A stretch of 63,166 bases of DNA, from the IMG/VR virus record IMGVR_UViG_3300037191_001756, positions 1-63,166 of that record. The stretch is one strand, 5' to 3'. The DNA comes from a virus. Positions 1 through 63,166 of the stretch are shown here, in pieces (position 1 is the stretch's first letter; each line of letters opens with the position of its first letter). A program made the translations under genes and the position numbers. A model generated the notes under the pieces. The model did not search any database. It was not told where the DNA came from and was given only the letters and a program-made list of their open reading frames with translations.

Positions 1-1
1 G

Positions 2-1027
2 TTTATAATACAACTACCTAGAATTGTACTTGCCGAGCTAAATACACACCGAATGTTTAGCAGAAACTCCGCAAGTAGTAGAGCTATTCCATTTAATAAA
101 ATGGTTAAGATGGTGATGGATAATCCTTTTATCCCCATTGCTTGGCAAAAAGACCATAAAGGTATGCAAGGAAATGAATATTTAACTGACATACATGATA
201 TAAATGGACAAATAGATAGTTGGCTAAAAGCTAGAAATGAAGTGATTTATTATGCCAAAGAGTTAAATGTAAGTGGTGGAGTAACAAAACAACTATGTAA
301 TAGGCTATTAGAACCTTTTATGTGGCATAAGGTAATTGTTACAAGTAGTGAAGAAGGTTTGATGAATTTCTTTAATTTGAGATGTCCTCAGTATGTAATG
401 GAAGAGGTACAACCAAATCTATCTAAAACTTATTATAAAAGTTGGAAGGACTTATGTAAAGACCAACCTCAAATGGTTAATTGTAGTATAGAACAAAGGT
501 TACTAGGAAACAAATCTCAGGCAGATGTCCACATTCAGCAAATTGCTGAAATGATGTGGGATTCAATGAATGAGTCTAAACCTAAGCAATTAAAATCAGG
601 TGATTGGCATGTTCCTTTTGGAGATAATATAAACTTATTGAAACTGTTTATTAGTCCTGCAATAGAAGGTGCTAGAAATTTATGTAATTTTACAATAGAT
701 GGTATATTACCTGCACGAGTAAAGATTGCCACAGCTAGGTGTGCTAGAATATCTTACAACAACTTCGAGGGTAAGGATGATTACGAAGCAGACTTAGATT
801 TGTATAACTCTTTGGTGGTAAGACCTTATACTAATAAGAAAGGTATTGAGTTTACAAAAGATGACCCTGTTCATGCAAGTCCTGCTGAACATTGTGCAAG
901 AGCTATGACGAACTTTGAATATAAATCAAGGTATTTAAAAAAAGAGAATGATGATACTGAAGAAGGTTGGTGTAGAAACTTTAAAGGATTCATTCAATTA
1001 AGACAAATTCAAGAAAACAATATTTAA
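2..1027 (+). CDS. thyX: FAD-dependent thymidylate synthase (ThyX), 5' end outside the window
   Basis: ThyX converts dUMP to dTMP with methylene-tetrahydrofolate and FAD. The reading frame is open to the window edge, so the ATG at 53 is internal: residues just before it continue the motif THRMFSRNSASSRA, the ThyX signature (RHRxxSxNxxSxR). Further on are VNRLLEP-like CNRLLEPFMWHKVIV, then ARCARISY and HASPAEHCA near the C-terminus. In classical ThyX the ARxSY and HxSPxEH blocks precede the RHR motif. The order here is that of a longer phage-type ThyX family, so it is not a rearrangement private to this genome. It heads the nucleotide-metabolism part of the + strand cluster, with the dNMP kinase at 2695. 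The family is confident; the N-terminus is not visible. Confidence 0.88.
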   Translation, partial: FIIQLPRIVLAELNTHRMFSRNSASSRAIPFNKMVKMVMDNPFIPIAWQKDHKGMQGNEYLTDIHDINGQIDSWLKARNEVIYYAKELNVSGGVTKQLCNRLLEPFMWHKVIVTSSEEGLMNFFNLRCPQYVMEEVQPNLSKTYYKSWKDLCKDQPQMVNCSIEQRLLGNKSQADVHIQQIAEMMWDSMNESKPKQLKSGDWHVPFGDNINLLKLFISPAIEGARNLCNFTIDGILPARVKIATARCARISYNNFEGKDDYEADLDLYNSLVVRPYTNKKGIEFTKDDPVHASPAEHCARAMTNFEYKSRYLKKENDDTEEGWCRNFKGFIQLRQIQENNI

Positions 1028-1049
1028 CATTTAAAATTATAAAATTATG
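1025..1049 (+). repeat. 25-bp leader repeat, copy 1
   Basis: The sequence runs from the TAA stop of the thyX gene through TTTAAAATTATAAAATT to the ATG of the next gene. It is identical over at least 25 bases to 1586-1610 and nearly identical to 1308-1328. It is A/T only apart from one C and the G of the ATG, and has no Shine-Dalgarno element, so it may act as a translation-initiation leader. Confidence 0.85.
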
Positions 1050-1310
1050 AATACTAATAGCATTTTAATGTATGAAAGTAGAAAAGCTTCTTCAAATATC
1101 TGGGTATTATTTTTATTCCTAGGGTGGTCTCATGGCTCTCTTGGTAAAATGGGTTTACAATTTCTTTTTTACATAACATTAGGAGGTTTCGGAGTCTGGA
1201 CTATTATAAGATTATTCACTCTTAATAGTGCAATAAAAAAGTATAATCGTAAGATTGCTAATCAAGTAGGTTTAAGTCAAGAAGATATGATTGCATTAGA
1301 TTTAATTTAA
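1047..1310 (+). CDS. TM2-domain small membrane protein, superinfection-immunity-like
   Basis: This 87-aa protein has a TM2-type core: WVLFLFLGWSHGSLGK (about residues 19-34) is a first membrane helix and turn, and a second hydrophobic segment LQFLFYITLGGFGVWTIIRLF follows. The basic tail then lies probably on the cytoplasmic side. TM2/Imm-family proteins in T-even phages sit in the inner membrane and block DNA entry by superinfecting phages. The family resemblance is seen; the immunity role is inferred from relatives. Its ATG lies at the end of a 25-bp leader repeat immediately after thyX, so it is probably co-transcribed. It could instead be a general TM2 protein of unknown role. Confidence 0.75.
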   Translation: MNTNSILMYESRKASSNIWVLFLFLGWSHGSLGKMGLQFLFYITLGGFGVWTIIRLFTLNSAIKKYNRKIANQVGLSQEDMIALDLI

Positions 1311-1328
1311 CATTTAAAATTGTAAAAT
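1308..1328 (+). repeat. Leader repeat, copy 2 (one mismatch)
   Basis: TAACATTTAAAATTGTAAAAT differs at one base from the first 21 bases of the copies at 1025 and 1586. It overlaps the TAA stop of the TM2 gene and precedes the next ATG (1336) by a few bases. Confidence 0.75.
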
Positions 1329-1335
1329 AAAGACA

Positions 1336-1611
1336 ATGAGTTCAGAATCCCTGCATAATTTTTTTATAAAAGAAATCTATGAAAATATCTACGAAAACAA
1401 CAAAGGAGTATTGAAGATAAAAACTTGCTTCGTTAAAAAAGCCGCCAAAAAACTTGGCGGTAATTATGATTTATTGAGTGATTTGCAGAAGTTCTGTTTT
1501 AAAAATGATATTGTAACAGAACGTGTTGATTTACAAAAGGGGTTTGATGTTTACTACCTTAATGGTACACAATCACAGGCTAAAATAACATTTAAAATTA
1601 TAAAATTATGA
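1336..1611 (+). CDS. Hypothetical protein, 91 aa
   Basis: No family was recognised. The protein is basic, with a lysine-rich stretch (VKKAAKKLGG) and a compact alpha/beta look that could fit a small winged-helix fold, but no diagnostic motif is present. The last nine codons (KITFKIIKL) are encoded by copy 3 of the leader repeat, read in a frame where the repeat's TAA is not used. The stop TGA overlaps the ATG of the next gene as ATGA. This suggests the original stop was lost and the leader of the next gene was absorbed into coding sequence. Confidence 0.85.
   Translation: MSSESLHNFFIKEIYENIYENNKGVLKIKTCFVKKAAKKLGGNYDLLSDLQKFCFKNDIVTERVDLQKGFDVYYLNGTQSQAKITFKIIKL
1586..1610 (+). repeat. 25-bp leader repeat, copy 3, inside coding sequence
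   Basis: Identical over 25 bases to 1025-1049, again ending at a start codon. This copy lies within the 3' end of the preceding reading frame, where its TAA is out of frame. Confidence 0.85.
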
Positions 1612-1781
1612 GTAAAAAAACTAAATATCACTGTGATGATTGCTATTGCAGAGACTGTAGAAATGAAGAAACAGCAAGCCGCTCAAAAAGATTTGAGGAA
1701 GAAGAAAATTCAAAAGATTATCAAAAACTTGTTAGAGACAATGAAAGAATTCAAGATGAACTTTTTGGGTTTTTATACTAG
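1608..1781 (+). CDS. Small cysteine-cluster protein, 57 aa
   Basis: The short frame starts at the ATG that ends leader repeat copy 3 and stops at TAG 1779-1781. The N-terminus reads MSKKTKYHCDDCYCRDCRNE, a compact cluster of one His and four Cys (H-C-x2-C-x-C-x2-C) that could hold one metal ion. The rest is acidic and basic helix (FEEEENSKDYQKLVRDNERIQ) ending in GFLY. No named family was recognised. A small zinc-binding regulator of host or phage functions is a reasonable guess for an early phage gene, but that is inference. Start choice is supported by the ATGA overlap with the upstream stop. Confidence 0.75.
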   Translation: MSKKTKYHCDDCYCRDCRNEETASRSKRFEEEENSKDYQKLVRDNERIQDELFGFLY

Positions 1782-1906
1782 ACATTGTAATTGACAAACT
1801 TGACTCTTAGAGGAACAAAGTAATAGGCAATTACTTTACTTTTTAAATTAAGTAGTAATGAGCTGCTTATAATTGGCTTAATAACAATAATTAAAATTAG
1901 TATAAA

Positions 1907-2116
1907 ATGGCAAACGGATTAGACTTTGCAATTAGAACAGCTTACAAAGATGCTCTTAAGAGCATTGAAGATAAAGACATAGACAATGCTGAAGAACTTT
2001 TTAAAGCTTATGCAGATTTAGTTGATTCTGAAAATAAACTCAATGCACAAGAGTTGGGTATTACTGTGATAGTAAAAGATTTTTGGGAAAATAAATTTTT
2101 AAATAGAAATCAATAA
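1907..2116 (+). CDS. Hypothetical small acidic helical protein, 69 aa
   Basis: The protein is predominantly helical (MANGLDFAIRTAYKDALKSI, then acidic EDKDIDNAEELFKAYADLVD). No family was recognised. It follows a 125-base non-coding stretch (1782-1906), AT-rich and with a weak 6-bp inverted repeat (AAGTAA/TTACTT near 1819-1837), so a new promoter may lie there, but no clear box is seen. The sequence just before the ATG (AATTAAAATTAGTATAAA) is loosely similar to the leader repeats upstream. It is followed after two bases by the next gene. Confidence 0.8.
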   Translation: MANGLDFAIRTAYKDALKSIEDKDIDNAEELFKAYADLVDSENKLNAQELGITVIVKDFWENKFLNRNQ

Positions 2117-2118
2117 TT

Positions 2119-2292
2119 ATGACAAATCAAAAGGAATTACAAGAGAAAATTGAGCGTAATGATAGAGAAATCAAAGCTTTGCACGAAAAACGTGATAAGT
2201 TAGAAGAGAAAATAATTGACGCTTATTCGTCAATTAAAGTTTACATTCAAAGATTAGAAAATTTAGAAAAATCTAATGATGAAAAAATTTAA
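2119..2292 (+). CDS. Small coiled-coil protein, 57 aa
   Basis: The frame starts at ATG 2119, two bases after the preceding stop, and ends at TAA 2290-2292. Almost the whole chain is charged heptad-like helix (LQEKIERNDREIKALHEKRD, then KLEEKIIDAYSSIKVYIQRL), which predicts a coiled-coil dimer. No enzymatic motif is present. The 3' end overlaps the next gene's start. It is short, but position and codon spacing in a tight gene series support it as real. The function is unknown; small coiled-coil early proteins often bind host proteins, though nothing here shows that. Confidence 0.7.
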   Translation: MTNQKELQEKIERNDREIKALHEKRDKLEEKIIDAYSSIKVYIQRLENLEKSNDEKI

Positions 2293-2425
2293 AATAATCT
2301 ATAAAGAAGGAAAGAGTGAAGCTAATAACTTTACTTTTATTAAAGCTTTATCAAAAGGCTTAGCTAGAGAAATATTTGAGAAAAATTTCTCAGATGATTG
2401 CTTAATTTTAAACATAGAAGGATGA
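2279..2425 (+). CDS. Hypothetical small protein, 48 aa
   Basis: The frame begins inside the end of the coiled-coil gene (ATG 2279; an in-frame ATG at 2276 would add one residue) and ends at TGA 2423-2425. That stop forms an ATGA overlap with the next gene. The product (MKKFKIIYKEGKSEANNFTF...) is a basic alpha/beta-like peptide ending in DDCLILNIEG. No family was recognised. The paired overlaps at both ends support translational coupling and the assigned limits. Confidence 0.65.
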   Translation: MKKFKIIYKEGKSEANNFTFIKALSKGLAREIFEKNFSDDCLILNIEG

Positions 2426-2691
2426 AAAAGGTAACTTACCATAAATCACACACTTTTACAGATTCAGAAGGTATTAAAAATACTTTTCAAACTGAGTTAT
2501 ATTCTGTAGGGATATATTGTATCATTAATAATGACCCTAAGCAACAATTAAGTTTAGAACCAAAAAATTTGTTTGATATAGAAAAGAAATTAATTGAATT
2601 AGAAAACGAAGAAAAAATATCAGATTTAGTATTCGGAGAAGAAATAACAGTTTCTGATGAAACTGGATTATGGAAAGAAGTAAAATTATAA
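2422..2691 (+). CDS. Hypothetical protein, 89 aa
   Basis: The start is placed at ATG 2422, which overlaps the previous stop as ATGA. An in-frame ATG at 2398 would add eight residues (MLNFKHRR) but overlaps the upstream gene more. The product has beta-rich character (YHKSHTFTDSEG, TELYSVGIYCIIN) followed by an acidic helix, FDIEKKLIELENEEKISDLV. No domain was recognised. It ends three bases before the dNMP kinase, so it is probably in the same transcript. Confidence 0.75.
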   Translation: MKKVTYHKSHTFTDSEGIKNTFQTELYSVGIYCIINNDPKQQLSLEPKNLFDIEKKLIELENEEKISDLVFGEEITVSDETGLWKEVKL

Positions 2692-2694
2692 ACT

Positions 2695-3615
2695 ATGATA
2701 ATTTCAATAAGTGGTTTAAAAAACTCAGGAAAAGATTTAGTAGGGAGAATTATTCAATGGATAAATTCTCCTGCTGACCAAGAAGAAGGTTGGGAATTTA
2801 ATATCAAAGACGATTATAATGTAGGAGATTGGAAAATTAAGAAGTTTGCCGATAAACTGAAAGACATAGTTTGTATTCTCTTAGATTGTTCAAGAGAAGA
2901 CTTAGAGAATGAAGAGTTCAAGAATAAGGAATTAGGAGAAGAATGGTGGTATTACAGTGTTATACCAAGTCCTGAAATTAAAATTCCAACTTTACTACTT
3001 TTTGATAGCAGTAAAAGTTGGCTTGAAATTTATAAAAAAGTATTTCACACTTATCATTCTTATGAACTTATTAAACTAACTCCAAGACTTCTACTCCAAC
3101 TAATAGGAACAGAGTGTGGAAGAGAAATTATACATCCTAATATTTGGGTTAATAGTTTAATGAAAAATTATATAGCTGAAGACCATAGGTGGGATGATTG
3201 GACTAAATCAAGACCTGGGAAATCTTATCCTAATTGGGTAATCACAGACCTTAGATTTATCAATGAATATAAAGCTGTTCAAAAACAAAAACATTTGCAT
3301 ATTCATTTGGAAAGGTTTAAGGTGGGTGATTTAGTTGATTTCAAAGGTGCTTATTTTGATATTATTAAAATTGACGAGGAACACTGCGATTTAGAGCCTC
3401 TTGAAGATGGTTACAAGTTTTATTATAAAATACCTTACTCAGAATTATCTATTGTAAAAGATGATTTACATAAGTCAGAAAATACAGAACTATTAAGAGA
3501 ATCTTTTGATGAAAATGTTGTATATTTATACAATGTTGGTAGTATTGAAGAATTAATAAATAAAGTTAAAACAATTTATATTTATAATAAAATAATTAAA
3601 GATGACAATAAATAA
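2695..3615 (+). CDS. Deoxynucleoside monophosphate kinase (T4 gp1-like) with an inserted segment
   Basis: The enzyme phosphorylates dNMPs to dNDPs for phage DNA synthesis. The P-loop is ISGLKNSGKD (residues 4-13). The family block RLLLQLIGTECGREIIHPNIW lies in the middle, followed by a WVITDLRFINEY strand-helix and an LERF segment (205-208). The C-terminal block HKSENTELL (from 259) and DENVVYLYNVGSIEELINKV match the lid and end of T4-type dNMP kinases. Between LERF and HKSENTE lie about 48 extra residues (KVGDLVDFKGAYFDI...YKIPYSELSI) resembling a small SH3/Tudor-like barrel. At 306 aa it is longer than the roughly 240-aa relatives. It pairs functionally with thyX at the cluster start. Family assignment is confident; the nature of the insert is inference. 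Confidence 0.85.
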   Translation: MIISISGLKNSGKDLVGRIIQWINSPADQEEGWEFNIKDDYNVGDWKIKKFADKLKDIVCILLDCSREDLENEEFKNKELGEEWWYYSVIPSPEIKIPTLLLFDSSKSWLEIYKKVFHTYHSYELIKLTPRLLLQLIGTECGREIIHPNIWVNSLMKNYIAEDHRWDDWTKSRPGKSYPNWVITDLRFINEYKAVQKQKHLHIHLERFKVGDLVDFKGAYFDIIKIDEEHCDLEPLEDGYKFYYKIPYSELSIVKDDLHKSENTELLRESFDENVVYLYNVGSIEELINKVKTIYIYNKIIKDDNK

Positions 3616-3892
3616 CTTAAATGTAGGTGTAAACTTAGATAAAGAAAAGTTAGCTATAGATTTAGCTAATTTCTACATGGCAGAGAAATATTCTCTCATA
3701 GAAAATAAAACAGATATTAATAGTTTTCTATTTAAAGATGGAAAGTTTGATTCTAATAATTACCAAGATACATTACAACCAGAATTTACAAGAATGAAAA
3801 ATTTGTACTTATCTATGATTAATAGTAATATCAAAAGTTCTGTAAAAGAGCAAGTTAATATTTCTAATTTCACTGGAACTTTAAATTTATAA
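3602..3892 (+). CDS. Hypothetical protein, 96 aa
   Basis: The gene overlaps the dNMP kinase end by 14 bases in another frame. The product has a helical middle (KEKLAIDLANFYMAEKYSLI) and a C-terminus SVKEQVNISNFTGTLNL. No signal peptide, membrane segment or known motif is visible. Overlapping start and short spacing to the following gene (one base) place it in the same operon. The function is unknown. Confidence 0.8.
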   Translation: MTINNLNVGVNLDKEKLAIDLANFYMAEKYSLIENKTDINSFLFKDGKFDSNNYQDTLQPEFTRMKNLYLSMINSNIKSSVKEQVNISNFTGTLNL

Positions 3893-3893
3893 A

Positions 3894-4451
3894 ATGAATT
3901 ACCAACTAATAGCAGAAATGATACAATCTAATACTATTTATTGGATTGTAGAAACAGAAGAAGATGACTTATACCTTGTTGGAACTTTAGACTTAAAAAT
4001 GATAAATGGAGTACATTATGAAAACCCATTGTTATTTTCTGATGTACATAGTCAAAGATATAAGGACATCAATAGTAACTTATCTTTAACAAAAGATTAC
4101 TTTCCTTTTCAACAATTAAGTATAGGGTCGTTTAAGAAAGGATTTCCACTACCTTACCCTACTTTTTTAAGTGCTACCACAGCTAGTAAATTACTTTTTA
4201 GTTTTTTAGCAGAAGTAAAGGGACCCAATCTTAAATTTTACAGTATTAATCTTTTGTGGTTAAAATATTTAAATGATAATTTACCTGAACACATAGGAAG
4301 TATTGATAATAAAGCAGTCTTTGAAAGTCTTGATAAAAAGGATTTCTATCTTAAGCAGTTAGAAGGAGATTACGTTTTGTATCATAAAGACCACAAAGAT
4401 TTATTATTTTATGAAATTTATGGTGTTATGAAAAAAGTGCATAATAAATAA
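3894..4451 (+). CDS. Hypothetical protein, 185 aa
   Basis: No family was recognised. The protein begins MNYQLIAEMIQSNTIYWIVE, followed by an acidic turn and mixed alpha/beta sequence rich in Phe, Tyr and Leu. No cysteine pairs, nucleotide-binding loop or membrane segment are seen. It starts one base after the previous stop and is followed three bases later by another unknown gene, so the three hypothetical genes 3602-4901 look like one co-translated block between dNMP kinase and the helix-turn-helix candidate. Confidence 0.85.
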   Translation: MNYQLIAEMIQSNTIYWIVETEEDDLYLVGTLDLKMINGVHYENPLLFSDVHSQRYKDINSNLSLTKDYFPFQQLSIGSFKKGFPLPYPTFLSATTASKLLFSFLAEVKGPNLKFYSINLLWLKYLNDNLPEHIGSIDNKAVFESLDKKDFYLKQLEGDYVLYHKDHKDLLFYEIYGVMKKVHNK

Positions 4452-4454
4452 CAG

Positions 4455-4901
4455 ATGAAATTTAAAGGATTTATAATAACAGACTTAAGCAGGTTACAGT
4501 TTAGGTCTGAAGTCCCTGATAGTGTAGGGACATGGACATTTAAGGAGTTCAAAGCAGTAGAACATCATAGTATTTTTACAGTTCTCATAGATTGCAGTAA
4601 AGAAGACTTAGAGTTAATGTTAGAATCTCTTTGGGATAATAAAAAACTGTGGATAGAAGAGAATTTAAACTTAAACAACTTTGGAGCTAATCAAGTATCT
4701 GAAGCTATTGTACCCTATGATTATGATATGCAAAGAAAAGTAGGGAATATTTATTCTGAAGATTTACCTGATGATAAAACAGATTTCTTAAGTTATATTA
4801 AAGTAAAGAAGCAGATATTTTATCAACCTGTAGATATTGAAGGGAAACCTTTGAGTGAAGAGTTGATTTTAAAATGTATTTTTCAGCAGTATTTTATTTA
4901 A
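4455..4901 (+). CDS. Hypothetical protein, 148 aa
   Basis: No family was recognised. The protein starts MKFKGFIITDLSRLQFRSEV and has an acidic helical middle (CSKEDLELMLESLWDNKKLW) and a C-terminal DIEGKPLSEELILKCIFQQY. No signal peptide or membrane segment is present. The phrase DCSKEDLELM echoes DCSREDLENE in the dNMP kinase, but this is too short to claim homology. It lies within the tight early operon. Confidence 0.85.
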   Translation: MKFKGFIITDLSRLQFRSEVPDSVGTWTFKEFKAVEHHSIFTVLIDCSKEDLELMLESLWDNKKLWIEENLNLNNFGANQVSEAIVPYDYDMQRKVGNIYSEDLPDDKTDFLSYIKVKKQIFYQPVDIEGKPLSEELILKCIFQQYFI

Positions 4902-4908
4902 AACTAAT

Positions 4909-5250
4909 ATGGATATTAACAGCAGATTTAAAGTAGCTTTTGAGGATTTAGGAATGTCTTATGATTCATTCTTAAAAAGTATTAATGTAGAGTTAGAAAA
5001 AACTCCATTAAAAATGTCAATAAGTAAAACAAGATTAACAAGAATGTTATCAGGAAAGACTTTTATACCTACATCAGTGTTATTTTACATGTGTGAAAAA
5101 CATGGATTTAATATTGAATTTTTCACAGAGAAGTCTGATGATTTATACACTCCAATTGTGGTTCCTGAAGATTCCTGTCAAGATACAACTGATATTGACA
5201 GTATTGACGGAAAATTGTGGAATAAAATTATTAACTTTTTTAAAAACTAA
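4909..5250 (+). CDS. Possible helix-turn-helix (XRE/Cro-like) protein, 113 aa
   Basis: The N-terminal 70 residues resemble an XRE-type fold. FKVAFEDLGMSYDSFLKSI could be helices 1-2, SISKTRLTRMLSGKTFIPTS a recognition helix followed by the LSGK turn, and VLFYMCEKHGFNIEFF helices 4-5. This is the spacing of a small DNA-binding repressor or antirepressor. The C-terminus is acidic (DSCQDTTDIDSIDGKLW) and may bind a partner. No operator repeats were found nearby. It could equally be a toxin-antitoxin-like or host-factor-binding protein; the fold call is tentative. Confidence 0.55.
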   Translation: MDINSRFKVAFEDLGMSYDSFLKSINVELEKTPLKMSISKTRLTRMLSGKTFIPTSVLFYMCEKHGFNIEFFTEKSDDLYTPIVVPEDSCQDTTDIDSIDGKLWNKIINFFKN

Positions 5251-5254
5251 AAAC

Positions 5255-5635
5255 ATGAAGTACATTTGTATTATTGTTGTTATGCTTTTAAGTATGACAA
5301 TGTCAGGGCAAACTTTGCTGCCTAACCAAAAAGTAATCAAAAAAACGTTTAATTACTTTTTAATTGAAGGAAAGTCAAAGAAAGGAGAGTATAAAACTAT
5401 GTTGTATAGTTATACAGTTAGTTTTACACATAAAAGTAGTATAAAGTATGTTTATGCAGGAAACACAGAAGAAGAGGAACAATTGTACTCTGTTGTGTTA
5501 GACAATAGAAGAAACACTTCTAACTTTTTAAATGATTATAACTTGTTTACTTGGTATGTACAAGATGGAATAGTGCATTTAAGACAAGAAATATTATCAG
5601 GAGAGTATAAAGGATTGGTTTTAATATTTAAATAA
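5255..5635 (+). CDS. Predicted secreted or periplasmic protein, 126 aa
   Basis: The start at ATG 5255 gives a classical signal peptide: MKYICIIVVMLLSMTMSGQ, with a short basic start, hydrophobic core and cleavage expected near SG-Q. The frame is open upstream to 5093, but that part overlaps the previous gene and is not needed. The mature part is beta-rich with many Tyr and Ser residues (KTMLYSYTVSFTHKSSIKYV) and a C-terminal LRQEILSGEYKGLVLIFK. No family was recognised. Export suggests action in the periplasm, for example in lysis or cell-surface change, together with the membrane-anchored protein that follows. Confidence 0.8.
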   Translation: MKYICIIVVMLLSMTMSGQTLLPNQKVIKKTFNYFLIEGKSKKGEYKTMLYSYTVSFTHKSSIKYVYAGNTEEEEQLYSVVLDNRRNTSNFLNDYNLFTWYVQDGIVHLRQEILSGEYKGLVLIFK

Positions 5636-5654
5636 AATACTGCTAAAATATTAT

Positions 5655-5662
5655 TACCTTTG
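5655..5662 (+). promoter_or_regulatory. Candidate Bacteroidota -7 promoter box TACCTTTG
   Basis: TACCTTTG fits the Bacteroidota sigma-ABfr -7 consensus TAnnTTTG. It lies in the 104-base gap before the membrane-anchored protein at 5740, leaving an AT-rich leader of about 70 bases. A matching TTTG -33 box is not present at the expected distance (nearest is TTTA at 5627), so this is only a candidate. Confidence 0.35.
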
Positions 5663-5739
5663 ATTTAGTTAAAATAGTATAAATAAGATTTATGGAGAGA
5701 GGAGAGTGCAATCTTCTCTTTCCAATTAAATTAATAAAC

Positions 5740-6459
5740 ATGAATAAAATAAATAAAATTTTACTTGCTTCGATAGCTTTACTGCTTGTTACTTGGGCAA
5801 TAAGCCTTTTAGTTATGATATTCTCAACAAGAAAAGTTGAAAACATAACTTTAGAAGATAATTCTAATACAAGAAGATGGACTGAAGATAGTGCTAATGT
5901 AGTAAGAGTTAATTCAATTAACTCTTTAACTTTAAGAGAGTTAAAAAAGTTAAAAACACAAGATTCTTTAATTAAAGAACTTATTATTACTGTAAATCAG
6001 TTTAAGAAAGAGCTTAAAAAAGGAGGTAGTGTCACTAACTTTACTACTACTAATATTATTAATGATACTATTTTTACTGATATCACTGATGTTGAATATG
6101 AAGTTGTTAATGATACTGTATTTGTATACCCTACTTATGAAGGTAAGCTTGATAATTTATGGTACTCAGGGCTTATTAGAGCCTCTAGAGAGACTCTAAT
6201 TCTTGATTCTTTAAAAGTGTATGGAGATTACTCTTTAATTCAAGGTACTGAGAAATATGGCTTTCTAAAGTTAAAACAAAAGAAATTTGTTCAAATTAAA
6301 TGTAACAATCCTTACGCTGAGATTGATAAAATAAAAACTTTCATAGTTCCACCTAAACAAAGAAAGATATACTTAGGAATTGGAGTGTTTGGAGGAATTA
6401 GTAATAAACAAGAACCTACCTATGGAGTAGGTATCAACCTTAGTTATAAAATATTTTAG
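5740..6459 (+). CDS. Membrane-anchored periplasmic protein, 239 aa
   Basis: An N-terminal transmembrane helix (KILLASIALLLVTWAISLLVMIFS, about residues 6-29) is followed by a coiled-coil stretch (LRELKKLKTQDSLIKELIIT). A Thr/Asn-rich beta region comes next, and a C-terminal block RKIYLGIGVFGGISN...YGVGINLSYKIF, whose alternating pattern resembles outer-membrane beta-strands. This arrangement is common in Bacteroidota phages and could span the periplasm as a spanin-like or Rz-like protein, which is inference. ATG 5740 is chosen because it begins MNKINKILL directly before the helix; an upstream in-frame ATG at 5692 would add 16 less likely residues. The stop is TAG. Confidence 0.75.
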   Translation: MNKINKILLASIALLLVTWAISLLVMIFSTRKVENITLEDNSNTRRWTEDSANVVRVNSINSLTLRELKKLKTQDSLIKELIITVNQFKKELKKGGSVTNFTTTNIINDTIFTDITDVEYEVVNDTVFVYPTYEGKLDNLWYSGLIRASRETLILDSLKVYGDYSLIQGTEKYGFLKLKQKKFVQIKCNNPYAEIDKIKTFIVPPKQRKIYLGIGVFGGISNKQEPTYGVGINLSYKIF

Positions 6460-6460
6460 T

Positions 6461-6790
6461 ATGTGGAATAAATTAAGAAACTTAATACTTAATAAGCTTG
6501 ATGCAACAGGTAATGAAATTGTAAAGAACAAACTAATTCCAGGAAGCATAGTGCTTAATAATATAGAACTGGAAGAAGGAGCTTTTAAAGTTTCTTTTCC
6601 TAAACAAGTTTATAAAGACTACACTGAAGATTTTATAAACTCCTCTATTAAGGATATGCTTATAAATGAACTTTTGAAAAAAGAAGAATTTTCTATTCTA
6701 GAAGAAAATGAAGTAGTTGAAGAAGATTATGATTTTATTCACATATACTATAAATTTAAGTATTATTTTAGATTTATTGAAAATAAATAG
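6461..6790 (+). CDS. Hypothetical protein, 109 aa
   Basis: No family was recognised. The gene begins one base after the preceding TAG stop. The N-terminus is basic and helical (MWNKLRNLILNKLDATGNEI), the middle is beta-like, and the C-terminus is strongly acidic (EEFSILEENEVVEEDYDF) before an aromatic end. No signal peptide or membrane helix is evident. It sits between two membrane-anchored proteins, so an envelope-associated role is possible but unsupported. Confidence 0.8.
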   Translation: MWNKLRNLILNKLDATGNEIVKNKLIPGSIVLNNIELEEGAFKVSFPKQVYKDYTEDFINSSIKDMLINELLKKEEFSILEENEVVEEDYDFIHIYYKFKYYFRFIENK

Positions 6791-6792
6791 TT

Positions 6793-7050
6793 ATGGATTT
6801 ATTAAATTTAAGTGGGTTGCTAGTTATTATTATTTTACTAGTTGTATTAGTTAGTTTAAGTTTCTATCTTGGGTACAAGTTTAGAAGCTCTTTGTTGTTA
6901 AAAGACAAGAACAGAAAAATTGTAGAAATAACCTCACATATTGTACATTGCTTAAAAAGTTTAACTCCAGAAGCTAAAAGTAATGATTATTGGGCTGAAA
7001 TTCAAAATTTTTGGATTATAGAAATAAAATCAATCTTAAAAAATGAATAA
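6793..7050 (+). CDS. Small single-pass membrane protein, 85 aa
   Basis: One strong N-terminal transmembrane helix (LLVIIILLVVLVSLSFYLGY, about residues 9-28) is followed by a positively charged stretch and a soluble helical tail of about 50 residues ending NFWIIEIKSILKNE. The charge pattern predicts a cytoplasmic tail. Small proteins of this shape in phage clusters can be holins, spanin partners or immunity proteins, and nothing here decides between these. The last codons overlap the start of the next gene. Confidence 0.8.
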   Translation: MDLLNLSGLLVIIILLVVLVSLSFYLGYKFRSSLLLKDKNRKIVEITSHIVHCLKSLTPEAKSNDYWAEIQNFWIIEIKSILKNE

Positions 7051-7330
7051 TATGAAAGAAACAAAATACTTAGTTGAATTAATTCAAGTAGGTTTAAATA
7101 AAAAGATTGTACTACATACAAATTTTATTATTACTCCTAGTTTTATAAATAACATAGATGGTATAAATAACTTTTCAATTCAAGGAAAATACGAATGTAT
7201 TATAGCAAAAGGTAAATTATTTAGTTGGAGAAAATTGTTGAAAAATATATCAATTGCTGTAAGAGAAAAAGATAGTCCTATTGGAATTATTGATGTTAGT
7301 AAAATTAAAGACCACCCTCACTATAAGTAA
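7043..7330 (+). CDS. Hypothetical protein, 95 aa, last gene of the + strand cluster
   Basis: The start at ATG 7043 overlaps the preceding gene by eight bases; ATG 7052 (MKETKYLVELIQ) is an equally plausible start three codons later. The product is mixed beta/alpha and basic (KGKLFSWRKLLKNISIAVRE), with no recognised domain and no membrane segment. It is the final gene before a strong hairpin terminator, which marks the end of the + strand transcription unit. Confidence 0.8.
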   Translation: MNNMKETKYLVELIQVGLNKKIVLHTNFIITPSFINNIDGINNFSIQGKYECIIAKGKLFSWRKLLKNISIAVREKDSPIGIIDVSKIKDHPHYK

Positions 7331-7352
7331 TTAAAAACACATAAAATTTAAA

Positions 7353-7390
7353 CCCGTAACAACCATAATAGGTTGCTTACGGGCTTTTTT
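7353..7390 (+). terminator. Rho-independent terminator between convergent gene blocks
   Basis: The stem is CCCGTAACAACC (7353-7364) with loop ATAATA and GGTTGCTTACGGG (7371-7383), 12 pairs with one bulged C, followed by CTTTTTT. It ends the + strand cluster. The opposite strand has only a mixed A/T tract after the hairpin, so it may also slow transcription arriving from the - strand, but less efficiently. Confidence 0.9.
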
Positions 7391-7399
7391 ACTTGACCA

Positions 7400-10300
7400 T
7401 TAAAATCTTATCTTTTTCCTCTTTTTAAGCTTAATTATTTCTCCTTTTGCATTCTTTCTTATAGAAGATATGTCTATAGCTTGATTACCTTTTATCTTTT
7501 CAAACCATTCTTTTTGAGAGTATTTCTTTTCTTTACCAGGAAACCTTCTTCTTACAGCTTCTGCTGTTGTTTTATCATCATGTCCTTGTCTTTCTAATTG
7601 ATACTTATAAACAGCTCTTAATTCTCTGTTTTTCCTGAAAAAAATCTTAGTCTCACCCCAAAACATAGCATCATAAGGAGAAGGAGCAAATTGTTTTTTC
7701 ATTTGACTTTCAAATCCAAACTGACCTTTTAGAATATTAGGTAAAAAAGACTTAATTAACTCTCTTTTAAGACCTGATTGACCTGCATGAGTACCACTAA
7801 GATTAGTATCATTTCCTTGAGTCAAATCATTAAAATCACTACATACTTTTTTAATACTAACAAAAAGTCTGACTATTGCAGGTTCTCCTATGTTTTTAAT
7901 CATAGTTTCAGGATTGTTATACATCCCTAAAGAATTACTTAAAGCCATCATTTTATTGACTAACAAGTTATGAGCCACTCTAGATATAGAATCCTCTTCA
8001 TCTTCGTCATCCCATAGTAAAGCTTTCGCAGCTAATATTCCTGCTAACCACATTAAAGTTAAAGACATTTCAGAAATATTAGTTCTGATATTTTTAACAT
8101 CTCTACTAGAATAGCCAGGTAAATTGTCTGCAAACTTACCTTCTTTTATGATTTGCTTACCAGTAATATTATTTAATGTAAACTTAAAAGGATTTAGTAT
8201 TAATTGACCTGTAAGAAAAGTTAATTCTTTTAAAGAGTCTACAACTCCTAACTTTGTTCCTCCTTGCTTATCTTGTAATAGTTTACCTACTAAATAACCT
8301 GAAGCAGCACCAAGCCCAATTCCTGTAATTCCTGCTCCAATTAAAGCCAATCCTCCAAACCCTAGCACAGCTCCATGCATACTAGCACTTACTTTGTCAT
8401 GACTTAAATATCTACCTTTAAAATCAGATATACCTGCTTCTAAATCCATTTGTTGTACTCCAAATCTTGCCCAGATTTGTCTAGCCAACCATTTTTTATA
8501 CATTAAGACAGCTTTACCTGAAATGTACTCACTTCCCATAGTTCCTCTTAAAGCATCATAATCTCCGTGAAGATTTACTAAAGATTTATCAAGTTTTCCT
8601 TTAAAATCCAGGTAATCTTGCCCCACACCATCTACCCAATTTTCATTGTTTTTTACATTATTAAATCCTTCAATCATATTACCTTCTTTGTCCATAGCAT
8701 GAAATACACTAGAAGTAATTTCTTTTCCTTCTGCATCTACTCCTTGTATTTTTGTATCTAGTAATAAAGCTACCATAACTGGTGCTTGATTCAAATACTC
8801 CACTCTTTGAGTTCCTGCGTAAGGAGATAACCTGTTTATACTAGCAATAGCTGAATTGTTTGAAGCTTTTTGTAACTCATTAGTTTGATCTTGTAGTGTA
8901 TCATATCTGTCCATGCAAATTCTAGTAATTGCAGCACCTTTAGTTACCACATTGTTAAAAGAAGCATATTTTAAAAAAGAACCTTTTATAATATTATTAG
9001 CTTCGTAAATTAAGCCTGGTTCCCAATAATCTCCAGAAGAATCCCCAATCAAGTTTGAGCTTTGACCTTCCATAAAGTTAGTAATATATGAATTTATATT
9101 ATACCCAAGTCCAAGAAATCTCACTAAGTTAAACATTTGGTCTAACCCTTTTTTAACAGATAAATTACCTCCCAATCTTTCTTGTCTTCTATGGTTTTTA
9201 TCTAAAGCTCCTTTTAATAAAGTTATACTTCCTTCTCTGTCTGAAGCATCAAAAACATCTTCTTCTTCAGTAATATCAGCTTTTTCCAATAAAAGTTTAT
9301 CAAGCTCTTCTTGAATTTGTTTTTCTTGACTTATTAACAAGGCTTCAATTTCTTTTTCTTTTGCAGTTAAAGCTTTCTTACTCGTAATTAAATCTCCTAC
9401 TTCAGACTTAGAACCGTAATTACCTAAAACTGCTCTTTCAAACCAACTATCCATTTGCTTTATAGCATTAGCTCTTTTTCCAACTACACCAACTCTAGCT
9501 TCTTCTTTTCCTTCTCTATTTACATTACTAATACTTTTTCCTTCTTTAGTTAATGCAGTATCAGATACATTTTCATATCTTTTTTTAATAGCTTCAAGCA
9601 TAGGTAATGCTAAATTTCTTGCTTGATAAACACTAATCATCTTAGTGTAATACTTAATGATTTTAGGTAAATCCACACTTTCATCTGCTACTATTCTGTG
9701 TGTAGCACCTGCTTTAATCAGCTTTGACAATTCTATCTTTCCTGACAAATCCTCATTAGGTAGTCTAGCTTGTAATTCTGCATCAGTATTAACTCCATAT
9801 AGCTCTTTTAAGACATTTAATACTTTACCTTTAGCATCAACACTTAATTCATTTAAATCCATGTTGTACTGATTAACAAGTACATCAGAGGATGTTACCA
9901 TAGCTATTTTAGCCATCATAGTGTCATAAGTGACTTGTATTTCTTCTTTATTATTCTTTAAAAAGTCATCAGATACTTTATAGTCAGGCTTACCTGTTAA
10001 AGGATTAACTAATCCTACTTGTTTTTCACTTTGCTTTATCTCTCTGAACATCTCAATAATACTATCAAGGATAGTTCTAAAAGTTTTTGATACTTTTGCT
10101 AATCTTTTTGTATTTGGGTCAGTTAATATCTCTATTAATGACTGCTGCATGTGAGGGATACCTTTTCTTAATATCTTTTTCTTTACAGATGTAGGCAGCT
10201 CTTCTATTTGGTCCTTAAATGCTCCTAATATTTCATAGAAATCTGATAAATCCTTATTACCTTCTATAGTTTTAAAATCACTATCATAATGACCTTCAAC

Positions 10301-12058
10301 TTTAGGGTTAGGAACTATAGTATTAAATTGCAAAGAACCTAATGTGTTTGCTTTACTCTGATAAAAGTTTCTAGAAGCAGTTAATGGATTGTTGTTTTTA
10401 TCCCAAAAAGTATAGAAATTCTTACCTTTAGTAGATAAAGAATCATAATCTTTGACATTTTCTTTTTCTAAAAGAGAATCTAAATAAACTTCTTTTTTTA
10501 CTTTAAATTCTTTTACTTTCCTGATTACCTCTTTTTTAATATCTTCATAGTGCTTTTGTCCCAACTTGTCTATCATGGAATCTGAATATGTACTATCAAT
10601 ATTTGGGACAGCTAACCCAAGTATTCCATACACTTCAGAGAAAACTTCAGGTCTTACTAAAATTGCATTGTCTTTAATCCAATCTCTCATACCATTAGAA
10701 GCTGCTCTCAACTCTATATCTCCTCCTGCTACTGAAGCAAAAGCTTGCTTTCTTTTGCTGATAAATCTACTAGCAGCTTCAAAAAAACTACTTTCGTAGT
10801 TAGAAGAGTATCTTTCCACAACAGCTCCTGTGTAGCTACCATTACTATCCCTTTGTCTAAAAAAGTCATAAGAAGCTCCTCTTGGACCAATTTTGTACTT
10901 TTTATCAATCTTTACTAAAGCTCTATTAACTCTTTGTTGTAAAGTTCTTCCTGTTTTATCCTTAGCTTCTAATGCTCCAACAATTTGTGAAGACCTATAA
11001 CTAGATTTAGCAATTACATCTCCCAAATAAGACCTCATGTATTGAGGAACTAACCCATTTGTGCTTGTTAAACCATTTGTGACATCCATCATCAGAAGGT
11101 CATAGATTCCAATGTCTTTCATTCCTTTGCTTGGGAACAAGTATTCCCAATCAACATCTACTCCTAAATTTTTGACTTTACCATAATTCATGATATGGTC
11201 TGAAATCATTGTTCTATCTTTTGCAGATAAATCAATAGCTAAATTGTTTGCTTTAATAGCTATTAATCCCAAAGTTTCCTTAACACTATCTTCAATAGCT
11301 AAGGAGCCATCTTCATTTCTTTTTATTTGTCTTGTATCAAAGTTAAATATAGGGTTGTCGTTATCTTCTAAGTTAAAATTACCTAAAGCTGAGTAAAACT
11401 CTACAGTTTCTCTAGCTGCTTTTAAATTATCAAAAGAACCTGATTCAATTTGCTTTGCAGCTAATTCTAAATCTCTATTGGAAGTTTCTTCCATTACAGA
11501 CAAGTACCCATCTTCTTTCATTTCTTCAATCTTATCTCTTAAAGATAAGGTTTTATTGTCTGGGTCTCCATTAAGTAATAAATCTAATTCATTTTCTAGA
11601 GCTCTAAGTTTCTTAGTTTCTGTGATATCTTCTTTAGCAGATTTAATACTAATCCTGACTTTGTTTAAAGCAGCTTTAATTCTGACAATTTGATTTTCTT
11701 TATACCTAATATATTTAGTAAAATTAGGCTCTATATAATCTCCTCCTACATCAAAATCAATAGATTGTTCAAGATAATCTTGGTAACCATCTTGTTGCTC
11801 AGGAGCAAAAGAAGGCTCTAGTGCCTCTTTTACTTTATCAATTTTTTCAAACATAGCACTATGAAACACAACTCTGCCTTCTGAAATTGAAAATAAATTT
11901 CCAGTAACTTTGTACTTTTTTTCAGAGGCAATTTTATAACTCTCTGATAATTGATGTAGCTTTTTTAAAGCTACATCATCCTTGATTGTGTTATCTAAGC
12001 TTATCAAACCTTTGTTGATAAGCTGTCTTTTTAAGTTTTGTAATGAACTACAAGCCAT
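7400..12058 (-). CDS. Large Crassvirales virion/cargo protein, 1552 aa
   Basis: This is the last gene of the - strand block, lying 20 bases after the giant RNA polymerase protein, a position typical of the large proteins packaged with the polymerase in crAss-like phages. The chain is mostly helical. A long coiled coil lies near residues 880-935 (KEKEIEALLISQEKQIQEEL). Near residues 1225-1260 is a glycine-rich hydrophobic hairpin (GAVLGFGGLALIGAGITGIG), and a second membrane-like segment (LTLMWLAGILAAKALLW) lies near 1331-1347, followed by acidic DDEDEEDS. The C-terminus is very basic (LKKRKKIRF). Hydrophobic hairpins in a virion protein suggest insertion into the host membrane during genome delivery, which is inference. 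No catalytic motif was recognised. Confidence 0.8.
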   Translation of the reverse strand: MACSSLQNLKRQLINKGLISLDNTIKDDVALKKLHQLSESYKIASEKKYKVTGNLFSISEGRVVFHSAMFEKIDKVKEALEPSFAPEQQDGYQDYLEQSIDFDVGGDYIEPNFTKYIRYKENQIVRIKAALNKVRISIKSAKEDITETKKLRALENELDLLLNGDPDNKTLSLRDKIEEMKEDGYLSVMEETSNRDLELAAKQIESGSFDNLKAARETVEFYSALGNFNLEDNDNPIFNFDTRQIKRNEDGSLAIEDSVKETLGLIAIKANNLAIDLSAKDRTMISDHIMNYGKVKNLGVDVDWEYLFPSKGMKDIGIYDLLMMDVTNGLTSTNGLVPQYMRSYLGDVIAKSSYRSSQIVGALEAKDKTGRTLQQRVNRALVKIDKKYKIGPRGASYDFFRQRDSNGSYTGAVVERYSSNYESSFFEAASRFISKRKQAFASVAGGDIELRAASNGMRDWIKDNAILVRPEVFSEVYGILGLAVPNIDSTYSDSMIDKLGQKHYEDIKKEVIRKVKEFKVKKEVYLDSLLEKENVKDYDSLSTKGKNFYTFWDKNNNPLTASRNFYQSKANTLGSLQFNTIVPNPKVEGHYDSDFKTIEGNKDLSDFYEILGAFKDQIEELPTSVKKKILRKGIPHMQQSLIEILTDPNTKRLAKVSKTFRTILDSIIEMFREIKQSEKQVGLVNPLTGKPDYKVSDDFLKNNKEEIQVTYDTMMAKIAMVTSSDVLVNQYNMDLNELSVDAKGKVLNVLKELYGVNTDAELQARLPNEDLSGKIELSKLIKAGATHRIVADESVDLPKIIKYYTKMISVYQARNLALPMLEAIKKRYENVSDTALTKEGKSISNVNREGKEEARVGVVGKRANAIKQMDSWFERAVLGNYGSKSEVGDLITSKKALTAKEKEIEALLISQEKQIQEELDKLLLEKADITEEEDVFDASDREGSITLLKGALDKNHRRQERLGGNLSVKKGLDQMFNLVRFLGLGYNINSYITNFMEGQSSNLIGDSSGDYWEPGLIYEANNIIKGSFLKYASFNNVVTKGAAITRICMDRYDTLQDQTNELQKASNNSAIASINRLSPYAGTQRVEYLNQAPVMVALLLDTKIQGVDAEGKEITSSVFHAMDKEGNMIEGFNNVKNNENWVDGVGQDYLDFKGKLDKSLVNLHGDYDALRGTMGSEYISGKAVLMYKKWLARQIWARFGVQQMDLEAGISDFKGRYLSHDKVSASMHGAVLGFGGLALIGAGITGIGLGAASGYLVGKLLQDKQGGTKLGVVDSLKELTFLTGQLILNPFKFTLNNITGKQIIKEGKFADNLPGYSSRDVKNIRTNISEMSLTLMWLAGILAAKALLWDDEDEEDSISRVAHNLLVNKMMALSNSLGMYNNPETMIKNIGEPAIVRLFVSIKKVCSDFNDLTQGNDTNLSGTHAGQSGLKRELIKSFLPNILKGQFGFESQMKKQFAPSPYDAMFWGETKIFFRKNRELRAVYKYQLERQGHDDKTTAEAVRRRFPGKEKKYSQKEWFEKIKGNQAIDISSIRKNAKGEIIKLKKRKKIRF

Positions 12059-12078
12059 CTTTATATATATTTTTGGTT

Positions 12079-15000
12079 TTAATCACAATTAATTAAAGTT
12101 TCTTGAGCTTTTCTGTTCTTAAACTCTTTAGTAATATCTATTACTTTCATCAAGTTTTTTTGAACTTTGTTATCTCCACTTAAGAATTTTTTTACACCAC
12201 TATTATGGATGTCCTCCAAAGATACATTAAAATCTTCAATGATTTTTTCTTTGGTTAATCCAGGATTTGTTTTGATGTAACTAGCTAAAGTTTGAACTTT
12301 ATCATAAGCTAAAGAAGATATATAAAAATATCTAGTTTCTCCATTGTGTTCTACAGGATATATTCCTGGTTTATTAAGCTTACTCCATTCAATTCCTCTA
12401 ATAGTCAATTTTTTATCACCGTCTATGACTTGCTGTACTGTAGTTTTATTCATTGGAAAAGTACCACCTTCAATACCTTTTGCTATTATAAAGTCTAAGT
12501 TAGATTCCTCTAAACTATCACTTTCAACAGCTCTTCCTTCATTTATATAATACTCAGTAGCAACAGGTTCCTCGAATATAATTTCTTCTTCTGCTCTAGC
12601 TTCATTAATCATAGCTTCAATTTCTGCATCATTTTCTATTTTATCAAAAGCAGTATTTTTTTCTTCAGGAAACCATTTAGCTTTTAATTGATTATCTACT
12701 GTAAATAGTTTTGAAGAAACTATAAATGTATTATAAGCAACAGTGTTTTTGTTTAACCTTTTTAATCCAATTTTAGTTAAAAGTTTTGCAATTAACTTTA
12801 AAAAATCTTCACCAAAAGACACTCCGAAAGACACTTTTGATCTTACATTATTCATTTCATCTCTAAAAGATTCTTTAGTAAACATTTCTGCTACAAATTC
12901 TTTTATATTGTAAAAAGGGTAGAATTTATCAATAGACTGCTGATAAGTTTTCTCTTTACTATTATCAGGAAATTTGTACTCAGATAAAGGCTTACCTTCT
13001 GCTCTTAAGTTTTTTCTTCTGTTATACTCAGCTCTAAACTGTTGTAATTCCACACCAAATGTAGCAGATTTACTATCAATTGCTTCATTAAATAACTTTA
13101 ACAATGTAACAGCTTCTATACTAGCATTTTTAGCTATAGTAATACCGTCTTCTATATCAAACTGAGTATTTAAATAATCAACACTCACAATATGAATACT
13201 TTCATGAAGTAAGACTCTTAGAAAATAATCTCTACTACGATTACTCATAGTTTTCATATTTGAGCTTATTTTTAAAGAAGCTTTACCAGCCACACTAGAT
13301 GGAGTAGCAAATCCTGCTGTTTGAAGATTAGGGTCAATTCCTACTTTAATACCTTTTAAGAACGGTGATATAGCTTCAATAAGGCTTCTAGTTGATTCAC
13401 TTACTTCATCATAGTTTTTAGCTGATTCTAAGTAATCAACCAAACCTCCACCATTTCTAATACTTTGCTCTAACTTTTTAACCTCTCCTATGTATTCTGA
13501 CTTCTCTTTAGGTTTTACTCTTACCACAGGAGGAACAACTGCTTTTGGAGCTAATTTAGGAACAGGTTTAACTTTATTTTTAGTATTACCTAAGATAGTT
13601 TCAGAGTAACCCACTGTGTTAGGAGAATATTCTGACATACCAAAAGTACCTAAAACAGGTATTTCAATATACTTCTCTTCTTGGAGCATAAATATTCTAT
13701 ACTTTTGTTTCGGAGCTTTGATACTTTTGTCATACATAGCTACAAAACCAGTACCTCCAAACAAACTTAAAATAGAATTTTTATCTTCTATAGAAAAACT
13801 TCCATCTTTATTTTTCTTTAAATCTTTAGGTTGAATTTTAGACAACAACTTAGGATTATTTTGAAAGAATTGAGTTTCAAAATTACTTAAATCATTTAAA
13901 AAATCTTTACTGTCCATAGTATTAAAATACTGAGAGAAACCTCTTTCTTTCAATAAGTTTACAGGAATATATTTAATAAATTGAATAGCTTCTTGAACAC
14001 CACCTTCTAATAAAGAATACTGAATCAAGTCATCAATCAACATATCCACTGTATAATCTTTACCATTTCTCTTTGGTAATACTATACTACTCTTTTGATT
14101 CTCTAGCATAGGTAAAGAAGCGTATAATAAAGAGTCATCAAAAGCTTCTCCAACTGCATTGTTAAATTCTAACAAAGATGGACCACCATTCTTACCTAAT
14201 TTGTAGGTAAATCTTCCTAGTAATTTGTTTTCTTTTAAAGCTGGTATATTTTTAAGATTAGTCAATAAATATTTAGCCAATGACTCATTAGAGTTTGTAT
14301 CTAAAAATAATTCTGCTCTTTTATTACTCGCATTCTCAGGAGAAATGTTGTTTTTACTATGAGAATTAAAATACTTTTTAATCTCTTTTAACAGTTTTAT
14401 TTTAAATTCTGTTACAGCAAAATCGCTTTCAGCATTTGTTTTACTTATTTTAAGTAATTTATTAAAGTATTGCTTAACTTCAGGTGAATCATATACAAAA
14501 AATCTTGACCATAGTTTCTGAGCTACAAAAGCACTTTCTACTATCATCTTAGACATTGGATTACTAGGTTTTATAAAAACACCATTAAACTCTCTGTACC
14601 CATCTTTTTTAAGTTGTCTTACTTTTTCTATACCATCATTTTTTTGTAAAGTTTCAATTTGACCAAATAAAGCTTCATATCCTTCTAAATAAACTCCTTC
14701 CATTGGTTTATATCTACCAACAATGTTTCCTAATCCATCATATTTATCAGAAGCTTCTAATCTAGATTTACCCAAACCTTTGTTTGCATTCAATTGAGAT
14801 TGTAATGTTCTTATAGAATCTGCTTTTTCATCAAGTTTTAGAAACATGTTCAACACTGCTACCTGAGTTTCATTCTCAGGGTTAGTAAGATTATTGTATA
14901 ATGACTCTCCTGATAAGTCAGGGACATTACCCACTTCTATACCATACTTTTCTCTTAAACCATCAATAAATACTTCTTTAGCATCTGCTGTGAAGTCCTT

Positions 15001-18000
15001 AGTTTGAGAACTTAATGCAGTTAATCCTGCTACATATTCTCTTATTATTGGTTGAGATAGAAATAGAAAAGGAATATTACCTTTCTTATAGTACTTGCCA
15101 CCTACTTTAATGGTATTTTTTTTATTGCTTTTAAATTCTTCTTCAGTAATTTCCCAAGCATCCATATCAATACCTAAACCTACTAATAACGCATCTACGT
15201 TAATAGTTTGAGAATTAATATTGACTCTACCTAATACTTGCTCTTTTACATTATCTGTAGCAATATTTTGTCTTTCTGCTAATACATCTGTGTTACTTCT
15301 TCTGATTTTATCTGCAACAGCTTTTGGAAGTACACTACTAGACAAAGTATCACTTCTACCTAAGAAACCATCACTAGTTGTATTACCAAAGACAATAGGG
15401 TCATCTTTTAATATTCTAGTATTTTCTTCTTTCGAGGAAACTTTAATTTTTATACTACCTAGTTTTTTTGAACTAGATTGTTGAACCATAGAGTGGAAAG
15501 TAACCATATTAGAGTAAACTCCAATTGCTAGTTTTCCTGAGCTACCTGCTTCCATTTTTCTTCTTTGATGAGAAGGAGAAGCTAATGTAAACATACTAGA
15601 CTTGTCAGCTATTAAGGTGTCAATCATTTCTGCTTGACTATTAGCAATATCCATTGATAATACCTTATTAATTCTTTTTTGAACTTCAGGTTCTGCATTA
15701 CCTAATACTTTACCATAAACTCTAACTATCTTATTTTCAAGAATTTTCTTTTTAAGTTTTCTTAATTTCTTTCTATCTTTTAATTTTAAGTTACCTGCCA
15801 ATTTATTATTAATCTCTTCTAAAGAATAGATTTCATCAATAGGTTTTATATTACCACTAGAATCTACTTCATGTCTTAAATGATAAGTAGTTTCTTTATC
15901 TACATCAAAATCTAATCCTTTTTGAACTGTAAGGTTCTTAGGGACTATCATAATATCTCCACTTTCAAAAGGTAAGATACCTACAATCTCTAATTGAGTC
16001 ATAGATTGATGAGAAGATGTTGGAACTCTAAAAGAAGTTATAGATAATAAATCTTTAGAAATACTATCTTTTAACATCATTTTACCACCTTTTTCCTCTA
16101 CGTAAAGAGGATTAGGAGTTCCATCAGCAAATATTAACTCAATTAATTTTCCATCGTTATCTCTGAACTTAGGACCAACCATTATTTGAGCTTTCTTAAG
16201 CCCTATTATTTTACCATTCTTATCTTTATAAAACTCAGCAGCTTTCAATTCTCCTTCCCAAGCTGAAGTATAAACAACATGGTCACTAGGTTTTTTTGAA
16301 GGATTATCTTTTAATTTAGTTTGAAAACCTGTATTTGAAGGTTGAATTTGAGGTTTCTTTTTGTTTAAAATCTCATCTTTTACTAAATCATCTGCTTCTT
16401 CAATTTTTTCTTGCTGTGGAGTAGTTTTAGTATTGGTCTCAGTCCCAAATATATTAAAAAATAAATCACTTTCAGATATACCATTTTCTGCTAACTTACC
16501 TGATATTGCATTATATAATAAATTAGGAATTTGGCTTTCAAAAGTAACTCCTTCAAAAGGATTTTTATCTTTTTGACCTTCTTTTAATAGTTTTTCAGCT
16601 TCTTTCCCAAAACTAATTCTATCTTTTAAACTTGATTCTTCAACAGAAAACAATTGTAGAGATTTAAATTCTGCTGCTAAAATTGCTTTATTGTTAGAAT
16701 TTTGAATCCAGTCAGGTAAAATACTTTCTATGAAAGATTCTAACTTATCACTAAAGTCAGTCTTAGTATCTTCAAGTTGAGTATCAACTTCTGTGTTTTG
16801 ATACTTTTGTTCTTGTTTTTTAACTCTAGGTAGTGATGGTTCAAGTTTTTCAACATTAGCTTTATCTAAAGTTTTATTTAATTTAGATTGTACTACTAAT
16901 TTATGACTTGCTCTTGAAATAGCTACATATAAAGATTGATTTTTAGCTTTACTAGTTCCACCATTAGTGCTACCTAATATATTATCCTCCATTACATAAG
17001 CATTTCTATAAGTAGACCCTTGTGCTTTATGAGAATTTATAGCATAGCCATATTGTAAATTTGGCAACTGAGCAGAAACTGTATAAGCTAATGCAGGATT
17101 TTTATCAATACCTAAGTTTTTATCTCCTTTAAACAACTTTTGTACTTCATTTTTAAGTCTATTTTTTTCTTCAGGAATAGGTATTTCAATAGTAATTTCC
17201 TTATTAGTCATATTATTGACCATAGTGACTCTTACTGCTTTATACTTTAAATTTGTAGAAGTAGTCCCTTTTCTTGTAGTTCTTGAAAAATTTTGAATCT
17301 TATCAAAAACTTCCCCAACTTCTGAAATAGTAAAATCAGTAGAGTTTTCAACTATTACTTCTTTATCTTTCATTAAAGTATCGTAGAACACCACTTGTTC
17401 TCCTTTTACTATTGAAAGAGCATCTTTACCATATAATATCTCTCTAGCTTTATCATTTAAGTTTTTAACTGATTGTGAACTAGTGTGATTTTCATTATTA
17501 AATGTAACAAGTTTAGTAGAAGTTGGATTCTCTTTAAAATCTTCTGCAAATTCTTCTAAAACTTTTGATTCATCTTTAAAGAATAAAACACCTTCATTAG
17601 TATCTTCATTAAATTTACTAGTTCTTTCCTCAATTACTCTTGTTTTAGGAGATTCAGATTCTACATTATTAGCTACAATATCAGACAAAGGTATAATTGG
17701 AGACAATTCATCTTGTCTCATTCTTTCTGATAAATTAGCTCCAACACTTTCTTCAAAAACTTTAGAATCATTGCTTTGTCCTACAGGAGGTAGTTGTGCA
17801 TTATCCCCCATAAAGATAATTTTAGCATCAGGATTCATGTCTTTTTTAATCTGTTTTAGCAACTCATCAGAAACCATAGATGCTTCATCTAATACAATAA
17901 GATTATATTGTTTTATAGCTAAAAATTCTCCATCTTGTCTTCTTGCATAAATATCTAACTTAAATTTACCTGTAGTTTCATCTAACTTAATACCTAATGA

Positions 18001-21000
18001 AGAAGCTAGAGTATTAGCTCTTACTCCAACAGATTCTGCTAAAACTGTTTTAGCTTTGTGAGTAGGAGCAAGAAATAAGGTATGTCTGTTATTAACTAAT
18101 TTTTTAATTATAGTAGTTTTACCTGTTCCTCCTCTTCCTGTTAATACAAAAATCTTTTCGTCAGAGTCTAAAAACTCTCTCATAGATTTTAAAGCAGCTT
18201 CTTGACCTTCATTAGCATAGACTCCTGGGAATAGTTGAGTTCTTCCTGTAGAATTATCAGGTAATGCATCACCTTCAACTTCTGTAGGTGCTTGTGAATT
18301 ATTTTTATAATTTTTAAACTTTTCTATGTCTTTTTCAGAACCTAATATATGAATTTGAGGTGAAGATTTAACAACGTATTCAGTACCTGTGTTTGTTTTC
18401 CCTTCTCTTTCCCCTATTACACCATCATTATTTTTAGTATTTTGTCCAATCTTATCAATATCAATGTAAGTATTATTAACAATTACCTGCTCTAACCCTC
18501 CTCTAACTTCTGTGGCTTTAGCAGGATTTTTAATATTAATAATTGCAGCAGTTACTGAACCTTTTGGAGTAGTAACTTCCTCTTCATTAGGAAATCCAAA
18601 TATATCTAATTGGTCTTCTGTATAACTAAGGTCAGTAGCTCCTTTTTTAATTGAAGTAAAATAAACACCCTTTCCAAATGTCCCTTTTTGAGAGGGCTTT
18701 AAATCTCCTTCAATTTTATTTTTACTACCATGGTAGACTACTTCTTTTACTTTACTGTCAGGGAATATACTACTTACATAGTCATTATACTCTTCTTCTG
18801 TACCTATAGAAGATAATTCAGAATTAGAATTGAATATTTCTGAAACACCTTTAATTAAAGCTGGTTTTTGAGTATCTTTTTTTACACCTTCATAAATTCC
18901 TGTATCATTATCAAAACCAAACTCTTCTAATAATCTTTGTTTTAAATAAGCATAAGTTTTAGGAGCTTTTTCTTTAAGCTTAGCTAAACCTGTACCTAAG
19001 CCATCTTTAGGAAATACTATAGGTCTTCCATCAGTTTTAATAGCTTGTATGTCCTTTTCAATAATCTTTATATTGGCTTCATACCAACTGTTCATAGAAC
19101 CATCATCAACATCAGACATAAATGCTTCTTCATTGTTATTAGGAGCAACTTTGGTAGAAATCCCAAAAGCATTCTCATTATTCCTAATCTGTGCTTGACC
19201 TCCTGTACCTTTTCTTTTATTGTTATCTCCAAATATGTATATTTTATCTGGATTAGCTTTTACATCTGAATTTGAATATCTTTTTACAACTTCTACATTA
19301 TCTTTTTGCTCTATTTCAGTATCTTTACCTTCAACTTTTGTAGGTGCTTGTTCTTGATTTCTATTTTTCTTTATAATATCACCTAGTGTTTCTTTTATTC
19401 CATACTTTTTATCTATGCTTTCAGTGTATTTAAAATCTATTGAATTTAAATTAAAACTATTTTGAGAAGGAGTTTCTTTTAAATCTTTTTTCATAGATTC
19501 AAGAAGATTTTTTGGTATAGCAGCTTCTATACTTTTCAACATAAACTCTTCTGACATCTTAGAAGAGCTTATAAAAGATTCCTCTCCGTTTTTACCTTCA
19601 TCTTTATAAAGAGTGTAAGAAAAAGGTTTATCTTTTTTTGGATTGTAAGACAACTTTGCCATCCAAGTACCTGATGCTCTCTTAAATAATATTTTAAAAT
19701 TACCACCTGTAGTATTAGGAATTATTTCTGTTATAGTACTTTCATTATTTTCAATATAATCTTTTAATTCAGTGTTTCTAAGACCTACAACAGAAGAGTT
19801 TTTTTCGTCAGCTATTGCTCTTAATATATCAAAGTCAGATTTCTGTACTTTTGGTGTTTCAATTTCAAGTCTTGAAAAACCCTTTTCTTGAGTATTATCA
19901 ACTGCACCTCTGTCAAAATAAGTATCATAATCAATCATCTTCATACCTGCTTCTGAAGCAGCTACATAACTAGAACCTGGAAGCTTAATTTTATTTATTC
20001 TATTATTTACAATAGCATTCATTAAACTTTCAAACTTATTACTATCAGGTGACAACCACAATGGAACTTCAAACTCTATTGATATTATATTTCCTTTACT
20101 ATCTTTTTCAGTTTTTAATTCTAACCCATCAATAGAGTTTTCTGAGAATCCTCTGTCTTTAGCTTCATTAATAAGTAATTCTTGTAAGTTAGTTAAAACT
20201 TTTTGATAGTCTTCTTTACTTTCAATTTCTCCACTTTTAGGAAGACCAATTTCTTCATACAAATCTTGAATTACATTATCTATGTACTCATTGTATAATC
20301 CATCAAATTCTTCTTTAATAGCAGGTCCATCAAATAATTTTGTCTTTAATTGAGAAAGACCATCTCCCATTAATAGTTTTAATACTTGAGAACCCTGTGA
20401 TACTTTGTCATCATTAGATTTTAATGATTTCATAGGTACATCCATTTGAATTCTAAAGTTATTTCTATCTAAAGAAACAGTAGCTTTATCAATCTCTAGT
20501 TGAGATACATCTCTTACTGTATTGTCAGGATTTAAAATTGACAAAGCATTACTAGTTGAACCTACTTTGTTTGCAGATTGGTAAGAAGCTCTTACTCCTT
20601 TATATTGAATCTTTCCATCAGGTCCTTTAGTATAAGCTCTTTTTTCTAGTAATCTTCTTACTTTATCTAATTCCTTACCTTTTGTTAATTGAGGTAATAG
20701 AGGGAAAGAAGAAGATTTTATGTACATAGTTCTTGCAACTCCATTAATAGTGTCATCTATCATTCCTGTATAAACAGGCTTAATAGGTTGCATCATTAAC
20801 TTAACTAAAGCATGACTTAGTAAATCTTTTTTATTTATTTCTCTACCTTCAGCTTCAGCTGCTACTTGATTTCTTATTTTTTCTTTTGATTTGTCATACA
20901 ATTTCTTGGTTACTCTACCTTGTCTGTATAGAGTATTAAGATGTTCTTCAGCAGTAGTGTACTCTTGAGCATCAGCTCCTTCAATCTCAAAATACTTGTC

Positions 21001-24000
21001 TAATTCAGGATAAGTTTCTTTTAATATGTTTTCAGCTTTAACTTTATCAGTAGAATTTTGTGCATTTTTATAATCGTCTACTAATTTCTTAGCAGCAGCT
21101 CTCTCTTCGGTGCCATACTCTAATTCTACTAGAAACTCTACATTTTCTGTAATTGCAACCCAATCATGTAACATAATTTGGTCATAAGAATCATCAACAC
21201 TATTGCTTAACTTAGAACCTGGAGCAATTAGTAAAGCTAATCTCTTATCCATGTTTCCATCTAAAGACTTAGATATCTCATCAAATACTCTAGGATTATT
21301 TACATGTTCTGCTCTTAGTACTCCTGGAGAATCAAAATACTTGTTGATATTTCCTTTAGCATATAAAGCAGGGTCACCTGAAAACAATTGAAATATATTA
21401 GCATTAGAAATTAAACTGTTAAAAGAGAAATCCATTGCAGCTATATGAATAGCTTTGTTAAAATCTGAACTTCTACTACTTAAATATAATTTATCTAATT
21501 TAGAAACATTTTTACCAGTTTTAGGGTCAACAGAGATATACTCATTTTCTCTAAAACTATCAAGAGTATTTTGGTACTCTTGGTCAACTAATCCTTCTAA
21601 AGACACTAAGGCTTTGCTTTTGAAATTGTCTTCAAAGAATTTTACATCTATATTACCTGCTTCATCTAAATCTAGTATCTGAGCAAATGTTTTACCATTA
21701 TGTTTTAATTTATTAATTTCAGGAAACATTAAAAATAAATAAGCTCCTGCATCATACCCTTTAATATCTGTTTTAGCTCCTTTAGATTTAAAGTCAACCA
21801 TTCTTTGAACTTCAGATAGAACTAAGGTTCTGTAAGCCATTTCTATCATCTCTTTAGATGCTATAGCTTTGTTATCTTTAACTTGTACTATTTTATCAGT
21901 TATATTAAATATACCTGTTTTCATAATCATCATCTGAGTTTTATCAGACATATTAGGAAAAAACATAGTAGCCATCCTCATAGGAAGATTCTTAAAAGGA
22001 CTTTTTATACTACCTTGCTTAGTGTCTTGAAAAGCACCTAATTTAGTATAATCATGGTCAATAGCTGATAAATCTGTTACACCTGCATCTCCAAATAAGT
22101 CAGCATTAAGTTGTTTTAATGCTGTTAAACCTAGATGATTTACTTCAAACTTATCTCTTAAAGGAGAGTCTTTCTCTCTTAACATTTCAAGAATATAAGA
22201 AGTATTGTTAAATGCTTTTTCATGCAACATATTTCTATACTTATCTCCATAATCTCCTTTATGTGTCAATTTCTGAGCTGTATCAGTAGCCACTGTAGTA
22301 GCTGTAAACCCAAACACTGATTTACCTGCATCTCTGAATACACTTGGAGATGGATAAGTGTTGTACTTTCTTTCTAAAGAAATTAACCCCTTCAATATGT
22401 TGGACATATCAGAGAAAGGATGATTTGCATCATCTATGCTTTCAAAAGCAGTGTAATCTCTTTTTTCTAACCCTTGTAGCCAATTAGTTAAATACCCAAA
22501 TACTCCTGTAGTGTTCCCACTAACTCTGAACATACTCTCAAAAGTCACTTTCTTAGAGCCATCTTCGCTATCAAAAAACCAACCTTTGTTAATTAAATGA
22601 CTTAATGATTCAGGATTAAGTATTAGACCAAACCCATTAAGAAACTCTACTAACTCTGCAATTTTAATTCCTTGTGGAGTAAAACCTTCTTTATCAAAAA
22701 TAAATCCTCCACTATCTTTAACTTGTTTAGCAAATTTTTCTCCTAAATCTTGAAGTCTTTTTGCTTTTTCTTTATTAATAGATGTGTTTCCTTCTTTATT
22801 TAACTCTACTAATGCAGAATTTTCAAACTCTGATAAAAAGTGTTTTCTTATTACTTTAATAATGTCACTAGAATTTGTGTCAAATATTTTAACATCATAC
22901 TCATTACCTTGCCCTTTTTGATAAGAAACAAATTGCATTTTTAAAGTATGTTTAGTCATCTCATATCCAAACATATTTTGAACACCTTCATCACTTTCAG
23001 ATAACTTGTCATGAACTTGTTTCATAGTTGGGTCAGACTCCCCTTTCTCTTTTAACCTTTCTAATAAGACATCTACACTTGATAATAAACCATCAGGGTG
23101 ATTTAAAGTACTTAAAGTCATGTCATATACTTCATCAAAAGATTTGTATTTAATAACTCCTAAAAATCCTTTCTTAGTTTTATTTCCAATTCTATCTTGG
23201 ATACCAAACATGAATCTTTTTAATTTAGCAGAAGACTTTGATTTTGGATTCATTTCTACAGCTCCTTTATCAAATACTTTATCTTCCCCTACATCATCTG
23301 TGTCAAGGACTTCTTCTTGGTTGGTTGTAGATATATCTACAAACTTGTTAAACTTAGCTTCAGCTCTCTCTAATAGCTCCTCTTTGTTATTTCTAACAAT
23401 ATCAATAATATTCTTTAACTCATTTATTTTAGTAGTTAAAGATTCTGAGTCTGCTACTTCGGATAACCTGCTTTCTAAAGCTTCAATTTCATTTTCTTTA
23501 TTGTTAATAACTTCATCGAAATCTTCAGCTACATTTTCGATTAGAAGTTTTTTTGTAACAGCTTCTTCATCAGTTATATATTCAGCAAATCCATGAACTA
23601 AATAATCTACTAAATCTGAAGTCTGTTCTATGGATAATCCTGTTACAGCATTGTCATTTTCTATTACTGTAGTTGAAGTCATAGAGTTATATAAACTGTC
23701 TATAAGCTCTTCTACATTGTCAATATCTGTTTCTTCTATAACTTCTTCTCTAAGAGCAGAAGCTATTGTAGTAGTGGTCATAACTTCTTCTTCTACACTT
23801 AAGTTCTTACCCTCTACTTCTTTTACTACAGTCTCTTCTGTCTGCTCTATAACAACTATTGGGGAAACAATTTCAGGTTCTACAATAGTAGGCTGATTTA
23901 AATTCTTTTCTACTGTATCTTTTTTCTCTTTCTTAACCTGAGCAACAGCTCCTTCTTTGTCAATTTGAGATTGATTCTTTGATATTTTAAAACTTATCTT

Positions 24001-27000
24001 TGGCTGTACAAAATTAATTGTTTCACCTCCTAATTGAAAAGAATTATAACTAGAAGCCATAGATGCTCCTAATACATCTTTCATTGTACCTTCTCTTTTA
24101 AAAGCAGGACCTGATTCACCTTGTGTAATCATTGGAGAATCCATGTTCTCAAACAAAGTTCTCGAAGGATTAAATTTCATATCAGCAAGTAAAGCTTTAA
24201 AATCTTCTGAACCAATAAAAGTATTCTTATCATAGTAATAACCTACTCTTTTGTCTGTGTCAGGATATTTTTTATTTGGACCTATTTTTCTAGTCTGTGC
24301 AACATATTTTCCTGCTTTGACTACTCTGTAAACTACGAAAAATCCACCATCTTGAGAAAAAATAATATCTTCTCCATTTTTTAAAACTTTAGGTCCATAC
24401 AACTTAGTGGCTGCATCATTAATAGCATTAATTCTTCTTGCTCTGTATCTTCTTTTCTCAGCAGGAGTACCAACTTTATCAGTTTTAGAACCTTTTATAT
24501 TATTTTCGTTTATTACAACACGAGACCCTCCTAACTTAACAAAGTTAAGCAAGAAGTCATTAAAAGTCTTTGGATTTGTATTTAATTCTGCTATACCTTG
24601 AGGAAACCAGCCTTCTGTAAGCTTTGCTAATTTTTTCCCCACAGCATTCTTGCTTTCTTTAGAAGCTGTAGAAGTAAATTGAGCCATCAATCCTGAAATC
24701 ATGTTTAAAAGACTAACATTATCTCCAAGTGTTTGTGGTAATAAGTACTGAGCAATATATCTTCCATCAGGTTTTTCTAATAACTCCATATAAGCTCCTG
24801 GAGGAAAAGGTTTGTTATGAGTATCAACTTCTTCTTTATTGATGACCTTATTTCCAATTACAAAATTTCCAGAACCATCTACAAATGATACAACAGAGTT
24901 AGGTTTTGTAGACAAAGGTCTGATACCTTGAGGATTATCTTCTGTCACAACAACTTGTGGAGCAGTTCCTATTGTCTTTCCTGAAACAGTAATAGACAAA
25001 GAACCATTGCCAGATACAGCTTTTCTTAAAGAGTTTATTTCTTTTTTACCTTTTTCAATTTGAGCTTGTACATCTTTACTATCTTCTCCTTGTACATTCC
25101 ACTCATTAAACCAATCTTGCTCTCTAATCATAAAGACAGGGTCTCCATTCTTATTGTAAGCCATCATAGGTACTCTAGCATACCATTCAGCAGAACCTTC
25201 TACTATGTTGTTTCTTGTAACATAGTTTTGAAAAGTTTCACTTTCTTTAGGTATCCCATTTTCATCAAATTTGTTTATAGAGGTACCAAGAGCATTAGGA
25301 GAAATTTGAATGTGCAATTCATCTCCTTCTTTAACTCCATTTTTTGTCAACAATTCTTGATGTTTAATATCATCTTCTGAATTTAACTCATTAGATGTAT
25401 AGACAAATCCCCATTCTCCTGATTCAAATTGTACTAATTTATGTGGTATAGATAAGTAAACAGCATTAAAAGATATTTCTTCTAATCCAGTATCTATAGT
25501 CACTACTTGCTTTTTACCATTAGGCAAAGCTTTTACTACTTCATTACTTTTTTCAATTTTTTTATCATTGTCGGAGTTATACTCTGCTATCTCTCTATCA
25601 CTAAGTATTTGAGTAGATAAAGTAATTAAGTTATTATTAATTGAGTTTAAACTTCCTCCATTAAATATGTCATCATAAACTTCTACATAATCCATAGAAG
25701 GGTAATTATTTGCTTCCCATCCTATTTTCAAAGCCTCAAACATAGAATCAGCAAACTCTTCATTATTTAATTCAATAATTATCTCTATAAACTCTTGAAA
25801 ATCAGGAGCATACCCTATTTTTCTTTTAGTAGAACTGTAAAATCTTTTTACAGTTTGTTTTAATTTATTTTCAGCTTCTGAAGGTAAATTTTCTTTTAAT
25901 CCTAATGGTAACTCATCTTTAGAATTTAATTCTCCATAAGATATTTCAGCTTTTTCTACTAATTCCCAAACATCTTTTCCTTCTGCATTTCTTACTTTTC
26001 TAAGCTTACCTCTTTTACGTGTTACAATTTTAGTTGCTTTAGAGTCGTAATTACCTATAGTGTTTGAAACAGGCTCTACTCTATTTCCTGGGTCATTTAA
26101 AGTTGCAGTAAAAGTCGTAGGTGAATTATGAAATTCAAACTCTGCGGTATCTCCATCAACAAATAGCTTCCAAATACTAGCTCCTGATTTAGGAGAGCTT
26201 TGTCCATTTTTAACTGTAAACTCACCTTTTCCATTAGGAGCAGGTAAAAACATAGGAGTTCCTTTAGGAGTATCCATTGTTTTAGTTTCAGAAGTAGATT
26301 GTACAGCTTGACCTGGTAATTGAAATCTCTCAATACTTTGTGTATCAACTTTTTCTACAGAAGACTCTACTTTTGTAGCTTGATTTTCAGCGTTCTTTAA
26401 TTCAATAGCAAGATCACTTTTTTGTTTATTAATAGCCTCACGTTCATTAGAAAGTTCTTTTACATTATCTCTACGTGTTTGTTTTTCAAGTGATAACTCT
26501 TCAGCTTTTTCGCTTGTAAATTCACCATCAACAAGTATGATTTTAGATCCTTGATTAAACTCTTTTGCACCACCTACTACAACATCGATAGAGTTAAGTA
26601 TATCGTTTTTAATCTGTTCGTAATTGTCAGTATCTTTATTTAAACCTAAGATAGCAAGTATACTATCAATAACGTTATTTATAAAACTTTTATCTTCTTT
26701 TTTATTTAAAGTATTAACTACCCATTTTCTAAATTCAGAATCGCTAATAAAAGCTGCTTGAAATTCTACTAAATTAAGCTTTCTTAAACTAGTTTTCTTT
26801 TCACTATTAGTCATGTTTATTTTCAAGTCCTCTAATAGTCTATTAAAACTAACGAGCTCTTTAAGAACTTTACTATTAACTCTATAACCTGCTTCATCTT
26901 TTGCTTCTGCCATAGCAGTTTCTATCATCGGTGCTATAGCAGCTTTAGCAATTTCATAACCAAGTGAACGTTTGCTTGAAAAAGGATTTCTAATTGAATT

Positions 27001-30000
27001 TCCATCAGAATCAAGAGTATCTGATTCTGGCGATAACATTACATCTGCTAATTTCTCTAAAAAAGAATCCCTTTCTTTAAATACCATCCATAACTTTTTA
27101 TCTACAGTCATGTTATTAGGTAATGCTTCAATTACAGAATCAGGTATGTTTTGTTCTTTTAAGTATCCTTTAAAATGTTTGTCAAACTCTGCTGTTTCTT
27201 CATCAGTACTTTCGTCAACATCTTCTTCTACACGTTCATTATTATTTCTTTTTTTAATATTAGCTAATTCAATAATTTCCTGTTCAATTATTTTTTCAAT
27301 AGCTTCTTGTTCATCAATCTGTTCTTGAATAAGTTCTTTAAGTTCGTTGTTAAGAGCTATTGTTTTTTCATTTATCTCTTCACGTTTTTTTTCAATAGTT
27401 GTAATTTGAGCTTCTTCTAAAGCAGTTACTTTTTTAGGCTTAGGAGCATCAACTACTTTTAACCCTGATTTAGGTTCTACAACTACAGGAACTACTTTAG
27501 CTTCTTTCTCAGAAGTTAATTCTTCTGCTATACTTTTTAATTCGTTAATTAAATTAAGATTTTCTTCTTCTAGTTCTACTATGTTTTCTCTAGAATTAGA
27601 CATCTCTTCTTGTATAACTATTTCTGGAGAAAATTCTTGCTCTTGAACCTCATATTGAGGTTCAGCTCCAAATTCTTGAGTACCTATTTCAGCAGGTTCT
27701 TCAGGAGTTTTTAAAGGAACTCCTTTTTCGGAAGAAGGAATTTCTGCTGCTTTTTCTTCTTCTTTCTTAATAGCTTTAGCTTTTGCCTTTGAAGCTTTAT
27801 TTTTATTTTCTTCAGTATCAGGAAGCACTTTAGCAGCAGCTTCTACTTCTTTTACAGAAATAGCTTTTTCAATAGCTTCTTTAGCTTTTTTTACTTTATG
27901 TTCTTTTCTAAACCCTTCTTTAGACCAATCTAATAACTGAGTTTCTGCTTGGTCTAATACTTTTTCAGCATGTATTTCTCCTATCTTAAGACCTAAGTGA
28001 GTTGCTTTGTCAATTAAATTCATAGACCTACGTTCTTTAGCTCCATTAGTCCAATCTGGGTCAGCTTTAAGTTTCTCCATTTCATTTAAAACAGAAGTTC
28101 TACCAGCGATATTAGCATTGGTTTGACCTTTATCAGAAGTAATAATCATTGCTGTATTCTGATTCATCAACTCATAATACTCTTTACCTATATCAGATAA
28201 AGCAGCATAATGTTTGTCAACATTTTCAAAGTCTTTTAAGTCTTCTTTAATACTTAAACCTTCTTTTTTTAAATCCCTTACTACACTTTCAGCATGAGCA
28301 GCATTCATAGCTGAGTTGACATCTCCTTTAAACTTATTGTGATATTTACTGTAGTCAGCTTTAATTTCTTTAGCTTCTTCTAATAATGAATCAACATTAT
28401 CAGCCATAAAATCTAAATCAACTTGACTTTCAATTCCTACTACATCTCTTAAGTAATCTAAATTATTATCTTCAATTGCTTTTTGAATCTCTTCTAAATT
28501 ATCAATGTGCAGATTAAATCCTTGCTCATCATTATTTAGTTGGTCATATTGTAGAGCTTCAAAAACACTAGCTTTACTCATTTCTAACTTATGTTCATAC
28601 AAGGCTTTCTTATTCTTAGGGTCAATCTTAGACATAGCTTGTAAGTCCTCATAATTTCTAGCACCCACAGAAGATAGAAATTCTGTGTACATGGCATCAT
28701 TTCTTTTAGTTGCTCTTCTTTCTGTAAAATTTAAAGAGAAAGCTGAACCCATAGCTTTAAAACCAACTCCACCTAAAGCTCCACCAATCATAGAATCTCT
28801 TAACTCATGTCCTTTAGTTAAATGGTCAAGATAAGTAGTTTCTTTAAAAATTTTATCTTTTTGTAATGTTCTAAACTCTGCATACTTAGTCATAGATGTT
28901 TCTAACCCCTCTTCAAAAGCTTCAGATACAACTTGTACTCCATAGTTTATTCCTCCTTTTGCATACTTGTTAGTAACATTAGGAAAAGTTCTTTCTGCAA
29001 AAGACTCAATTAAAGAACCAAATCCTGTCTTAGCTTGAGCTTTACCTCCTGTAAAAGGATTATATTTACCTGCTACAGCACTATATTGAAATCCATTTAA
29101 TAACATCAATGGAATAGCTTGTAATTTAAAATTCAAAGCAGAGGCATCAGCAGCTTTTTGCTTTGAAGTATCATCATCGTATCCTAATTTTTTATACTGA
29201 TTAAAAGTAGCTTCTCCTGCACCAAGAGAATTCATAAATGCTTGTTTAAATCCTTGTGCAGCTCCAAAACCTCTTTGGAATTTAGAAGTATTTGCCATAG
29301 CAGACTTAACTCCAAACTTAAGCTTTTTTGCAAGAGATAATCCTTTTTGTACACTTCTCGCTGTTTTAGCAGCACCAGCAAGATTACCTGTTCCTCCTGT
29401 TATAAGACCTAATGCAGCTTGTTCTGCAAATGTAGCTGCAATTAATCCTGTAGAATATCCAAAGTTTTGTAATTGATTACCCCAATAAGCTCCACTCCAC
29501 ACATCATCACCATCTTGATAGATAGCGTATTTTTCTCCAGCAGTTTTTTGAAAAGCTTTAGCTTGGCGACCAAACCAATTTTCATATTCATAAGTAGCAT
29601 CTTTACTTGCCATAGCTGCCATACCTACAGGGTCATTAGAACCTAATAAGTCTAAAACTCCTGCCTTAAAGTTTAATTTAAATCCTGCAATAGTATTTAA
29701 AAATACCTCTCCTTTACCTTGGTTAAGAGCAGCTACTCTCTCTGTGTCTTTCATATCACCAAAAGTGTTGATATTCTTTCTAGCTTGTTCATACCTAGGG
29801 TCTAAGTATTTCTCTCCTTGAAGATTATCAGCATTAGCTGTAGTATATCTAGTATTTCTTGGGTCAGGACTATTTATTTTTCTTTTTCTATCATTCTCTG
29901 CATTACTTCTACCTATGTCAGCAAGTGTTTCTTTAGAAGCATAAGTATATCCTTCTAATTGCTTGTCTACTTTTTTAGGAGGTTCATTACCTACATTCTT

Positions 30001-30024
30001 TGACAAATCTATTGGTTCAGCCAT
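12079..30024 (-). CDS. Giant multidomain virion RNA polymerase / polyvalent protein, 5981 aa
   Basis: One uninterrupted frame of 5981 codons. The RNA polymerase core is recognised by DFDVD at residues 4705-4709, preceded by FRVPTSSHQSMTQLEIVGIL, as in crAss-like single-chain polymerases (three catalytic Asp). An upstream core segment around 3070-3370 includes KLPGSSYVAASEAG (K3347). The 1200 residues between hold a macro-like domain (about 3580-3700), an ADP-ribosyltransferase-like domain (3755-3905) and an SF1 helicase (3930-4385). A zincin motif HESIH (5607-5611) and a PUA/ASCH-like end (5850-5975) follow. The N-terminal third has Gly/Ala-rich helices (190-250) and long charged coiled coils (700-1000). 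Multi-thousand-residue polymerase proteins occur in some crAss-like groups. It should be packaged and injected to transcribe early genes; cleavage into smaller pieces is possible. Confidence 0.88.
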   Translation of the reverse strand: MAEPIDLSKNVGNEPPKKVDKQLEGYTYASKETLADIGRSNAENDRKRKINSPDPRNTRYTTANADNLQGEKYLDPRYEQARKNINTFGDMKDTERVAALNQGKGEVFLNTIAGFKLNFKAGVLDLLGSNDPVGMAAMASKDATYEYENWFGRQAKAFQKTAGEKYAIYQDGDDVWSGAYWGNQLQNFGYSTGLIAATFAEQAALGLITGGTGNLAGAAKTARSVQKGLSLAKKLKFGVKSAMANTSKFQRGFGAAQGFKQAFMNSLGAGEATFNQYKKLGYDDDTSKQKAADASALNFKLQAIPLMLLNGFQYSAVAGKYNPFTGGKAQAKTGFGSLIESFAERTFPNVTNKYAKGGINYGVQVVSEAFEEGLETSMTKYAEFRTLQKDKIFKETTYLDHLTKGHELRDSMIGGALGGVGFKAMGSAFSLNFTERRATKRNDAMYTEFLSSVGARNYEDLQAMSKIDPKNKKALYEHKLEMSKASVFEALQYDQLNNDEQGFNLHIDNLEEIQKAIEDNNLDYLRDVVGIESQVDLDFMADNVDSLLEEAKEIKADYSKYHNKFKGDVNSAMNAAHAESVVRDLKKEGLSIKEDLKDFENVDKHYAALSDIGKEYYELMNQNTAMIITSDKGQTNANIAGRTSVLNEMEKLKADPDWTNGAKERRSMNLIDKATHLGLKIGEIHAEKVLDQAETQLLDWSKEGFRKEHKVKKAKEAIEKAISVKEVEAAAKVLPDTEENKNKASKAKAKAIKKEEEKAAEIPSSEKGVPLKTPEEPAEIGTQEFGAEPQYEVQEQEFSPEIVIQEEMSNSRENIVELEEENLNLINELKSIAEELTSEKEAKVVPVVVEPKSGLKVVDAPKPKKVTALEEAQITTIEKKREEINEKTIALNNELKELIQEQIDEQEAIEKIIEQEIIELANIKKRNNNERVEEDVDESTDEETAEFDKHFKGYLKEQNIPDSVIEALPNNMTVDKKLWMVFKERDSFLEKLADVMLSPESDTLDSDGNSIRNPFSSKRSLGYEIAKAAIAPMIETAMAEAKDEAGYRVNSKVLKELVSFNRLLEDLKINMTNSEKKTSLRKLNLVEFQAAFISDSEFRKWVVNTLNKKEDKSFINNVIDSILAILGLNKDTDNYEQIKNDILNSIDVVVGGAKEFNQGSKIILVDGEFTSEKAEELSLEKQTRRDNVKELSNEREAINKQKSDLAIELKNAENQATKVESSVEKVDTQSIERFQLPGQAVQSTSETKTMDTPKGTPMFLPAPNGKGEFTVKNGQSSPKSGASIWKLFVDGDTAEFEFHNSPTTFTATLNDPGNRVEPVSNTIGNYDSKATKIVTRKRGKLRKVRNAEGKDVWELVEKAEISYGELNSKDELPLGLKENLPSEAENKLKQTVKRFYSSTKRKIGYAPDFQEFIEIIIELNNEEFADSMFEALKIGWEANNYPSMDYVEVYDDIFNGGSLNSINNNLITLSTQILSDREIAEYNSDNDKKIEKSNEVVKALPNGKKQVVTIDTGLEEISFNAVYLSIPHKLVQFESGEWGFVYTSNELNSEDDIKHQELLTKNGVKEGDELHIQISPNALGTSINKFDENGIPKESETFQNYVTRNNIVEGSAEWYARVPMMAYNKNGDPVFMIREQDWFNEWNVQGEDSKDVQAQIEKGKKEINSLRKAVSGNGSLSITVSGKTIGTAPQVVVTEDNPQGIRPLSTKPNSVVSFVDGSGNFVIGNKVINKEEVDTHNKPFPPGAYMELLEKPDGRYIAQYLLPQTLGDNVSLLNMISGLMAQFTSTASKESKNAVGKKLAKLTEGWFPQGIAELNTNPKTFNDFLLNFVKLGGSRVVINENNIKGSKTDKVGTPAEKRRYRARRINAINDAATKLYGPKVLKNGEDIIFSQDGGFFVVYRVVKAGKYVAQTRKIGPNKKYPDTDKRVGYYYDKNTFIGSEDFKALLADMKFNPSRTLFENMDSPMITQGESGPAFKREGTMKDVLGASMASSYNSFQLGGETINFVQPKISFKISKNQSQIDKEGAVAQVKKEKKDTVEKNLNQPTIVEPEIVSPIVVIEQTEETVVKEVEGKNLSVEEEVMTTTTIASALREEVIEETDIDNVEELIDSLYNSMTSTTVIENDNAVTGLSIEQTSDLVDYLVHGFAEYITDEEAVTKKLLIENVAEDFDEVINNKENEIEALESRLSEVADSESLTTKINELKNIIDIVRNNKEELLERAEAKFNKFVDISTTNQEEVLDTDDVGEDKVFDKGAVEMNPKSKSSAKLKRFMFGIQDRIGNKTKKGFLGVIKYKSFDEVYDMTLSTLNHPDGLLSSVDVLLERLKEKGESDPTMKQVHDKLSESDEGVQNMFGYEMTKHTLKMQFVSYQKGQGNEYDVKIFDTNSSDIIKVIRKHFLSEFENSALVELNKEGNTSINKEKAKRLQDLGEKFAKQVKDSGGFIFDKEGFTPQGIKIAELVEFLNGFGLILNPESLSHLINKGWFFDSEDGSKKVTFESMFRVSGNTTGVFGYLTNWLQGLEKRDYTAFESIDDANHPFSDMSNILKGLISLERKYNTYPSPSVFRDAGKSVFGFTATTVATDTAQKLTHKGDYGDKYRNMLHEKAFNNTSYILEMLREKDSPLRDKFEVNHLGLTALKQLNADLFGDAGVTDLSAIDHDYTKLGAFQDTKQGSIKSPFKNLPMRMATMFFPNMSDKTQMMIMKTGIFNITDKIVQVKDNKAIASKEMIEMAYRTLVLSEVQRMVDFKSKGAKTDIKGYDAGAYLFLMFPEINKLKHNGKTFAQILDLDEAGNIDVKFFEDNFKSKALVSLEGLVDQEYQNTLDSFRENEYISVDPKTGKNVSKLDKLYLSSRSSDFNKAIHIAAMDFSFNSLISNANIFQLFSGDPALYAKGNINKYFDSPGVLRAEHVNNPRVFDEISKSLDGNMDKRLALLIAPGSKLSNSVDDSYDQIMLHDWVAITENVEFLVELEYGTEERAAAKKLVDDYKNAQNSTDKVKAENILKETYPELDKYFEIEGADAQEYTTAEEHLNTLYRQGRVTKKLYDKSKEKIRNQVAAEAEGREINKKDLLSHALVKLMMQPIKPVYTGMIDDTINGVARTMYIKSSSFPLLPQLTKGKELDKVRRLLEKRAYTKGPDGKIQYKGVRASYQSANKVGSTSNALSILNPDNTVRDVSQLEIDKATVSLDRNNFRIQMDVPMKSLKSNDDKVSQGSQVLKLLMGDGLSQLKTKLFDGPAIKEEFDGLYNEYIDNVIQDLYEEIGLPKSGEIESKEDYQKVLTNLQELLINEAKDRGFSENSIDGLELKTEKDSKGNIISIEFEVPLWLSPDSNKFESLMNAIVNNRINKIKLPGSSYVAASEAGMKMIDYDTYFDRGAVDNTQEKGFSRLEIETPKVQKSDFDILRAIADEKNSSVVGLRNTELKDYIENNESTITEIIPNTTGGNFKILFKRASGTWMAKLSYNPKKDKPFSYTLYKDEGKNGEESFISSSKMSEEFMLKSIEAAIPKNLLESMKKDLKETPSQNSFNLNSIDFKYTESIDKKYGIKETLGDIIKKNRNQEQAPTKVEGKDTEIEQKDNVEVVKRYSNSDVKANPDKIYIFGDNNKRKGTGGQAQIRNNENAFGISTKVAPNNNEEAFMSDVDDGSMNSWYEANIKIIEKDIQAIKTDGRPIVFPKDGLGTGLAKLKEKAPKTYAYLKQRLLEEFGFDNDTGIYEGVKKDTQKPALIKGVSEIFNSNSELSSIGTEEEYNDYVSSIFPDSKVKEVVYHGSKNKIEGDLKPSQKGTFGKGVYFTSIKKGATDLSYTEDQLDIFGFPNEEEVTTPKGSVTAAIINIKNPAKATEVRGGLEQVIVNNTYIDIDKIGQNTKNNDGVIGEREGKTNTGTEYVVKSSPQIHILGSEKDIEKFKNYKNNSQAPTEVEGDALPDNSTGRTQLFPGVYANEGQEAALKSMREFLDSDEKIFVLTGRGGTGKTTIIKKLVNNRHTLFLAPTHKAKTVLAESVGVRANTLASSLGIKLDETTGKFKLDIYARRQDGEFLAIKQYNLIVLDEASMVSDELLKQIKKDMNPDAKIIFMGDNAQLPPVGQSNDSKVFEESVGANLSERMRQDELSPIIPLSDIVANNVESESPKTRVIEERTSKFNEDTNEGVLFFKDESKVLEEFAEDFKENPTSTKLVTFNNENHTSSQSVKNLNDKAREILYGKDALSIVKGEQVVFYDTLMKDKEVIVENSTDFTISEVGEVFDKIQNFSRTTRKGTTSTNLKYKAVRVTMVNNMTNKEITIEIPIPEEKNRLKNEVQKLFKGDKNLGIDKNPALAYTVSAQLPNLQYGYAINSHKAQGSTYRNAYVMEDNILGSTNGGTSKAKNQSLYVAISRASHKLVVQSKLNKTLDKANVEKLEPSLPRVKKQEQKYQNTEVDTQLEDTKTDFSDKLESFIESILPDWIQNSNNKAILAAEFKSLQLFSVEESSLKDRISFGKEAEKLLKEGQKDKNPFEGVTFESQIPNLLYNAISGKLAENGISESDLFFNIFGTETNTKTTPQQEKIEEADDLVKDEILNKKKPQIQPSNTGFQTKLKDNPSKKPSDHVVYTSAWEGELKAAEFYKDKNGKIIGLKKAQIMVGPKFRDNDGKLIELIFADGTPNPLYVEEKGGKMMLKDSISKDLLSITSFRVPTSSHQSMTQLEIVGILPFESGDIMIVPKNLTVQKGLDFDVDKETTYHLRHEVDSSGNIKPIDEIYSLEEINNKLAGNLKLKDRKKLRKLKKKILENKIVRVYGKVLGNAEPEVQKRINKVLSMDIANSQAEMIDTLIADKSSMFTLASPSHQRRKMEAGSSGKLAIGVYSNMVTFHSMVQQSSSKKLGSIKIKVSSKEENTRILKDDPIVFGNTTSDGFLGRSDTLSSSVLPKAVADKIRRSNTDVLAERQNIATDNVKEQVLGRVNINSQTINVDALLVGLGIDMDAWEITEEEFKSNKKNTIKVGGKYYKKGNIPFLFLSQPIIREYVAGLTALSSQTKDFTADAKEVFIDGLREKYGIEVGNVPDLSGESLYNNLTNPENETQVAVLNMFLKLDEKADSIRTLQSQLNANKGLGKSRLEASDKYDGLGNIVGRYKPMEGVYLEGYEALFGQIETLQKNDGIEKVRQLKKDGYREFNGVFIKPSNPMSKMIVESAFVAQKLWSRFFVYDSPEVKQYFNKLLKISKTNAESDFAVTEFKIKLLKEIKKYFNSHSKNNISPENASNKRAELFLDTNSNESLAKYLLTNLKNIPALKENKLLGRFTYKLGKNGGPSLLEFNNAVGEAFDDSLLYASLPMLENQKSSIVLPKRNGKDYTVDMLIDDLIQYSLLEGGVQEAIQFIKYIPVNLLKERGFSQYFNTMDSKDFLNDLSNFETQFFQNNPKLLSKIQPKDLKKNKDGSFSIEDKNSILSLFGGTGFVAMYDKSIKAPKQKYRIFMLQEEKYIEIPVLGTFGMSEYSPNTVGYSETILGNTKNKVKPVPKLAPKAVVPPVVRVKPKEKSEYIGEVKKLEQSIRNGGGLVDYLESAKNYDEVSESTRSLIEAISPFLKGIKVGIDPNLQTAGFATPSSVAGKASLKISSNMKTMSNRSRDYFLRVLLHESIHIVSVDYLNTQFDIEDGITIAKNASIEAVTLLKLFNEAIDSKSATFGVELQQFRAEYNRRKNLRAEGKPLSEYKFPDNSKEKTYQQSIDKFYPFYNIKEFVAEMFTKESFRDEMNNVRSKVSFGVSFGEDFLKLIAKLLTKIGLKRLNKNTVAYNTFIVSSKLFTVDNQLKAKWFPEEKNTAFDKIENDAEIEAMINEARAEEEIIFEEPVATEYYINEGRAVESDSLEESNLDFIIAKGIEGGTFPMNKTTVQQVIDGDKKLTIRGIEWSKLNKPGIYPVEHNGETRYFYISSLAYDKVQTLASYIKTNPGLTKEKIIEDFNVSLEDIHNSGVKKFLSGDNKVQKNLMKVIDITKEFKNRKAQETLINCD
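12100..12475 (-). other. C-terminal PUA/ASCH-like domain candidate
   Basis: Residues about 5850-5975 read FPMNKTTVQQVIDGDKKLTI, then GIYPVEHNGETRYFYISSLA. The phrase 'target fixed, K x T x R, G x Y' resembles ASCH domains, which bind RNA or modified nucleotides. Weak but recognisable. Confidence 0.4.
12870..13410 (-). other. Zincin metalloprotease-like domain (HESIH) inside the giant protein
   Basis: Residues about 5540-5720. LLHESIHIVS gives HExxH with H5607, E5608 and H5611. About 100 residues later NIKEFVAEMF offers E5709 or E5713 as third zinc ligand, as in metalloprotease domains of phage polyvalent proteins. It could cleave the giant chain itself or a host target. Confidence 0.7.
15780..16330 (-). 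other. RNA polymerase beta'-like core with DFDVD catalytic motif
   Basis: This part of the giant protein (about residues 4565-4750) holds KKAQIMVGPKF (M4615) and FRVPTSSHQSM. It ends with QKGLDFDVDKET, where D4705, D4707 and D4709 are the expected Mg-binding triad of two-barrel RNA polymerases. The surrounding wording matches crAss-like virion polymerases closely. Confidence 0.85.
16870..18240 (-). other. SF1 helicase domain (RecD/Dda-like) inside the giant protein
   Basis: Residues about 3930-4385. Walker A is GRGGTGKTT (3963-3971), Walker B LDEAS with D4046/E4047, and motif III GDNAQLPPVG with D4074 and Q4077. Motif V is INSHKAQGST near 4330 and motif VI VAISRA with R4371. All core motifs are intact, so ATP-driven 5'-3' unwinding is expected. 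Confidence 0.9.
18271..18294. repeat. 24-bp direct repeat, copy B (flanks macro-like/ART block)
   Basis: ACCTTCAACTTCTGTAGGTGCTTG; encodes QAPTEVEG (residues 3911-3918) just before the helicase. Pairs with 19327-19350 and leaves 344 residues of macro-like plus ART sequence between the copies. Confidence 0.85.
18310..18765 (-). other. ADP-ribosyltransferase-like domain (ART-PolyVal type)
   Basis: Residues about 3755-3905 contain VVYHGSKNK (H3765) and GKGVYFTS (Y3788), the H and Y strands of ART folds. A beta-rich remainder with AAIINIKNPAKA follows, as in ART domains of phage polyvalent proteins. Target and activity are unknown. In virions such a domain could modify host proteins on injection. 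Confidence 0.7.
18925..19290 (-). other. Macro-like phage domain (IFGDNNKRKGTGGQAQIR type)
   Basis: Residues about 3580-3700 have IYIFGDN (G3599), KGTGGQAQIR, AFGISTK and, further on, FPKDGLGTGLAKLKEKAP. This pattern recurs in free-standing phage proteins and resembles nucleotide-diphosphate-ribose (macro-type) binding folds. It lies directly before the ADP-ribosyltransferase-like domain, which fits ADP-ribose chemistry, though this is inference. Confidence 0.6.
19327..19350. repeat. 24-bp direct repeat, copy A (flanks macro-like/ART block)
   Basis: ACCTTCAACTTTTGTAGGTGCTTG; encodes QAPTKVEG (residues 3559-3566) on the - strand. One mismatch to 18271-18294, 1056 bases away and in the same frame. 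Confidence 0.85.
19915..20820 (-). other. Probable RNA polymerase beta-like core segment
   Basis: Residues about 3070-3370 of the giant protein contain SSSFPLLPQLT, then FRIQMDVPMKS, the segment SQGSQVLKLL, and KIKLPGSSYVAAS with K3347. Such blocks precede the beta'-like barrel in crAss-like polymerases and normally lie close to it in sequence. Here about 1200 residues separate them. Assigned by resemblance only. Confidence 0.6.
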
Positions 30025-30036
30025 TTTACTTTAATT

Positions 30037-32340
30037 TTACAAACTGTTTAAAAAATTTAATGCTGCTTTTTCACTAATAAAAGCTTTTCCTATTATTATA
30101 TCTTTGCTTTTATCTAAAACTAATGTTCTGTACCCTAAATCTGCATCACTCCAGTATTGTTTTATTCTGTATTCTTTTGAACTTTTAGGGTGAATATAAC
30201 CTTTAAGTTCTTTTGAATTATCAGAACCTCCTGAAGGTATGTTTTTTAAAGTACTCCACAAGTCATAAGCATCCGCTTCTAACTTATTTTCATGTATAAA
30301 ACTATCTTTCCCAGTTCCTGCTAAAGCCAAATTACTTACTAGCTCATGAGATGTTTTAACACTTTTATCAGGTATAATAATTGTACCATCTGCGAGTTTA
30401 AATGCAGTTTGAGCATGTTTGTTTATTCCAGTAGTTTCTATATCTGTCTCTACATTTTCCATCAACTCTTCTTTATCTTTTCTACTTGTAATTTGCTTAC
30501 CAGTATTGTCATAGAAATCAAAATATAATGGAAAACTTTTTATTTGAGCTACTATATTATCAGATTCTGGTGTAGCTACAGTGTTATAAACATATACTTC
30601 ACTTGACCTAGTAGAAACATTGTCTTTATAATAATTATCTATAGACTTAAATCCTTCTTTAGCTAAAGATTCAAAGTTTGCTTCATTTCTTTTGTAGTCA
30701 ACTCTTATACTTCTTGTGGAAGTAATTTTATTTCCTTTCATGTCTACATTTGGGTAATCTTCACTTGCAAACTCTGACATTTCTACCCCTCTATCTTTTG
30801 CAAGTTGTTTGAAAGTAAGCTTTATATTTGTAGCATTATAAGGTCTGTCTCCATGTTTTTTGTAAACTTCTTCTTTACTTAAAGTAAAGTATTGAATACT
30901 ACCATCTTTAGCAACACCTGAAAAATTTAATCTATTACCTGGAACATCAGGAACACTTTCAACTAATTGGTCATTTGCTTCTCTTCTTCTAGCTATAATA
31001 GTATTAGCTGGGCTACCAGGTACAGTTTCCCACCTCATAACTCCATTTACGCTTCTTCTTTTTATACCATTTTCTCTAGATGCTTTCATTAACTCAGAAA
31101 GGTCTCCAGCAGCTGTTATATTTACACCTGGTAATTTTCCTGCCAACTCATTATTAGCTAAAGTAATAGCAGCATCTTGATTTAAAGCTGCACTAGCAGC
31201 AGGAACATCTCCATTTTCTAAACCTATTAAAATTGCATTTTGCTTAGCTTGCCACTCATCTCTTTCTTTATCATTAGTAAACTTAGCTTCCATCCTTGCA
31301 GTAGCAGCAGCTTCTTTTCTAGCGGCAATAGCTTCTCTTGACCTAATATTATCTTGATTTAAGCTGACTTTATCTGCTTCCATACCAACTTCTCTAAAAG
31401 AGTAGATACCTTGAAGTGTATTTAAGTCACTAGAAAATCTATATTCAGAATTAGTTTGAGGAATAACAGATTGTTTTTCTTTGTCTGTCATCGTCTCATA
31501 TTTATCTTCTGATATCACTGATTGAGTAGCATTATCATATAGTACAACTGGTTTAATTAACATTTCTGCTCTTTCTTCATCAGTTTCAGCTGACATAAAA
31601 TCTTCAGTGGAACCATTAATGAATCCTTGCCCTTGCCCAATCATTACTTGTTGTTGCATATACCCTTTGTACTTAGGGTCAGACATAACCATATTTAAAG
31701 CAATTTGTCTCACTCTACTTTCAGATACTTCTGTATTTTCATATATATAATGACCAGCTTTAGTACTAGATTTTCTTGCTTTAATCTTATCCATCATTAA
31801 AGTCAACTCTTTCTTAAATAAGTCAGGTCTTCCTACAAATTTTTCAGGAGTAAATTCATAATCTCCACTAGCAGTAGTTCCCTCTTTGAACTGCTCATAG
31901 TAGTGGCTTAACATTTGATTATAAGTAGTTGGGTCAGTCTTTTTTAAACCTTCATTTTCTTTCAACATAGTTTGAAAAGAATTATACCTGCCAACAACTT
32001 TTGAGGTTTCTCCAGTGGTTAAGTCCTCTGTGAGTTCTTGCTTTAAGTTATTGACATCAGGCATATAACTACTAGCGTCAAGTACATTATCTAATATCTG
32101 ATTAGTGATATCTGTAGCTTTTCCATCATAATAGTTTTTCTTATCTTCTACTCTTTTTCTTTCAGCTTCAATAGGCATATACTTAACCTTACTGTATTCA
32201 TTTACAACATTCTGAGATTCAGCTATTGTAACATCTACTTCCCCTTCTTTTTTTGCCATGACTCTATCCATAAGCTTAAAATCAGGCTTATACATAAAAT
32301 CTTTAAACTCTCCCTTACTTGTGTTATAAAATCTACTCAT
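30037..32340 (-). CDS. Crassvirales virion/cargo protein upstream of the polymerase, 767 aa
   Basis: The protein starts MSRFYNTSKGEFKDFMYKPD, a beginning typical of large virion proteins encoded between the muzzle protein and the polymerase in crAss-like phages. The body is helical with charged coiled-coil stretches and an alanine-rich charged helix (SREAIAARKEAAATARMEAK). The later part is beta-rich (GVAKDGSIQYFTLSKEEVY). No membrane segment or enzymatic motif is visible. It ends 12 bases before the giant gene start, and the 592-aa gene precedes it with a six-base gap. It is probably packaged in the capsid with the polymerase; the family role is inferred from gene order. Confidence 0.7.
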   Translation of the reverse strand: MSRFYNTSKGEFKDFMYKPDFKLMDRVMAKKEGEVDVTIAESQNVVNEYSKVKYMPIEAERKRVEDKKNYYDGKATDITNQILDNVLDASSYMPDVNNLKQELTEDLTTGETSKVVGRYNSFQTMLKENEGLKKTDPTTYNQMLSHYYEQFKEGTTASGDYEFTPEKFVGRPDLFKKELTLMMDKIKARKSSTKAGHYIYENTEVSESRVRQIALNMVMSDPKYKGYMQQQVMIGQGQGFINGSTEDFMSAETDEERAEMLIKPVVLYDNATQSVISEDKYETMTDKEKQSVIPQTNSEYRFSSDLNTLQGIYSFREVGMEADKVSLNQDNIRSREAIAARKEAAATARMEAKFTNDKERDEWQAKQNAILIGLENGDVPAASAALNQDAAITLANNELAGKLPGVNITAAGDLSELMKASRENGIKRRSVNGVMRWETVPGSPANTIIARRREANDQLVESVPDVPGNRLNFSGVAKDGSIQYFTLSKEEVYKKHGDRPYNATNIKLTFKQLAKDRGVEMSEFASEDYPNVDMKGNKITSTRSIRVDYKRNEANFESLAKEGFKSIDNYYKDNVSTRSSEVYVYNTVATPESDNIVAQIKSFPLYFDFYDNTGKQITSRKDKEELMENVETDIETTGINKHAQTAFKLADGTIIIPDKSVKTSHELVSNLALAGTGKDSFIHENKLEADAYDLWSTLKNIPSGGSDNSKELKGYIHPKSSKEYRIKQYWSDADLGYRTLVLDKSKDIIIGKAFISEKAALNFLNSL

Positions 32341-32346
32341 TATTGA

Positions 32347-34125
32347 TTATTTACCATACTTAAGGTTAGTATTCATATTTTGTACTCCTGCATTCATTTC
32401 AAATAACCTAGAAGAGAATTCATTATCAGACTTAGCTGTTTTCTTTTTTACTTTAGATTTAGTTTTATCTACACTAAGGTTACCTTTCATATCTATCTCA
32501 ATACCATATTTGTCATACAATGTATTAATCATATTAGTCATAGTATCTCTGTACTCGGCTTCATTAAGATTAGCTCCTACACTTTGTAATCCTTCTGTTA
32601 AAGTCATTAAATCTTTACCTCTTTGAGAATAAAAGTTAGCTTTGTCTTGTCTATTAGCTAAATCAGCTTCTCTTTCTCCACTCATTTTCATCTCATCAAC
32701 TTTAGATAAGAATTGAGATTTATTCTGAGCCATTCCTATTAACTGCTGTTGAAATTGAGCCACAGATTGATTAAGACTTTCTTGATATTGTTGTTCAGAA
32801 GAAGAGTCCAATGCTCTCCTAGTATTCACACCTCTAGCACTTAAGCTGTTTTGAGCTTTCTGAGTTCTTTTAGATTTTGCTAACCTATCTACTTGTGATT
32901 CATATACAGATTTCATAGCTCCTTCTGCATCATCAAGCTCTTTCATAGAGGCATCTCCAAAGTTTTTAAAGTAGTTTTCATTTGCTGTATCTGAAGCTCT
33001 TTCTTTAAGAGTATTTCTAAGAGGCAAAATACTTTGAGCTAAAGAAGACCCAATACCTACCATATCTCCTCCTGTTAAGTTGGGTTTATTTTCTATAGAT
33101 TCTCCTATAGCTTTTCCTCCTGCTTCTGTAGCAGTCTTAGCACCTTCTTTAACTGAATCTCCTAAATTTGAAAGACCTCTTAATATAGGAGTAAAGTCAA
33201 AATCTCTCTCCATATTACCTGGACCTTTAATTTCAGGGCTATACATATCTAATTGAGGATTATCTAAATAATTAGGATTATCTTTATAATTCTTAAATTC
33301 TTCAGCGTTGGCAGCTTTTATTTTTTCAACATCTTGTTGTCTTGATAAGTAATCAGCATAATTATCAGGAGCTCTTAAATAAGGCTTGTCATTGCTTTTA
33401 TTATAATCAATAACTTTCACTTGTGCTAAATTTGTATTGGGTAACAGTTTCATCTCTTTGTCCATAATATCTCTGATATCCCTGATAGGGTCAGGACCTG
33501 TTCCATAAGCTAACTTACCAGGACTGTTAGGATTATTAGCCATCATATTAGCTAGCCCTTGAAGTTGTATGTCAAAAGCTTCACTTTTCTCATTATTCAT
33601 TTTAATCTTCTTACTAGTTTTTTCTAGTAAAGGGTCAAATCCTTTTTTCAATTGATTGTCAATTTTTTGTAAGGACTTCTCTCTTTTCTTTTTTCTTTCA
33701 GCTAATGTCTCTCCTCCTATTCTAATTCTATCAGAATAAACTTTAGAACCATTTTCTAAGTCAACATCAATACCACCTTGCTCATGAGAAGCACCTTTAA
33801 ATTCCATCAATCCTCCTCCTGGAGTTTCAGCTACTTCATCTCCTTCTACTTCTACAGGAGTAGTTCCAACTTGTCCTCCGTAAGCCATAAAGTTTTCAAG
33901 ACCTTCTTTCCCTATTCCTTCTAAAATACTTAACTCTCCTCCTGTTACTTTACCACCAGCATACTGCATACCAATCCCACCAAGAGCTGCCATGATATCA
34001 GTCATAGGAGTATTTCCTTCTTCTAAAGCTTTAGCTACATTTATATCATTTTTAGCTAAAGCCTCTCCAGGAGTCTCTATGTTAAGTTTAGTACCATACT
34101 TATATTTATTTCTTTTCTTTTTCAT
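32347..34125 (-). CDS. Crassvirales probable cargo/structural protein, 592 aa
   Basis: Basic N-terminus (MKKKRNKYKYGTKL), then a glycine-rich part. This leads to the phrase FKGASHEQGGIDVDLENGSK (about residues 109-128), a conserved 'H-x-x-G-G-I-x-V' motif seen in virion proteins of many Bacteroidota phages immediately downstream of the muzzle gene. The C-terminal half is long charged helix with Gln-rich stretches (SSEQQYQESLNQSVAQFQQQ). The position right after the 1360-aa muzzle homologue matches the first cargo protein of crAss-like phages. No catalytic residues were recognised. The structural role is likely, its exact place in the particle unproven. Confidence 0.65.
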   Translation of the reverse strand: MKKKRNKYKYGTKLNIETPGEALAKNDINVAKALEEGNTPMTDIMAALGGIGMQYAGGKVTGGELSILEGIGKEGLENFMAYGGQVGTTPVEVEGDEVAETPGGGLMEFKGASHEQGGIDVDLENGSKVYSDRIRIGGETLAERKKKREKSLQKIDNQLKKGFDPLLEKTSKKIKMNNEKSEAFDIQLQGLANMMANNPNSPGKLAYGTGPDPIRDIRDIMDKEMKLLPNTNLAQVKVIDYNKSNDKPYLRAPDNYADYLSRQQDVEKIKAANAEEFKNYKDNPNYLDNPQLDMYSPEIKGPGNMERDFDFTPILRGLSNLGDSVKEGAKTATEAGGKAIGESIENKPNLTGGDMVGIGSSLAQSILPLRNTLKERASDTANENYFKNFGDASMKELDDAEGAMKSVYESQVDRLAKSKRTQKAQNSLSARGVNTRRALDSSSEQQYQESLNQSVAQFQQQLIGMAQNKSQFLSKVDEMKMSGEREADLANRQDKANFYSQRGKDLMTLTEGLQSVGANLNEAEYRDTMTNMINTLYDKYGIEIDMKGNLSVDKTKSKVKKKTAKSDNEFSSRLFEMNAGVQNMNTNLKYGK

Positions 34126-34131
34126 TTATAA

Positions 34132-37100
34132 CTATCTTTTAGAAGGAATAAAATTAACTTTTAAATAGTTTAAAGTCAATTTTATATTAGTAAAGGTATT
34201 GAATTCTAACCTAATTCCCAAGTATTTGTCTCTAATAAGTTCTACTTCATTCCAATTTTTGTCAAAACTAACTACAGAAGCATTAAGTTCAGGTAAAAAG
34301 CTTGTTTCTTTGATGATAGTACTCTCATAATCTATAACATAATCTCTTATACTATTGACTTTCCAAATATTTTCTCCATAAGAAGCTTCTACTTCAGGTA
34401 AATTAGTTGTACCTGAATTAAAATAATTTTCTATTTCTTTTAAAACTATCTCTAATTCTCCTGAATATTGTTTTCTAGTATAAAAAGAAACTTTATCAAA
34501 AGTAATTTTTTTATTTTTAAATCCTTTTAAAGAATTATCATATTCTTCAGCTTTTGATACTATAGATAATTCTTCCCAAGTTACATTAGTAAGAGGGTTA
34601 GCTACTGCAATACAATCTACTATAAAAGATTGTTGTGAATTATAAAAAGTCAAGTAACTCCCTTTAATATTATGTTTCCATATTGAAGTAATTACACTAA
34701 AAGACAATCCTGTGACAGAAAATAAATCACTTCTAGTATTAAAGTAATAGTAAGGAATGTAAGAATGAAGTCCAACCCAACTCTGAGTTTTAAAAGAGTA
34801 AGATAATGTCCAAGGATTATTACCATACTTTGTAAGTAAAACTCTTTCAAATTCTCTATCATAAGCTGATATAAAACTTGAAGAACCTATTAATTCTTCT
34901 CTAAACTTAAAGTTCATTACTTTGTCAGTCAAAGGTTTTAAACTTTGTCCATCAAATTGATAGTATCTTCCTTCTCCTTTAGATAAAAAGAATGTTCCAT
35001 AAGGAGTTTTTATAGTTGCCCACTTATCTCCTATTTCAACTCCTGCTGACAAACCATCAGCATCCACTATTTTTCTACTAGGTATATTAAAGTAATCTCC
35101 TGTTCCTAAAAAAGATACTATTTCACTAGTTACTCTCTCTTGGAAATTTTGAGGTTGGTGCCATAATATTTTTTCTGTATGAATAAATATATTATTTTTC
35201 ATTACAAATAAATCAGTAATTTCTCCCCCTTCTCCTGATATATCTTTATAATTATTAGGCAAGAAAACTCTAAAATTATCAAAAGAGTCTTCACTAAAGC
35301 TTTGATTGGATTTCCAGATTCTATGAGGAAATTTCTCTATACAAGTACTACAGTAATCGTAAGTGTTTGAAATAGCAAAAAAAGCTTTTTGTCTTTCTCT
35401 TCTTTCATAGTCAGGGTTTATTTCATATAACTCAGCTCTACAAAAACCTAAGTAAGCTCTTCCTTGACTTTTATCTTGGTCAACTATGCTTACTTTGTCT
35501 AGTAAGTGTGAGTTAGCTATTTCTCTTACATGATTTAAACTAGGAGATGGTAGAAAATCACTAACAGCTAAGTTAGATTCAATTCTTAATCCCATATTAA
35601 TTTGGGACTCAAAAAATACATCCTTAAGTGTGTCCATAAACCACTGTATCTCGTCATCAGTAGTAGTACTTTCAGGAGGATTACTTGTTAGTACATCAAA
35701 CTCTGCTTGAATATCAGAATCTAATATGGTGTCTTTTAAACCTTCTTCATGCAAGTCAGTGTAAGCTCTTGCTATATTGGCTTGTTTAATCCCTGATGAT
35801 AACATAGAGATACCAAAACTAACAGCTGCAATACCTGGTGCTGCTGACAAACCTGCTGTAGCCACACTTAATAAAATTAGAGCAGCTCCTGCTATTATAG
35901 CATAGACTCCGAGTATGAATTTCCAAACTCCTTTCTTAAGTCTTCTTGTGTTAAGAATTCTAATGTCATAAAATACACTAGAAGAGTAAGACATAGAAGA
36001 TACAAAAGAGTCTCCTTTTTTAACTAACTTGGTGACTACGGCACCATTAGTAGCTTGCTCCATATTGCTATGGCACTTATAATAAGCTCTATTATCAAAA
36101 TCAGAGTATTGATTTACAACATCTCTAGTTAATAGTATGTAAGGATACTTGTTTCCAATTACATCATAGTCTACATCTTCATTTAAAACTACAAATCCTA
36201 CTTTATTATCTGAAGATAGATTAAAAACATCGGTTCCTGAGTCTAATTGATAAGACTCTAGAGTATCAAGATAAAATACTTCATCTACTGTTAAACTTAA
36301 AGCATTACTTTTAGTGAAAGATAAATTGTTTTCTCTTATTGCAGTGTGTAAAGTAAAACCATCTGAATCTCTAGACCTTCTTTTATGAACATCAGGATTG
36401 TAAGAAGTTCCTGCTTGAGCATCTTCTACTTTATTAGTTCTTAAGTAAGTGTCTCCAACTGTATAGTAGCCTTCATGTTTTATATTAAATCCTGTGTGTT
36501 TATTATTTTTAAACTTAAACTGAGGATTAATTAAAGCAAATACAGTTTTAGAATATATTGAATTATTAGAAGGAGATTTATCATTATTTAAGACATGATG
36601 AGCGTAGTACCCATCAGTGTTGTTTTCTATGACAGGAGTTAGAATAGCACTATCAATTATCACTTTGTCATATTCTGTTCTTTCTGCTTGAACTATGTAA
36701 TACCCAATTATTTTTTCTGTGTCAAATACTGTGGGAATTTCAATATTAGAAAAATCTAAGAAAGCCATATCAGTAAAATGACCTGAAGCAGTTTTTATGT
36801 ATAAGTCTGTATTAAATTCTGTTCTTGTAGGCAATCTGTGATGTCTTACATTTTCTCCTTCTAAAACATCCCCTTGAAAATCTAATGACCAATAATCTAC
36901 ACAATCTCCTTTATCATCATAGACTTTTGTAATTGTATTATCAGTACTCATGTTTGTAGAAGAAGTAGCACTTTTACCAGGAATATGGAATACAGGAGAT
37001 GTAAATCCTTTCTCAAATACATATACAATACCAAAAGCATATAGTTCTCCAAACTGATAACTAACTTCTGTAGTATGCACATTACTAGATTTGTATCCTC

Positions 37101-38214
37101 TTTCTGTAGCAGCAGTATCATCTCTTATAGAATCTATTTTCCTATTTTGAGTAGATAAGCTAACATTGATTTTAGAAGCATACTTTTGTAAGCTACCCCA
37201 ACTAGCACTTGGACCTTCTGTATTAGCTAGTAATAACATATTATCTACAGTATCAATATGTTTAGCTGAAGAAATATAATTAGTAAACTGTTGTACTTCA
37301 GCAAGACTGCCTTCAAACAATTTACTGTCATCAGAATACACATGGATATTCTGAGTAGTTTTAATATAGTCTGTATAAGATACTTCATTTATTAAACCTA
37401 TTCCTGTGTTAGCTTTTATAACAGCTACTCTGTAATAAGGGAATGTAGTGTCTAATTCATTTATTTTTAACTCTATAGATTTATTAGTATCTATAGAAGT
37501 ATGGTAGAAACTACTTTTAGAAGTAGACCCTCCAATGTTTTCGTAAGAAGAGTATTGGTCATCATTATAAATATTTATAGTATCACTTACTAAAAAGAAT
37601 TCTAAAGAATTGAAATCTTCATCTATATACTGAATAGCAAAATTATAACTACCAGGAGATAATGAGCCACCTGAAGCTTCTCTTACATAATCAAAATTAG
37701 CTTTACTATTTCCAATTTGAAATAAACTTAATTTATCTATTCTAAAAGAGCTACTTACAAAATAATCAGATATAGAGTCTATGTTAATTCTTCTAGGTTC
37801 ATTTAATCCATCTGTAAAATAAACAGTTCTTTCACAACCTTTTCTAAGCCTGTAAACTGAATCTATTTTATAATTAGAATTAAAACCTAAAGCTTCATTT
37901 ATTAAAACAGTATTAGTTTTTCCATTAAATATAGAAATTATATCTTTTCCTGATACATCATTGGAGATAAATAGTAATACATTATCTTCATCAATGTTCT
38001 GTGAACCAATCACAGTATATGCGTAATCTTCTTCTACACCTAAATTTAAATCAGATATTAAAACATTACCTCTTTCTGTAGTTAAAGAACCTAATTCTCC
38101 ATTATCTTCTTCTACTACAGCATTTACAGCAAACCTATAAGTATTCTTAGGTTGCTCTTCAAAAGAGGTATTCAAACTAATACCACCTATAGGTTTAACT
38201 ATAACTTCTTTCAT
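34132..38214 (-). CDS. Muzzle-type tail protein (Crassvirales stabilization protein), 1360 aa
   Basis: The N-terminus KPIGGISLNTSFEEQPKNTY followed by RFAVNAVVEEDNGELGSLTTERGN is the hallmark start of the crAss-like muzzle/stabilization protein, which caps the distal end of the short tail and holds cargo before DNA ejection. Conserved later phrases include YCSTCIEKFPHRIWKSNQS, then ITDLFVMKNNIFIHTEKILW and KWATIKTPYGTFFLSKGEGR. A long hydrophobic Gly/Ala segment (VYAIIAGAALILLSVATAGL) near residues 770-800 could insert into a membrane or form a helical hairpin. It lies between the ring/fibre genes and the cargo genes, as expected. Family confident. Confidence 0.85.
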   Translation of the reverse strand: MKEVIVKPIGGISLNTSFEEQPKNTYRFAVNAVVEEDNGELGSLTTERGNVLISDLNLGVEEDYAYTVIGSQNIDEDNVLLFISNDVSGKDIISIFNGKTNTVLINEALGFNSNYKIDSVYRLRKGCERTVYFTDGLNEPRRINIDSISDYFVSSSFRIDKLSLFQIGNSKANFDYVREASGGSLSPGSYNFAIQYIDEDFNSLEFFLVSDTINIYNDDQYSSYENIGGSTSKSSFYHTSIDTNKSIELKINELDTTFPYYRVAVIKANTGIGLINEVSYTDYIKTTQNIHVYSDDSKLFEGSLAEVQQFTNYISSAKHIDTVDNMLLLANTEGPSASWGSLQKYASKINVSLSTQNRKIDSIRDDTAATERGYKSSNVHTTEVSYQFGELYAFGIVYVFEKGFTSPVFHIPGKSATSSTNMSTDNTITKVYDDKGDCVDYWSLDFQGDVLEGENVRHHRLPTRTEFNTDLYIKTASGHFTDMAFLDFSNIEIPTVFDTEKIIGYYIVQAERTEYDKVIIDSAILTPVIENNTDGYYAHHVLNNDKSPSNNSIYSKTVFALINPQFKFKNNKHTGFNIKHEGYYTVGDTYLRTNKVEDAQAGTSYNPDVHKRRSRDSDGFTLHTAIRENNLSFTKSNALSLTVDEVFYLDTLESYQLDSGTDVFNLSSDNKVGFVVLNEDVDYDVIGNKYPYILLTRDVVNQYSDFDNRAYYKCHSNMEQATNGAVVTKLVKKGDSFVSSMSYSSSVFYDIRILNTRRLKKGVWKFILGVYAIIAGAALILLSVATAGLSAAPGIAAVSFGISMLSSGIKQANIARAYTDLHEEGLKDTILDSDIQAEFDVLTSNPPESTTTDDEIQWFMDTLKDVFFESQINMGLRIESNLAVSDFLPSPSLNHVREIANSHLLDKVSIVDQDKSQGRAYLGFCRAELYEINPDYERRERQKAFFAISNTYDYCSTCIEKFPHRIWKSNQSFSEDSFDNFRVFLPNNYKDISGEGGEITDLFVMKNNIFIHTEKILWHQPQNFQERVTSEIVSFLGTGDYFNIPSRKIVDADGLSAGVEIGDKWATIKTPYGTFFLSKGEGRYYQFDGQSLKPLTDKVMNFKFREELIGSSSFISAYDREFERVLLTKYGNNPWTLSYSFKTQSWVGLHSYIPYYYFNTRSDLFSVTGLSFSVITSIWKHNIKGSYLTFYNSQQSFIVDCIAVANPLTNVTWEELSIVSKAEEYDNSLKGFKNKKITFDKVSFYTRKQYSGELEIVLKEIENYFNSGTTNLPEVEASYGENIWKVNSIRDYVIDYESTIIKETSFLPELNASVVSFDKNWNEVELIRDKYLGIRLEFNTFTNIKLTLNYLKVNFIPSKR

Positions 38215-38216
38215 TA

Positions 38217-39275
38217 TTATATTTTTACCATTTCTATAGTCATTGCTAAATTATTTACATTACCTGTAATTGTAGTAGCTTCAAATTTTAAAAATTGATG
38301 ATTAGCACTGTTTATACTGTAGAAAAGGCTAGTACTAGCTGTACCAGAAGCAGCATTTAAAGTCGTAGAACCTATCACATTGTTTGCTCTGTCTTTAATC
38401 GTAATTAAAACTGTCCCAACTCCTACATCACAACATTGTATAAATTCATATATTTGATGAGTATTTCCAAAAGTTGTAAATGAAAGAGCCATAGACCCTA
38501 CAATGTCACCATTATTAGCAGATGTTAAAGCATTACTAAACACAGACACAGGTAGGTATTTTCTAGGCTCAGGTTTATCCAACAAATACAATTTACTGTC
38601 TCCTGTAAAATACCAAGCATAAGTATAGTCAGTAGTTAATGTAGTTGTACCATTAAAATAAATTACTCTGTTCTTTATACTACCTTGTACTGCGGCTGAC
38701 AATCCCACTAAATGATTTCTTATTTCTGTATTAGTAGGGTGCCCTGTAATACCAGGTGTAAAAACTGATGAATTTACAAAATAAGCTGAAGTATAAGTAT
38801 GTGTTACAGAGCCATCATTTGTAACATTTAAAGCTCTAGGAATTTCAACTCCAGGATGTATGATTGGTAAAGTAGTACTACTAATACCCATTCTGTACTT
38901 ATTATTAGTAGAGTACATTGTAGCTTGACCAGTGTTACCAACACCTATAGAAGCATACGATGAAGCTGCATTATTTTGTAGCTCCGCATAAGCTGCTGTA
39001 GTTTGTAATTTACTATGGGAACCTCCAATAGTACCACTAATAATCTTATTAGATAGGATACCATGAAGAACAATTTCAGCAGCATTACTAAGATTTAAGT
39101 TTTTAGTACCCATATCTACAGTTCTATCAGCAATTGCAGCATTTAATGTCCCTTCAGTAATATTAACTGGGTCTACGTCAGGAGCTTCTGCTCCTTCTAA
39201 TAGTTTAACTCTTTTTAAAAGTTTAGCTCCTAAATGGTCAACTTTTTTGTCTACTCTTTCTATGTCTTTAAACAT
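38217..39275 (-). CDS. Tail spike/fibre-like protein, 352 aa
   Basis: The N-terminus is a charged coiled coil (FKDIERVDKKVDHLGAKLLK), suited to trimerisation or anchoring. The remainder is Ser/Thr/Asn/Gly-rich beta sequence: a middle region with NAASSYASIGVGNTGQATMY, as in beta-helix or decoration regions of phage spikes, and a C-terminal jelly-roll-like part (FIQCCDVGVGTVLITIKDRA). It lies directly upstream of the muzzle gene in transcription order and could attach to the tail tip or collar. No enzymatic motif was recognised. A receptor-binding or decoration role is inferred from composition and place. Confidence 0.6.
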   Translation of the reverse strand: MFKDIERVDKKVDHLGAKLLKRVKLLEGAEAPDVDPVNITEGTLNAAIADRTVDMGTKNLNLSNAAEIVLHGILSNKIISGTIGGSHSKLQTTAAYAELQNNAASSYASIGVGNTGQATMYSTNNKYRMGISSTTLPIIHPGVEIPRALNVTNDGSVTHTYTSAYFVNSSVFTPGITGHPTNTEIRNHLVGLSAAVQGSIKNRVIYFNGTTTLTTDYTYAWYFTGDSKLYLLDKPEPRKYLPVSVFSNALTSANNGDIVGSMALSFTTFGNTHQIYEFIQCCDVGVGTVLITIKDRANNVIGSTTLNAASGTASTSLFYSINSANHQFLKFEATTITGNVNNLAMTIEMVKI

Positions 39276-39287
39276 TGTTCTTTGTTT

Positions 39288-40241
39288 TTAATTAGTTAAA
39301 TTTTCATTAAGTATATAAGAAGCACTAGCTTCTTTCGATAAGTCACTAAACATGTCTCCAAATACTTTTAAACTTGGTAACATTTTATAAGTGTTTTGAT
39401 AGATATTATCCATAGTAGCTAAGTCAGGCATCATAGCATCATTTTTAGCTTGTTTACAATACTTTAACCATCTGGCTTCAAATCTATCATTAAGTGATAC
39501 AGAACCCTGTACTCCTCTTAGCATTTGTACTTCAGCGTGTTTCCACAGTAAGTAGTATTGTATAGCTGATAGATGACTTTGATTGTCAATTACCATAGGT
39601 ACCTCTCCTGAATTAAAATCTTCTAAGTAAGAAACTGCTACTACACCTTCTTCAAAAGTGAATCTAAATTCTCTATTGTGCAAGATAGTGTATTCATAGC
39701 TAGAAGTAGAATATAATTCTTTCCAATTTTGTTCTTTACATACATTACTTTTAAATAATGTGTTAGTAGAAGCTCTGATTGGAACAAATCTTTTACCACT
39801 ATTGTAAGAGACTGAATTAGTCCATTGATTATAAGTTATTGGAAAAGGATTGTAGTAAGGACTGGGTCTATAAAAAGCTACAGGAACTTCACACAAAGGA
39901 CTTCCATCACAAGCTAATAATACTCCTTCGTCTACATTACAATCAGCTACAGTAGTTGTTGTTGATACAGTAGGTATTACTTCTGCTGTTTTACAAAATA
40001 ATTCAGTAGGAGATTCATCTCTGGCTACTTGTAATAAAGATTTAAAATACTTAGGTAATGGAGCTTGATAATTCTTGACTTCTAAAAATATCAAAGTTTG
40101 TTTTAATACAGTTGGAGTACTTAAAAAGTTATTAGCTTCTCCAATCCATTCATATATATCATCTACATTGATATCACCTGTTCCTACAGTTCTCATAAAA
40201 GAACTTATTACCCTATCTGATTTTATTAAATTATAACTCAT
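39288..40241 (-). CDS. Probable tail ring/connector protein of Crassvirales, 317 aa
   Basis: The N-terminus (SDRVISSFMRTVGTGDINVD, then WIGEANNFLSTPTVL) resembles ring proteins of crAss-like phages that stack below the portal and carry the muzzle. The middle part has a Thr- and Cys-containing region (TTTVADCNVDEGVLLACDGS), and the C-terminal half is helical (LWKHAEVQMLRGVQGSVSLN). The four-base overlap with the upstream IHF-like gene and the order IHF-like, ring, muzzle match known genomes. The exact ring number cannot be assigned from sequence alone. Confidence 0.65.
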   Translation of the reverse strand: MSYNLIKSDRVISSFMRTVGTGDINVDDIYEWIGEANNFLSTPTVLKQTLIFLEVKNYQAPLPKYFKSLLQVARDESPTELFCKTAEVIPTVSTTTTVADCNVDEGVLLACDGSPLCEVPVAFYRPSPYYNPFPITYNQWTNSVSYNSGKRFVPIRASTNTLFKSNVCKEQNWKELYSTSSYEYTILHNREFRFTFEEGVVAVSYLEDFNSGEVPMVIDNQSHLSAIQYYLLWKHAEVQMLRGVQGSVSLNDRFEARWLKYCKQAKNDAMMPDLATMDNIYQNTYKMLPSLKVFGDMFSDLSKEASASYILNENLTN

Positions 40242-40798
40242 AGTTTTAAACCTTTTCTTATTAACTCTGCAAACCTAGCTTTAAAAATATAATCTGATAA
40301 AGAAAAATGATAAAAACTAGAGTTTTTGACAGCTCCCCTAGGTTTTCTCCAACTTACTCTATAAGACTTATATTCACTGTGTTCATTGGTATAAAATATT
40401 CTCGTCTTCTTTTCTTTTTCTTCAGGGTGTTCAGCCCATAATTTTTTAGTTCTTTGCCAATCAACAGGAGCCACTACATTACCATTAGCATTAGGTTCAA
40501 AAGAAGTTAATTTACTTTTGATTCTCAAACCACCTAATTTAAATGGCATTTTTATAGTATAGCCTTCCATCAAAAGTTCATAAATTAATATTACAAGTTC
40601 TTTGATTATAATAGCATAATTCTTCTTAGTTATCCTACTGTTTAATGGTACAGACTTTTTGTGTAACATATAAGCATCCTCAGTAGTATATGTCTTTTTA
40701 TCAGGTAATTCATCAAAGTTTACTTTAATGTTTTTTACCCCTACTGTCCAATCTATTTTAGGGTATTTTTTAATCCCTCTTTGATGTTCTGTAGCCAT
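40238..40798 (-). CDS. IHF/HU-like subunit of Crassvirales type, 186 aa
   Basis: The core SRITKKNYAIIIKELVILIY, followed by LLMEGYTIKMPFKLGGLRIK, resembles the helix-turn-beta layout of HU/IHF proteins: paired helices, then a G-x-x-V-x-l-P-x-x-G-x-F/L turn. Crassvirales genomes encode such IHF-like subunits among their tail genes. The chain is twice the length of bacterial HU, with a basic C-terminal extension (KKTRIFYTNEHSEYKSYRVS). It may bind DNA during packaging or act as a structural adaptor. It overlaps both neighbours by one to four bases, indicating coupled translation. The fold call is moderate. Confidence 0.55.
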   Translation of the reverse strand: MATEHQRGIKKYPKIDWTVGVKNIKVNFDELPDKKTYTTEDAYMLHKKSVPLNSRITKKNYAIIIKELVILIYELLMEGYTIKMPFKLGGLRIKSKLTSFEPNANGNVVAPVDWQRTKKLWAEHPEEKEKKTRIFYTNEHSEYKSYRVSWRKPRGAVKNSSFYHFSLSDYIFKARFAELIRKGLKL

Positions 40799-41493
40799 TA
40801 TTTTGATTGTTGAGTCAGAGAATCTTGATTATTATTAGTTAAATCTTCTCTCATTTGAGAAAACTCTTTAACCAACTCTTGATTAGTTAATCCAATCATT
40901 GGCTCAATTAGTGACTCTTGTATTTTAAATTCTGTATCTAAATAAGAAATACAACTTTCACAATCTACACAATCTACTTCACAATCACTAGCCACAGGTT
41001 CTAAAAAATTAGAAAGTATTACTTTTATAGTAATGTAACTTGGTAAATTATTTCCATAAAGATATAGATAACCACCTTCGTATATAGCTTTATCAGTTCC
41101 TGAAAACCTATTTCCTGAACTAAATTTATATTCTATGGTTGTTGTTAAACTAAATACTCTTCTTTTATCTAAAGAAGTAACATACTCTATTTTAATATCA
41201 TTTCTACCTTTAAATAATTTAGGTAGTTTACTTTCTGTTCTGTATACTTTACAACCAAGAGAAGGCAAACAAGGACAATCATAAGGTAATTGAGGACTTA
41301 CTTTTATACACTCTAATATAGAGAAATCATCTTCCCCAAAAGAGTTTTTCTTTTGTTCATTCTGCTTATATAGTAAAGCTCTTACAGATATTAACTTATT
41401 AAATATATGTCTGTTAGATAATCTACTATCATCAGATTTTACTCCTTTAGAGTACAAACCTTGTACTCTTTGTATTATTTCTCTTATTGTCAT
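40798..41493 (-). CDS. Probable tail ring/adaptor protein, 231 aa
   Basis: The start MTIREIIQRVQGLYSKGVKS, continuing DDSRLSNRHIFNKLISVRAL, is a pattern recognised in crAss-like ring or adaptor proteins. The rest is beta-rich and unusually cysteine-rich: CPCLPSLGC near residues 74-82 and DCEVDCVDCESC near 172-183. These clusters could form disulphides in the particle or bind metal. It sits between the PD-(D/E)XK nuclease gene and the IHF-like gene with short overlaps. The function is inferred from gene order and start sequence. Confidence 0.6.
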   Translation of the reverse strand: MTIREIIQRVQGLYSKGVKSDDSRLSNRHIFNKLISVRALLYKQNEQKKNSFGEDDFSILECIKVSPQLPYDCPCLPSLGCKVYRTESKLPKLFKGRNDIKIEYVTSLDKRRVFSLTTTIEYKFSSGNRFSGTDKAIYEGGYLYLYGNNLPSYITIKVILSNFLEPVASDCEVDCVDCESCISYLDTEFKIQESLIEPMIGLTNQELVKEFSQMREDLTNNNQDSLTQQSK

Positions 41494-42263
41494 TGTACAT
41501 TATTAAATACTCTTTCTAAAGATTTAAGACTTTCTTTTTTATACTCAGGAATTTTATACATTTGATAATTTCCATTTCTTCTCAACCAAATTAATACCAT
41601 ACCTTCTATATCAATTCCTACTACTTGTTCTAACATAATTTTATACATATTCAATTGAATTATATAATGAGAAAAAGCTTCATCTTTTAAGAAATCCCAT
41701 TCTCCTAACATATTTTTTTCAAAATGATTAAAGATGTTTTTATTAGTTTTATAATCTCCTAAAATTAATTTGTCAGTCTTTTCATTATATAAAAGTATAT
41801 CTCCTGTGCCACCAAACATATATTTAAAATGAAACATAGTTTGCTCCATAATTAAAGGGTGTATGTGAGAAGGCATTTCATCCCACCATTTTTTACAAGA
41901 TTCTTCTTGCTTATTACTTGGAATTAAACTTCTATCAAAAGGATACAATTCTCCAAATATATGAGTATTAGTACCTCCTCCTTTTCCATTTATACCTTCA
42001 GTAGAAATAGTGTTTAATACACTCCACTCTTCAAGATAATCTTCTTTAGACATGATACCAAGAGATTGCTCACTCTTTTTTATTGCTTGAGCTTCAGTGT
42101 CAAAAGGTTCATAAAAGTTTTTTATAACACCACTAGTAGATGTGTTTAATTCTTCACCTTTAACATAGTATTTGTGTATAGAGTCTTTAAAACTTAAATC
42201 TTTAAAAGCTTTTTCTAGTAAAGATTTAAGTTCGTTAATTCTGTTTTTTACTTCATTTTTCAT
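41490..42263 (-). CDS. PD-(D/E)XK nuclease (Cas4/exonuclease-like), 257 aa
   Basis: The catalytic pattern is readable in the middle: GGTGDILLYNEKTDKLILGD followed by YKTNK gives the D...(D)xK signature, with G-D-I and D-Y-K. Upstream E-Q-T-M-F-H (EQTMFHFKYMF) supplies the expected preceding acidic helix, and Q-L-N-M-Y (IIQLNMYKIML) the typical QxxxY motif. Such nucleases are conserved beside the tail genes of crAss-like phages and probably act on phage DNA in replication, recombination or packaging. The start codon is closely preceded by an inverted repeat (42262-42292), so translation may be controlled. Confidence 0.8.
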   Translation of the reverse strand: MKNEVKNRINELKSLLEKAFKDLSFKDSIHKYYVKGEELNTSTSGVIKNFYEPFDTEAQAIKKSEQSLGIMSKEDYLEEWSVLNTISTEGINGKGGGTNTHIFGELYPFDRSLIPSNKQEESCKKWWDEMPSHIHPLIMEQTMFHFKYMFGGTGDILLYNEKTDKLILGDYKTNKNIFNHFEKNMLGEWDFLKDEAFSHYIIQLNMYKIMLEQVVGIDIEGMVLIWLRRNGNYQMYKIPEYKKESLKSLERVFNNVQ

Positions 42264-42292
42264 ACCCTAAAGATAGTAAATTATTAGGGTAT
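42262..42292 (-). promoter_or_regulatory. Inverted repeat abutting the nuclease start codon
   Basis: ATACCCTAA (42262-42270) and TTAGGGTAT (42284-42292) form a nine-base-pair stem with a 13-base loop. On the - strand the hairpin includes the first bases of the ATG of the nuclease gene. No U-tract follows, so it looks more like a translation control or processing site than a terminator. Confidence 0.5.
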
Positions 42293-42295
42293 TTC

Positions 42296-42688
42296 TTAAT
42301 TTTCATCTTCCTCAATAGCATTTTTTGTATGATTAAAATCTATTTTATTTAGAATCCAAACTATTAGTTTTCCTAGTTTTGTAAGTGTGTGTTTTAACTC
42401 ATTCTTACCAAGTACACTACTAATAGTTTCATCAGGGTTTCCGAATAAATGCTCTGATTTAATATTTATTAACGTCACATTAAATAACTCTTGACATAAA
42501 ACATTACCAAATTGGTCTAAACTGTATGCTAAGTTTTTAATAAATACCCCATAATAATGTAGTATGCTTTTTTTCTTGTATAAGAAAATTCCTATAAAGA
42601 AAACTAGACATGTGGAAGGAAGTATTAAAATTACTAAAAGTAATACAGCTGTTATCAATAGTAATATACTAATTAATAGTTTTCTCAT
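42296..42688 (-). CDS. Two-helix membrane protein, 130 aa
   Basis: The start is set at ATG 42688 (MRKLLISILLLITAV); the frame extends to 42736 but that part overlaps the cupin gene end and is unlikely. Two hydrophobic helices at residues about 4-27 and 29-46 (TCLVFFIGIFLY) precede a soluble domain containing FGNPDETISSVLGKNELKHT and a C-terminal WILNKIDFNHTKNAIEEDEN. This pattern is common in small Bacteroidota and Proteobacteria phage proteins beside lysis genes. A membrane role is clear; whether it is a holin, antiholin or other factor is not. Confidence 0.75.
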   Translation of the reverse strand: MRKLLISILLLITAVLLLVILILPSTCLVFFIGIFLYKKKSILHYYGVFIKNLAYSLDQFGNVLCQELFNVTLINIKSEHLFGNPDETISSVLGKNELKHTLTKLGKLIVWILNKIDFNHTKNAIEEDEN

Positions 42689-42690
42689 AG

Positions 42691-43134
42691 TTATAGTATA
42701 AAAGCTCCCTCCCAACCATTCATTGGGGGGCACCAAGTTATCTCAATTAAACAGTAATCAAGATTATCATTTTTAAAATGGCATATATGAGGTAAACCTT
42801 TTCTTATAGTTAAAGTTTCATTTTTATTTAAAACTTTAGTATATTCAGGAGTTATCACAGTTATAGTACCTTCTCTGACAAGAATAGTTTCACTATTATT
42901 TTCATGGAAATGAGCTTCAAAAATACGACCTGCTTTAGCTTTAAATAAACAAGCAGAAACTTTAAGTTCTTTTTCAAGTACAGGAAGTCTAATCCACTCA
43001 TCATCTGTATTATTAAAACTAGACCAAACTAAAGGGATTTCAGGTATTACTACAGATTTTAATTTTTTTATCCCCAGTTTATTAATCCAATTAATACTTG
43101 ATAAAATCTTACGTACTTTACTTGTGTGACTCAT
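42691..43134 (-). CDS. Cupin-fold protein, 147 aa
   Basis: Residues about 70-130 form a cupin barrel: GRIFEAHFHENNSETILVRE, TITVITPEYTKVLNKNETLT and IRKGLPHICHF carry the H-x-H-x(n)-E and later G-x-P-H-x-x-H motifs of the two cupin metal-binding blocks. Metal-binding His and Glu residues appear intact. Cupins have varied activities; no substrate can be named. It lies between a holin-like gene and a two-helix membrane gene, an uncommon setting for a cupin. A role in cell-surface sugar chemistry or in modifying the fibre is possible but unsupported. Confidence 0.8.
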   Translation of the reverse strand: MSHTSKVRKILSSINWINKLGIKKLKSVVIPEIPLVWSSFNNTDDEWIRLPVLEKELKVSACLFKAKAGRIFEAHFHENNSETILVREGTITVITPEYTKVLNKNETLTIRKGLPHICHFKNDNLDYCLIEITWCPPMNGWEGAFIL

Positions 43135-43139
43135 AACTA

Positions 43140-43466
43140 CTACTTTATAATTTTTTCTAAGTTATTTAGTGTTGAAATTATAGGGTTATTTACTAAGTCT
43201 AAAGTTTTACGAACTAGTAAGTTAGTATCTTTTAAAGTATTGTTTAAATCTTTTGTTCCTTCTGCAAATACCTGTAAAGATTTTAAATGCTCTTTTTCAT
43301 TCTCAGCTCTTTTATTATTTGCATCAATGTACAACTTAAATAAAATACCTATTACTGAAGTTAAAGTAGCTCCTATTGTAATAACTACTCCCCACAGTAA
43401 AGAGAATACTTCTTTTTGATTTTGTAGTAATTCTAGAGTTAATTTAGATGTTGCTAATTCATTCAT
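43140..43466 (-). CDS. Holin-like single-helix membrane protein, 108 aa
   Basis: One central membrane helix (FSLLWGVVITIGATLTSVIG, about residues 21-42) is preceded by a short helical N-terminus. A charged coiled-coil tail (KRAENEKEHLKSLQVFAEGT) follows. The layout resembles XhlA-type or other small holin-associated proteins. It begins inside the end of the upstream gene (eight-base overlap) and is followed by the cupin and the two-helix membrane protein, which together look like a lysis-associated set. No endolysin gene was recognised nearby, so the assignment is tentative. Confidence 0.55.
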   Translation of the reverse strand: MNELATSKLTLELLQNQKEVFSLLWGVVITIGATLTSVIGILFKLYIDANNKRAENEKEHLKSLQVFAEGTKDLNNTLKDTNLLVRKTLDLVNNPIISTLNNLEKIIK

Positions 43467-44025
43467 TTGTTGATGTTAGTAAATTTAAAAATTGTTGTTT
43501 ATTTAAAATTGTGTAACCTAAAGACCTTAGCAAAAATAATTCTTTTCCATCTAAGTGCTTCTCAGGCTTATCTTTTGATTTAAATCCACTGTAATGGCTA
43601 TAACCTGAAATATAATGTTCTCCATTAACTTCAATTACAAGTTGACTATTAGCTACCCAGCTTTGCCAAGTGTGTGTATTTAGTGTGCCATCAATATCTT
43701 CGTATTCAAAATCTCTAATACTGAGAATGTTAGGATTTTCTTCTGTTCCCACATTGACATTATTAGGAATTTCATTTGTTAAAACTACTTTAATATAAGA
43801 TTGGTAGTTAAGTGCATTTCCTCCTAAAGACACAATATAGTCTATTACTCCATAACTTAGTAATTCATAAGTATTAGTATTATTACTTATTCCTGTGTAA
43901 GTAGATACTCCGTCAACTGTACTGATAACTGAAGCCCCTCCTAGTAATGCAGAGAGAGCTAAAGATTGAATTTGTTCGTTGTTAAGTATTTCTTTATAAG
44001 GTATTATGATTTTTATGAAATCCAT
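43459..44025 (-). CDS. Hypothetical protein downstream of the fibre gene, 188 aa
   Basis: No family was recognised. The N-terminus (MDFIKIIIPYKEILNNEQIQ) is helical with a small hydrophobic stretch. A beta-rich, Asn/Ser/Thr-containing middle (VDGVSTYTGISNNTNTYELL) and a C-terminal helical end (KELFLLRSLGYTILNKQQFL) follow. It overlaps the end of the 1203-aa fibre gene by 32 bases, so it is likely co-expressed. A fibre chaperone or attachment protein is a natural suggestion from position; nothing in the sequence proves it. Confidence 0.75.
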   Translation of the reverse strand: MDFIKIIIPYKEILNNEQIQSLALSALLGGASVISTVDGVSTYTGISNNTNTYELLSYGVIDYIVSLGGNALNYQSYIKVVLTNEIPNNVNVGTEENPNILSIRDFEYEDIDGTLNTHTWQSWVANSQLVIEVNGEHYISGYSHYSGFKSKDKPEKHLDGKELFLLRSLGYTILNKQQFLNLLTSTNE

Positions 44026-47000
44026 TTTTGTATCTTTTAGTTTTAAATGTTTTGTTACCTGTAATAAAAGTTTCTATATTAATTTTACTTCTATTTGTAG
44101 TGTTAGTATAAAACAATTTATTATCTGAATTTTCTATAATATCTTGAAACCTAATTATATTAGAAGACAGTGTAGATTGGTCATAATGAAAAGAGCTATC
44201 TCCTAAATTTTCTCTAAACACTTCCATTGTTGATTCTGTTTCAGCTCCATTGTGTCCAGCTACTTTAGGATTAGTATAATTAAGTCCTACAGGTTTGAAA
44301 GGTAACTTTGCATTATTTAAATTATAAAACCCATTGTTAATATTGTAGTGGTATGATTCCTGAGTTCCCCATGTTATACTATTCCAGTTTATATAAACAT
44401 TTTCACTTTCTGTTTTATAACTTTTATCTAATAAACCTTCTGCTATTGGAAAATGATAATTATTAGATAATAGTAAATTATACAAAGTACCTTCTGTTAT
44501 TGTTATAGTATTAGTGGTAACGTCTAAAGTAACATCAGCTGTACCAGAATAATTTACTATACTCAAACCTGTACAATCAAAATTAAATACTCCAGTAACA
44601 TTTATACCATTACTATCTATACAATTAGAGTTTATTAGTTTCATGTCAGAAGCAACTTTACCTTTGTATGTAGCAAGCTCCCCTGTTACGTCTAAGCTAC
44701 TATTATTAATAATAGGGATAATTGTATCATTACCTATTAAATCTTCTGCAAGCTCTTCGTACTCACTAAAACCTAGAGGTGCAATAATAATATTAGTTAA
44801 TTGATTAGGTATCAACTCTTCACTAAATAAGGCATTTAAACCTAAATAATTATTCCCTATACTATAAGGATTAAATGATATTGGTACACCCAATGAATTA
44901 AATAATAAAGTATTATGTTCTAATCCACTTCCTTGGTCAAACTTCTTCAACAAACTAGGTGCAGCTGGTGCAAGTAGTTTTGTTTCTGCGTTGTTATGCC
45001 ATGCTCCTGCTGGATTTGTGTATGCTCCGTTGATTTTGTAGGGTCTTTTGACTCCGTTACCAGTATCACTAAACCCACTCACAATATTACTATGATACAT
45101 ACCTTGTGTAGAACCCCAAAAAGTAGCTTCGGTAATATTATTCCAAGTAATGAATTTGGTTGAGTCTTCTCTTGCGTATGAAATTGTTCCTGCTCCTTCT
45201 GCAAGTGGAAAAGTTTTTAATCCGTTAGCGTCAGAAATTGTTACATTCCATAATTTAGTAGCTAATGTTGATGCTGAACCTGGTGTCCCACCAAACATCA
45301 TTGTGAAATTTTTGTTAATTAATTTGCTTGGGTTTGTATGTACAACTGAATAATTAAGCACATCATTTATGTATAAAGATAGAGTATCTACGCCATCAAA
45401 ATGCAGTTTGAATTTAGCAGCGTTTACAGGCATAACACTTCCAGTGTTTGGGGTGTGTCCTGCCGATTCTATCTTCATATTTGGATAGTTTGGCTTAAAT
45501 AAAAGGTACTCATCTGACACAAGGGTAGTCATACTTACTAATACTCTAACTGAAGTATTAGTAGATTCATCAATATCTGCTTCAATCTCCCAGTACCATT
45601 CACCAGTGCCTGTTGATAGCGTGTAACTTAAATCACCGTAATCATCTGTACCATCCAAATTTACACAATTACTCTCAACAAAATTAGCATTAAGCTTAAC
45701 TAGTCCAACGTGTTGTAAGTCGTTTCCTAGTACATCTTTTGTGATGTTTGACTCATCCCTTGGGATTTCTACGTCTGCTGTTGGTGATGAAGTTGTTTTT
45801 TGGTAATCGGTTGCGACTGAGCCAAGTTCTACTTGTATTTCTTTCAAAAGAACCGAGCTTAACCCATCTCCTGTGAATAAAGCAGTTCCATCAAGGGATG
45901 GTCCAATTGCAATATTTCCAGTTGCCGAAGTAGTATTACCCGAAAAAGTTCCTGTTATAAATACATAACCGTTAGCATCAATTGCATGTGTTAAATTGCC
46001 ATAACTTGAGTGTTGTGTAGTAAAAGAGCTTGTCGAAAATTTATAAAACAACGCAGCTGATACAGCACCATCCCAGATATTAAACTTTAACCAATCTGCA
46101 TCTACAAACTTTACTTTAAATTGAAAATATTTAGCTTCCCCTGCGATAAAGTATTGATTTGGTTGAACAATATGGTGAGATGAATTTGCAGTATCTAAGA
46201 TTATAGAGTTTCCAGAAATTGTTACATTACTTTTTATCCATTCCGATTTAGAAAAGTCGTTACTGTACCTTAACAAATTCACTCCCTCACTATACCCAAC
46301 TTGATTTAACCATGAGTAACTAACACCTATATCTGTAGTATGGAAAGTAGATAGTGTAGCGTTTGTAATTGTACCATGATTACCATTCCCAGATGAGTCA
46401 AAAGCTGTTGTTCCTCCTCCTTCATCACACTTATAATGTGTACCATCTGAGAGTAGTATGTTATATATTAATCCTGTTGTAATATCTAATCTCCCTACTG
46501 AAATTGTTGGTATTGCATCACCATCGTAAGATATTACTGTTTCGCTACCTAATAAATATGCGGAAGCAATATAATCGTCTACTCCATCAAAGTTGTAACA
46601 ACGCCCTGCAAAAACCTCACCTTCACGTAACCCAATACTATCCACCATTTGAGTAGCAGAAATATTTGTATACTTAGCAACCGTTCTATTTGTTATAGCA
46701 ATATCACTACCTTCGTAAACAACGTCAGTAACTCCATTTATAAACCTAGGATGAATAATCATTAAATCACTTGAAGAAAATATACTACCTACGCTGTCTT
46801 GACCACCACCTAACAAAATATCACTATTATATGTAGATAGTAATTGTGTTGAAGTTTCTGTTGTAGTAATACTGCCAACCACAATTGTTTTGTTTACATA
46901 ATCAACTATTACTTTATAAATAGTGTTGTCAGTAACTACAGTTATATTTCTTTTATTTTGTCCGTCAAAATTAACAGAAACTTTACCTTCTGAGTCAATA

Positions 47001-47605
47001 ATAATATTTCTATTCGTTGTAGAAGAAATATCATTATAACCTACTACAGTTTGATTTACGCTTGATGTTTGTAAATAAAGAATTACTTTGTCGATATCTG
47101 TAGATATATTTGTATCAAACACGTCATTACTTTCAACTACTTTGAGTCCTTTAGAGTAACCAACTTCATTTGTGTAGTTGGTTAAATCTTTAGACCTCAT
47201 AAGTTGGTGTGTTATATCCCCAGATAATGTAGCATGATTACCGTTACCAGATGAATCGTAAACATTAATACCAGTTCTTTCTTCACATTTATAAAATGTA
47301 CCATCACTTAATAAAATATTAGCAACCCAACCAATTCCTACAGCTAATTGTCCTGTGGTCAAAGTCAATATAGCTGTGCCATCCTTACTTATCACTGTTT
47401 GGTTAGTTATATGGTTACTTAAAATACCAGTACTTATTCCGTTACTAAGATAAACTGACTTATCATATTGCTTACCATGATAACCCCCCACACTATCTAA
47501 CAGGTGTGTTGTTGACACAGCATTAAGTTTTTGTTTTCTAGCTAAACGTAGAAAATACTCTGAGAAATTACCATTTCTTAATGTACCTGTTTTAAAGTTA
47601 TTCAT
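43994..47605 (-). CDS. Mosaic tail/head fibre with repeated LamG-like units, 1203 aa
   Basis: The N-terminus is FKTGTLRNGNFSEYFLRLAR. Two similar units each contain LLSDGTxYKC and DSSGNGNH (residues 117-124 and 403-410), typical of concanavalin/LamG-like jelly-roll domains that bind sugars. Shorter related blocks lie near residues 790 (TFPLAEGAGTISYAREDS) and 1050 (FPIAEGLLDKSYKTESENVY). AYTNPAGAWHNNAET and NYTNPKVAGHNGAET are also repeated. It is probably the receptor-binding fibre. CpG is much more frequent between about 45000 and 47500 than in neighbouring genes, and codon usage differs, which points to acquisition or exchange. No lyase or hydrolase motif was recognised. Confidence 0.75.
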   Translation of the reverse strand: MNNFKTGTLRNGNFSEYFLRLARKQKLNAVSTTHLLDSVGGYHGKQYDKSVYLSNGISTGILSNHITNQTVISKDGTAILTLTTGQLAVGIGWVANILLSDGTFYKCEERTGINVYDSSGNGNHATLSGDITHQLMRSKDLTNYTNEVGYSKGLKVVESNDVFDTNISTDIDKVILYLQTSSVNQTVVGYNDISSTTNRNIIIDSEGKVSVNFDGQNKRNITVVTDNTIYKVIVDYVNKTIVVGSITTTETSTQLLSTYNSDILLGGGQDSVGSIFSSSDLMIIHPRFINGVTDVVYEGSDIAITNRTVAKYTNISATQMVDSIGLREGEVFAGRCYNFDGVDDYIASAYLLGSETVISYDGDAIPTISVGRLDITTGLIYNILLSDGTHYKCDEGGGTTAFDSSGNGNHGTITNATLSTFHTTDIGVSYSWLNQVGYSEGVNLLRYSNDFSKSEWIKSNVTISGNSIILDTANSSHHIVQPNQYFIAGEAKYFQFKVKFVDADWLKFNIWDGAVSAALFYKFSTSSFTTQHSSYGNLTHAIDANGYVFITGTFSGNTTSATGNIAIGPSLDGTALFTGDGLSSVLLKEIQVELGSVATDYQKTTSSPTADVEIPRDESNITKDVLGNDLQHVGLVKLNANFVESNCVNLDGTDDYGDLSYTLSTGTGEWYWEIEADIDESTNTSVRVLVSMTTLVSDEYLLFKPNYPNMKIESAGHTPNTGSVMPVNAAKFKLHFDGVDTLSLYINDVLNYSVVHTNPSKLINKNFTMMFGGTPGSASTLATKLWNVTISDANGLKTFPLAEGAGTISYAREDSTKFITWNNITEATFWGSTQGMYHSNIVSGFSDTGNGVKRPYKINGAYTNPAGAWHNNAETKLLAPAAPSLLKKFDQGSGLEHNTLLFNSLGVPISFNPYSIGNNYLGLNALFSEELIPNQLTNIIIAPLGFSEYEELAEDLIGNDTIIPIINNSSLDVTGELATYKGKVASDMKLINSNCIDSNGINVTGVFNFDCTGLSIVNYSGTADVTLDVTTNTITITEGTLYNLLLSNNYHFPIAEGLLDKSYKTESENVYINWNSITWGTQESYHYNINNGFYNLNNAKLPFKPVGLNYTNPKVAGHNGAETESTMEVFRENLGDSSFHYDQSTLSSNIIRFQDIIENSDNKLFYTNTTNRSKINIETFITGNKTFKTKRYKNGFHKNHNTL

Positions 47606-47608
47606 AGT

Positions 47609-48100
47609 TTATAAATCTATTAACTCAGTATAAGTTTTACTTGCTCTTGCTGTCCATAAAGTATTAAATGCAGCTGTATTAGCTACAATTTCTTGGTAGT
47701 ATTTTTTAGATACTAAAAATCCTACAATAGTAGTTTGCACTAGTGTTATAGATTTTCTATTATTAAAATCAACAAAAGCTTCATAATCATCTTCTACTCT
47801 TACGGAGATATTATCATTAGATAATACTATAGCATTAGCTAAATTATTGACTGAATTTACTAAGTCATTAATATTTCCAGTAAAAGCTGCACCATTGATT
47901 TCACTAATACTAAGTAAAGAAACATGAATAGAATTTGTACCTGAGTTATTAAAATTAGTGCTATCACTAATTAATATAGAAGCAGGAAAACTGCTGTCAG
48001 GATTTACTTTTATAACGATATTAGATGGAAATAAATATAATATATTATCTGCTTCATCTAATAATATTAAACTTCCTGTGTCTGATTTTTGTATTTTCAT
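47609..48100 (-). CDS. Hypothetical protein, 163 aa
   Basis: The start is set at ATG 48100 (MKIQKSDTGS); the frame is open to 48127 but would overlap the upstream gene's end. The product is beta-rich at first (GSLILLDEADNILYLFPSNI) and then helical with Asn-rich stretches (INDLVNSVNNLANAIVLSND), ending in TARASKTYTELIDL. No family was recognised. It ends three bases before the fibre gene in transcription order, so it could be a structural or fibre-attachment protein. Confidence 0.75.
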   Translation of the reverse strand: MKIQKSDTGSLILLDEADNILYLFPSNIVIKVNPDSSFPASILISDSTNFNNSGTNSIHVSLLSISEINGAAFTGNINDLVNSVNNLANAIVLSNDNISVRVEDDYEAFVDFNNRKSITLVQTTIVGFLVSKKYYQEIVANTAAFNTLWTARASKTYTELIDL

Positions 48101-48101
48101 T

Positions 48102-48320
48102 TTATTTACATAGATTGCAAATTTCAACTAATCTTGAAATTTTATTGAATATCAAGTCTTTTTTTATTATATCTTCTTCTTCTACTTTAGTCAATAAGTA
48201 TTCATAACCATATATCAATACCCAAAGACATTTTGAAGTTACTGGCAACATATTTCCAAAATAAATTTGATGTTGCATTTCTTTTTTAACTCTGTTTATA
48301 AAAATTTGTTTTTTGTTCAT
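48102..48320 (-). CDS. Hypothetical protein, 72 aa
   Basis: A small, helical, basic protein (MNKKQIFINRVKKEMQHQIY...) with a hydrophobic aromatic helix in the middle (CLWVLIYGYEYLLTKVEEED) and two C-terminal cysteines (EICNLCK). The middle helix is too polar for a clear membrane segment. It overlaps the upstream gene's stop by one base. No family was recognised; the position among head and tail connector genes suggests a minor virion or assembly protein. Confidence 0.75.
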   Translation of the reverse strand: MNKKQIFINRVKKEMQHQIYFGNMLPVTSKCLWVLIYGYEYLLTKVEEEDIIKKDLIFNKISRLVEICNLCK

Positions 48321-48898
48321 TACCTAATTTTTATAATGTCATTAAATGTTCCTATATTATAACCTGTTGCAACTGTTATAAAATCACAATTCTCACAAAC
48401 TGTAGTTGTTTCATACAACTTATTAAAAATAATATTAGCAGTAGTAAAATCTTCTAAGGTAAGAGCTACTTTTATAGCCTCTATCTTAGTCAGAATTTCT
48501 GTTGATTTTAAACAAGCTACACAATCACAATCAAAAATATCTATTTCAGACTCTAAAGAATCTAAAAATGCTTTATATAATACACCTAAATTAGTTGCCA
48601 CTCCTAGTTCATAAGAGTTGTTTAAAGGTGTTAGTAAAGGATTAAAGTCTACTACTTGGTTATCAAATAATTGTACATAAAAAATACCATCTAAAGCTGT
48701 AAGTCCTAGAAATGCTGCTGTAATAGTAATATCTTCTGTTGCATTTTCTTGAATTAAACTTTGGATATCTACACTAGTAGTTAATTTCTTATAAGTGTCG
48801 TGATACCACACTAACCCAAACTCATATATTGTAGCAGGAGATGTAGGTGTTGCTTTAAGTCTTAAAGTATTATTTTCTACATAGAATTCTGTAATCAT
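48320..48898 (-). CDS. Hypothetical cysteine-cluster protein, 192 aa
   Basis: The start is placed at ATG 48898 (MITEFYVENNTLRL) because the longer frame to 48958 would run through a terminator hairpin at 48914-48935. The N-terminal half is beta-rich. The C-terminal half carries CDCVACLK near residue 141 and CENC near 175, four or more cysteines that could bind one zinc. Similar small Cys clusters occur in the 231- and 416-aa proteins of this region. Probably a minor structural protein, inferred from place in the head/tail block. Confidence 0.75.
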   Translation of the reverse strand: MITEFYVENNTLRLKATPTSPATIYEFGLVWYHDTYKKLTTSVDIQSLIQENATEDITITAAFLGLTALDGIFYVQLFDNQVVDFNPLLTPLNNSYELGVATNLGVLYKAFLDSLESEIDIFDCDCVACLKSTEILTKIEAIKVALTLEDFTTANIIFNKLYETTTVCENCDFITVATGYNIGTFNDIIKIR

Positions 48899-48908
48899 AA
48901 CTTTATAG

Positions 48909-48935
48909 TAAAAAAGGGAGGAATTAACCTCCCTT
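48909..48935 (-). terminator. Rho-independent terminator after the 416-aa capsid-associated gene
   Basis: AAGGGAGG (48914-48921), loop AATTAA and CCTCCCTT (48928-48935) form a perfect eight-pair stem. On the - strand it is followed by a run of six T from 48909-48914. It lies 39 bases after the end of the gene at 48974. Confidence 0.85.
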
Positions 48936-48973
48936 ATAATGAAAAATGAATAAACCAAATATATTATTTACTC

Positions 48974-50224
48974 TTACTCAGAAATACCATCTAAAATTGT
49001 ACTAGAAGGTGCTGCTTCAACTCCTGAAGCTCCATCTGTACTTGCTGTAACATCATCAGCTAAGGGGTCAAGTCCTTGCCCTGCTACGATAGCATCAATG
49101 ATAGCAATAAAAGAATTTCTTGCTGCTGTGTTAGCTGTAGGGAAAGCTACAGTCACACTTTGTCTATTAGGAGTATATTCTTGAGTTAATGAGTAGAATT
49201 TTAAATCATAAAATAAATCAACTAAGTCGTACTTAAGAGATTTTTCTACTAATGCTACTGTGTCATTTTTTTGTAATCCTGTGATAGAGCTTACTCTATA
49301 AGCAGAACCTTGATGACCACCTGCATTATATTCTCTTTGATATAAATCATATCCTGAGCCCATTTCATAAGCTAATTCTTGTGTGATAGTAACATCTTTG
49401 TCACAAGAAAATCCATCAGCTAAAGCTACTTTAACATCAGTTTGTCTAGTTAAGAAATAGTTTAAATTAATACCATTAAAACTAGCTTCTGCTATAGCAC
49501 TTACTTCAACTGTTAAGTATGAATAAAATCTTTCAGCAACTGTATCTACAGTTCTGTTGAATTTTGCTAATACTAACAAATCTGCATAAACTGTAATTAC
49601 TTCATTTGCAGAATAATTTTTAGATAAAACACCACCTGCTGCAACATCAGTAATCAATGTAGCTGCTGTCATTACTGCTTTAGCAGTAAGTAATTTGTCA
49701 GTGTCAGCATTAATAGATTGAACCATTAAAGAAGTTACTTCATTAGTGTCTCCACTAAAGCAAGTAAAACAATCATCACAACATCCTGTTTTTACATTGT
49801 AAATCTTAGTATATTGATTAAAACCAATACTTCTATAAATCTGACCATTTTCAAATTGAAACTTAAGCATAAATGCTTTGTCACAATTAGCTTGTGTTCC
49901 AGGATTAATCTTTAAAATCTTATTTCTACCTTGGCTGTAAGATTGAAAAGTGTAACCTGAAATGTTTTTTGATTGAATAGCTAAACCAGGACTCTTGCGA
50001 ATATCAGGAATAACTCCTCCTGTAGGAGTACCTACTCCAATAGCTACATAAAAATCTCTAATTTTATCTAAATTTGAAGTTGTTGCATCAACAGACTTAT
50101 TAGTAGACCCATCAAAAACAGCTACTTGCCCTTCTCCCAAACCAGAAATATCTTGGTTTTTTGCATAAATTGTCGTTCCTGCTTTAACAGGCAAGACTTT
50201 GTTAATATCGTTAATTCGTGACAT
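48974..50224 (-). CDS. Capsid-associated structural protein (probable auxiliary head protein), 416 aa
   Basis: The product is beta-rich and Ala/Thr/Val-rich, with N-terminal KAGTTIYAKNQDISGLGEGQ, a cysteine cluster GCCDDCFTCFSGD near residues 146-158, and a C-terminal Asp/Ala/Ser tail. The 3' end is followed by a strong terminator. The leader and terminator arrangement, and the place four genes after the capsid gene in the Crassvirales order, suggest a high-copy particle component such as an auxiliary capsid protein. No family name is proven from sequence; this rests on gene order and composition. Confidence 0.55.
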   Translation of the reverse strand: MSRINDINKVLPVKAGTTIYAKNQDISGLGEGQVAVFDGSTNKSVDATTSNLDKIRDFYVAIGVGTPTGGVIPDIRKSPGLAIQSKNISGYTFQSYSQGRNKILKINPGTQANCDKAFMLKFQFENGQIYRSIGFNQYTKIYNVKTGCCDDCFTCFSGDTNEVTSLMVQSINADTDKLLTAKAVMTAATLITDVAAGGVLSKNYSANEVITVYADLLVLAKFNRTVDTVAERFYSYLTVEVSAIAEASFNGINLNYFLTRQTDVKVALADGFSCDKDVTITQELAYEMGSGYDLYQREYNAGGHQGSAYRVSSITGLQKNDTVALVEKSLKYDLVDLFYDLKFYSLTQEYTPNRQSVTVAFPTANTAARNSFIAIIDAIVAGQGLDPLADDVTASTDGASGVEAAPSSTILDGISE

Positions 50225-50239
50225 TATTCGTATTTTTAA

Positions 50240-50944
50240 TTATGAATTCAACACATTAAGGTTAGTCCTTAGCATGTCAGTTTGTAAATTAGTACTACTT
50301 AAGTTTTGAGAAGCTAATAATACAGCTAAATCAACAATGTACTTATGAGTACTATCTATTAATAAACAATCTTGAGTTCCTGTTAAAACTATGCTATCAA
50401 GTTTTGTATAAGTTCCTCCTCTATAATCTCCAGCGTTGTGAAGATATGGATGTTTTTTTATAAAAGTAACATCTAATGAATCAACTACGAAGTCCTCTAT
50501 ATAAGGTTTTATTCCATTTTGGTCAAAAGTGATGTTTAATTCTCTCCATTCAAATGAAGATTTGTTAAAACTATTACCTTGGAAAACATCATCATGTTGC
50601 CTTACAGTAGGTGTAATAGAAATACTAGAGCAGGCTCCTTTAGAACATAGAGCTTCTGACTTGACATAAAACCAATAAGAATCAGGAATTAAAAAGTATT
50701 CTCCATCTTTATTGAATCTTAAATTTGTTACTAAAGTTCTTATTTCTTCTATATTTCTAGTTCCTTTTTCAAAACCCTTAAAGTTTACATCAGATTTCCT
50801 AGGAAAAGCTACATTCTCTACAAACAACTCTAAAGCTAAATTTAATAAATGGTCTATCTCTGGTATAATAAAGTTTCTATTACCATTAGAATCAAGTTTA
50901 TTAATTTTAGCTTTAAAATCGTAATGCATTTCTTTTACATTCAT
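50240..50944 (-). CDS. Head-tail connector/ring-like protein of Crassvirales, 234 aa
   Basis: The N-terminus (MNVKEMHYDFKAKINKLDSN...FIIPEIDHLLNLALELFVEN) matches a recurrent crAss-like virion protein near the capsid gene, and a helical start with a beta-rich body is common for adaptors bound to the portal. A short hydrophobic region and the cysteines CSKGAC lie near residue 94. It is separated by six bases from the preceding gene and by 15 from the next. The connector role is inferred from order and resemblance; it might instead be a capsid-associated protein. Confidence 0.6.
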   Translation of the reverse strand: MNVKEMHYDFKAKINKLDSNGNRNFIIPEIDHLLNLALELFVENVAFPRKSDVNFKGFEKGTRNIEEIRTLVTNLRFNKDGEYFLIPDSYWFYVKSEALCSKGACSSISITPTVRQHDDVFQGNSFNKSSFEWRELNITFDQNGIKPYIEDFVVDSLDVTFIKKHPYLHNAGDYRGGTYTKLDSIVLTGTQDCLLIDSTHKYIVDLAVLLASQNLSSTNLQTDMLRTNLNVLNS

Positions 50945-50950
50945 GGTATT

Positions 50951-51751
50951 TTAATTTTTGATAGCTTTTTTAATTTGCAAACTTAATGGTTGATTAATGT
51001 CTTGCATTAAAAACCTAGAAGTTTCTACTACATTAATGCCAAGTAAAGTTTCAAAATAATGAATACCACCTTCTTTTTTTCTTAATACATTATGATACAA
51101 AGCTTCCTCTACCATTGCATTAGTTAGCAAAAATGCTTTGTCTTCTGAGCTTTGTTTAAAGAAATCTACCACTTCTTTAGTTTTAGCTTCAATTAACTCA
51201 TCTACTGTTATATCTACTGCATCATTGGATAAACCTTTAGTCATTCTTCCTCCAATTAGTAAGCAAAGTGCATCTTTAAGAACTCTACTAGAATTCATTG
51301 CTGACTTAATAGCTGAGTATTTTAATTTTACTCTTGATGTCTTAGTTTCTAATTCTTCTTCTTCACTATAAATATAGTGTGTTGCTCTGGGAAATAGTCC
51401 ATTTTTATAGTCTGCTAATGAATTAGCTACAATAGAACTTCCTTTACATATTCTGTATTTAATAAAATCTAATGGTGTAGTTGTTTCATATACTACAGGA
51501 ATATCTTTTAAAACTACTGTTGCTGTTTTAGAATCCCAAAATTCATGTGGAGATCCATTCTTAAAATGGAGAGATAAGTTCCTGTTCAATTTAACACCAT
51601 ACTCTTCTATCTCTTCACTTGTCATATCCACAGCATATTGCATAGACTTAGAATCTATCAAAGCTGTAAAACTAGTGTCATTAGTGATGCTAGTATTAGA
51701 ATCTAATCCATGCCATCTACTCTTATCTATTGGTTTAATTGTTATTAACAT
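50951..51751 (-). CDS. Conserved Crassvirales head-region protein, 266 aa
   Basis: It follows the major capsid gene after a 62-base gap holding a perfect hairpin. The sequence has a beta-rich N-terminal half (PIDKSRWHGLDSNTSITNDT) and a helical C-terminal half (DELIEAKTKEVVDFFKQSSE) ending in QPLSLQIKKAIKN. No membrane segment or catalytic motif was recognised. Genes of this length in this position are conserved in crAss-like phages, but their role is not known to me. The separate hairpin before it suggests lower expression than the capsid protein. Confidence 0.65.
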   Translation of the reverse strand: MLITIKPIDKSRWHGLDSNTSITNDTSFTALIDSKSMQYAVDMTSEEIEEYGVKLNRNLSLHFKNGSPHEFWDSKTATVVLKDIPVVYETTTPLDFIKYRICKGSSIVANSLADYKNGLFPRATHYIYSEEEELETKTSRVKLKYSAIKSAMNSSRVLKDALCLLIGGRMTKGLSNDAVDITVDELIEAKTKEVVDFFKQSSEDKAFLLTNAMVEEALYHNVLRKKEGGIHYFETLLGINVVETSRFLMQDINQPLSLQIKKAIKN

Positions 51752-51772
51752 TTTTCATTTTTAGTTTAAATT

Positions 51773-51799
51773 AGTAAAGAGGACTAAGTCCTCTTTACT
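51773..51799 (-). terminator. Perfect hairpin after the major capsid gene
   Basis: AGTAAAGAGGAC (51773-51784), loop TAA and GTCCTCTTTACT (51788-51799) form a 12-pair perfect stem, 15 bases after the capsid gene's stop on the - strand. What follows on that strand is AATTTAAAC with no strong T run, so it may attenuate transcription or protect the transcript end rather than terminate fully. Confidence 0.7.
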
Positions 51800-51813
51800 T
51801 TAATATACACTTC

Positions 51814-53268
51814 TTATTGTCTTTCTAAAATCAATTCTCCACACTTAGAGATATCTTCAATGTGAACACCTTTATGGTCACTTACATGCATCTCATAGAA
51901 TTCTCCACCATGAGCAGCTTCTTGATTAACTTTAGGTCCGTAAGGAGTTACACCACCATTCACATACCAGAATTTATAAGCATCTTTTTTACTTACCATT
52001 TGGATGTTATTTTTGGATCCATCACTACTTCCTAAATCTAAGAAAGTAAATCTCATAGACTCTACAGGGTAACCTGTAATAGGGTCAATCTGAGTGTTCA
52101 AACTTCTATCATCATACAATGGGTTATGTCTCAAAGTTAATGTTGCACCATTAGCCATTTTATATTCTGTGTATTGGTGTCCAATACTCAAAGCATTTTC
52201 ATGATATGGAGAACTTACTTTTTTAGTAGTAACTTCAATGTTTTTCAAGAAACCATTACCATTTACCCATTCTTGTACTACTCTGTTAAATTCTAACATA
52301 CCATACTCACCAGTCCAAGCTTCAATTTGTCTTCCTTTACCTGGAGCTACTCTTGAGTAGAAAATATCCATTAAGAATTCTTCAATTAACTTAGCACTTA
52401 AGTTAGAGTATTTGTGTGTGTGAGAATCTTCTAATTGCTCTTGAATTCCAGGAAAACTTCTTACATCTCTTCCTGTAGAACCTGCAATATTATCAGATTT
52501 TCTATTGTACCAACAAGCTATCTCTAGCTCTTTGTACCACTGTTGCCAAAATTCAACTTCAGCGTAATTAAACCAACTCTTAGACATTTTACCTTTAGAA
52601 TTCTGAATAGCAACTGCTAACACTTCTTCAGCAGCATAATCAGTCATCTCATAACTCTTTCTGAATTTACCTAATCTATTACGAAAAGCAATTCCATCAG
52701 AAAACTGTACACTACCACCTTGAGTAGCTCCTTCTTCATAAGTAGAGAATAATTTAATCCACTGAGAGTTAGGTGTAAAATAAACAGCAGGAATTCCTAA
52801 TTGTCTATCATTAGTAACTAATTGCAATGTGTAAATCCAAGAATTTCCTTGTCTAACTGGATTACCAGTAATACGAGATTGAAATTTCTTACTTCCTGTA
52901 GCAGGACTCATTACATCTCCTGGTTTCCAATCATTGCCATCATAAGCAATTTTAAAAGTCATATTATAACTACCATAAGTAGTTGAAATAGGATTTGGAT
53001 TTTTCATTACTACAGCAGGCTTACGTGTAGCACCTCTCATACTCCATTCCCATTCTAATCCTGAAATTTCACGAGTTCCTCCTTTTGTATTCTGCATCAA
53101 AGCAGTAAAAGGATTGTCAGCATAAATCTGAGAACTAAAAATTTGATTCATAACTTCTTGAAACACAACAGGCTTAGCTTTAAGTGAAGCCCCTAAATGG
53201 TTGTGTTCAGTCATGTTACTGTGCCATTCTTGTTGTTTAATGGCTAACTTACTGATATTAGTATTCAT
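51814..53268 (-). CDS. Major capsid protein (Crassvirales), 484 aa
   Basis: The protein is recognised as the crAss-like major capsid protein (HK97 fold). The N-terminal part holds EWHSNMTEHNHLGASLKAKP, the middle carries YAEVEFWQQWYKELEIACWY (about residues 235-254) and the C-terminus has DLGSSDGSKNNIQMVSKKDA and ISKCGELILERQ. The length of 484 residues fits the family. It forms the icosahedral head together with the portal and auxiliary proteins. It follows the scaffold gene and is followed by a strong hairpin, as expected for the most abundant virion protein. Confidence 0.88.
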   Translation of the reverse strand: MNTNISKLAIKQQEWHSNMTEHNHLGASLKAKPVVFQEVMNQIFSSQIYADNPFTALMQNTKGGTREISGLEWEWSMRGATRKPAVVMKNPNPISTTYGSYNMTFKIAYDGNDWKPGDVMSPATGSKKFQSRITGNPVRQGNSWIYTLQLVTNDRQLGIPAVYFTPNSQWIKLFSTYEEGATQGGSVQFSDGIAFRNRLGKFRKSYEMTDYAAEEVLAVAIQNSKGKMSKSWFNYAEVEFWQQWYKELEIACWYNRKSDNIAGSTGRDVRSFPGIQEQLEDSHTHKYSNLSAKLIEEFLMDIFYSRVAPGKGRQIEAWTGEYGMLEFNRVVQEWVNGNGFLKNIEVTTKKVSSPYHENALSIGHQYTEYKMANGATLTLRHNPLYDDRSLNTQIDPITGYPVESMRFTFLDLGSSDGSKNNIQMVSKKDAYKFWYVNGGVTPYGPKVNQEAAHGGEFYEMHVSDHKGVHIEDISKCGELILERQ

Positions 53269-53283
53269 ATGTTTGTCGATTTA

Positions 53284-54309
53284 TTAAAATAGCTCTCTAA
53301 TAGGGACTATTTTTCTTCTATTAATTTTTTTAGTTATTTTTTCTTTTCCTTCAGTTACAAATTGCTTACTTAACCTTGAAATATCAAAATCTTCTTTAGC
53401 TAAAGCTGCTAGTATTGCTAGTTTTTTAGGGTCTTCAAAAGCTGCCAACACATCTCTATGTACTCTAGGCATGCTTCTTCCTGAATCATCTGGAATTGGT
53501 TTAGTAATATACTCATCCAATTCTTTTGCTACTTTAGAACTTAACTTTAAACCTCCTAGATTCTTACTGTCTAACACACTTCTTACTTCAGTGTGAAATT
53601 TTTGAGTAGCAACTTTTCTTTCTTCATTAGCTGCTCTAGATTCTTTAGCTTTTGATTCATGAACTTTACTTTGTTTTACTTTCCACTTATCAAATCTTTT
53701 ATTAGCTACTCCAGTTAATTTACCATTATCTTCTAATGCTTTTAATTGAATTTCTATTTCATCATCTTCGTACCCTGCTGCAATTAAATCTTTCTTTAAA
53801 AAAGACCTAGCTTTATCTTCAGGTAAAGTATCTGATTTCAAGTAGTCAATTTCATCTTCTCTCATAGAAGACATAAACTCTTTTAAACTTCCACCATTCT
53901 TAATAACATACTCATTAAGTTGTCTTAATTCATTAGGTAATCCTTTAATCATTTTATTAAGAGATTCTTGAGTTTTAATTTCAAGAATTTCTTCTAGTAA
54001 ATCTCCTTCTTCTTCTTCAGTTAAAGTAGATATATCAATAGGATTTCCTTCTTCATCTTGTAAATCTTCTAAGTAACCTAGTTTGTTAAGTTTACTGTAA
54101 AAAGGATTTACAACTTTTTCAGGTTCTTCTTCTTTTTCTACTACAGATTCTTCTACCTTAGAAACATCTTCTTCATCCTCAAAATCAAAGAAGTCATCGT
54201 CTGAGATTTCTTTAGTTTCTTTAGTTTCTTTTTCAACTTCTATAACAGGTTCAGTTTCTTCTTCACCAAAAAAGTTGTCCCCTATTAAAATTTCATCAAA
54301 TTCTTCCAT
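53284..54309 (-). CDS. Probable head scaffold protein, 341 aa
   Basis: The N-terminal 80 residues are highly acidic (DDDFFDFEDEEDVSKVEESV), and the middle is helical and rich in Lys/Glu (KWKVKQSKVHESKAKESRAA). The C-terminal region is basic (ITKKINRRKIVPIREL). An acidic, helical protein encoded exactly between the portal and capsid genes matches phage scaffolding proteins, which guide capsid assembly and leave or are cleaved. No protease motif is seen. A 84-base gap holding an inverted repeat separates it from the portal gene. Confidence 0.65.
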   Translation of the reverse strand: MEEFDEILIGDNFFGEEETEPVIEVEKETKETKEISDDDFFDFEDEEDVSKVEESVVEKEEEPEKVVNPFYSKLNKLGYLEDLQDEEGNPIDISTLTEEEEGDLLEEILEIKTQESLNKMIKGLPNELRQLNEYVIKNGGSLKEFMSSMREDEIDYLKSDTLPEDKARSFLKKDLIAAGYEDDEIEIQLKALEDNGKLTGVANKRFDKWKVKQSKVHESKAKESRAANEERKVATQKFHTEVRSVLDSKNLGGLKLSSKVAKELDEYITKPIPDDSGRSMPRVHRDVLAAFEDPKKLAILAALAKEDFDISRLSKQFVTEGKEKITKKINRRKIVPIRELF

Positions 54310-54331
54310 GATACTTTTGGTTTATTTTTGT

Positions 54332-54373
54332 AAAGCTACACACAGTAAAATTGTATTACAAATATGTAGCTTT
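54332..54373 (-). promoter_or_regulatory. Inverted repeats in the portal-scaffold gap
   Basis: AAAGCTACA (54332-54340) and TGTAGCTTT (54365-54373) pair as a nine-base stem around a 24-base A/T-rich loop that itself holds a short TTGTA/TACAA palindrome. On the - strand the site lies between the portal stop (54394) and the scaffold start (54309), so it may set the ratio of the two proteins. Confidence 0.5.
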
Positions 54374-54393
54374 TCAGATATATAAGTTAATTA

Positions 54394-56760
54394 TTAATTC
54401 TTGTCACTTTTATTTGAATTCTTAATGTCATTGTTTACTTTTTTCTTTTCAAGAGCTAGTTTTTCTTTAGCTATACCCACTTTTTGTTGTTCTAAGTCTA
54501 TCTTAGCAATTTTAGCAGCTATCTCTACATAATCATTAACTCCATCTTTATCCCCATCTGCATCAGGGTTAAAAGAAGCACTAACCATGGCTCCTCTGAC
54601 TATCTCAGTTTTTCTTTTCTCTTCTTCTGAATGAGTAATCAAGTCTTTAGACCTTTGATGCTCTTTGTCTTTTCCTTGCTCTATCTTCTCTAGTTCTTCC
54701 ATTCTTCCTTTCTGAATTTGAGCTTGTCTATCTTCTTCTACTTTAAGTCTTTCTTTTTCAGCAACTTTAAGAATCTCTTTAGCTTCAGGTAAACTTTCTA
54801 CTTCAAATACTGCAATTACATCACTTAATTCTGCTTTTTGATTTTGCATAGCAGCTAGTGCCAAACTAGACAATGTTGCTCTAACTTCATCTACTTTTGC
54901 ATTGTCAGTTATAAATACTCCTAACTTTTGAAAAGATAAAAACTCTCCATCAAATGAAAACATTTGTATCCCCATATCATCAGTAATGTAAGACAATTTG
55001 TTTTCAGTATTTTCTCTATAAGTAATTTTAGCTCTTTCTAGTAAACCTTGTAAAACTTGTCTTTTAAACTCATTATGAAGATTAAAATAAGGTTCGAGAA
55101 TTTGAGAACTTTGCATCAAAGATTGCTTCGTATTACTCACAGCTTCATTAGCACTAATTTGACCTTCTACTTGTTCTGTGATACCAACACTAGCTCCTGC
55201 TTCTCTTTTAATATTCTGTAATAACATGATATACTTTTGTATGTCAGATATCAAAGACATGTCAATTACTTTAGCAGCAGTGTTTATATCATTGTAACCA
55301 TTACCTTCTTCATTAGGATTAATCAAAGCAAAAGGACTATTCTCAAAATAGTTCATAAACTTCTCTGTATTAATACCTTTAGAAGTAGGTACCATACCAA
55401 TGTTTAGTAATAATTTTTTACCTTTATCAGAATTAATTAATCTTTTCAACTTAGTTTTGACAATATTATAGAATACTTGAGGTCCTGACAATCTATCCAT
55501 TAAAGCAACAGAGTCTCCTCCAACAGCATCATACAATACTCCTTTATAGGGCATTTTATCATTGTAGACATCTTCAGGGTCAAAGCTTTGCCCTTCAAAA
55601 GGTCTCATTCTTTTATAAATTGGTTCAGATAAATTAATTATCCAGGCTTCATAAGTTTCAGGAATGTATAAGTTTTCTGCTTCTACATCTCCTGCTTCTT
55701 GGTCAATAACATAAGATTCATCTTCTATAGAGATATCAGGTGTTCCATCTTCGTCAATATTAGTAACTACTACAAGTTTTCTAACTCCTTTCCAAAGACA
55801 ATGTTCTACACAAATTCCATAGCTACTATCTTCATCTGCTAACTTAGAAAAATCTAAGTTTAATTCAGAACTATGAGTAAGTACATTAAATTCATATATG
55901 TTTTCAATTTCTTTTTTAGTTAATTCATTCCCGAACTCAGTTAATATTTTAGACGGAGACCAGTAATATTTGCATACTATTCTCTCAGAATCTTCAATAA
56001 AACCTGATTCTACAGGAGCAAATCTTATTCTTTCAGGTTTTATAGGTACAAAGCAAGGATGCCCTCCTGACTCTCCAATGTAACCACTCTCAATACCTGT
56101 TAATAAACCATATAGAAATGCTTTATTAAATTTATTTTGTAATTTATCTTTTTTTCTTAAGTAAGCCAAGATATGATTACCTGCTACTTCAGCTATATCT
56201 TGATGGTCTCTCTCCATATACCTCTTAACTTTCATTGGAGTTTGAGCTTCCACTTCTTGTTGAATCTTAGATGTGATTTCTTGAGCTTCTTCAGGAGAAA
56301 GTTCTCTTCCCTCCATTTCTTCTTTAGCTTTTAATTCAACTTGTTCTCTTATTGGCTGCATTATACTACTTATAACAGATGTTTTCATTCTATTAAAGTA
56401 CTCCTCTTCTTTTCTACTAGTTGCTTCACTATTTACAGCAATTACTTTAAATGGAAAAGGTCTTTTCATTTCCATTCCTAATACAGCTTTAATTTTACCT
56501 GAAGAGATATCTTCATTCTCAATTTCTTCAAGTATTTTAATATTTACATCAGCTCCAAAAGGTTTTAAAGTACTTAAGTAATCTTCTTCATTAAGTTTGC
56601 CTTTGTAAATATTATAGTTTTTTCTAGCTTTATCATAAAAAGTAACTGAATTATCATTCATAGGAAATATCATATCTTCCCCTAAAGCCCTGACAGCATC
56701 AGCTTCTTTTTTATACCAAGCTTCATTTTTTCTACTCCTACTAATTATTAAGTCTGCCAT
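54394..56760 (-). CDS. Portal protein (Crassvirales), 788 aa
   Basis: It directly follows TerL with one base between them and precedes scaffold and capsid genes, as in crAss-like phages. The chain begins SRSRKNEAWYKKEADAVRAL, and a helical coiled-coil stretch (EMEGRELSPEEAQEITSKIQ) lies near residue 150. Residues around 300-430 read YYWSPSKILTEFGNELTKKE and KRMRPFEGQSFDPEDVYNDK, then DRLSGPQVFYNIVKTKLKRL, a wing/stem pattern typical of podovirus-type portals. The C-terminus is long charged helix. The portal is the dodecameric channel for DNA entry and exit; 788 residues fits the family. Confidence 0.85.
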   Translation of the reverse strand: MADLIISRSRKNEAWYKKEADAVRALGEDMIFPMNDNSVTFYDKARKNYNIYKGKLNEEDYLSTLKPFGADVNIKILEEIENEDISSGKIKAVLGMEMKRPFPFKVIAVNSEATSRKEEEYFNRMKTSVISSIMQPIREQVELKAKEEMEGRELSPEEAQEITSKIQQEVEAQTPMKVKRYMERDHQDIAEVAGNHILAYLRKKDKLQNKFNKAFLYGLLTGIESGYIGESGGHPCFVPIKPERIRFAPVESGFIEDSERIVCKYYWSPSKILTEFGNELTKKEIENIYEFNVLTHSSELNLDFSKLADEDSSYGICVEHCLWKGVRKLVVVTNIDEDGTPDISIEDESYVIDQEAGDVEAENLYIPETYEAWIINLSEPIYKRMRPFEGQSFDPEDVYNDKMPYKGVLYDAVGGDSVALMDRLSGPQVFYNIVKTKLKRLINSDKGKKLLLNIGMVPTSKGINTEKFMNYFENSPFALINPNEEGNGYNDINTAAKVIDMSLISDIQKYIMLLQNIKREAGASVGITEQVEGQISANEAVSNTKQSLMQSSQILEPYFNLHNEFKRQVLQGLLERAKITYRENTENKLSYITDDMGIQMFSFDGEFLSFQKLGVFITDNAKVDEVRATLSSLALAAMQNQKAELSDVIAVFEVESLPEAKEILKVAEKERLKVEEDRQAQIQKGRMEELEKIEQGKDKEHQRSKDLITHSEEEKRKTEIVRGAMVSASFNPDADGDKDGVNDYVEIAAKIAKIDLEQQKVGIAKEKLALEKKKVNNDIKNSNKSDKN

Positions 56761-56761
56761 T

Positions 56762-58849
56762 TTAATATGCTTTTTTAAAGAAGTCAGCTACATCATTTTT
56801 GTTTTCAGAAGCTACTTCGTATTGATTAAGGTCTTTTAACATTATTTCTTCTTCTTGAATTAAACACATGATTAAAGATGAGTGCATATCAAAGTTACCT
56901 GTTAAGTTAAAGTTAATAAGTTCTTCTAGTAATCTAGTACTATATATATGGTCTATTGTTGTAATTGGTTCCTCATTTTCATTATAATTCTCTATGTGAA
57001 TTAGCCAAGATTTTACATACCTAATTCCTGCTGCTAGTAGTTTAGTATTCATATGACATCCATAAATCCTTGAAGTTTTTGAGTTTTTAACATTAGCTTT
57101 AATTACTTCATCAGGCTGAAAAGCTAAATACTTTAATAACTTTCTTCTTCTACAAAAAGTTTTTAAAGAAGGAACTTCATTTTCAAACATAACCTTAGTA
57201 TTATAAAGCATAGCAAAAGCTACCGCTATAGTATCATTCTCGTCAGTATCTTCTCTTCTCCCAATCCATTCTGCAACAATGTTGTTTCTTAACCCTTTTT
57301 TAGACTGACCTTTGTAAACTACAATAGCAGCTAAAGAAGTTCCCTGGTCTTGTCTGACAGGGTCATACCCAATTTTATAAGTACCTTTAGGTAATTCATG
57401 GTCAGGATTTTCAAATAACACAACACACCCTCTTGTATCTTCAGGCTCATTAGTATAACTAAGGATTGGCTGAGGGTCTCCTGCTTTAAAGTTTAAAATA
57501 GGATGTACCACTACTTCTCCTCCCACAATATCTAATACTACAGGAATACCTTTTGAATTACCTGCTTTTCTTAGGTAATTTAATCTATGGAACAATTTAG
57601 TAGTAGGATAAGTATTTCCACTAACACTAGCAAAAGCTTCTTTAGGACCAATAGGTTTTTCTTGCATTCTATCACTAATATCTCTAGAAGTAGCTCCTGC
57701 TGCAATTCTTTTCTCTCTCTCTCCTAACTCATAAGCTAATGCACCTTCAACATTTGAGTTACCATTTTCATCATAGAACCCTTCCATGTTTCTTGTCACA
57801 GGATGAAAAAACCCACATCTCTCTCCTTCACTATTTTCATCCCAGATATTCTGCATATCTAAAAACCCATACGCTTTTGGATTCATATGTATTTGAGAAT
57901 AATCCATAGAAGCAGTATTTAAATCTCCTGATGTACCAAAGACAGTTATTAGTCCTGAGCTAAAAGCTCCTGCTTTAGTACAATCTTCAAGTGCTTTCAA
58001 AGACTTTTTTAAGTGCCCTGGTTTACCAAAATCACCTGACTCTTCCACTAATATATCTAATGCATCTTTTCCCCTACCTGCTCCTGTGTTGTCATTAAAA
58101 GATAAGCAACCTATTTCTGATTTAAAACCATCTTCAATCCATATACCATTTTTCTGTTTTAAGTAGGAAGACTTAATCCAATCATTTTTATCTACAACTT
58201 TAGCTGGTAAAGCAAAAGCTGTATTATCATTTATAAAATTGATATTAGCTCTTACTTTAGTAAATAATCCATCTTCGTTAAGGTGACCCATTTTAATAGC
58301 ACAAAGTAAAGTTAATTTATTTGGATGTAAATAATAATTATTACTTGCTATACCTGCATTTTTTAAACTGTAACCACTTCTTCTTTTCTTACCTACAATT
58401 AAATTCCATTGTTCTACTAAATCTTCTTTTTTAATCTTAACATCAAGATTTAAAGATAAGTATAATTTCCAAGCATCTTCTACTGTAGCCTTACCTTCAT
58501 GACCTAAGATAGAAGTCATTGTACCCTTACATATCTCTCTAACCCAAAAATATTCAAAATCTGTATCCCAAAAATCAGGAAACCCTTCTACTTTACCATT
58601 AGTAGGGTCTTTAATATCAAACTTCATTATTGGACAATAGTTTAGGTAATTGTAATGGTCTCCTGTTATAGTACAACCTCCAACAGTATATCCATACTTT
58701 CTTTTTCTAATTTCTTCAGTCCAGAATTCTTCATACCCAGGGGAACCAGAAGGGTCTCCGCAATAATATCCATACTTAGTGAAATGGTCAGCTACCTCAC
58801 TAAATACTTTACTATTAATCCACAACCCTTCTTTATTTCTAATGTCCAT
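56762..58849 (-). CDS. terL: Terminase large subunit (TerL), 695 aa
   Basis: The ATPase part has a variant Walker A, GKKRRSGYS (from residue 153), in place of the standard GKS/T loop, and Walker B DILVEES (D265, E269/E270). The nuclease part starts with GYDPVRQDQGTS (D496), followed by an E-containing strand (KVMFENEVP). The protein cuts and packages concatemeric DNA through the portal. The R-R/K-R-x-G-F/Y-S loop is normal for crAss-like TerL proteins. The first base of its start codon overlaps the upstream stop (TAATG). Highly characteristic. Confidence 0.9.
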   Translation of the reverse strand: MDIRNKEGLWINSKVFSEVADHFTKYGYYCGDPSGSPGYEEFWTEEIRKRKYGYTVGGCTITGDHYNYLNYCPIMKFDIKDPTNGKVEGFPDFWDTDFEYFWVREICKGTMTSILGHEGKATVEDAWKLYLSLNLDVKIKKEDLVEQWNLIVGKKRRSGYSLKNAGIASNNYYLHPNKLTLLCAIKMGHLNEDGLFTKVRANINFINDNTAFALPAKVVDKNDWIKSSYLKQKNGIWIEDGFKSEIGCLSFNDNTGAGRGKDALDILVEESGDFGKPGHLKKSLKALEDCTKAGAFSSGLITVFGTSGDLNTASMDYSQIHMNPKAYGFLDMQNIWDENSEGERCGFFHPVTRNMEGFYDENGNSNVEGALAYELGEREKRIAAGATSRDISDRMQEKPIGPKEAFASVSGNTYPTTKLFHRLNYLRKAGNSKGIPVVLDIVGGEVVVHPILNFKAGDPQPILSYTNEPEDTRGCVVLFENPDHELPKGTYKIGYDPVRQDQGTSLAAIVVYKGQSKKGLRNNIVAEWIGRREDTDENDTIAVAFAMLYNTKVMFENEVPSLKTFCRRRKLLKYLAFQPDEVIKANVKNSKTSRIYGCHMNTKLLAAGIRYVKSWLIHIENYNENEEPITTIDHIYSTRLLEELINFNLTGNFDMHSSLIMCLIQEEEIMLKDLNQYEVASENKNDVADFFKKAY

Positions 58850-59067
58850 TAATCTTTATGTTCAAATTTAATATCTAATCTTTCTAATCTTTTACCTAAT
58901 ATTTGTAAATAAACACTCATAGTTCTTTGCTGTTCATAAAGTAAATCTTTATCTTTTCTATTTAGTACCATAAACATCTTAGTAGCCATAAATGTGTTCA
59001 ACTTATTAATTTTCTCAGCTAAATCTTGAGTTTCAATAAGTAATCTTTCTTTGAATGTGTCTTTCAT
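58849..59067 (-). CDS. Small helical-hairpin protein of crAss001_48-related type, 72 aa; possible cyclic-nucleotide sponge
   Basis: The start is set at ATG 59067 (MKDTFKERLLIETQDLAEKI), after the Tad2-like gene's end; the frame is open to 59100. Two helices are predicted: FKERLLIETQDLAEKINKLN and DLLYEQQRTMSVYLQILGKR. The pattern R-x-x-x-E-x-x-E/D-L-x-x-K-I-x-K-L and L-L-x-x-Q-x-x-x-M-x-x-Y-x-x-I-L matches a widespread small phage family annotated as crAss001_48-related. It is structurally reminiscent of the Acb2/Tad1 helical hairpin that sequesters defence signals. The sponge function is inference, strengthened by the adjacent Tad2-like gene. It lies between that gene and TerL. Confidence 0.65.
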   Translation of the reverse strand: MKDTFKERLLIETQDLAEKINKLNTFMATKMFMVLNRKDKDLLYEQQRTMSVYLQILGKRLERLDIKFEHKD

Positions 59068-59078
59068 AAATATTATTC

Positions 59079-59600
59079 TTAATCTTCTAAAATATACCAA
59101 TCTTCAGCTAATAAATCTTCCACAGTAGTAATCCAATAAGTTACATTTCCATTTTTATCTACTTGCACAGCTTGGTTTTTATAATGAAATCCTTTTTCTA
59201 GTTTCTTCATAACCTCTTTAACTTCATCAGGAACAGAAGTCATTGCAGGAACAATACTGACATCAATCTTAGCAGGAATTTGTTTATAAATAAACAAATA
59301 CTCTTCAGACTTTGATTGTCTTGAGATTGGTTTACCTTGTTTGAAAGCTTTTAACACTTCTTCAAATTTTAGTAATTCAGTTTCTTCAACTTTTAACTCC
59401 CCTCCAACTACTTTCCAGATATGCGAAGAAGTTCCTTTAAACAATTTAGAAATTTCTTTTAAAGATAAAAATTTACCTCTATTAACTATAATATTACAAT
59501 TTGGAATAATTTTAATTTTATTTTCAAATACAACAGAATAAATGCCTATCATATTTTTTTCTACTTTGATATTATAATCAAACTCATTATCGTAACCCAT
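59079..59600 (-). CDS. Tad2-like (DUF2829) protein with N-terminal extension, 173 aa
   Basis: Residues about 76-173 are a DUF2829/Tad2 domain. LKFEEVLKAFKQGKPISRQS is its start, EYLFIYKQIPAKIDVSIVPA the centre, FHYKNQAVQVD a conserved turn and TTVEDLLAEDWYILED the diagnostic end. Tad2 proteins bind and sequester the cyclic signal (gcADPR) used by Thoeris defence, and some also bind cyclic nucleotides of CBASS. About 75 extra N-terminal residues (MGYDNEFDYNIKVEKNMIGI...) with a possible helix-turn-helix (LSLKEISKLFKGTSSHIW) are not part of the usual short family. The start overlaps the upstream 51-aa gene by 14 bases. Domain call strong; counter-defence action inferred from the family. Confidence 0.82.
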   Translation of the reverse strand: MGYDNEFDYNIKVEKNMIGIYSVVFENKIKIIPNCNIIVNRGKFLSLKEISKLFKGTSSHIWKVVGGELKVEETELLKFEEVLKAFKQGKPISRQSKSEEYLFIYKQIPAKIDVSIVPAMTSVPDEVKEVMKKLEKGFHYKNQAVQVDKNGNVTYWITTVEDLLAEDWYILED

Positions 59601-59742
59601 TTTGTTTATCTTTTTTAAAGGGTGTTGTAGTTGGTTCCCTATCTTTTTTTAACTCATTACTAAATTTTTCAGCGTACTCAGTTACTTTCTTTTTAAGTGG
59701 GAGATTCCAGTAACTTTTCTTAGTTTTTAATTCTTTTGCCAT
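59587..59742 (-). CDS. Small basic protein, 51 aa
   Basis: A short frame starting at ATG 59742 and ending at TAA 59587-59589, overlapping the start of the Tad2-like gene by 14 bases in another frame. The product is very basic (MAKELKTKKSYWNLPLKKKV, then YAEKFSNELKKDREPTTTPF). No family was recognised. The gap between the exonuclease and the Tad2-like gene would otherwise be 144 bases without coding sequence, and the start, stop overlap and spacing of two bases to the exonuclease end support it as a real gene. Confidence 0.6.
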   Translation of the reverse strand: MAKELKTKKSYWNLPLKKKVTEYAEKFSNELKKDREPTTTPFKKDKQNGLR

Positions 59743-59744
59743 AA

Positions 59745-60587
59745 TTATAAGGTTTTAATAAATTTATAAAGTTCATAGTTCCATTTAGCATCAGCTAAAG
59801 CATTATGATTATTAATTTGTTTAGGATAGTTATTACTATCTTGTTTTAATATTTCTAACTTTTTTTCTAAATCGTTATCAATATCGTTAGTATAACCAAA
59901 GCTTCCATCTGAGAATAATCTATCAAAATTCGATGCTTTTAAACCTTTAACCTTACTATCTAATTCTTGTTTTAAATCAATACAGTACATTGGAAACCCT
60001 TCAGGTAAATCAACCATTCTACCAAATAACCAACAAAACACAACCCAATCATAATCTGCGTAGTAAGCATAAAACTCAGGTTTATCAGAACAAGTTTCTC
60101 CAACATAAATGTCAGATTTCTCATCATCTATATTAAAGTAAAAAGTATTGTTCACACCATTGCCAAATATTGAATCATACCTCTTACCTTTTACCATACT
60201 TTCAAACTTGTAATCTTGTACAAATTCAATAATCTCTTCAGCTATTTGCTTTCTTGATTTACCTTTCCATTTTAAAAGTCTTTTAAGCCCTTTATAAGAC
60301 CACTCAGTTGACTTCCAATAGTATGTTTTATGGTAGTTATTCATCAGGCTACTTAACTTTTCCCATATACTTTTAAGCACATTTTCTCTTAACCATTCAT
60401 TATTCCAAGCAGCTTTTAAATCAAACTCATTACAAATAGCAGAGTATTCTCTGCTTTTATCTGTTTCTTCACTAACAATACCAATGCTGATTAACTCAAT
60501 AGTATCAATTGGTTTACCAGTATTAATACCTAATAATTTAGATTGTTTACTATATTCATGAAACTCTGTATCTATAAAGTATTTCAT
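59745..60587 (-). CDS. DEDD-type 3'-5' exonuclease (Rv2179c-like), 280 aa
   Basis: Motif I is YFIDTEFHEY (D6 and E8), motif II sits in the YADYDWVVFCWLFGRM segment and motif III is HNALADAKWNYELY near the C-terminus, giving the full DEDDh set. The surrounding phrase ELISIGIVSEETDKSREYSA is typical of the RNase-T/Rv2179c branch, which trims RNA or DNA 3' ends. It overlaps the upstream GIY-YIG gene by one base and precedes the small basic gene. A role in DNA repair, RNA turnover or recombination is likely but not fixed by sequence. Confidence 0.82.
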   Translation of the reverse strand: MKYFIDTEFHEYSKQSKLLGINTGKPIDTIELISIGIVSEETDKSREYSAICNEFDLKAAWNNEWLRENVLKSIWEKLSSLMNNYHKTYYWKSTEWSYKGLKRLLKWKGKSRKQIAEEIIEFVQDYKFESMVKGKRYDSIFGNGVNNTFYFNIDDEKSDIYVGETCSDKPEFYAYYADYDWVVFCWLFGRMVDLPEGFPMYCIDLKQELDSKVKGLKASNFDRLFSDGSFGYTNDIDNDLEKKLEILKQDSNNYPKQINNHNALADAKWNYELYKFIKTL

Positions 60588-61135
60588 TACTGACTTTTAT
60601 ACCTGTTAAAAAATTTACCTAGGATATTACCATTATAATACTCAGGAGTTTCTAGTACATTAAATACAAATTGATATTTAGTTTCATGATAAGACAACTC
60701 AGCTTTGTTGTAGGATAATGCTAAGATATGTTTTTTAATCCTATTTCCATCTTCTATGTCTTTATTTAGTTCTAAGTTAGAGCCTGTGTATGTAACCCAA
60801 TCAGATTCTTTAGTTGTTGTTTTGTGCTTAGATGTCCTTTTATCAACTCTAGCAGATAAAGCTTTCTTCCCTAACTTAGTTCTCCTATTAAATTCTAACT
60901 GTTTCTTACCAATGTATTTTCTACCATTATCAAGATTCTCAATAAGATAAACAAATCCAAAACACTTGTCCCCATCAATACTGTTGAATAATTGGTCAAT
61001 TTTAGTAATTTCTAACTCTTCATTTACATTACCATTTTGAAAGTACCAAGCATTTTTATTTACTTTATCTTTCTTTTTGTCAATAACTAATTTCTTAACA
61101 GATTCTGGTAATATTAATTTTGGCTTATTTTCCAT
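60587..61135 (-). CDS. GIY-YIG-type nuclease, 182 aa
   Basis: The core GFVYLIENLDNGRKYIGKKQ is a GIY-YIG signature (VYL...YIG), followed by L-E-F-N-R-R-T-K-L and the basic stretch VDKRTSKHKTTTKESDWVTY seen in phage members. The C-terminal ALSYNKAELSYHETKYQFVF supplies the catalytic Glu region. Such enzymes occur in T4-like and crAss-like phages as free-standing homing or repair endonucleases, or as host-DNA nicking enzymes. The N-terminal 50 residues are basic and without known motif. The gene lies between a 195-aa unknown and the exonuclease and probably shares their transcript. Confidence 0.78.
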   Translation of the reverse strand: MENKPKLILPESVKKLVIDKKKDKVNKNAWYFQNGNVNEELEITKIDQLFNSIDGDKCFGFVYLIENLDNGRKYIGKKQLEFNRRTKLGKKALSARVDKRTSKHKTTTKESDWVTYTGSNLELNKDIEDGNRIKKHILALSYNKAELSYHETKYQFVFNVLETPEYYNGNILGKFFNRYKSQ

Positions 61136-61143
61136 TTTTAACT

Positions 61144-61731
61144 TTATTTTTTTCTTTTAATATTTGAAACTTTTCTAGGGTCAGCAAACATCCCTACTTT
61201 AACTTCTCCTCTGTTTTTAGATATAGATAAATCTTCTGATTGAATCTTAGCTTCTAAATCTTTTAATGTCGCTAAAGTTTTAGGTACTTCATTTACAGAC
61301 CTTAAGATATCAGCAGCTTTGTGTATAGGCTTTCCTCTATCATCTCTTTCATTTACATCTACATTATCAAAGAAATCTTTAACTCCTTCTACTGCCTTTC
61401 TTGACTTCAAATATAAGGAATAAACTGGAGAATGTTTAGTTTGTAGGGAATAAATAAAATCTATTCCTTCTAAAACTAATTTATCAGGAGTATAATTTTC
61501 TCCATTAAAAACTTTCTCCACTACTTTCTCTTCTTTTACATCACTATTGTATCCTGCAAAAGGATTTGATTTCTTTAAAGAAGACATAAACTCAATGTAA
61601 GCAAACTCTTGTAGAGCAACTACTTTCTTCGCAGAAGTATCTCTGGCTAGTATTTCTTTGAAAGGAGATATCATGTAAGCTTCTGCTACAGGTACCACAG
61701 TCGTATTTGTAATTGTAAATAAATATGCCAT
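61144..61731 (-). CDS. Hypothetical conserved phage protein, 195 aa
   Basis: The protein starts MAYLFTITNTTVVPVAEAYM, followed by SPFKEILARDTSAKKVVALQ and a helical, charged C-terminal part (KPIHKAADILRSVNEVPKTL) with a basic end (KVSNIKRKK). Proteins with the same start occur just upstream of terminase genes in crAss-like phages, but their role is unknown to me. No membrane helix, Cys cluster or catalytic motif is visible. The start is marked by a 27-base leader repeat shared with the next upstream gene. Confidence 0.7.
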   Translation of the reverse strand: MAYLFTITNTTVVPVAEAYMISPFKEILARDTSAKKVVALQEFAYIEFMSSLKKSNPFAGYNSDVKEEKVVEKVFNGENYTPDKLVLEGIDFIYSLQTKHSPVYSLYLKSRKAVEGVKDFFDNVDVNERDDRGKPIHKAADILRSVNEVPKTLATLKDLEAKIQSEDLSISKNRGEVKVGMFADPRKVSNIKRKK

Positions 61732-61753
61732 ATTATTTTCTTATTTTTTTAAG
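61727..61753 (-). repeat. Leader repeat, copy A
   Basis: GCCATATTATTTTCTTATTTTTTTAAG differs at two bases from 62054-62080. On the - strand it reads as an A-rich leader ending AAAATAATATGGC, the ATG of the 195-aa gene. Confidence 0.8.
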
Positions 61754-61770
61754 TCTTCAAACATTTTCTT

Positions 61771-62058
61771 TTATGTCTGAGTCCATAAATTATTATTTTT
61801 AATGAACTCTATATTATCTAAATCTTCCTTACTTATTTTGTATCTTTCTTGTAATTCTTCTTTGTTAAAGAGTGTAGAAGTTACGTCTTCAACTACTAAC
61901 CCTACTTTCTTTTTAGGTTTAGTATCATAATACTCTTCTAAATCTTTAATCATTTTTTCAGAAGTATATGGGTTTATAGCCATAGCTTTTTCCATATCAT
62001 TTTGTGCTTTTAACAAAGCATCAAACTCTTCTTTGTTACTTGGAAATAATCCTGCCAT
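61771..62058 (-). CDS. Hypothetical small acidic protein, 95 aa
   Basis: The chain is charged and helical (MAGLFPSNKEEFDALLKAQN, with LFNKEELQERYKISKEDLDN later). No family was recognised. It has no Cys pair or membrane segment. Its ATG lies within the second copy of the leader repeat and its product begins MA, like that of the 195-aa gene, so the two may share an initiation signal. It precedes that gene by a 39-base gap of A/T-rich sequence. Confidence 0.7.
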   Translation of the reverse strand: MAGLFPSNKEEFDALLKAQNDMEKAMAINPYTSEKMIKDLEEYYDTKPKKKVGLVVEDVTSTLFNKEELQERYKISKEDLDNIEFIKNNNLWTQT

Positions 62059-62080
62059 ATTATTTTCTTATTTCTTTTAG
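62054..62080 (-). repeat. Leader repeat, copy B
   Basis: GCCATATTATTTTCTTATTTCTTTTAG, two mismatches from copy A at 61727. It includes the ATG of the 95-aa gene and runs across the end of the 83-aa gene upstream. Confidence 0.8.
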
Positions 62081-62311
62081 TTTCCAATCATTAATCTTTT
62101 CACTTTTCTCAAACTTACATATTAAAGTCTTATAAGTTCTCAAATGAAGATGCTCATATTCAAGTGCTATTGCATTTGAAGAAGATACACTATCTTCTAT
62201 ATTTAAAGGGTAGTAAAAAACATTTAGTCCATTACAAACAGAAATTTTCCCTTTGTTAAGTCTAATAGCAATTTCTATAATTTCCTGTATGTGTTTTAAT
62301 TCTATATCCAT
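62060..62311 (-). CDS. Hypothetical protein, 83 aa
   Basis: No family was recognised. The N-terminus is helical (MDIELKHIQEIIEIAIRLNK) and the remainder beta-rich (NGLNVFYYPLNIEDSVSSSN...HLRTYKTLICKFEK). The C-terminus is basic. It is separated from the DUF1573-like gene by three bases, and its stop lies inside the leader repeat of the downstream gene. Nothing allows a functional guess. Confidence 0.75.
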   Translation of the reverse strand: MDIELKHIQEIIEIAIRLNKGKISVCNGLNVFYYPLNIEDSVSSSNAIALEYEHLHLRTYKTLICKFEKSEKINDWKLKEIRK

Positions 62312-62314
62312 TAG

Positions 62315-62611
62315 TTAGTTTCTTTTAACATTGTAATTTATTTTATACTCTTCTACTGACTTATCACTAAAAGTTACAGTTAAAGATTTATTAGATTTGT
62401 AAGTGTTGCCTGAAATATGTTTAGGGTAAGAACTTACTTTAATGTATAAACTAATAGTTTTTGTAACAGGATTTATCTCATGAGTCATACACCCACAAGA
62501 AACAGAAATATTTTCAATTTCCAAATCAGTTTGTGTCATTAAAGATAACTTGTAAGTTGACTTAGATTTTACAGTCTTGTTATTATTTAGTAATATGTAT
62601 ATAAGCTTCAT
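62315..62611 (-). CDS. DUF1573-like protein, 98 aa
   Basis: The middle reads LEIENISVSCGCMTHEINPV, with the SCGC pattern found in DUF1573-type domains: small Ig-like folds, often secreted or attached to envelope components. The C-terminal TYKSNKSLTVTFSDKSVEEY fits a beta-sandwich. The start at 62611 gives a 29-base overlap with the upstream gene; ATG 62539 (MTQTDLEIENIS) would remove it and may be the true start. No signal peptide is visible in either form. The family call rests mainly on the CGC phrase. Confidence 0.55.
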   Translation of the reverse strand: MKLIYILLNNNKTVKSKSTYKLSLMTQTDLEIENISVSCGCMTHEINPVTKTISLYIKVSSYPKHISGNTYKSNKSLTVTFSDKSVEEYKINYNVKRN

Positions 62612-63165
62612 CGTTATCTGTTTTAAATGTTTTTCCTATGTTTTTAAAAATAGTAGAACTTATATCTACTTCAGTTTTACTTGAGTCTGTTCCTATATTA
62701 TACTTACTTTTTTCTAAGCTTATTTCAAATCCTGTGGGAATAATTGATTCAGGTTCAAGTTTAGTCAATAAGTCTCTATCTATATCTCCTCCAGGTTTAG
62801 TGTTTTCATTTCTAAAAAATAAATCTTTTGTTAGTCTTTCTTCGTAAATTTTTTTAATCTCTTCTAGTACATTTTCAGAGGTTACTTCAGGAGGACGTGG
62901 AACTTCTTTTCCAAACATTAAAGCTGTATCTACTTTACTGTAGTTTACTTTTATATCTCCATTTAAATTAATCCAAAAACAATCACAAGGTTTTCCTCCA
63001 TAATTCTGTTGAGGAACTTGACATCCACAATTTTTACAAGAAGCATTATTAAAACACTCCTCGTTAATTAAAGATTCATTTAGAAATTCTATGGATTCTT
63101 TAATCTTAATTCTTAATACCCACTTAAAATGTTTACTATAATAAGCCCAATATCTATACTTACCT
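62583..63165 (-). CDS. Cysteine-rich protein with zinc-ribbon-like start, 5' end outside the window
   Basis: An ATG at 62918 gives only 111 residues, but the frame is open for another 82 codons to the window edge, so the gene probably begins outside. The extra part holds CFNNASCKNCGCQVPQQNYG followed by KPCDCFWINLNGDI, six or more cysteines in CxxC/CxC spacing that suggest one or two zinc sites. It runs directly into MFGKEVPRPPEVT. No named family was recognised. The C-terminal part is charged and beta-like (YNIGTDSSKTEVDISSTIFK). The Cys-rich block argues that the upstream region is coding. Confidence 0.7.
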   Translation of the reverse strand, partial: GKYRYWAYYSKHFKWVLRIKIKESIEFLNESLINEECFNNASCKNCGCQVPQQNYGGKPCDCFWINLNGDIKVNYSKVDTALMFGKEVPRPPEVTSENVLEEIKKIYEERLTKDLFFRNENTKPGGDIDRDLLTKLEPESIIPTGFEISLEKSKYNIGTDSSKTEVDISSTIFKNIGKTFKTDNDEAYIHITK

Positions 63166-63166
63166 A

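What the first reader, a model, noticed from the sequence alone, without database searches (positions are those of the whole stretch)
15780..20820. RNA polymerase core apparently split by a 1200-residue cassette with macro-like, ADP-ribosyltransferase and helicase domains
In crAss-like virion polymerases the beta-like barrel and the beta'-like barrel with DFDVD lie close together in one chain. Here the beta-like phrase KLPGSSYVAAS (residue 3347) and the beta'-like block ending at D4705 appear about 1200 residues apart. Between them sit complete ADP-ribose-related domains and an SF1 helicase with all motifs. A folded polymerase would have to loop this cassette out, or be cut and reassembled. 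I have not seen this exact arrangement described.
Basis: partly seen in the sequence, partly recalled or inferred. Interest (0 to 1): 0.85.

Follow-up and report, generated by a model that had tools for sequence, protein, structure and literature searches.

The report
Phage RNA polymerase carrying inserted effector cargo
A phage's packaged-type RNA polymerase has about 1,200 extra residues (an ADP-ribosyltransferase, a helicase and an unknown domain) inserted next to its catalytic barrel, at a spot where related phages repeatedly insert other cargo and where one relative has broken the enzyme into two genes.

Summary
The giant ORF (window 12079-30024, minus, 5981 aa) is a homolog of the crAss-like virion RNA polymerase (family profile hits PDB 6VR4, phi14:2 gp66, E=1.5e-47). 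In Flavobacterium phage Fpv and most other relatives, the segment ending KxPGxSxVxxSExG runs within 4-40 residues (typically about 10) into the beta'-like DxDxD block. In the window 1,218 residues (16282-19935) sit between them, in frame. They hold DUF7831, an ART-PolyVal ADP-ribosyltransferase, a Dda-like SF1 helicase and two unnamed segments. "Macro-like" is not supported by fold search.

New here: the site is a recurrent insertion hotspot. Relatives carry unrelated inserts of 56, 102, 141 and 583 aa there, next to empty sisters in the tree. One relative (L139) encodes the two halves as separate genes broken at this site. The window's cargo families lie C-terminally in other polymerase giants, so they look like mobile effector modules of the "polyvalent protein" kind.

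Best reading: an injected effector cassette parked in a tolerant loop at the edge of the beta'-like barrel, looped out or cut. Whether the loop lies just before or inside that barrel was not resolved. The full cassette is known from one assembled contig.

The parts
12079..30024 (-). Giant ORF, 5981 aa: virion-type RNA polymerase fusion protein with inserted cassette
19936..23895 (-). Upstream polymerase half, residues 2044-3363
   Evidence: 31% identity to FpV4/Fpv1 giant protein; UP profile E 4e-144
20380..20793 (-). Conserved block about residues 3078-3215 (QPIKPVYTG ... VPMKSL), probable beta-like barrel region
   Evidence: aligned with gp66 of 6VR4; the barrel label is inference, not tested
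19936..20004 (-). Last conserved element before the site, NRINKIKLPGSSYVAASEAGMKM (residues 3341-3363)
   Evidence: conserved in relatives, gp66 and crAss001 gp50
16282..19935 (-). Inserted cassette, residues 3364-4581
   Evidence: replaced by about 10 aa in most relatives
19309..19935 (-). Cassette segment 1 (residues 3364-3572), no known domain
   Evidence: no Pfam match at E<=5
18937..19290 (-). DUF7831 domain (PF25176; residues 3579-3696)
   Evidence: E 5e-32; AF2 model pLDDT 93; no significant macro-fold match
18352..18741 (-). ART-PolyVal ADP-ribosyltransferase (PF18760; residues 3762-3891); H3765 and Y3788 fit the described active-site H and Y
   Evidence: 33.6 bits against cutoff 31.2; residues read; active-site pattern from PMC5512222
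16825..18213 (-). Dda-like SF1 helicase (residues 3938-4400), motifs intact
   Evidence: phrog_325 2e-72; Pfam AAA_30 and UvrD_C_2; motifs
16420..16767 (-). Cassette segment 4 (residues 4420-4535), homologous to C-terminal segments of other polymerase giants
   Evidence: 61% identity to L011:13838-14185 and L025:13424-13753
15031..16281 (-). Downstream, beta'-like polymerase half (residues 4582-4998)
   Evidence: DOWN profile E 7e-120; 40% identity to Fpv
15898..15912 (-). Catalytic DFDVD motif (residues 4705-4709)
   Evidence: alignments
13192..13206 (-). HESIH (residues 5607-5611), HExxH metallopeptidase-like motif near the C-terminus
   Evidence: motif scan; SprT-like hit below cutoff, E 0.058

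Best explanation
The protein is a crAss-like-type virion RNA polymerase fused into a giant late protein, and it carries an effector cassette (DUF7831, ADP-ribosyltransferase, Dda-like helicase, one shared unnamed domain) at a tolerant loop at the edge of the beta'-like catalytic barrel. The polymerase core stays complete and folds from both sides of the loop, with the cassette looped out, in the same way as in relatives that carry other cargo there. The cassette is probably packaged and injected with the polymerase: the ART would modify host proteins and the helicase would act on incoming DNA or on transcription early in infection. Shown here: the break, the cargo domains (except what DUF7831 does), the recurrent use of the site, and the same cargo families at the C-terminal side of other polymerase giants. 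Inferred: folding around the insert, packaging, injection and the activities.
For: Empty-site homologs in Fpv phages and dozens of contigs. A profile of 47 relatives matches solved gp66 across the site (6VR4, E 1.5e-47), and the AF2 model of an uninterrupted relative (pLDDT 87, pTM 0.82) matches it by fold (E 2.3e-38). gp66 and crAss001 gp50 have no insert. Same-site inserts of 56, 102, 141 and 583 aa. In the tree W and L049 (inserted) lie among empty L054, L005, L004 and L097, and L040 (141 aa) is next to empty L042. Cargo families lie C-terminally in other polymerase giants. The L040 and L049 inserts also have relatives in other large proteins. DFDVD and helicase motifs are intact. The gene lies in the structural block with terminase, portal and capsid genes. 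ART-bearing N4-type virion polymerases are a described class (PMC5512222).
Against: No structure of the interrupted protein was obtained, so folding around the insert is untested. The full cassette is known from a single contig; no close relative was found. GC3 of the cassette (0.123) is slightly below every equal-sized block of the rest (0.140-0.182), although codon usage correlates at 0.969. Virion packaging is known for homologs only by annotation, not for this protein.
Confidence: 0.6

Rival explanations
1. The giant protein is cut near the cassette during maturation or after injection, freeing the effectors; the polymerase then works as two chains, broken close to where cellular RNA polymerase is divided into beta and beta'.
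For: L139 encodes the two halves in separate ORFs broken at this site, with about 5.9 kb of other genes between; its nearest relative L218 is one chain. The protein has an HExxH motif near its C-terminus. Autoprocessing by metallopeptidase domains is proposed for N4-type virion polymerases (PMC5512222).
Against: No cleavage site or protease activity was shown; the metallopeptidase profile hit is below cutoff. Most same-site inserts lie in single open frames. The downstream L139 gene is seen in one contig only.
Confidence: 0.25
2. The contig is a metagenome assembly chimera and the cassette is not at this place in nature.
For: Only one contig carries the full cassette; no second assembly was found. 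GC3 slightly low.
Against: Both junctions are in frame in a 5981-codon ORF with no stop. Codon usage matches the rest. The cargo families are those of related polymerase giants. The exact site is used for inserts in other contigs.
Confidence: 0.07
3. The cassette is an intein or intron that is spliced out.
For: Inteins and introns are common in some crAss-like phages (PMC7886860).
Against: No intein (Hint) domain in Pfam or NCBIfam scans; no intron family in Rfam; the cassette is open frame throughout; its content is effector domains.
Confidence: 0.02
4. The insertion has destroyed the polymerase and the protein survives only as an effector carrier.
For: The insert lies beside the catalytic barrel.
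Against: Both halves, including DFDVD, keep family conservation, and relatives with same-site inserts also keep intact halves.
Confidence: 0.06

Closest known systems
phi14:2 gp66 virion RNA polymerase (PDB 6VR4) and crAss001 gp50
   Same: Homologous core on both sides of the site, same DxDxD block, same order in one chain
   Different: No insert at the site; gp66 is 2180 aa against 5981 aa here
Giant structural protein of Flavobacterium phages Fpv1 and FpV4 (Fipvunavirus; phrog_16227)
   Same: Closest isolated-phage homolog over most of the polymerase half; similar gene neighbourhood
   Different: Empty site (11-aa link); no DUF7831-ART-helicase cassette in it
Polyvalent proteins, including N4-like virion RNA polymerases fused to ART and metallopeptidase domains (PMC5512222)
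   Same: Multidomain protein of injected type combining a polymerase with an ART-PolyVal domain
   Different: Those described combine an unrelated T7-type polymerase with cargo outside the catalytic core; here the cargo lies at the catalytic barrel of a two-barrel polymerase
Lineage-specific insertions in DPBB-A of two-barrel RNA polymerases (PMC10770324)
   Same: Insertions at the catalytic barrel are known
   Different: None described in the papers read carries a set of enzyme domains of this size

Membership tests
crAss-like virion RNA polymerase (gp66 family) | DxDxD catalytic motif in conserved context | tested here: met
   DFDVD 4705-4709
crAss-like virion RNA polymerase (gp66 family) | Homology to gp66 on both sides of the site | tested here: met
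   Family profile 1.5e-47; direct blastp W2830-3361 and W4651-4710
crAss-like virion RNA polymerase (gp66 family) | Two double-psi barrels in one chain | tested here: inconclusive
   One ORF; barrels inferred from homology and from the model of an empty-site relative, not from the window protein
crAss-like virion RNA polymerase (gp66 family) | Packaged in the virion | not testable with these tools
   Homologs annotated as structural; gene in the structural block
Polyvalent proteins | Several unrelated enzyme domains in one polypeptide | tested here: met
   Polymerase, ART, SF1 helicase
Polyvalent proteins | ART-PolyVal domain | tested here: met
   PF18760 33.6 bits, cutoff 31.2
Polyvalent proteins | Metallopeptidase domain as in N4-type polymerases | tested here: inconclusive
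   HESIH motif; SprT-like hit below cutoff
Polyvalent proteins | Injection into the host | not testable with these tools
   Sequence data only
Macro domain (for DUF7831) | Macro fold | tested here: not met
   pLDDT 93 model; PDB best E 0.3; only a weak viral macro match, probability 0.11
Dda-like SF1 helicase | SF1 motifs and profile match | tested here: met
   phrog_325 2e-72; motifs
Intein | Hint domain | tested here: not met
   No hit

The most novel reading that the evidence does not exclude
The site is a general cargo port and break point of crAss-like virion polymerases: effector modules are swapped in and out beside (or inside) the beta'-like catalytic barrel, and the enzyme can work as two chains cut there, an independent replay of the beta/beta' division of cellular RNA polymerase.
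Probability: 0.25. Interest if true: 0.87.

Novelty: new variant of a known kind. Interest (0 to 1): 0.68.

Why it matters
It suggests that the catalytic core of an RNA polymerase can carry more than 1,000 residues of unrelated enzymes at one spot, and that this spot is used again and again. If the insertions are functional, it links two themes, virion polymerases and injected effectors, in one chain. It also gives natural material (empty, filled and split relatives) to test how two-barrel polymerases assemble and how the beta/beta' division could have arisen.

Tried and rejected
Direct repeats at the two insert ends, as a mark of duplication on insertion: none above chance (protein p 0.76, DNA p 0.92). 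Apparent second split in L155: an in-frame TGA about 65 residues downstream of the site, not a break at the site. Alignment with E. coli beta' to place the site relative to the first barrel strand: hhalign gave no significant or sensible alignment, and Pfam gave none; by eye both 'PGNSYVAGSE' and 'SRIIYTDKW' can be matched to 'SGRSVITVGP'. Foldseek output gives no residue map, so the question stays open. Relatives in genome contigs: none. Close relatives of the cassette helicase or of the upstream half in IMG/VR: none. Macro identity of DUF7831: not supported.

Full report
What is there. The record is a linear IMG/VR virus record of exactly the window's length. Neighbouring genes include terminase, portal, major capsid and a large virion protein, so the ORF sits in the structural block.

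The break. Against the Flavobacterium phage FpV4 and Fpv1 giant proteins, residues 2044-3363 and about 4575-5839 align with adjacent stretches (E 9e-157 and 4e-101). PHROG profile 16227 gives the same break. In FpV4 the chain reads KMPGNGFVAGSESGFRMKENLEGVDKSRIIYLDSY without interruption. In the window, KLPGSSYVAASEAGMKM is followed by about 1,218 residues before VVYTSAWEGELKAAE.

What the flanks are. A profile of 47 relatives from the empty-site side of the family matches phi14:2 gp66 in the PDB (6VR4, E 1.5e-47). The AF2 model of relative L004 (pLDDT 87, pTM 0.82) finds 6VR4 by fold at E 2.3e-38. Separate profiles of the two sides find gp66 and crAss001 gp50, both without insert. Even direct blastp finds gp66 on both sides. 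The polymerase assignment is secure by homology; activity is not shown. It may be the first strand of the beta'-like barrel, in which case the cassette lies inside that barrel, or part of the connector. I could not resolve this.

What the cassette is. DUF7831 (PF25176, 5e-32), ART-PolyVal (PF18760, above its cutoff), a Dda-like SF1 helicase (phrog_325 2e-72) with intact motifs, and two segments without a named domain. A strong model of DUF7831 (pLDDT 93) has no significant PDB match; in the viral library it matches other DUF7831 proteins and, only weakly, a phage macro protein. 'Macro-like' is therefore not supported; a very distant relation is not excluded, and the function of DUF7831 is unknown.

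The site is a hotspot. In 62 IMG/VR loci found with the downstream block and 74 found with the wider profile (overlapping sets), the distance between the two profiles is mostly about 10 residues, but inserts of 56 (L131), 102 (L034 and copies), 141 (L040 and copies) and 583 aa (L049) occupy the same position in single open frames. Among 79 polymerases distinct at 90% identity, the tree groups the window with L054, L049, L005, L004 and L097; of these only the window and L049 carry inserts. L040 is the neighbour of empty L042. Repeated gain (or loss) is the simplest account; the tree's label counts alone (2 changes among the labelled rows, against 2.6 for shuffled labels) do not prove the number of gains. 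The unrelated content of the inserts is the better argument for separate events.

The cargo moves. DUF7831, ART, helicase and the last cassette segment have relatives at the C-terminal side of other polymerase giants: helicase-ART in L008 and L010, segment-helicase in L011 and L025, DUF7831 in L067-L070, DUF7831-ART in L066. In L072/L171 DUF7831 is inserted after the DxDxD motif, and in L151 about 650 aa including a GNAT-like stretch are inserted there, so a second loop near the catalytic motif is also used. The L040 insert is 71% identical to part of a giant protein in which no such polymerase was detected (L177), and part of the L049 insert has relatives downstream of, or at the end of, polymerase genes.

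A natural break. In L139 the upstream half ends a gene (L139:2432-12229) and the downstream half starts another (L139:18133-21993), with about 5.9 kb of other genes between. Its nearest relative, L218, is one chain with the usual short link. The upstream gene end is seen in three contigs (L137-L139), the downstream gene in one.

How it most likely works. The polymerase folds from both sides of a tolerant loop and carries the cassette as cargo; polymerase and effectors enter the cell together (structural-block gene here; crassvirus cargo ejection in PMC10172136; polyvalent proteins in PMC5512222). The main rival is cleavage at the cassette with a two-chain polymerase. Splicing is unlikely (no Hint domain, no Rfam intron). 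An assembly chimera is unlikely but not excluded, because the full cassette is in one contig only; codon usage fits (r 0.969) while GC3 is slightly low.

Novelty. I found no description of effector cargo inside the catalytic core of a two-barrel polymerase in the papers searched; lineage-specific insertions in the barrel are mentioned in general (PMC10770324). The primary gp66 structure paper was not held, so this negative is limited. I rate it a new variant of known kinds: crAss-like virion polymerase plus polyvalent effector protein.

Noticed in passing
L139:12229-18133: Polymerase halves in two genes separated by about 5.9 kb that include two 49.6%-identical tandem ORFs (14553-15986 and 16000-17448).
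   Followed up: partly
L155:6476-6478: In-frame TGA inside the beta'-like region of a polymerase gene, about 65 residues after the site; readthrough, recoding or sequence error.
   Followed up: no
L151:4721-6679: About 650 residues inserted after the DxDxD motif, with a GNAT-like stretch (PF13508 E 1.5e-4, below cutoff) and an HEYAHH motif.
   Followed up: partly
L040:9578-10000: The 141-aa insert resembles DUF488-N3i (E 5e-4, below cutoff) and occurs in giant proteins that also hold DUF7831 (L177, L192, L196); no polymerase was detected in the L177 and L196 ones.
   Followed up: partly
L049:8285-10039: 583-aa insert at the same site; its C-terminal part reads like a nucleotidyltransferase (GS...HDID) by eye, with no Pfam match above cutoff.
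   Followed up: partly
A0A7M1RV35 (uncultured phage cr131_1): A human-gut crAss-like phage protein is also named as holding DUF7831; giant viruses (Tupanvirus, Yasminevirus) have the domain too.
   Followed up: no
window 12082-13824: C-terminal 580 residues hold HESIH; no NCBIfam or PADLOC family passed threshold there.
   Followed up: partly
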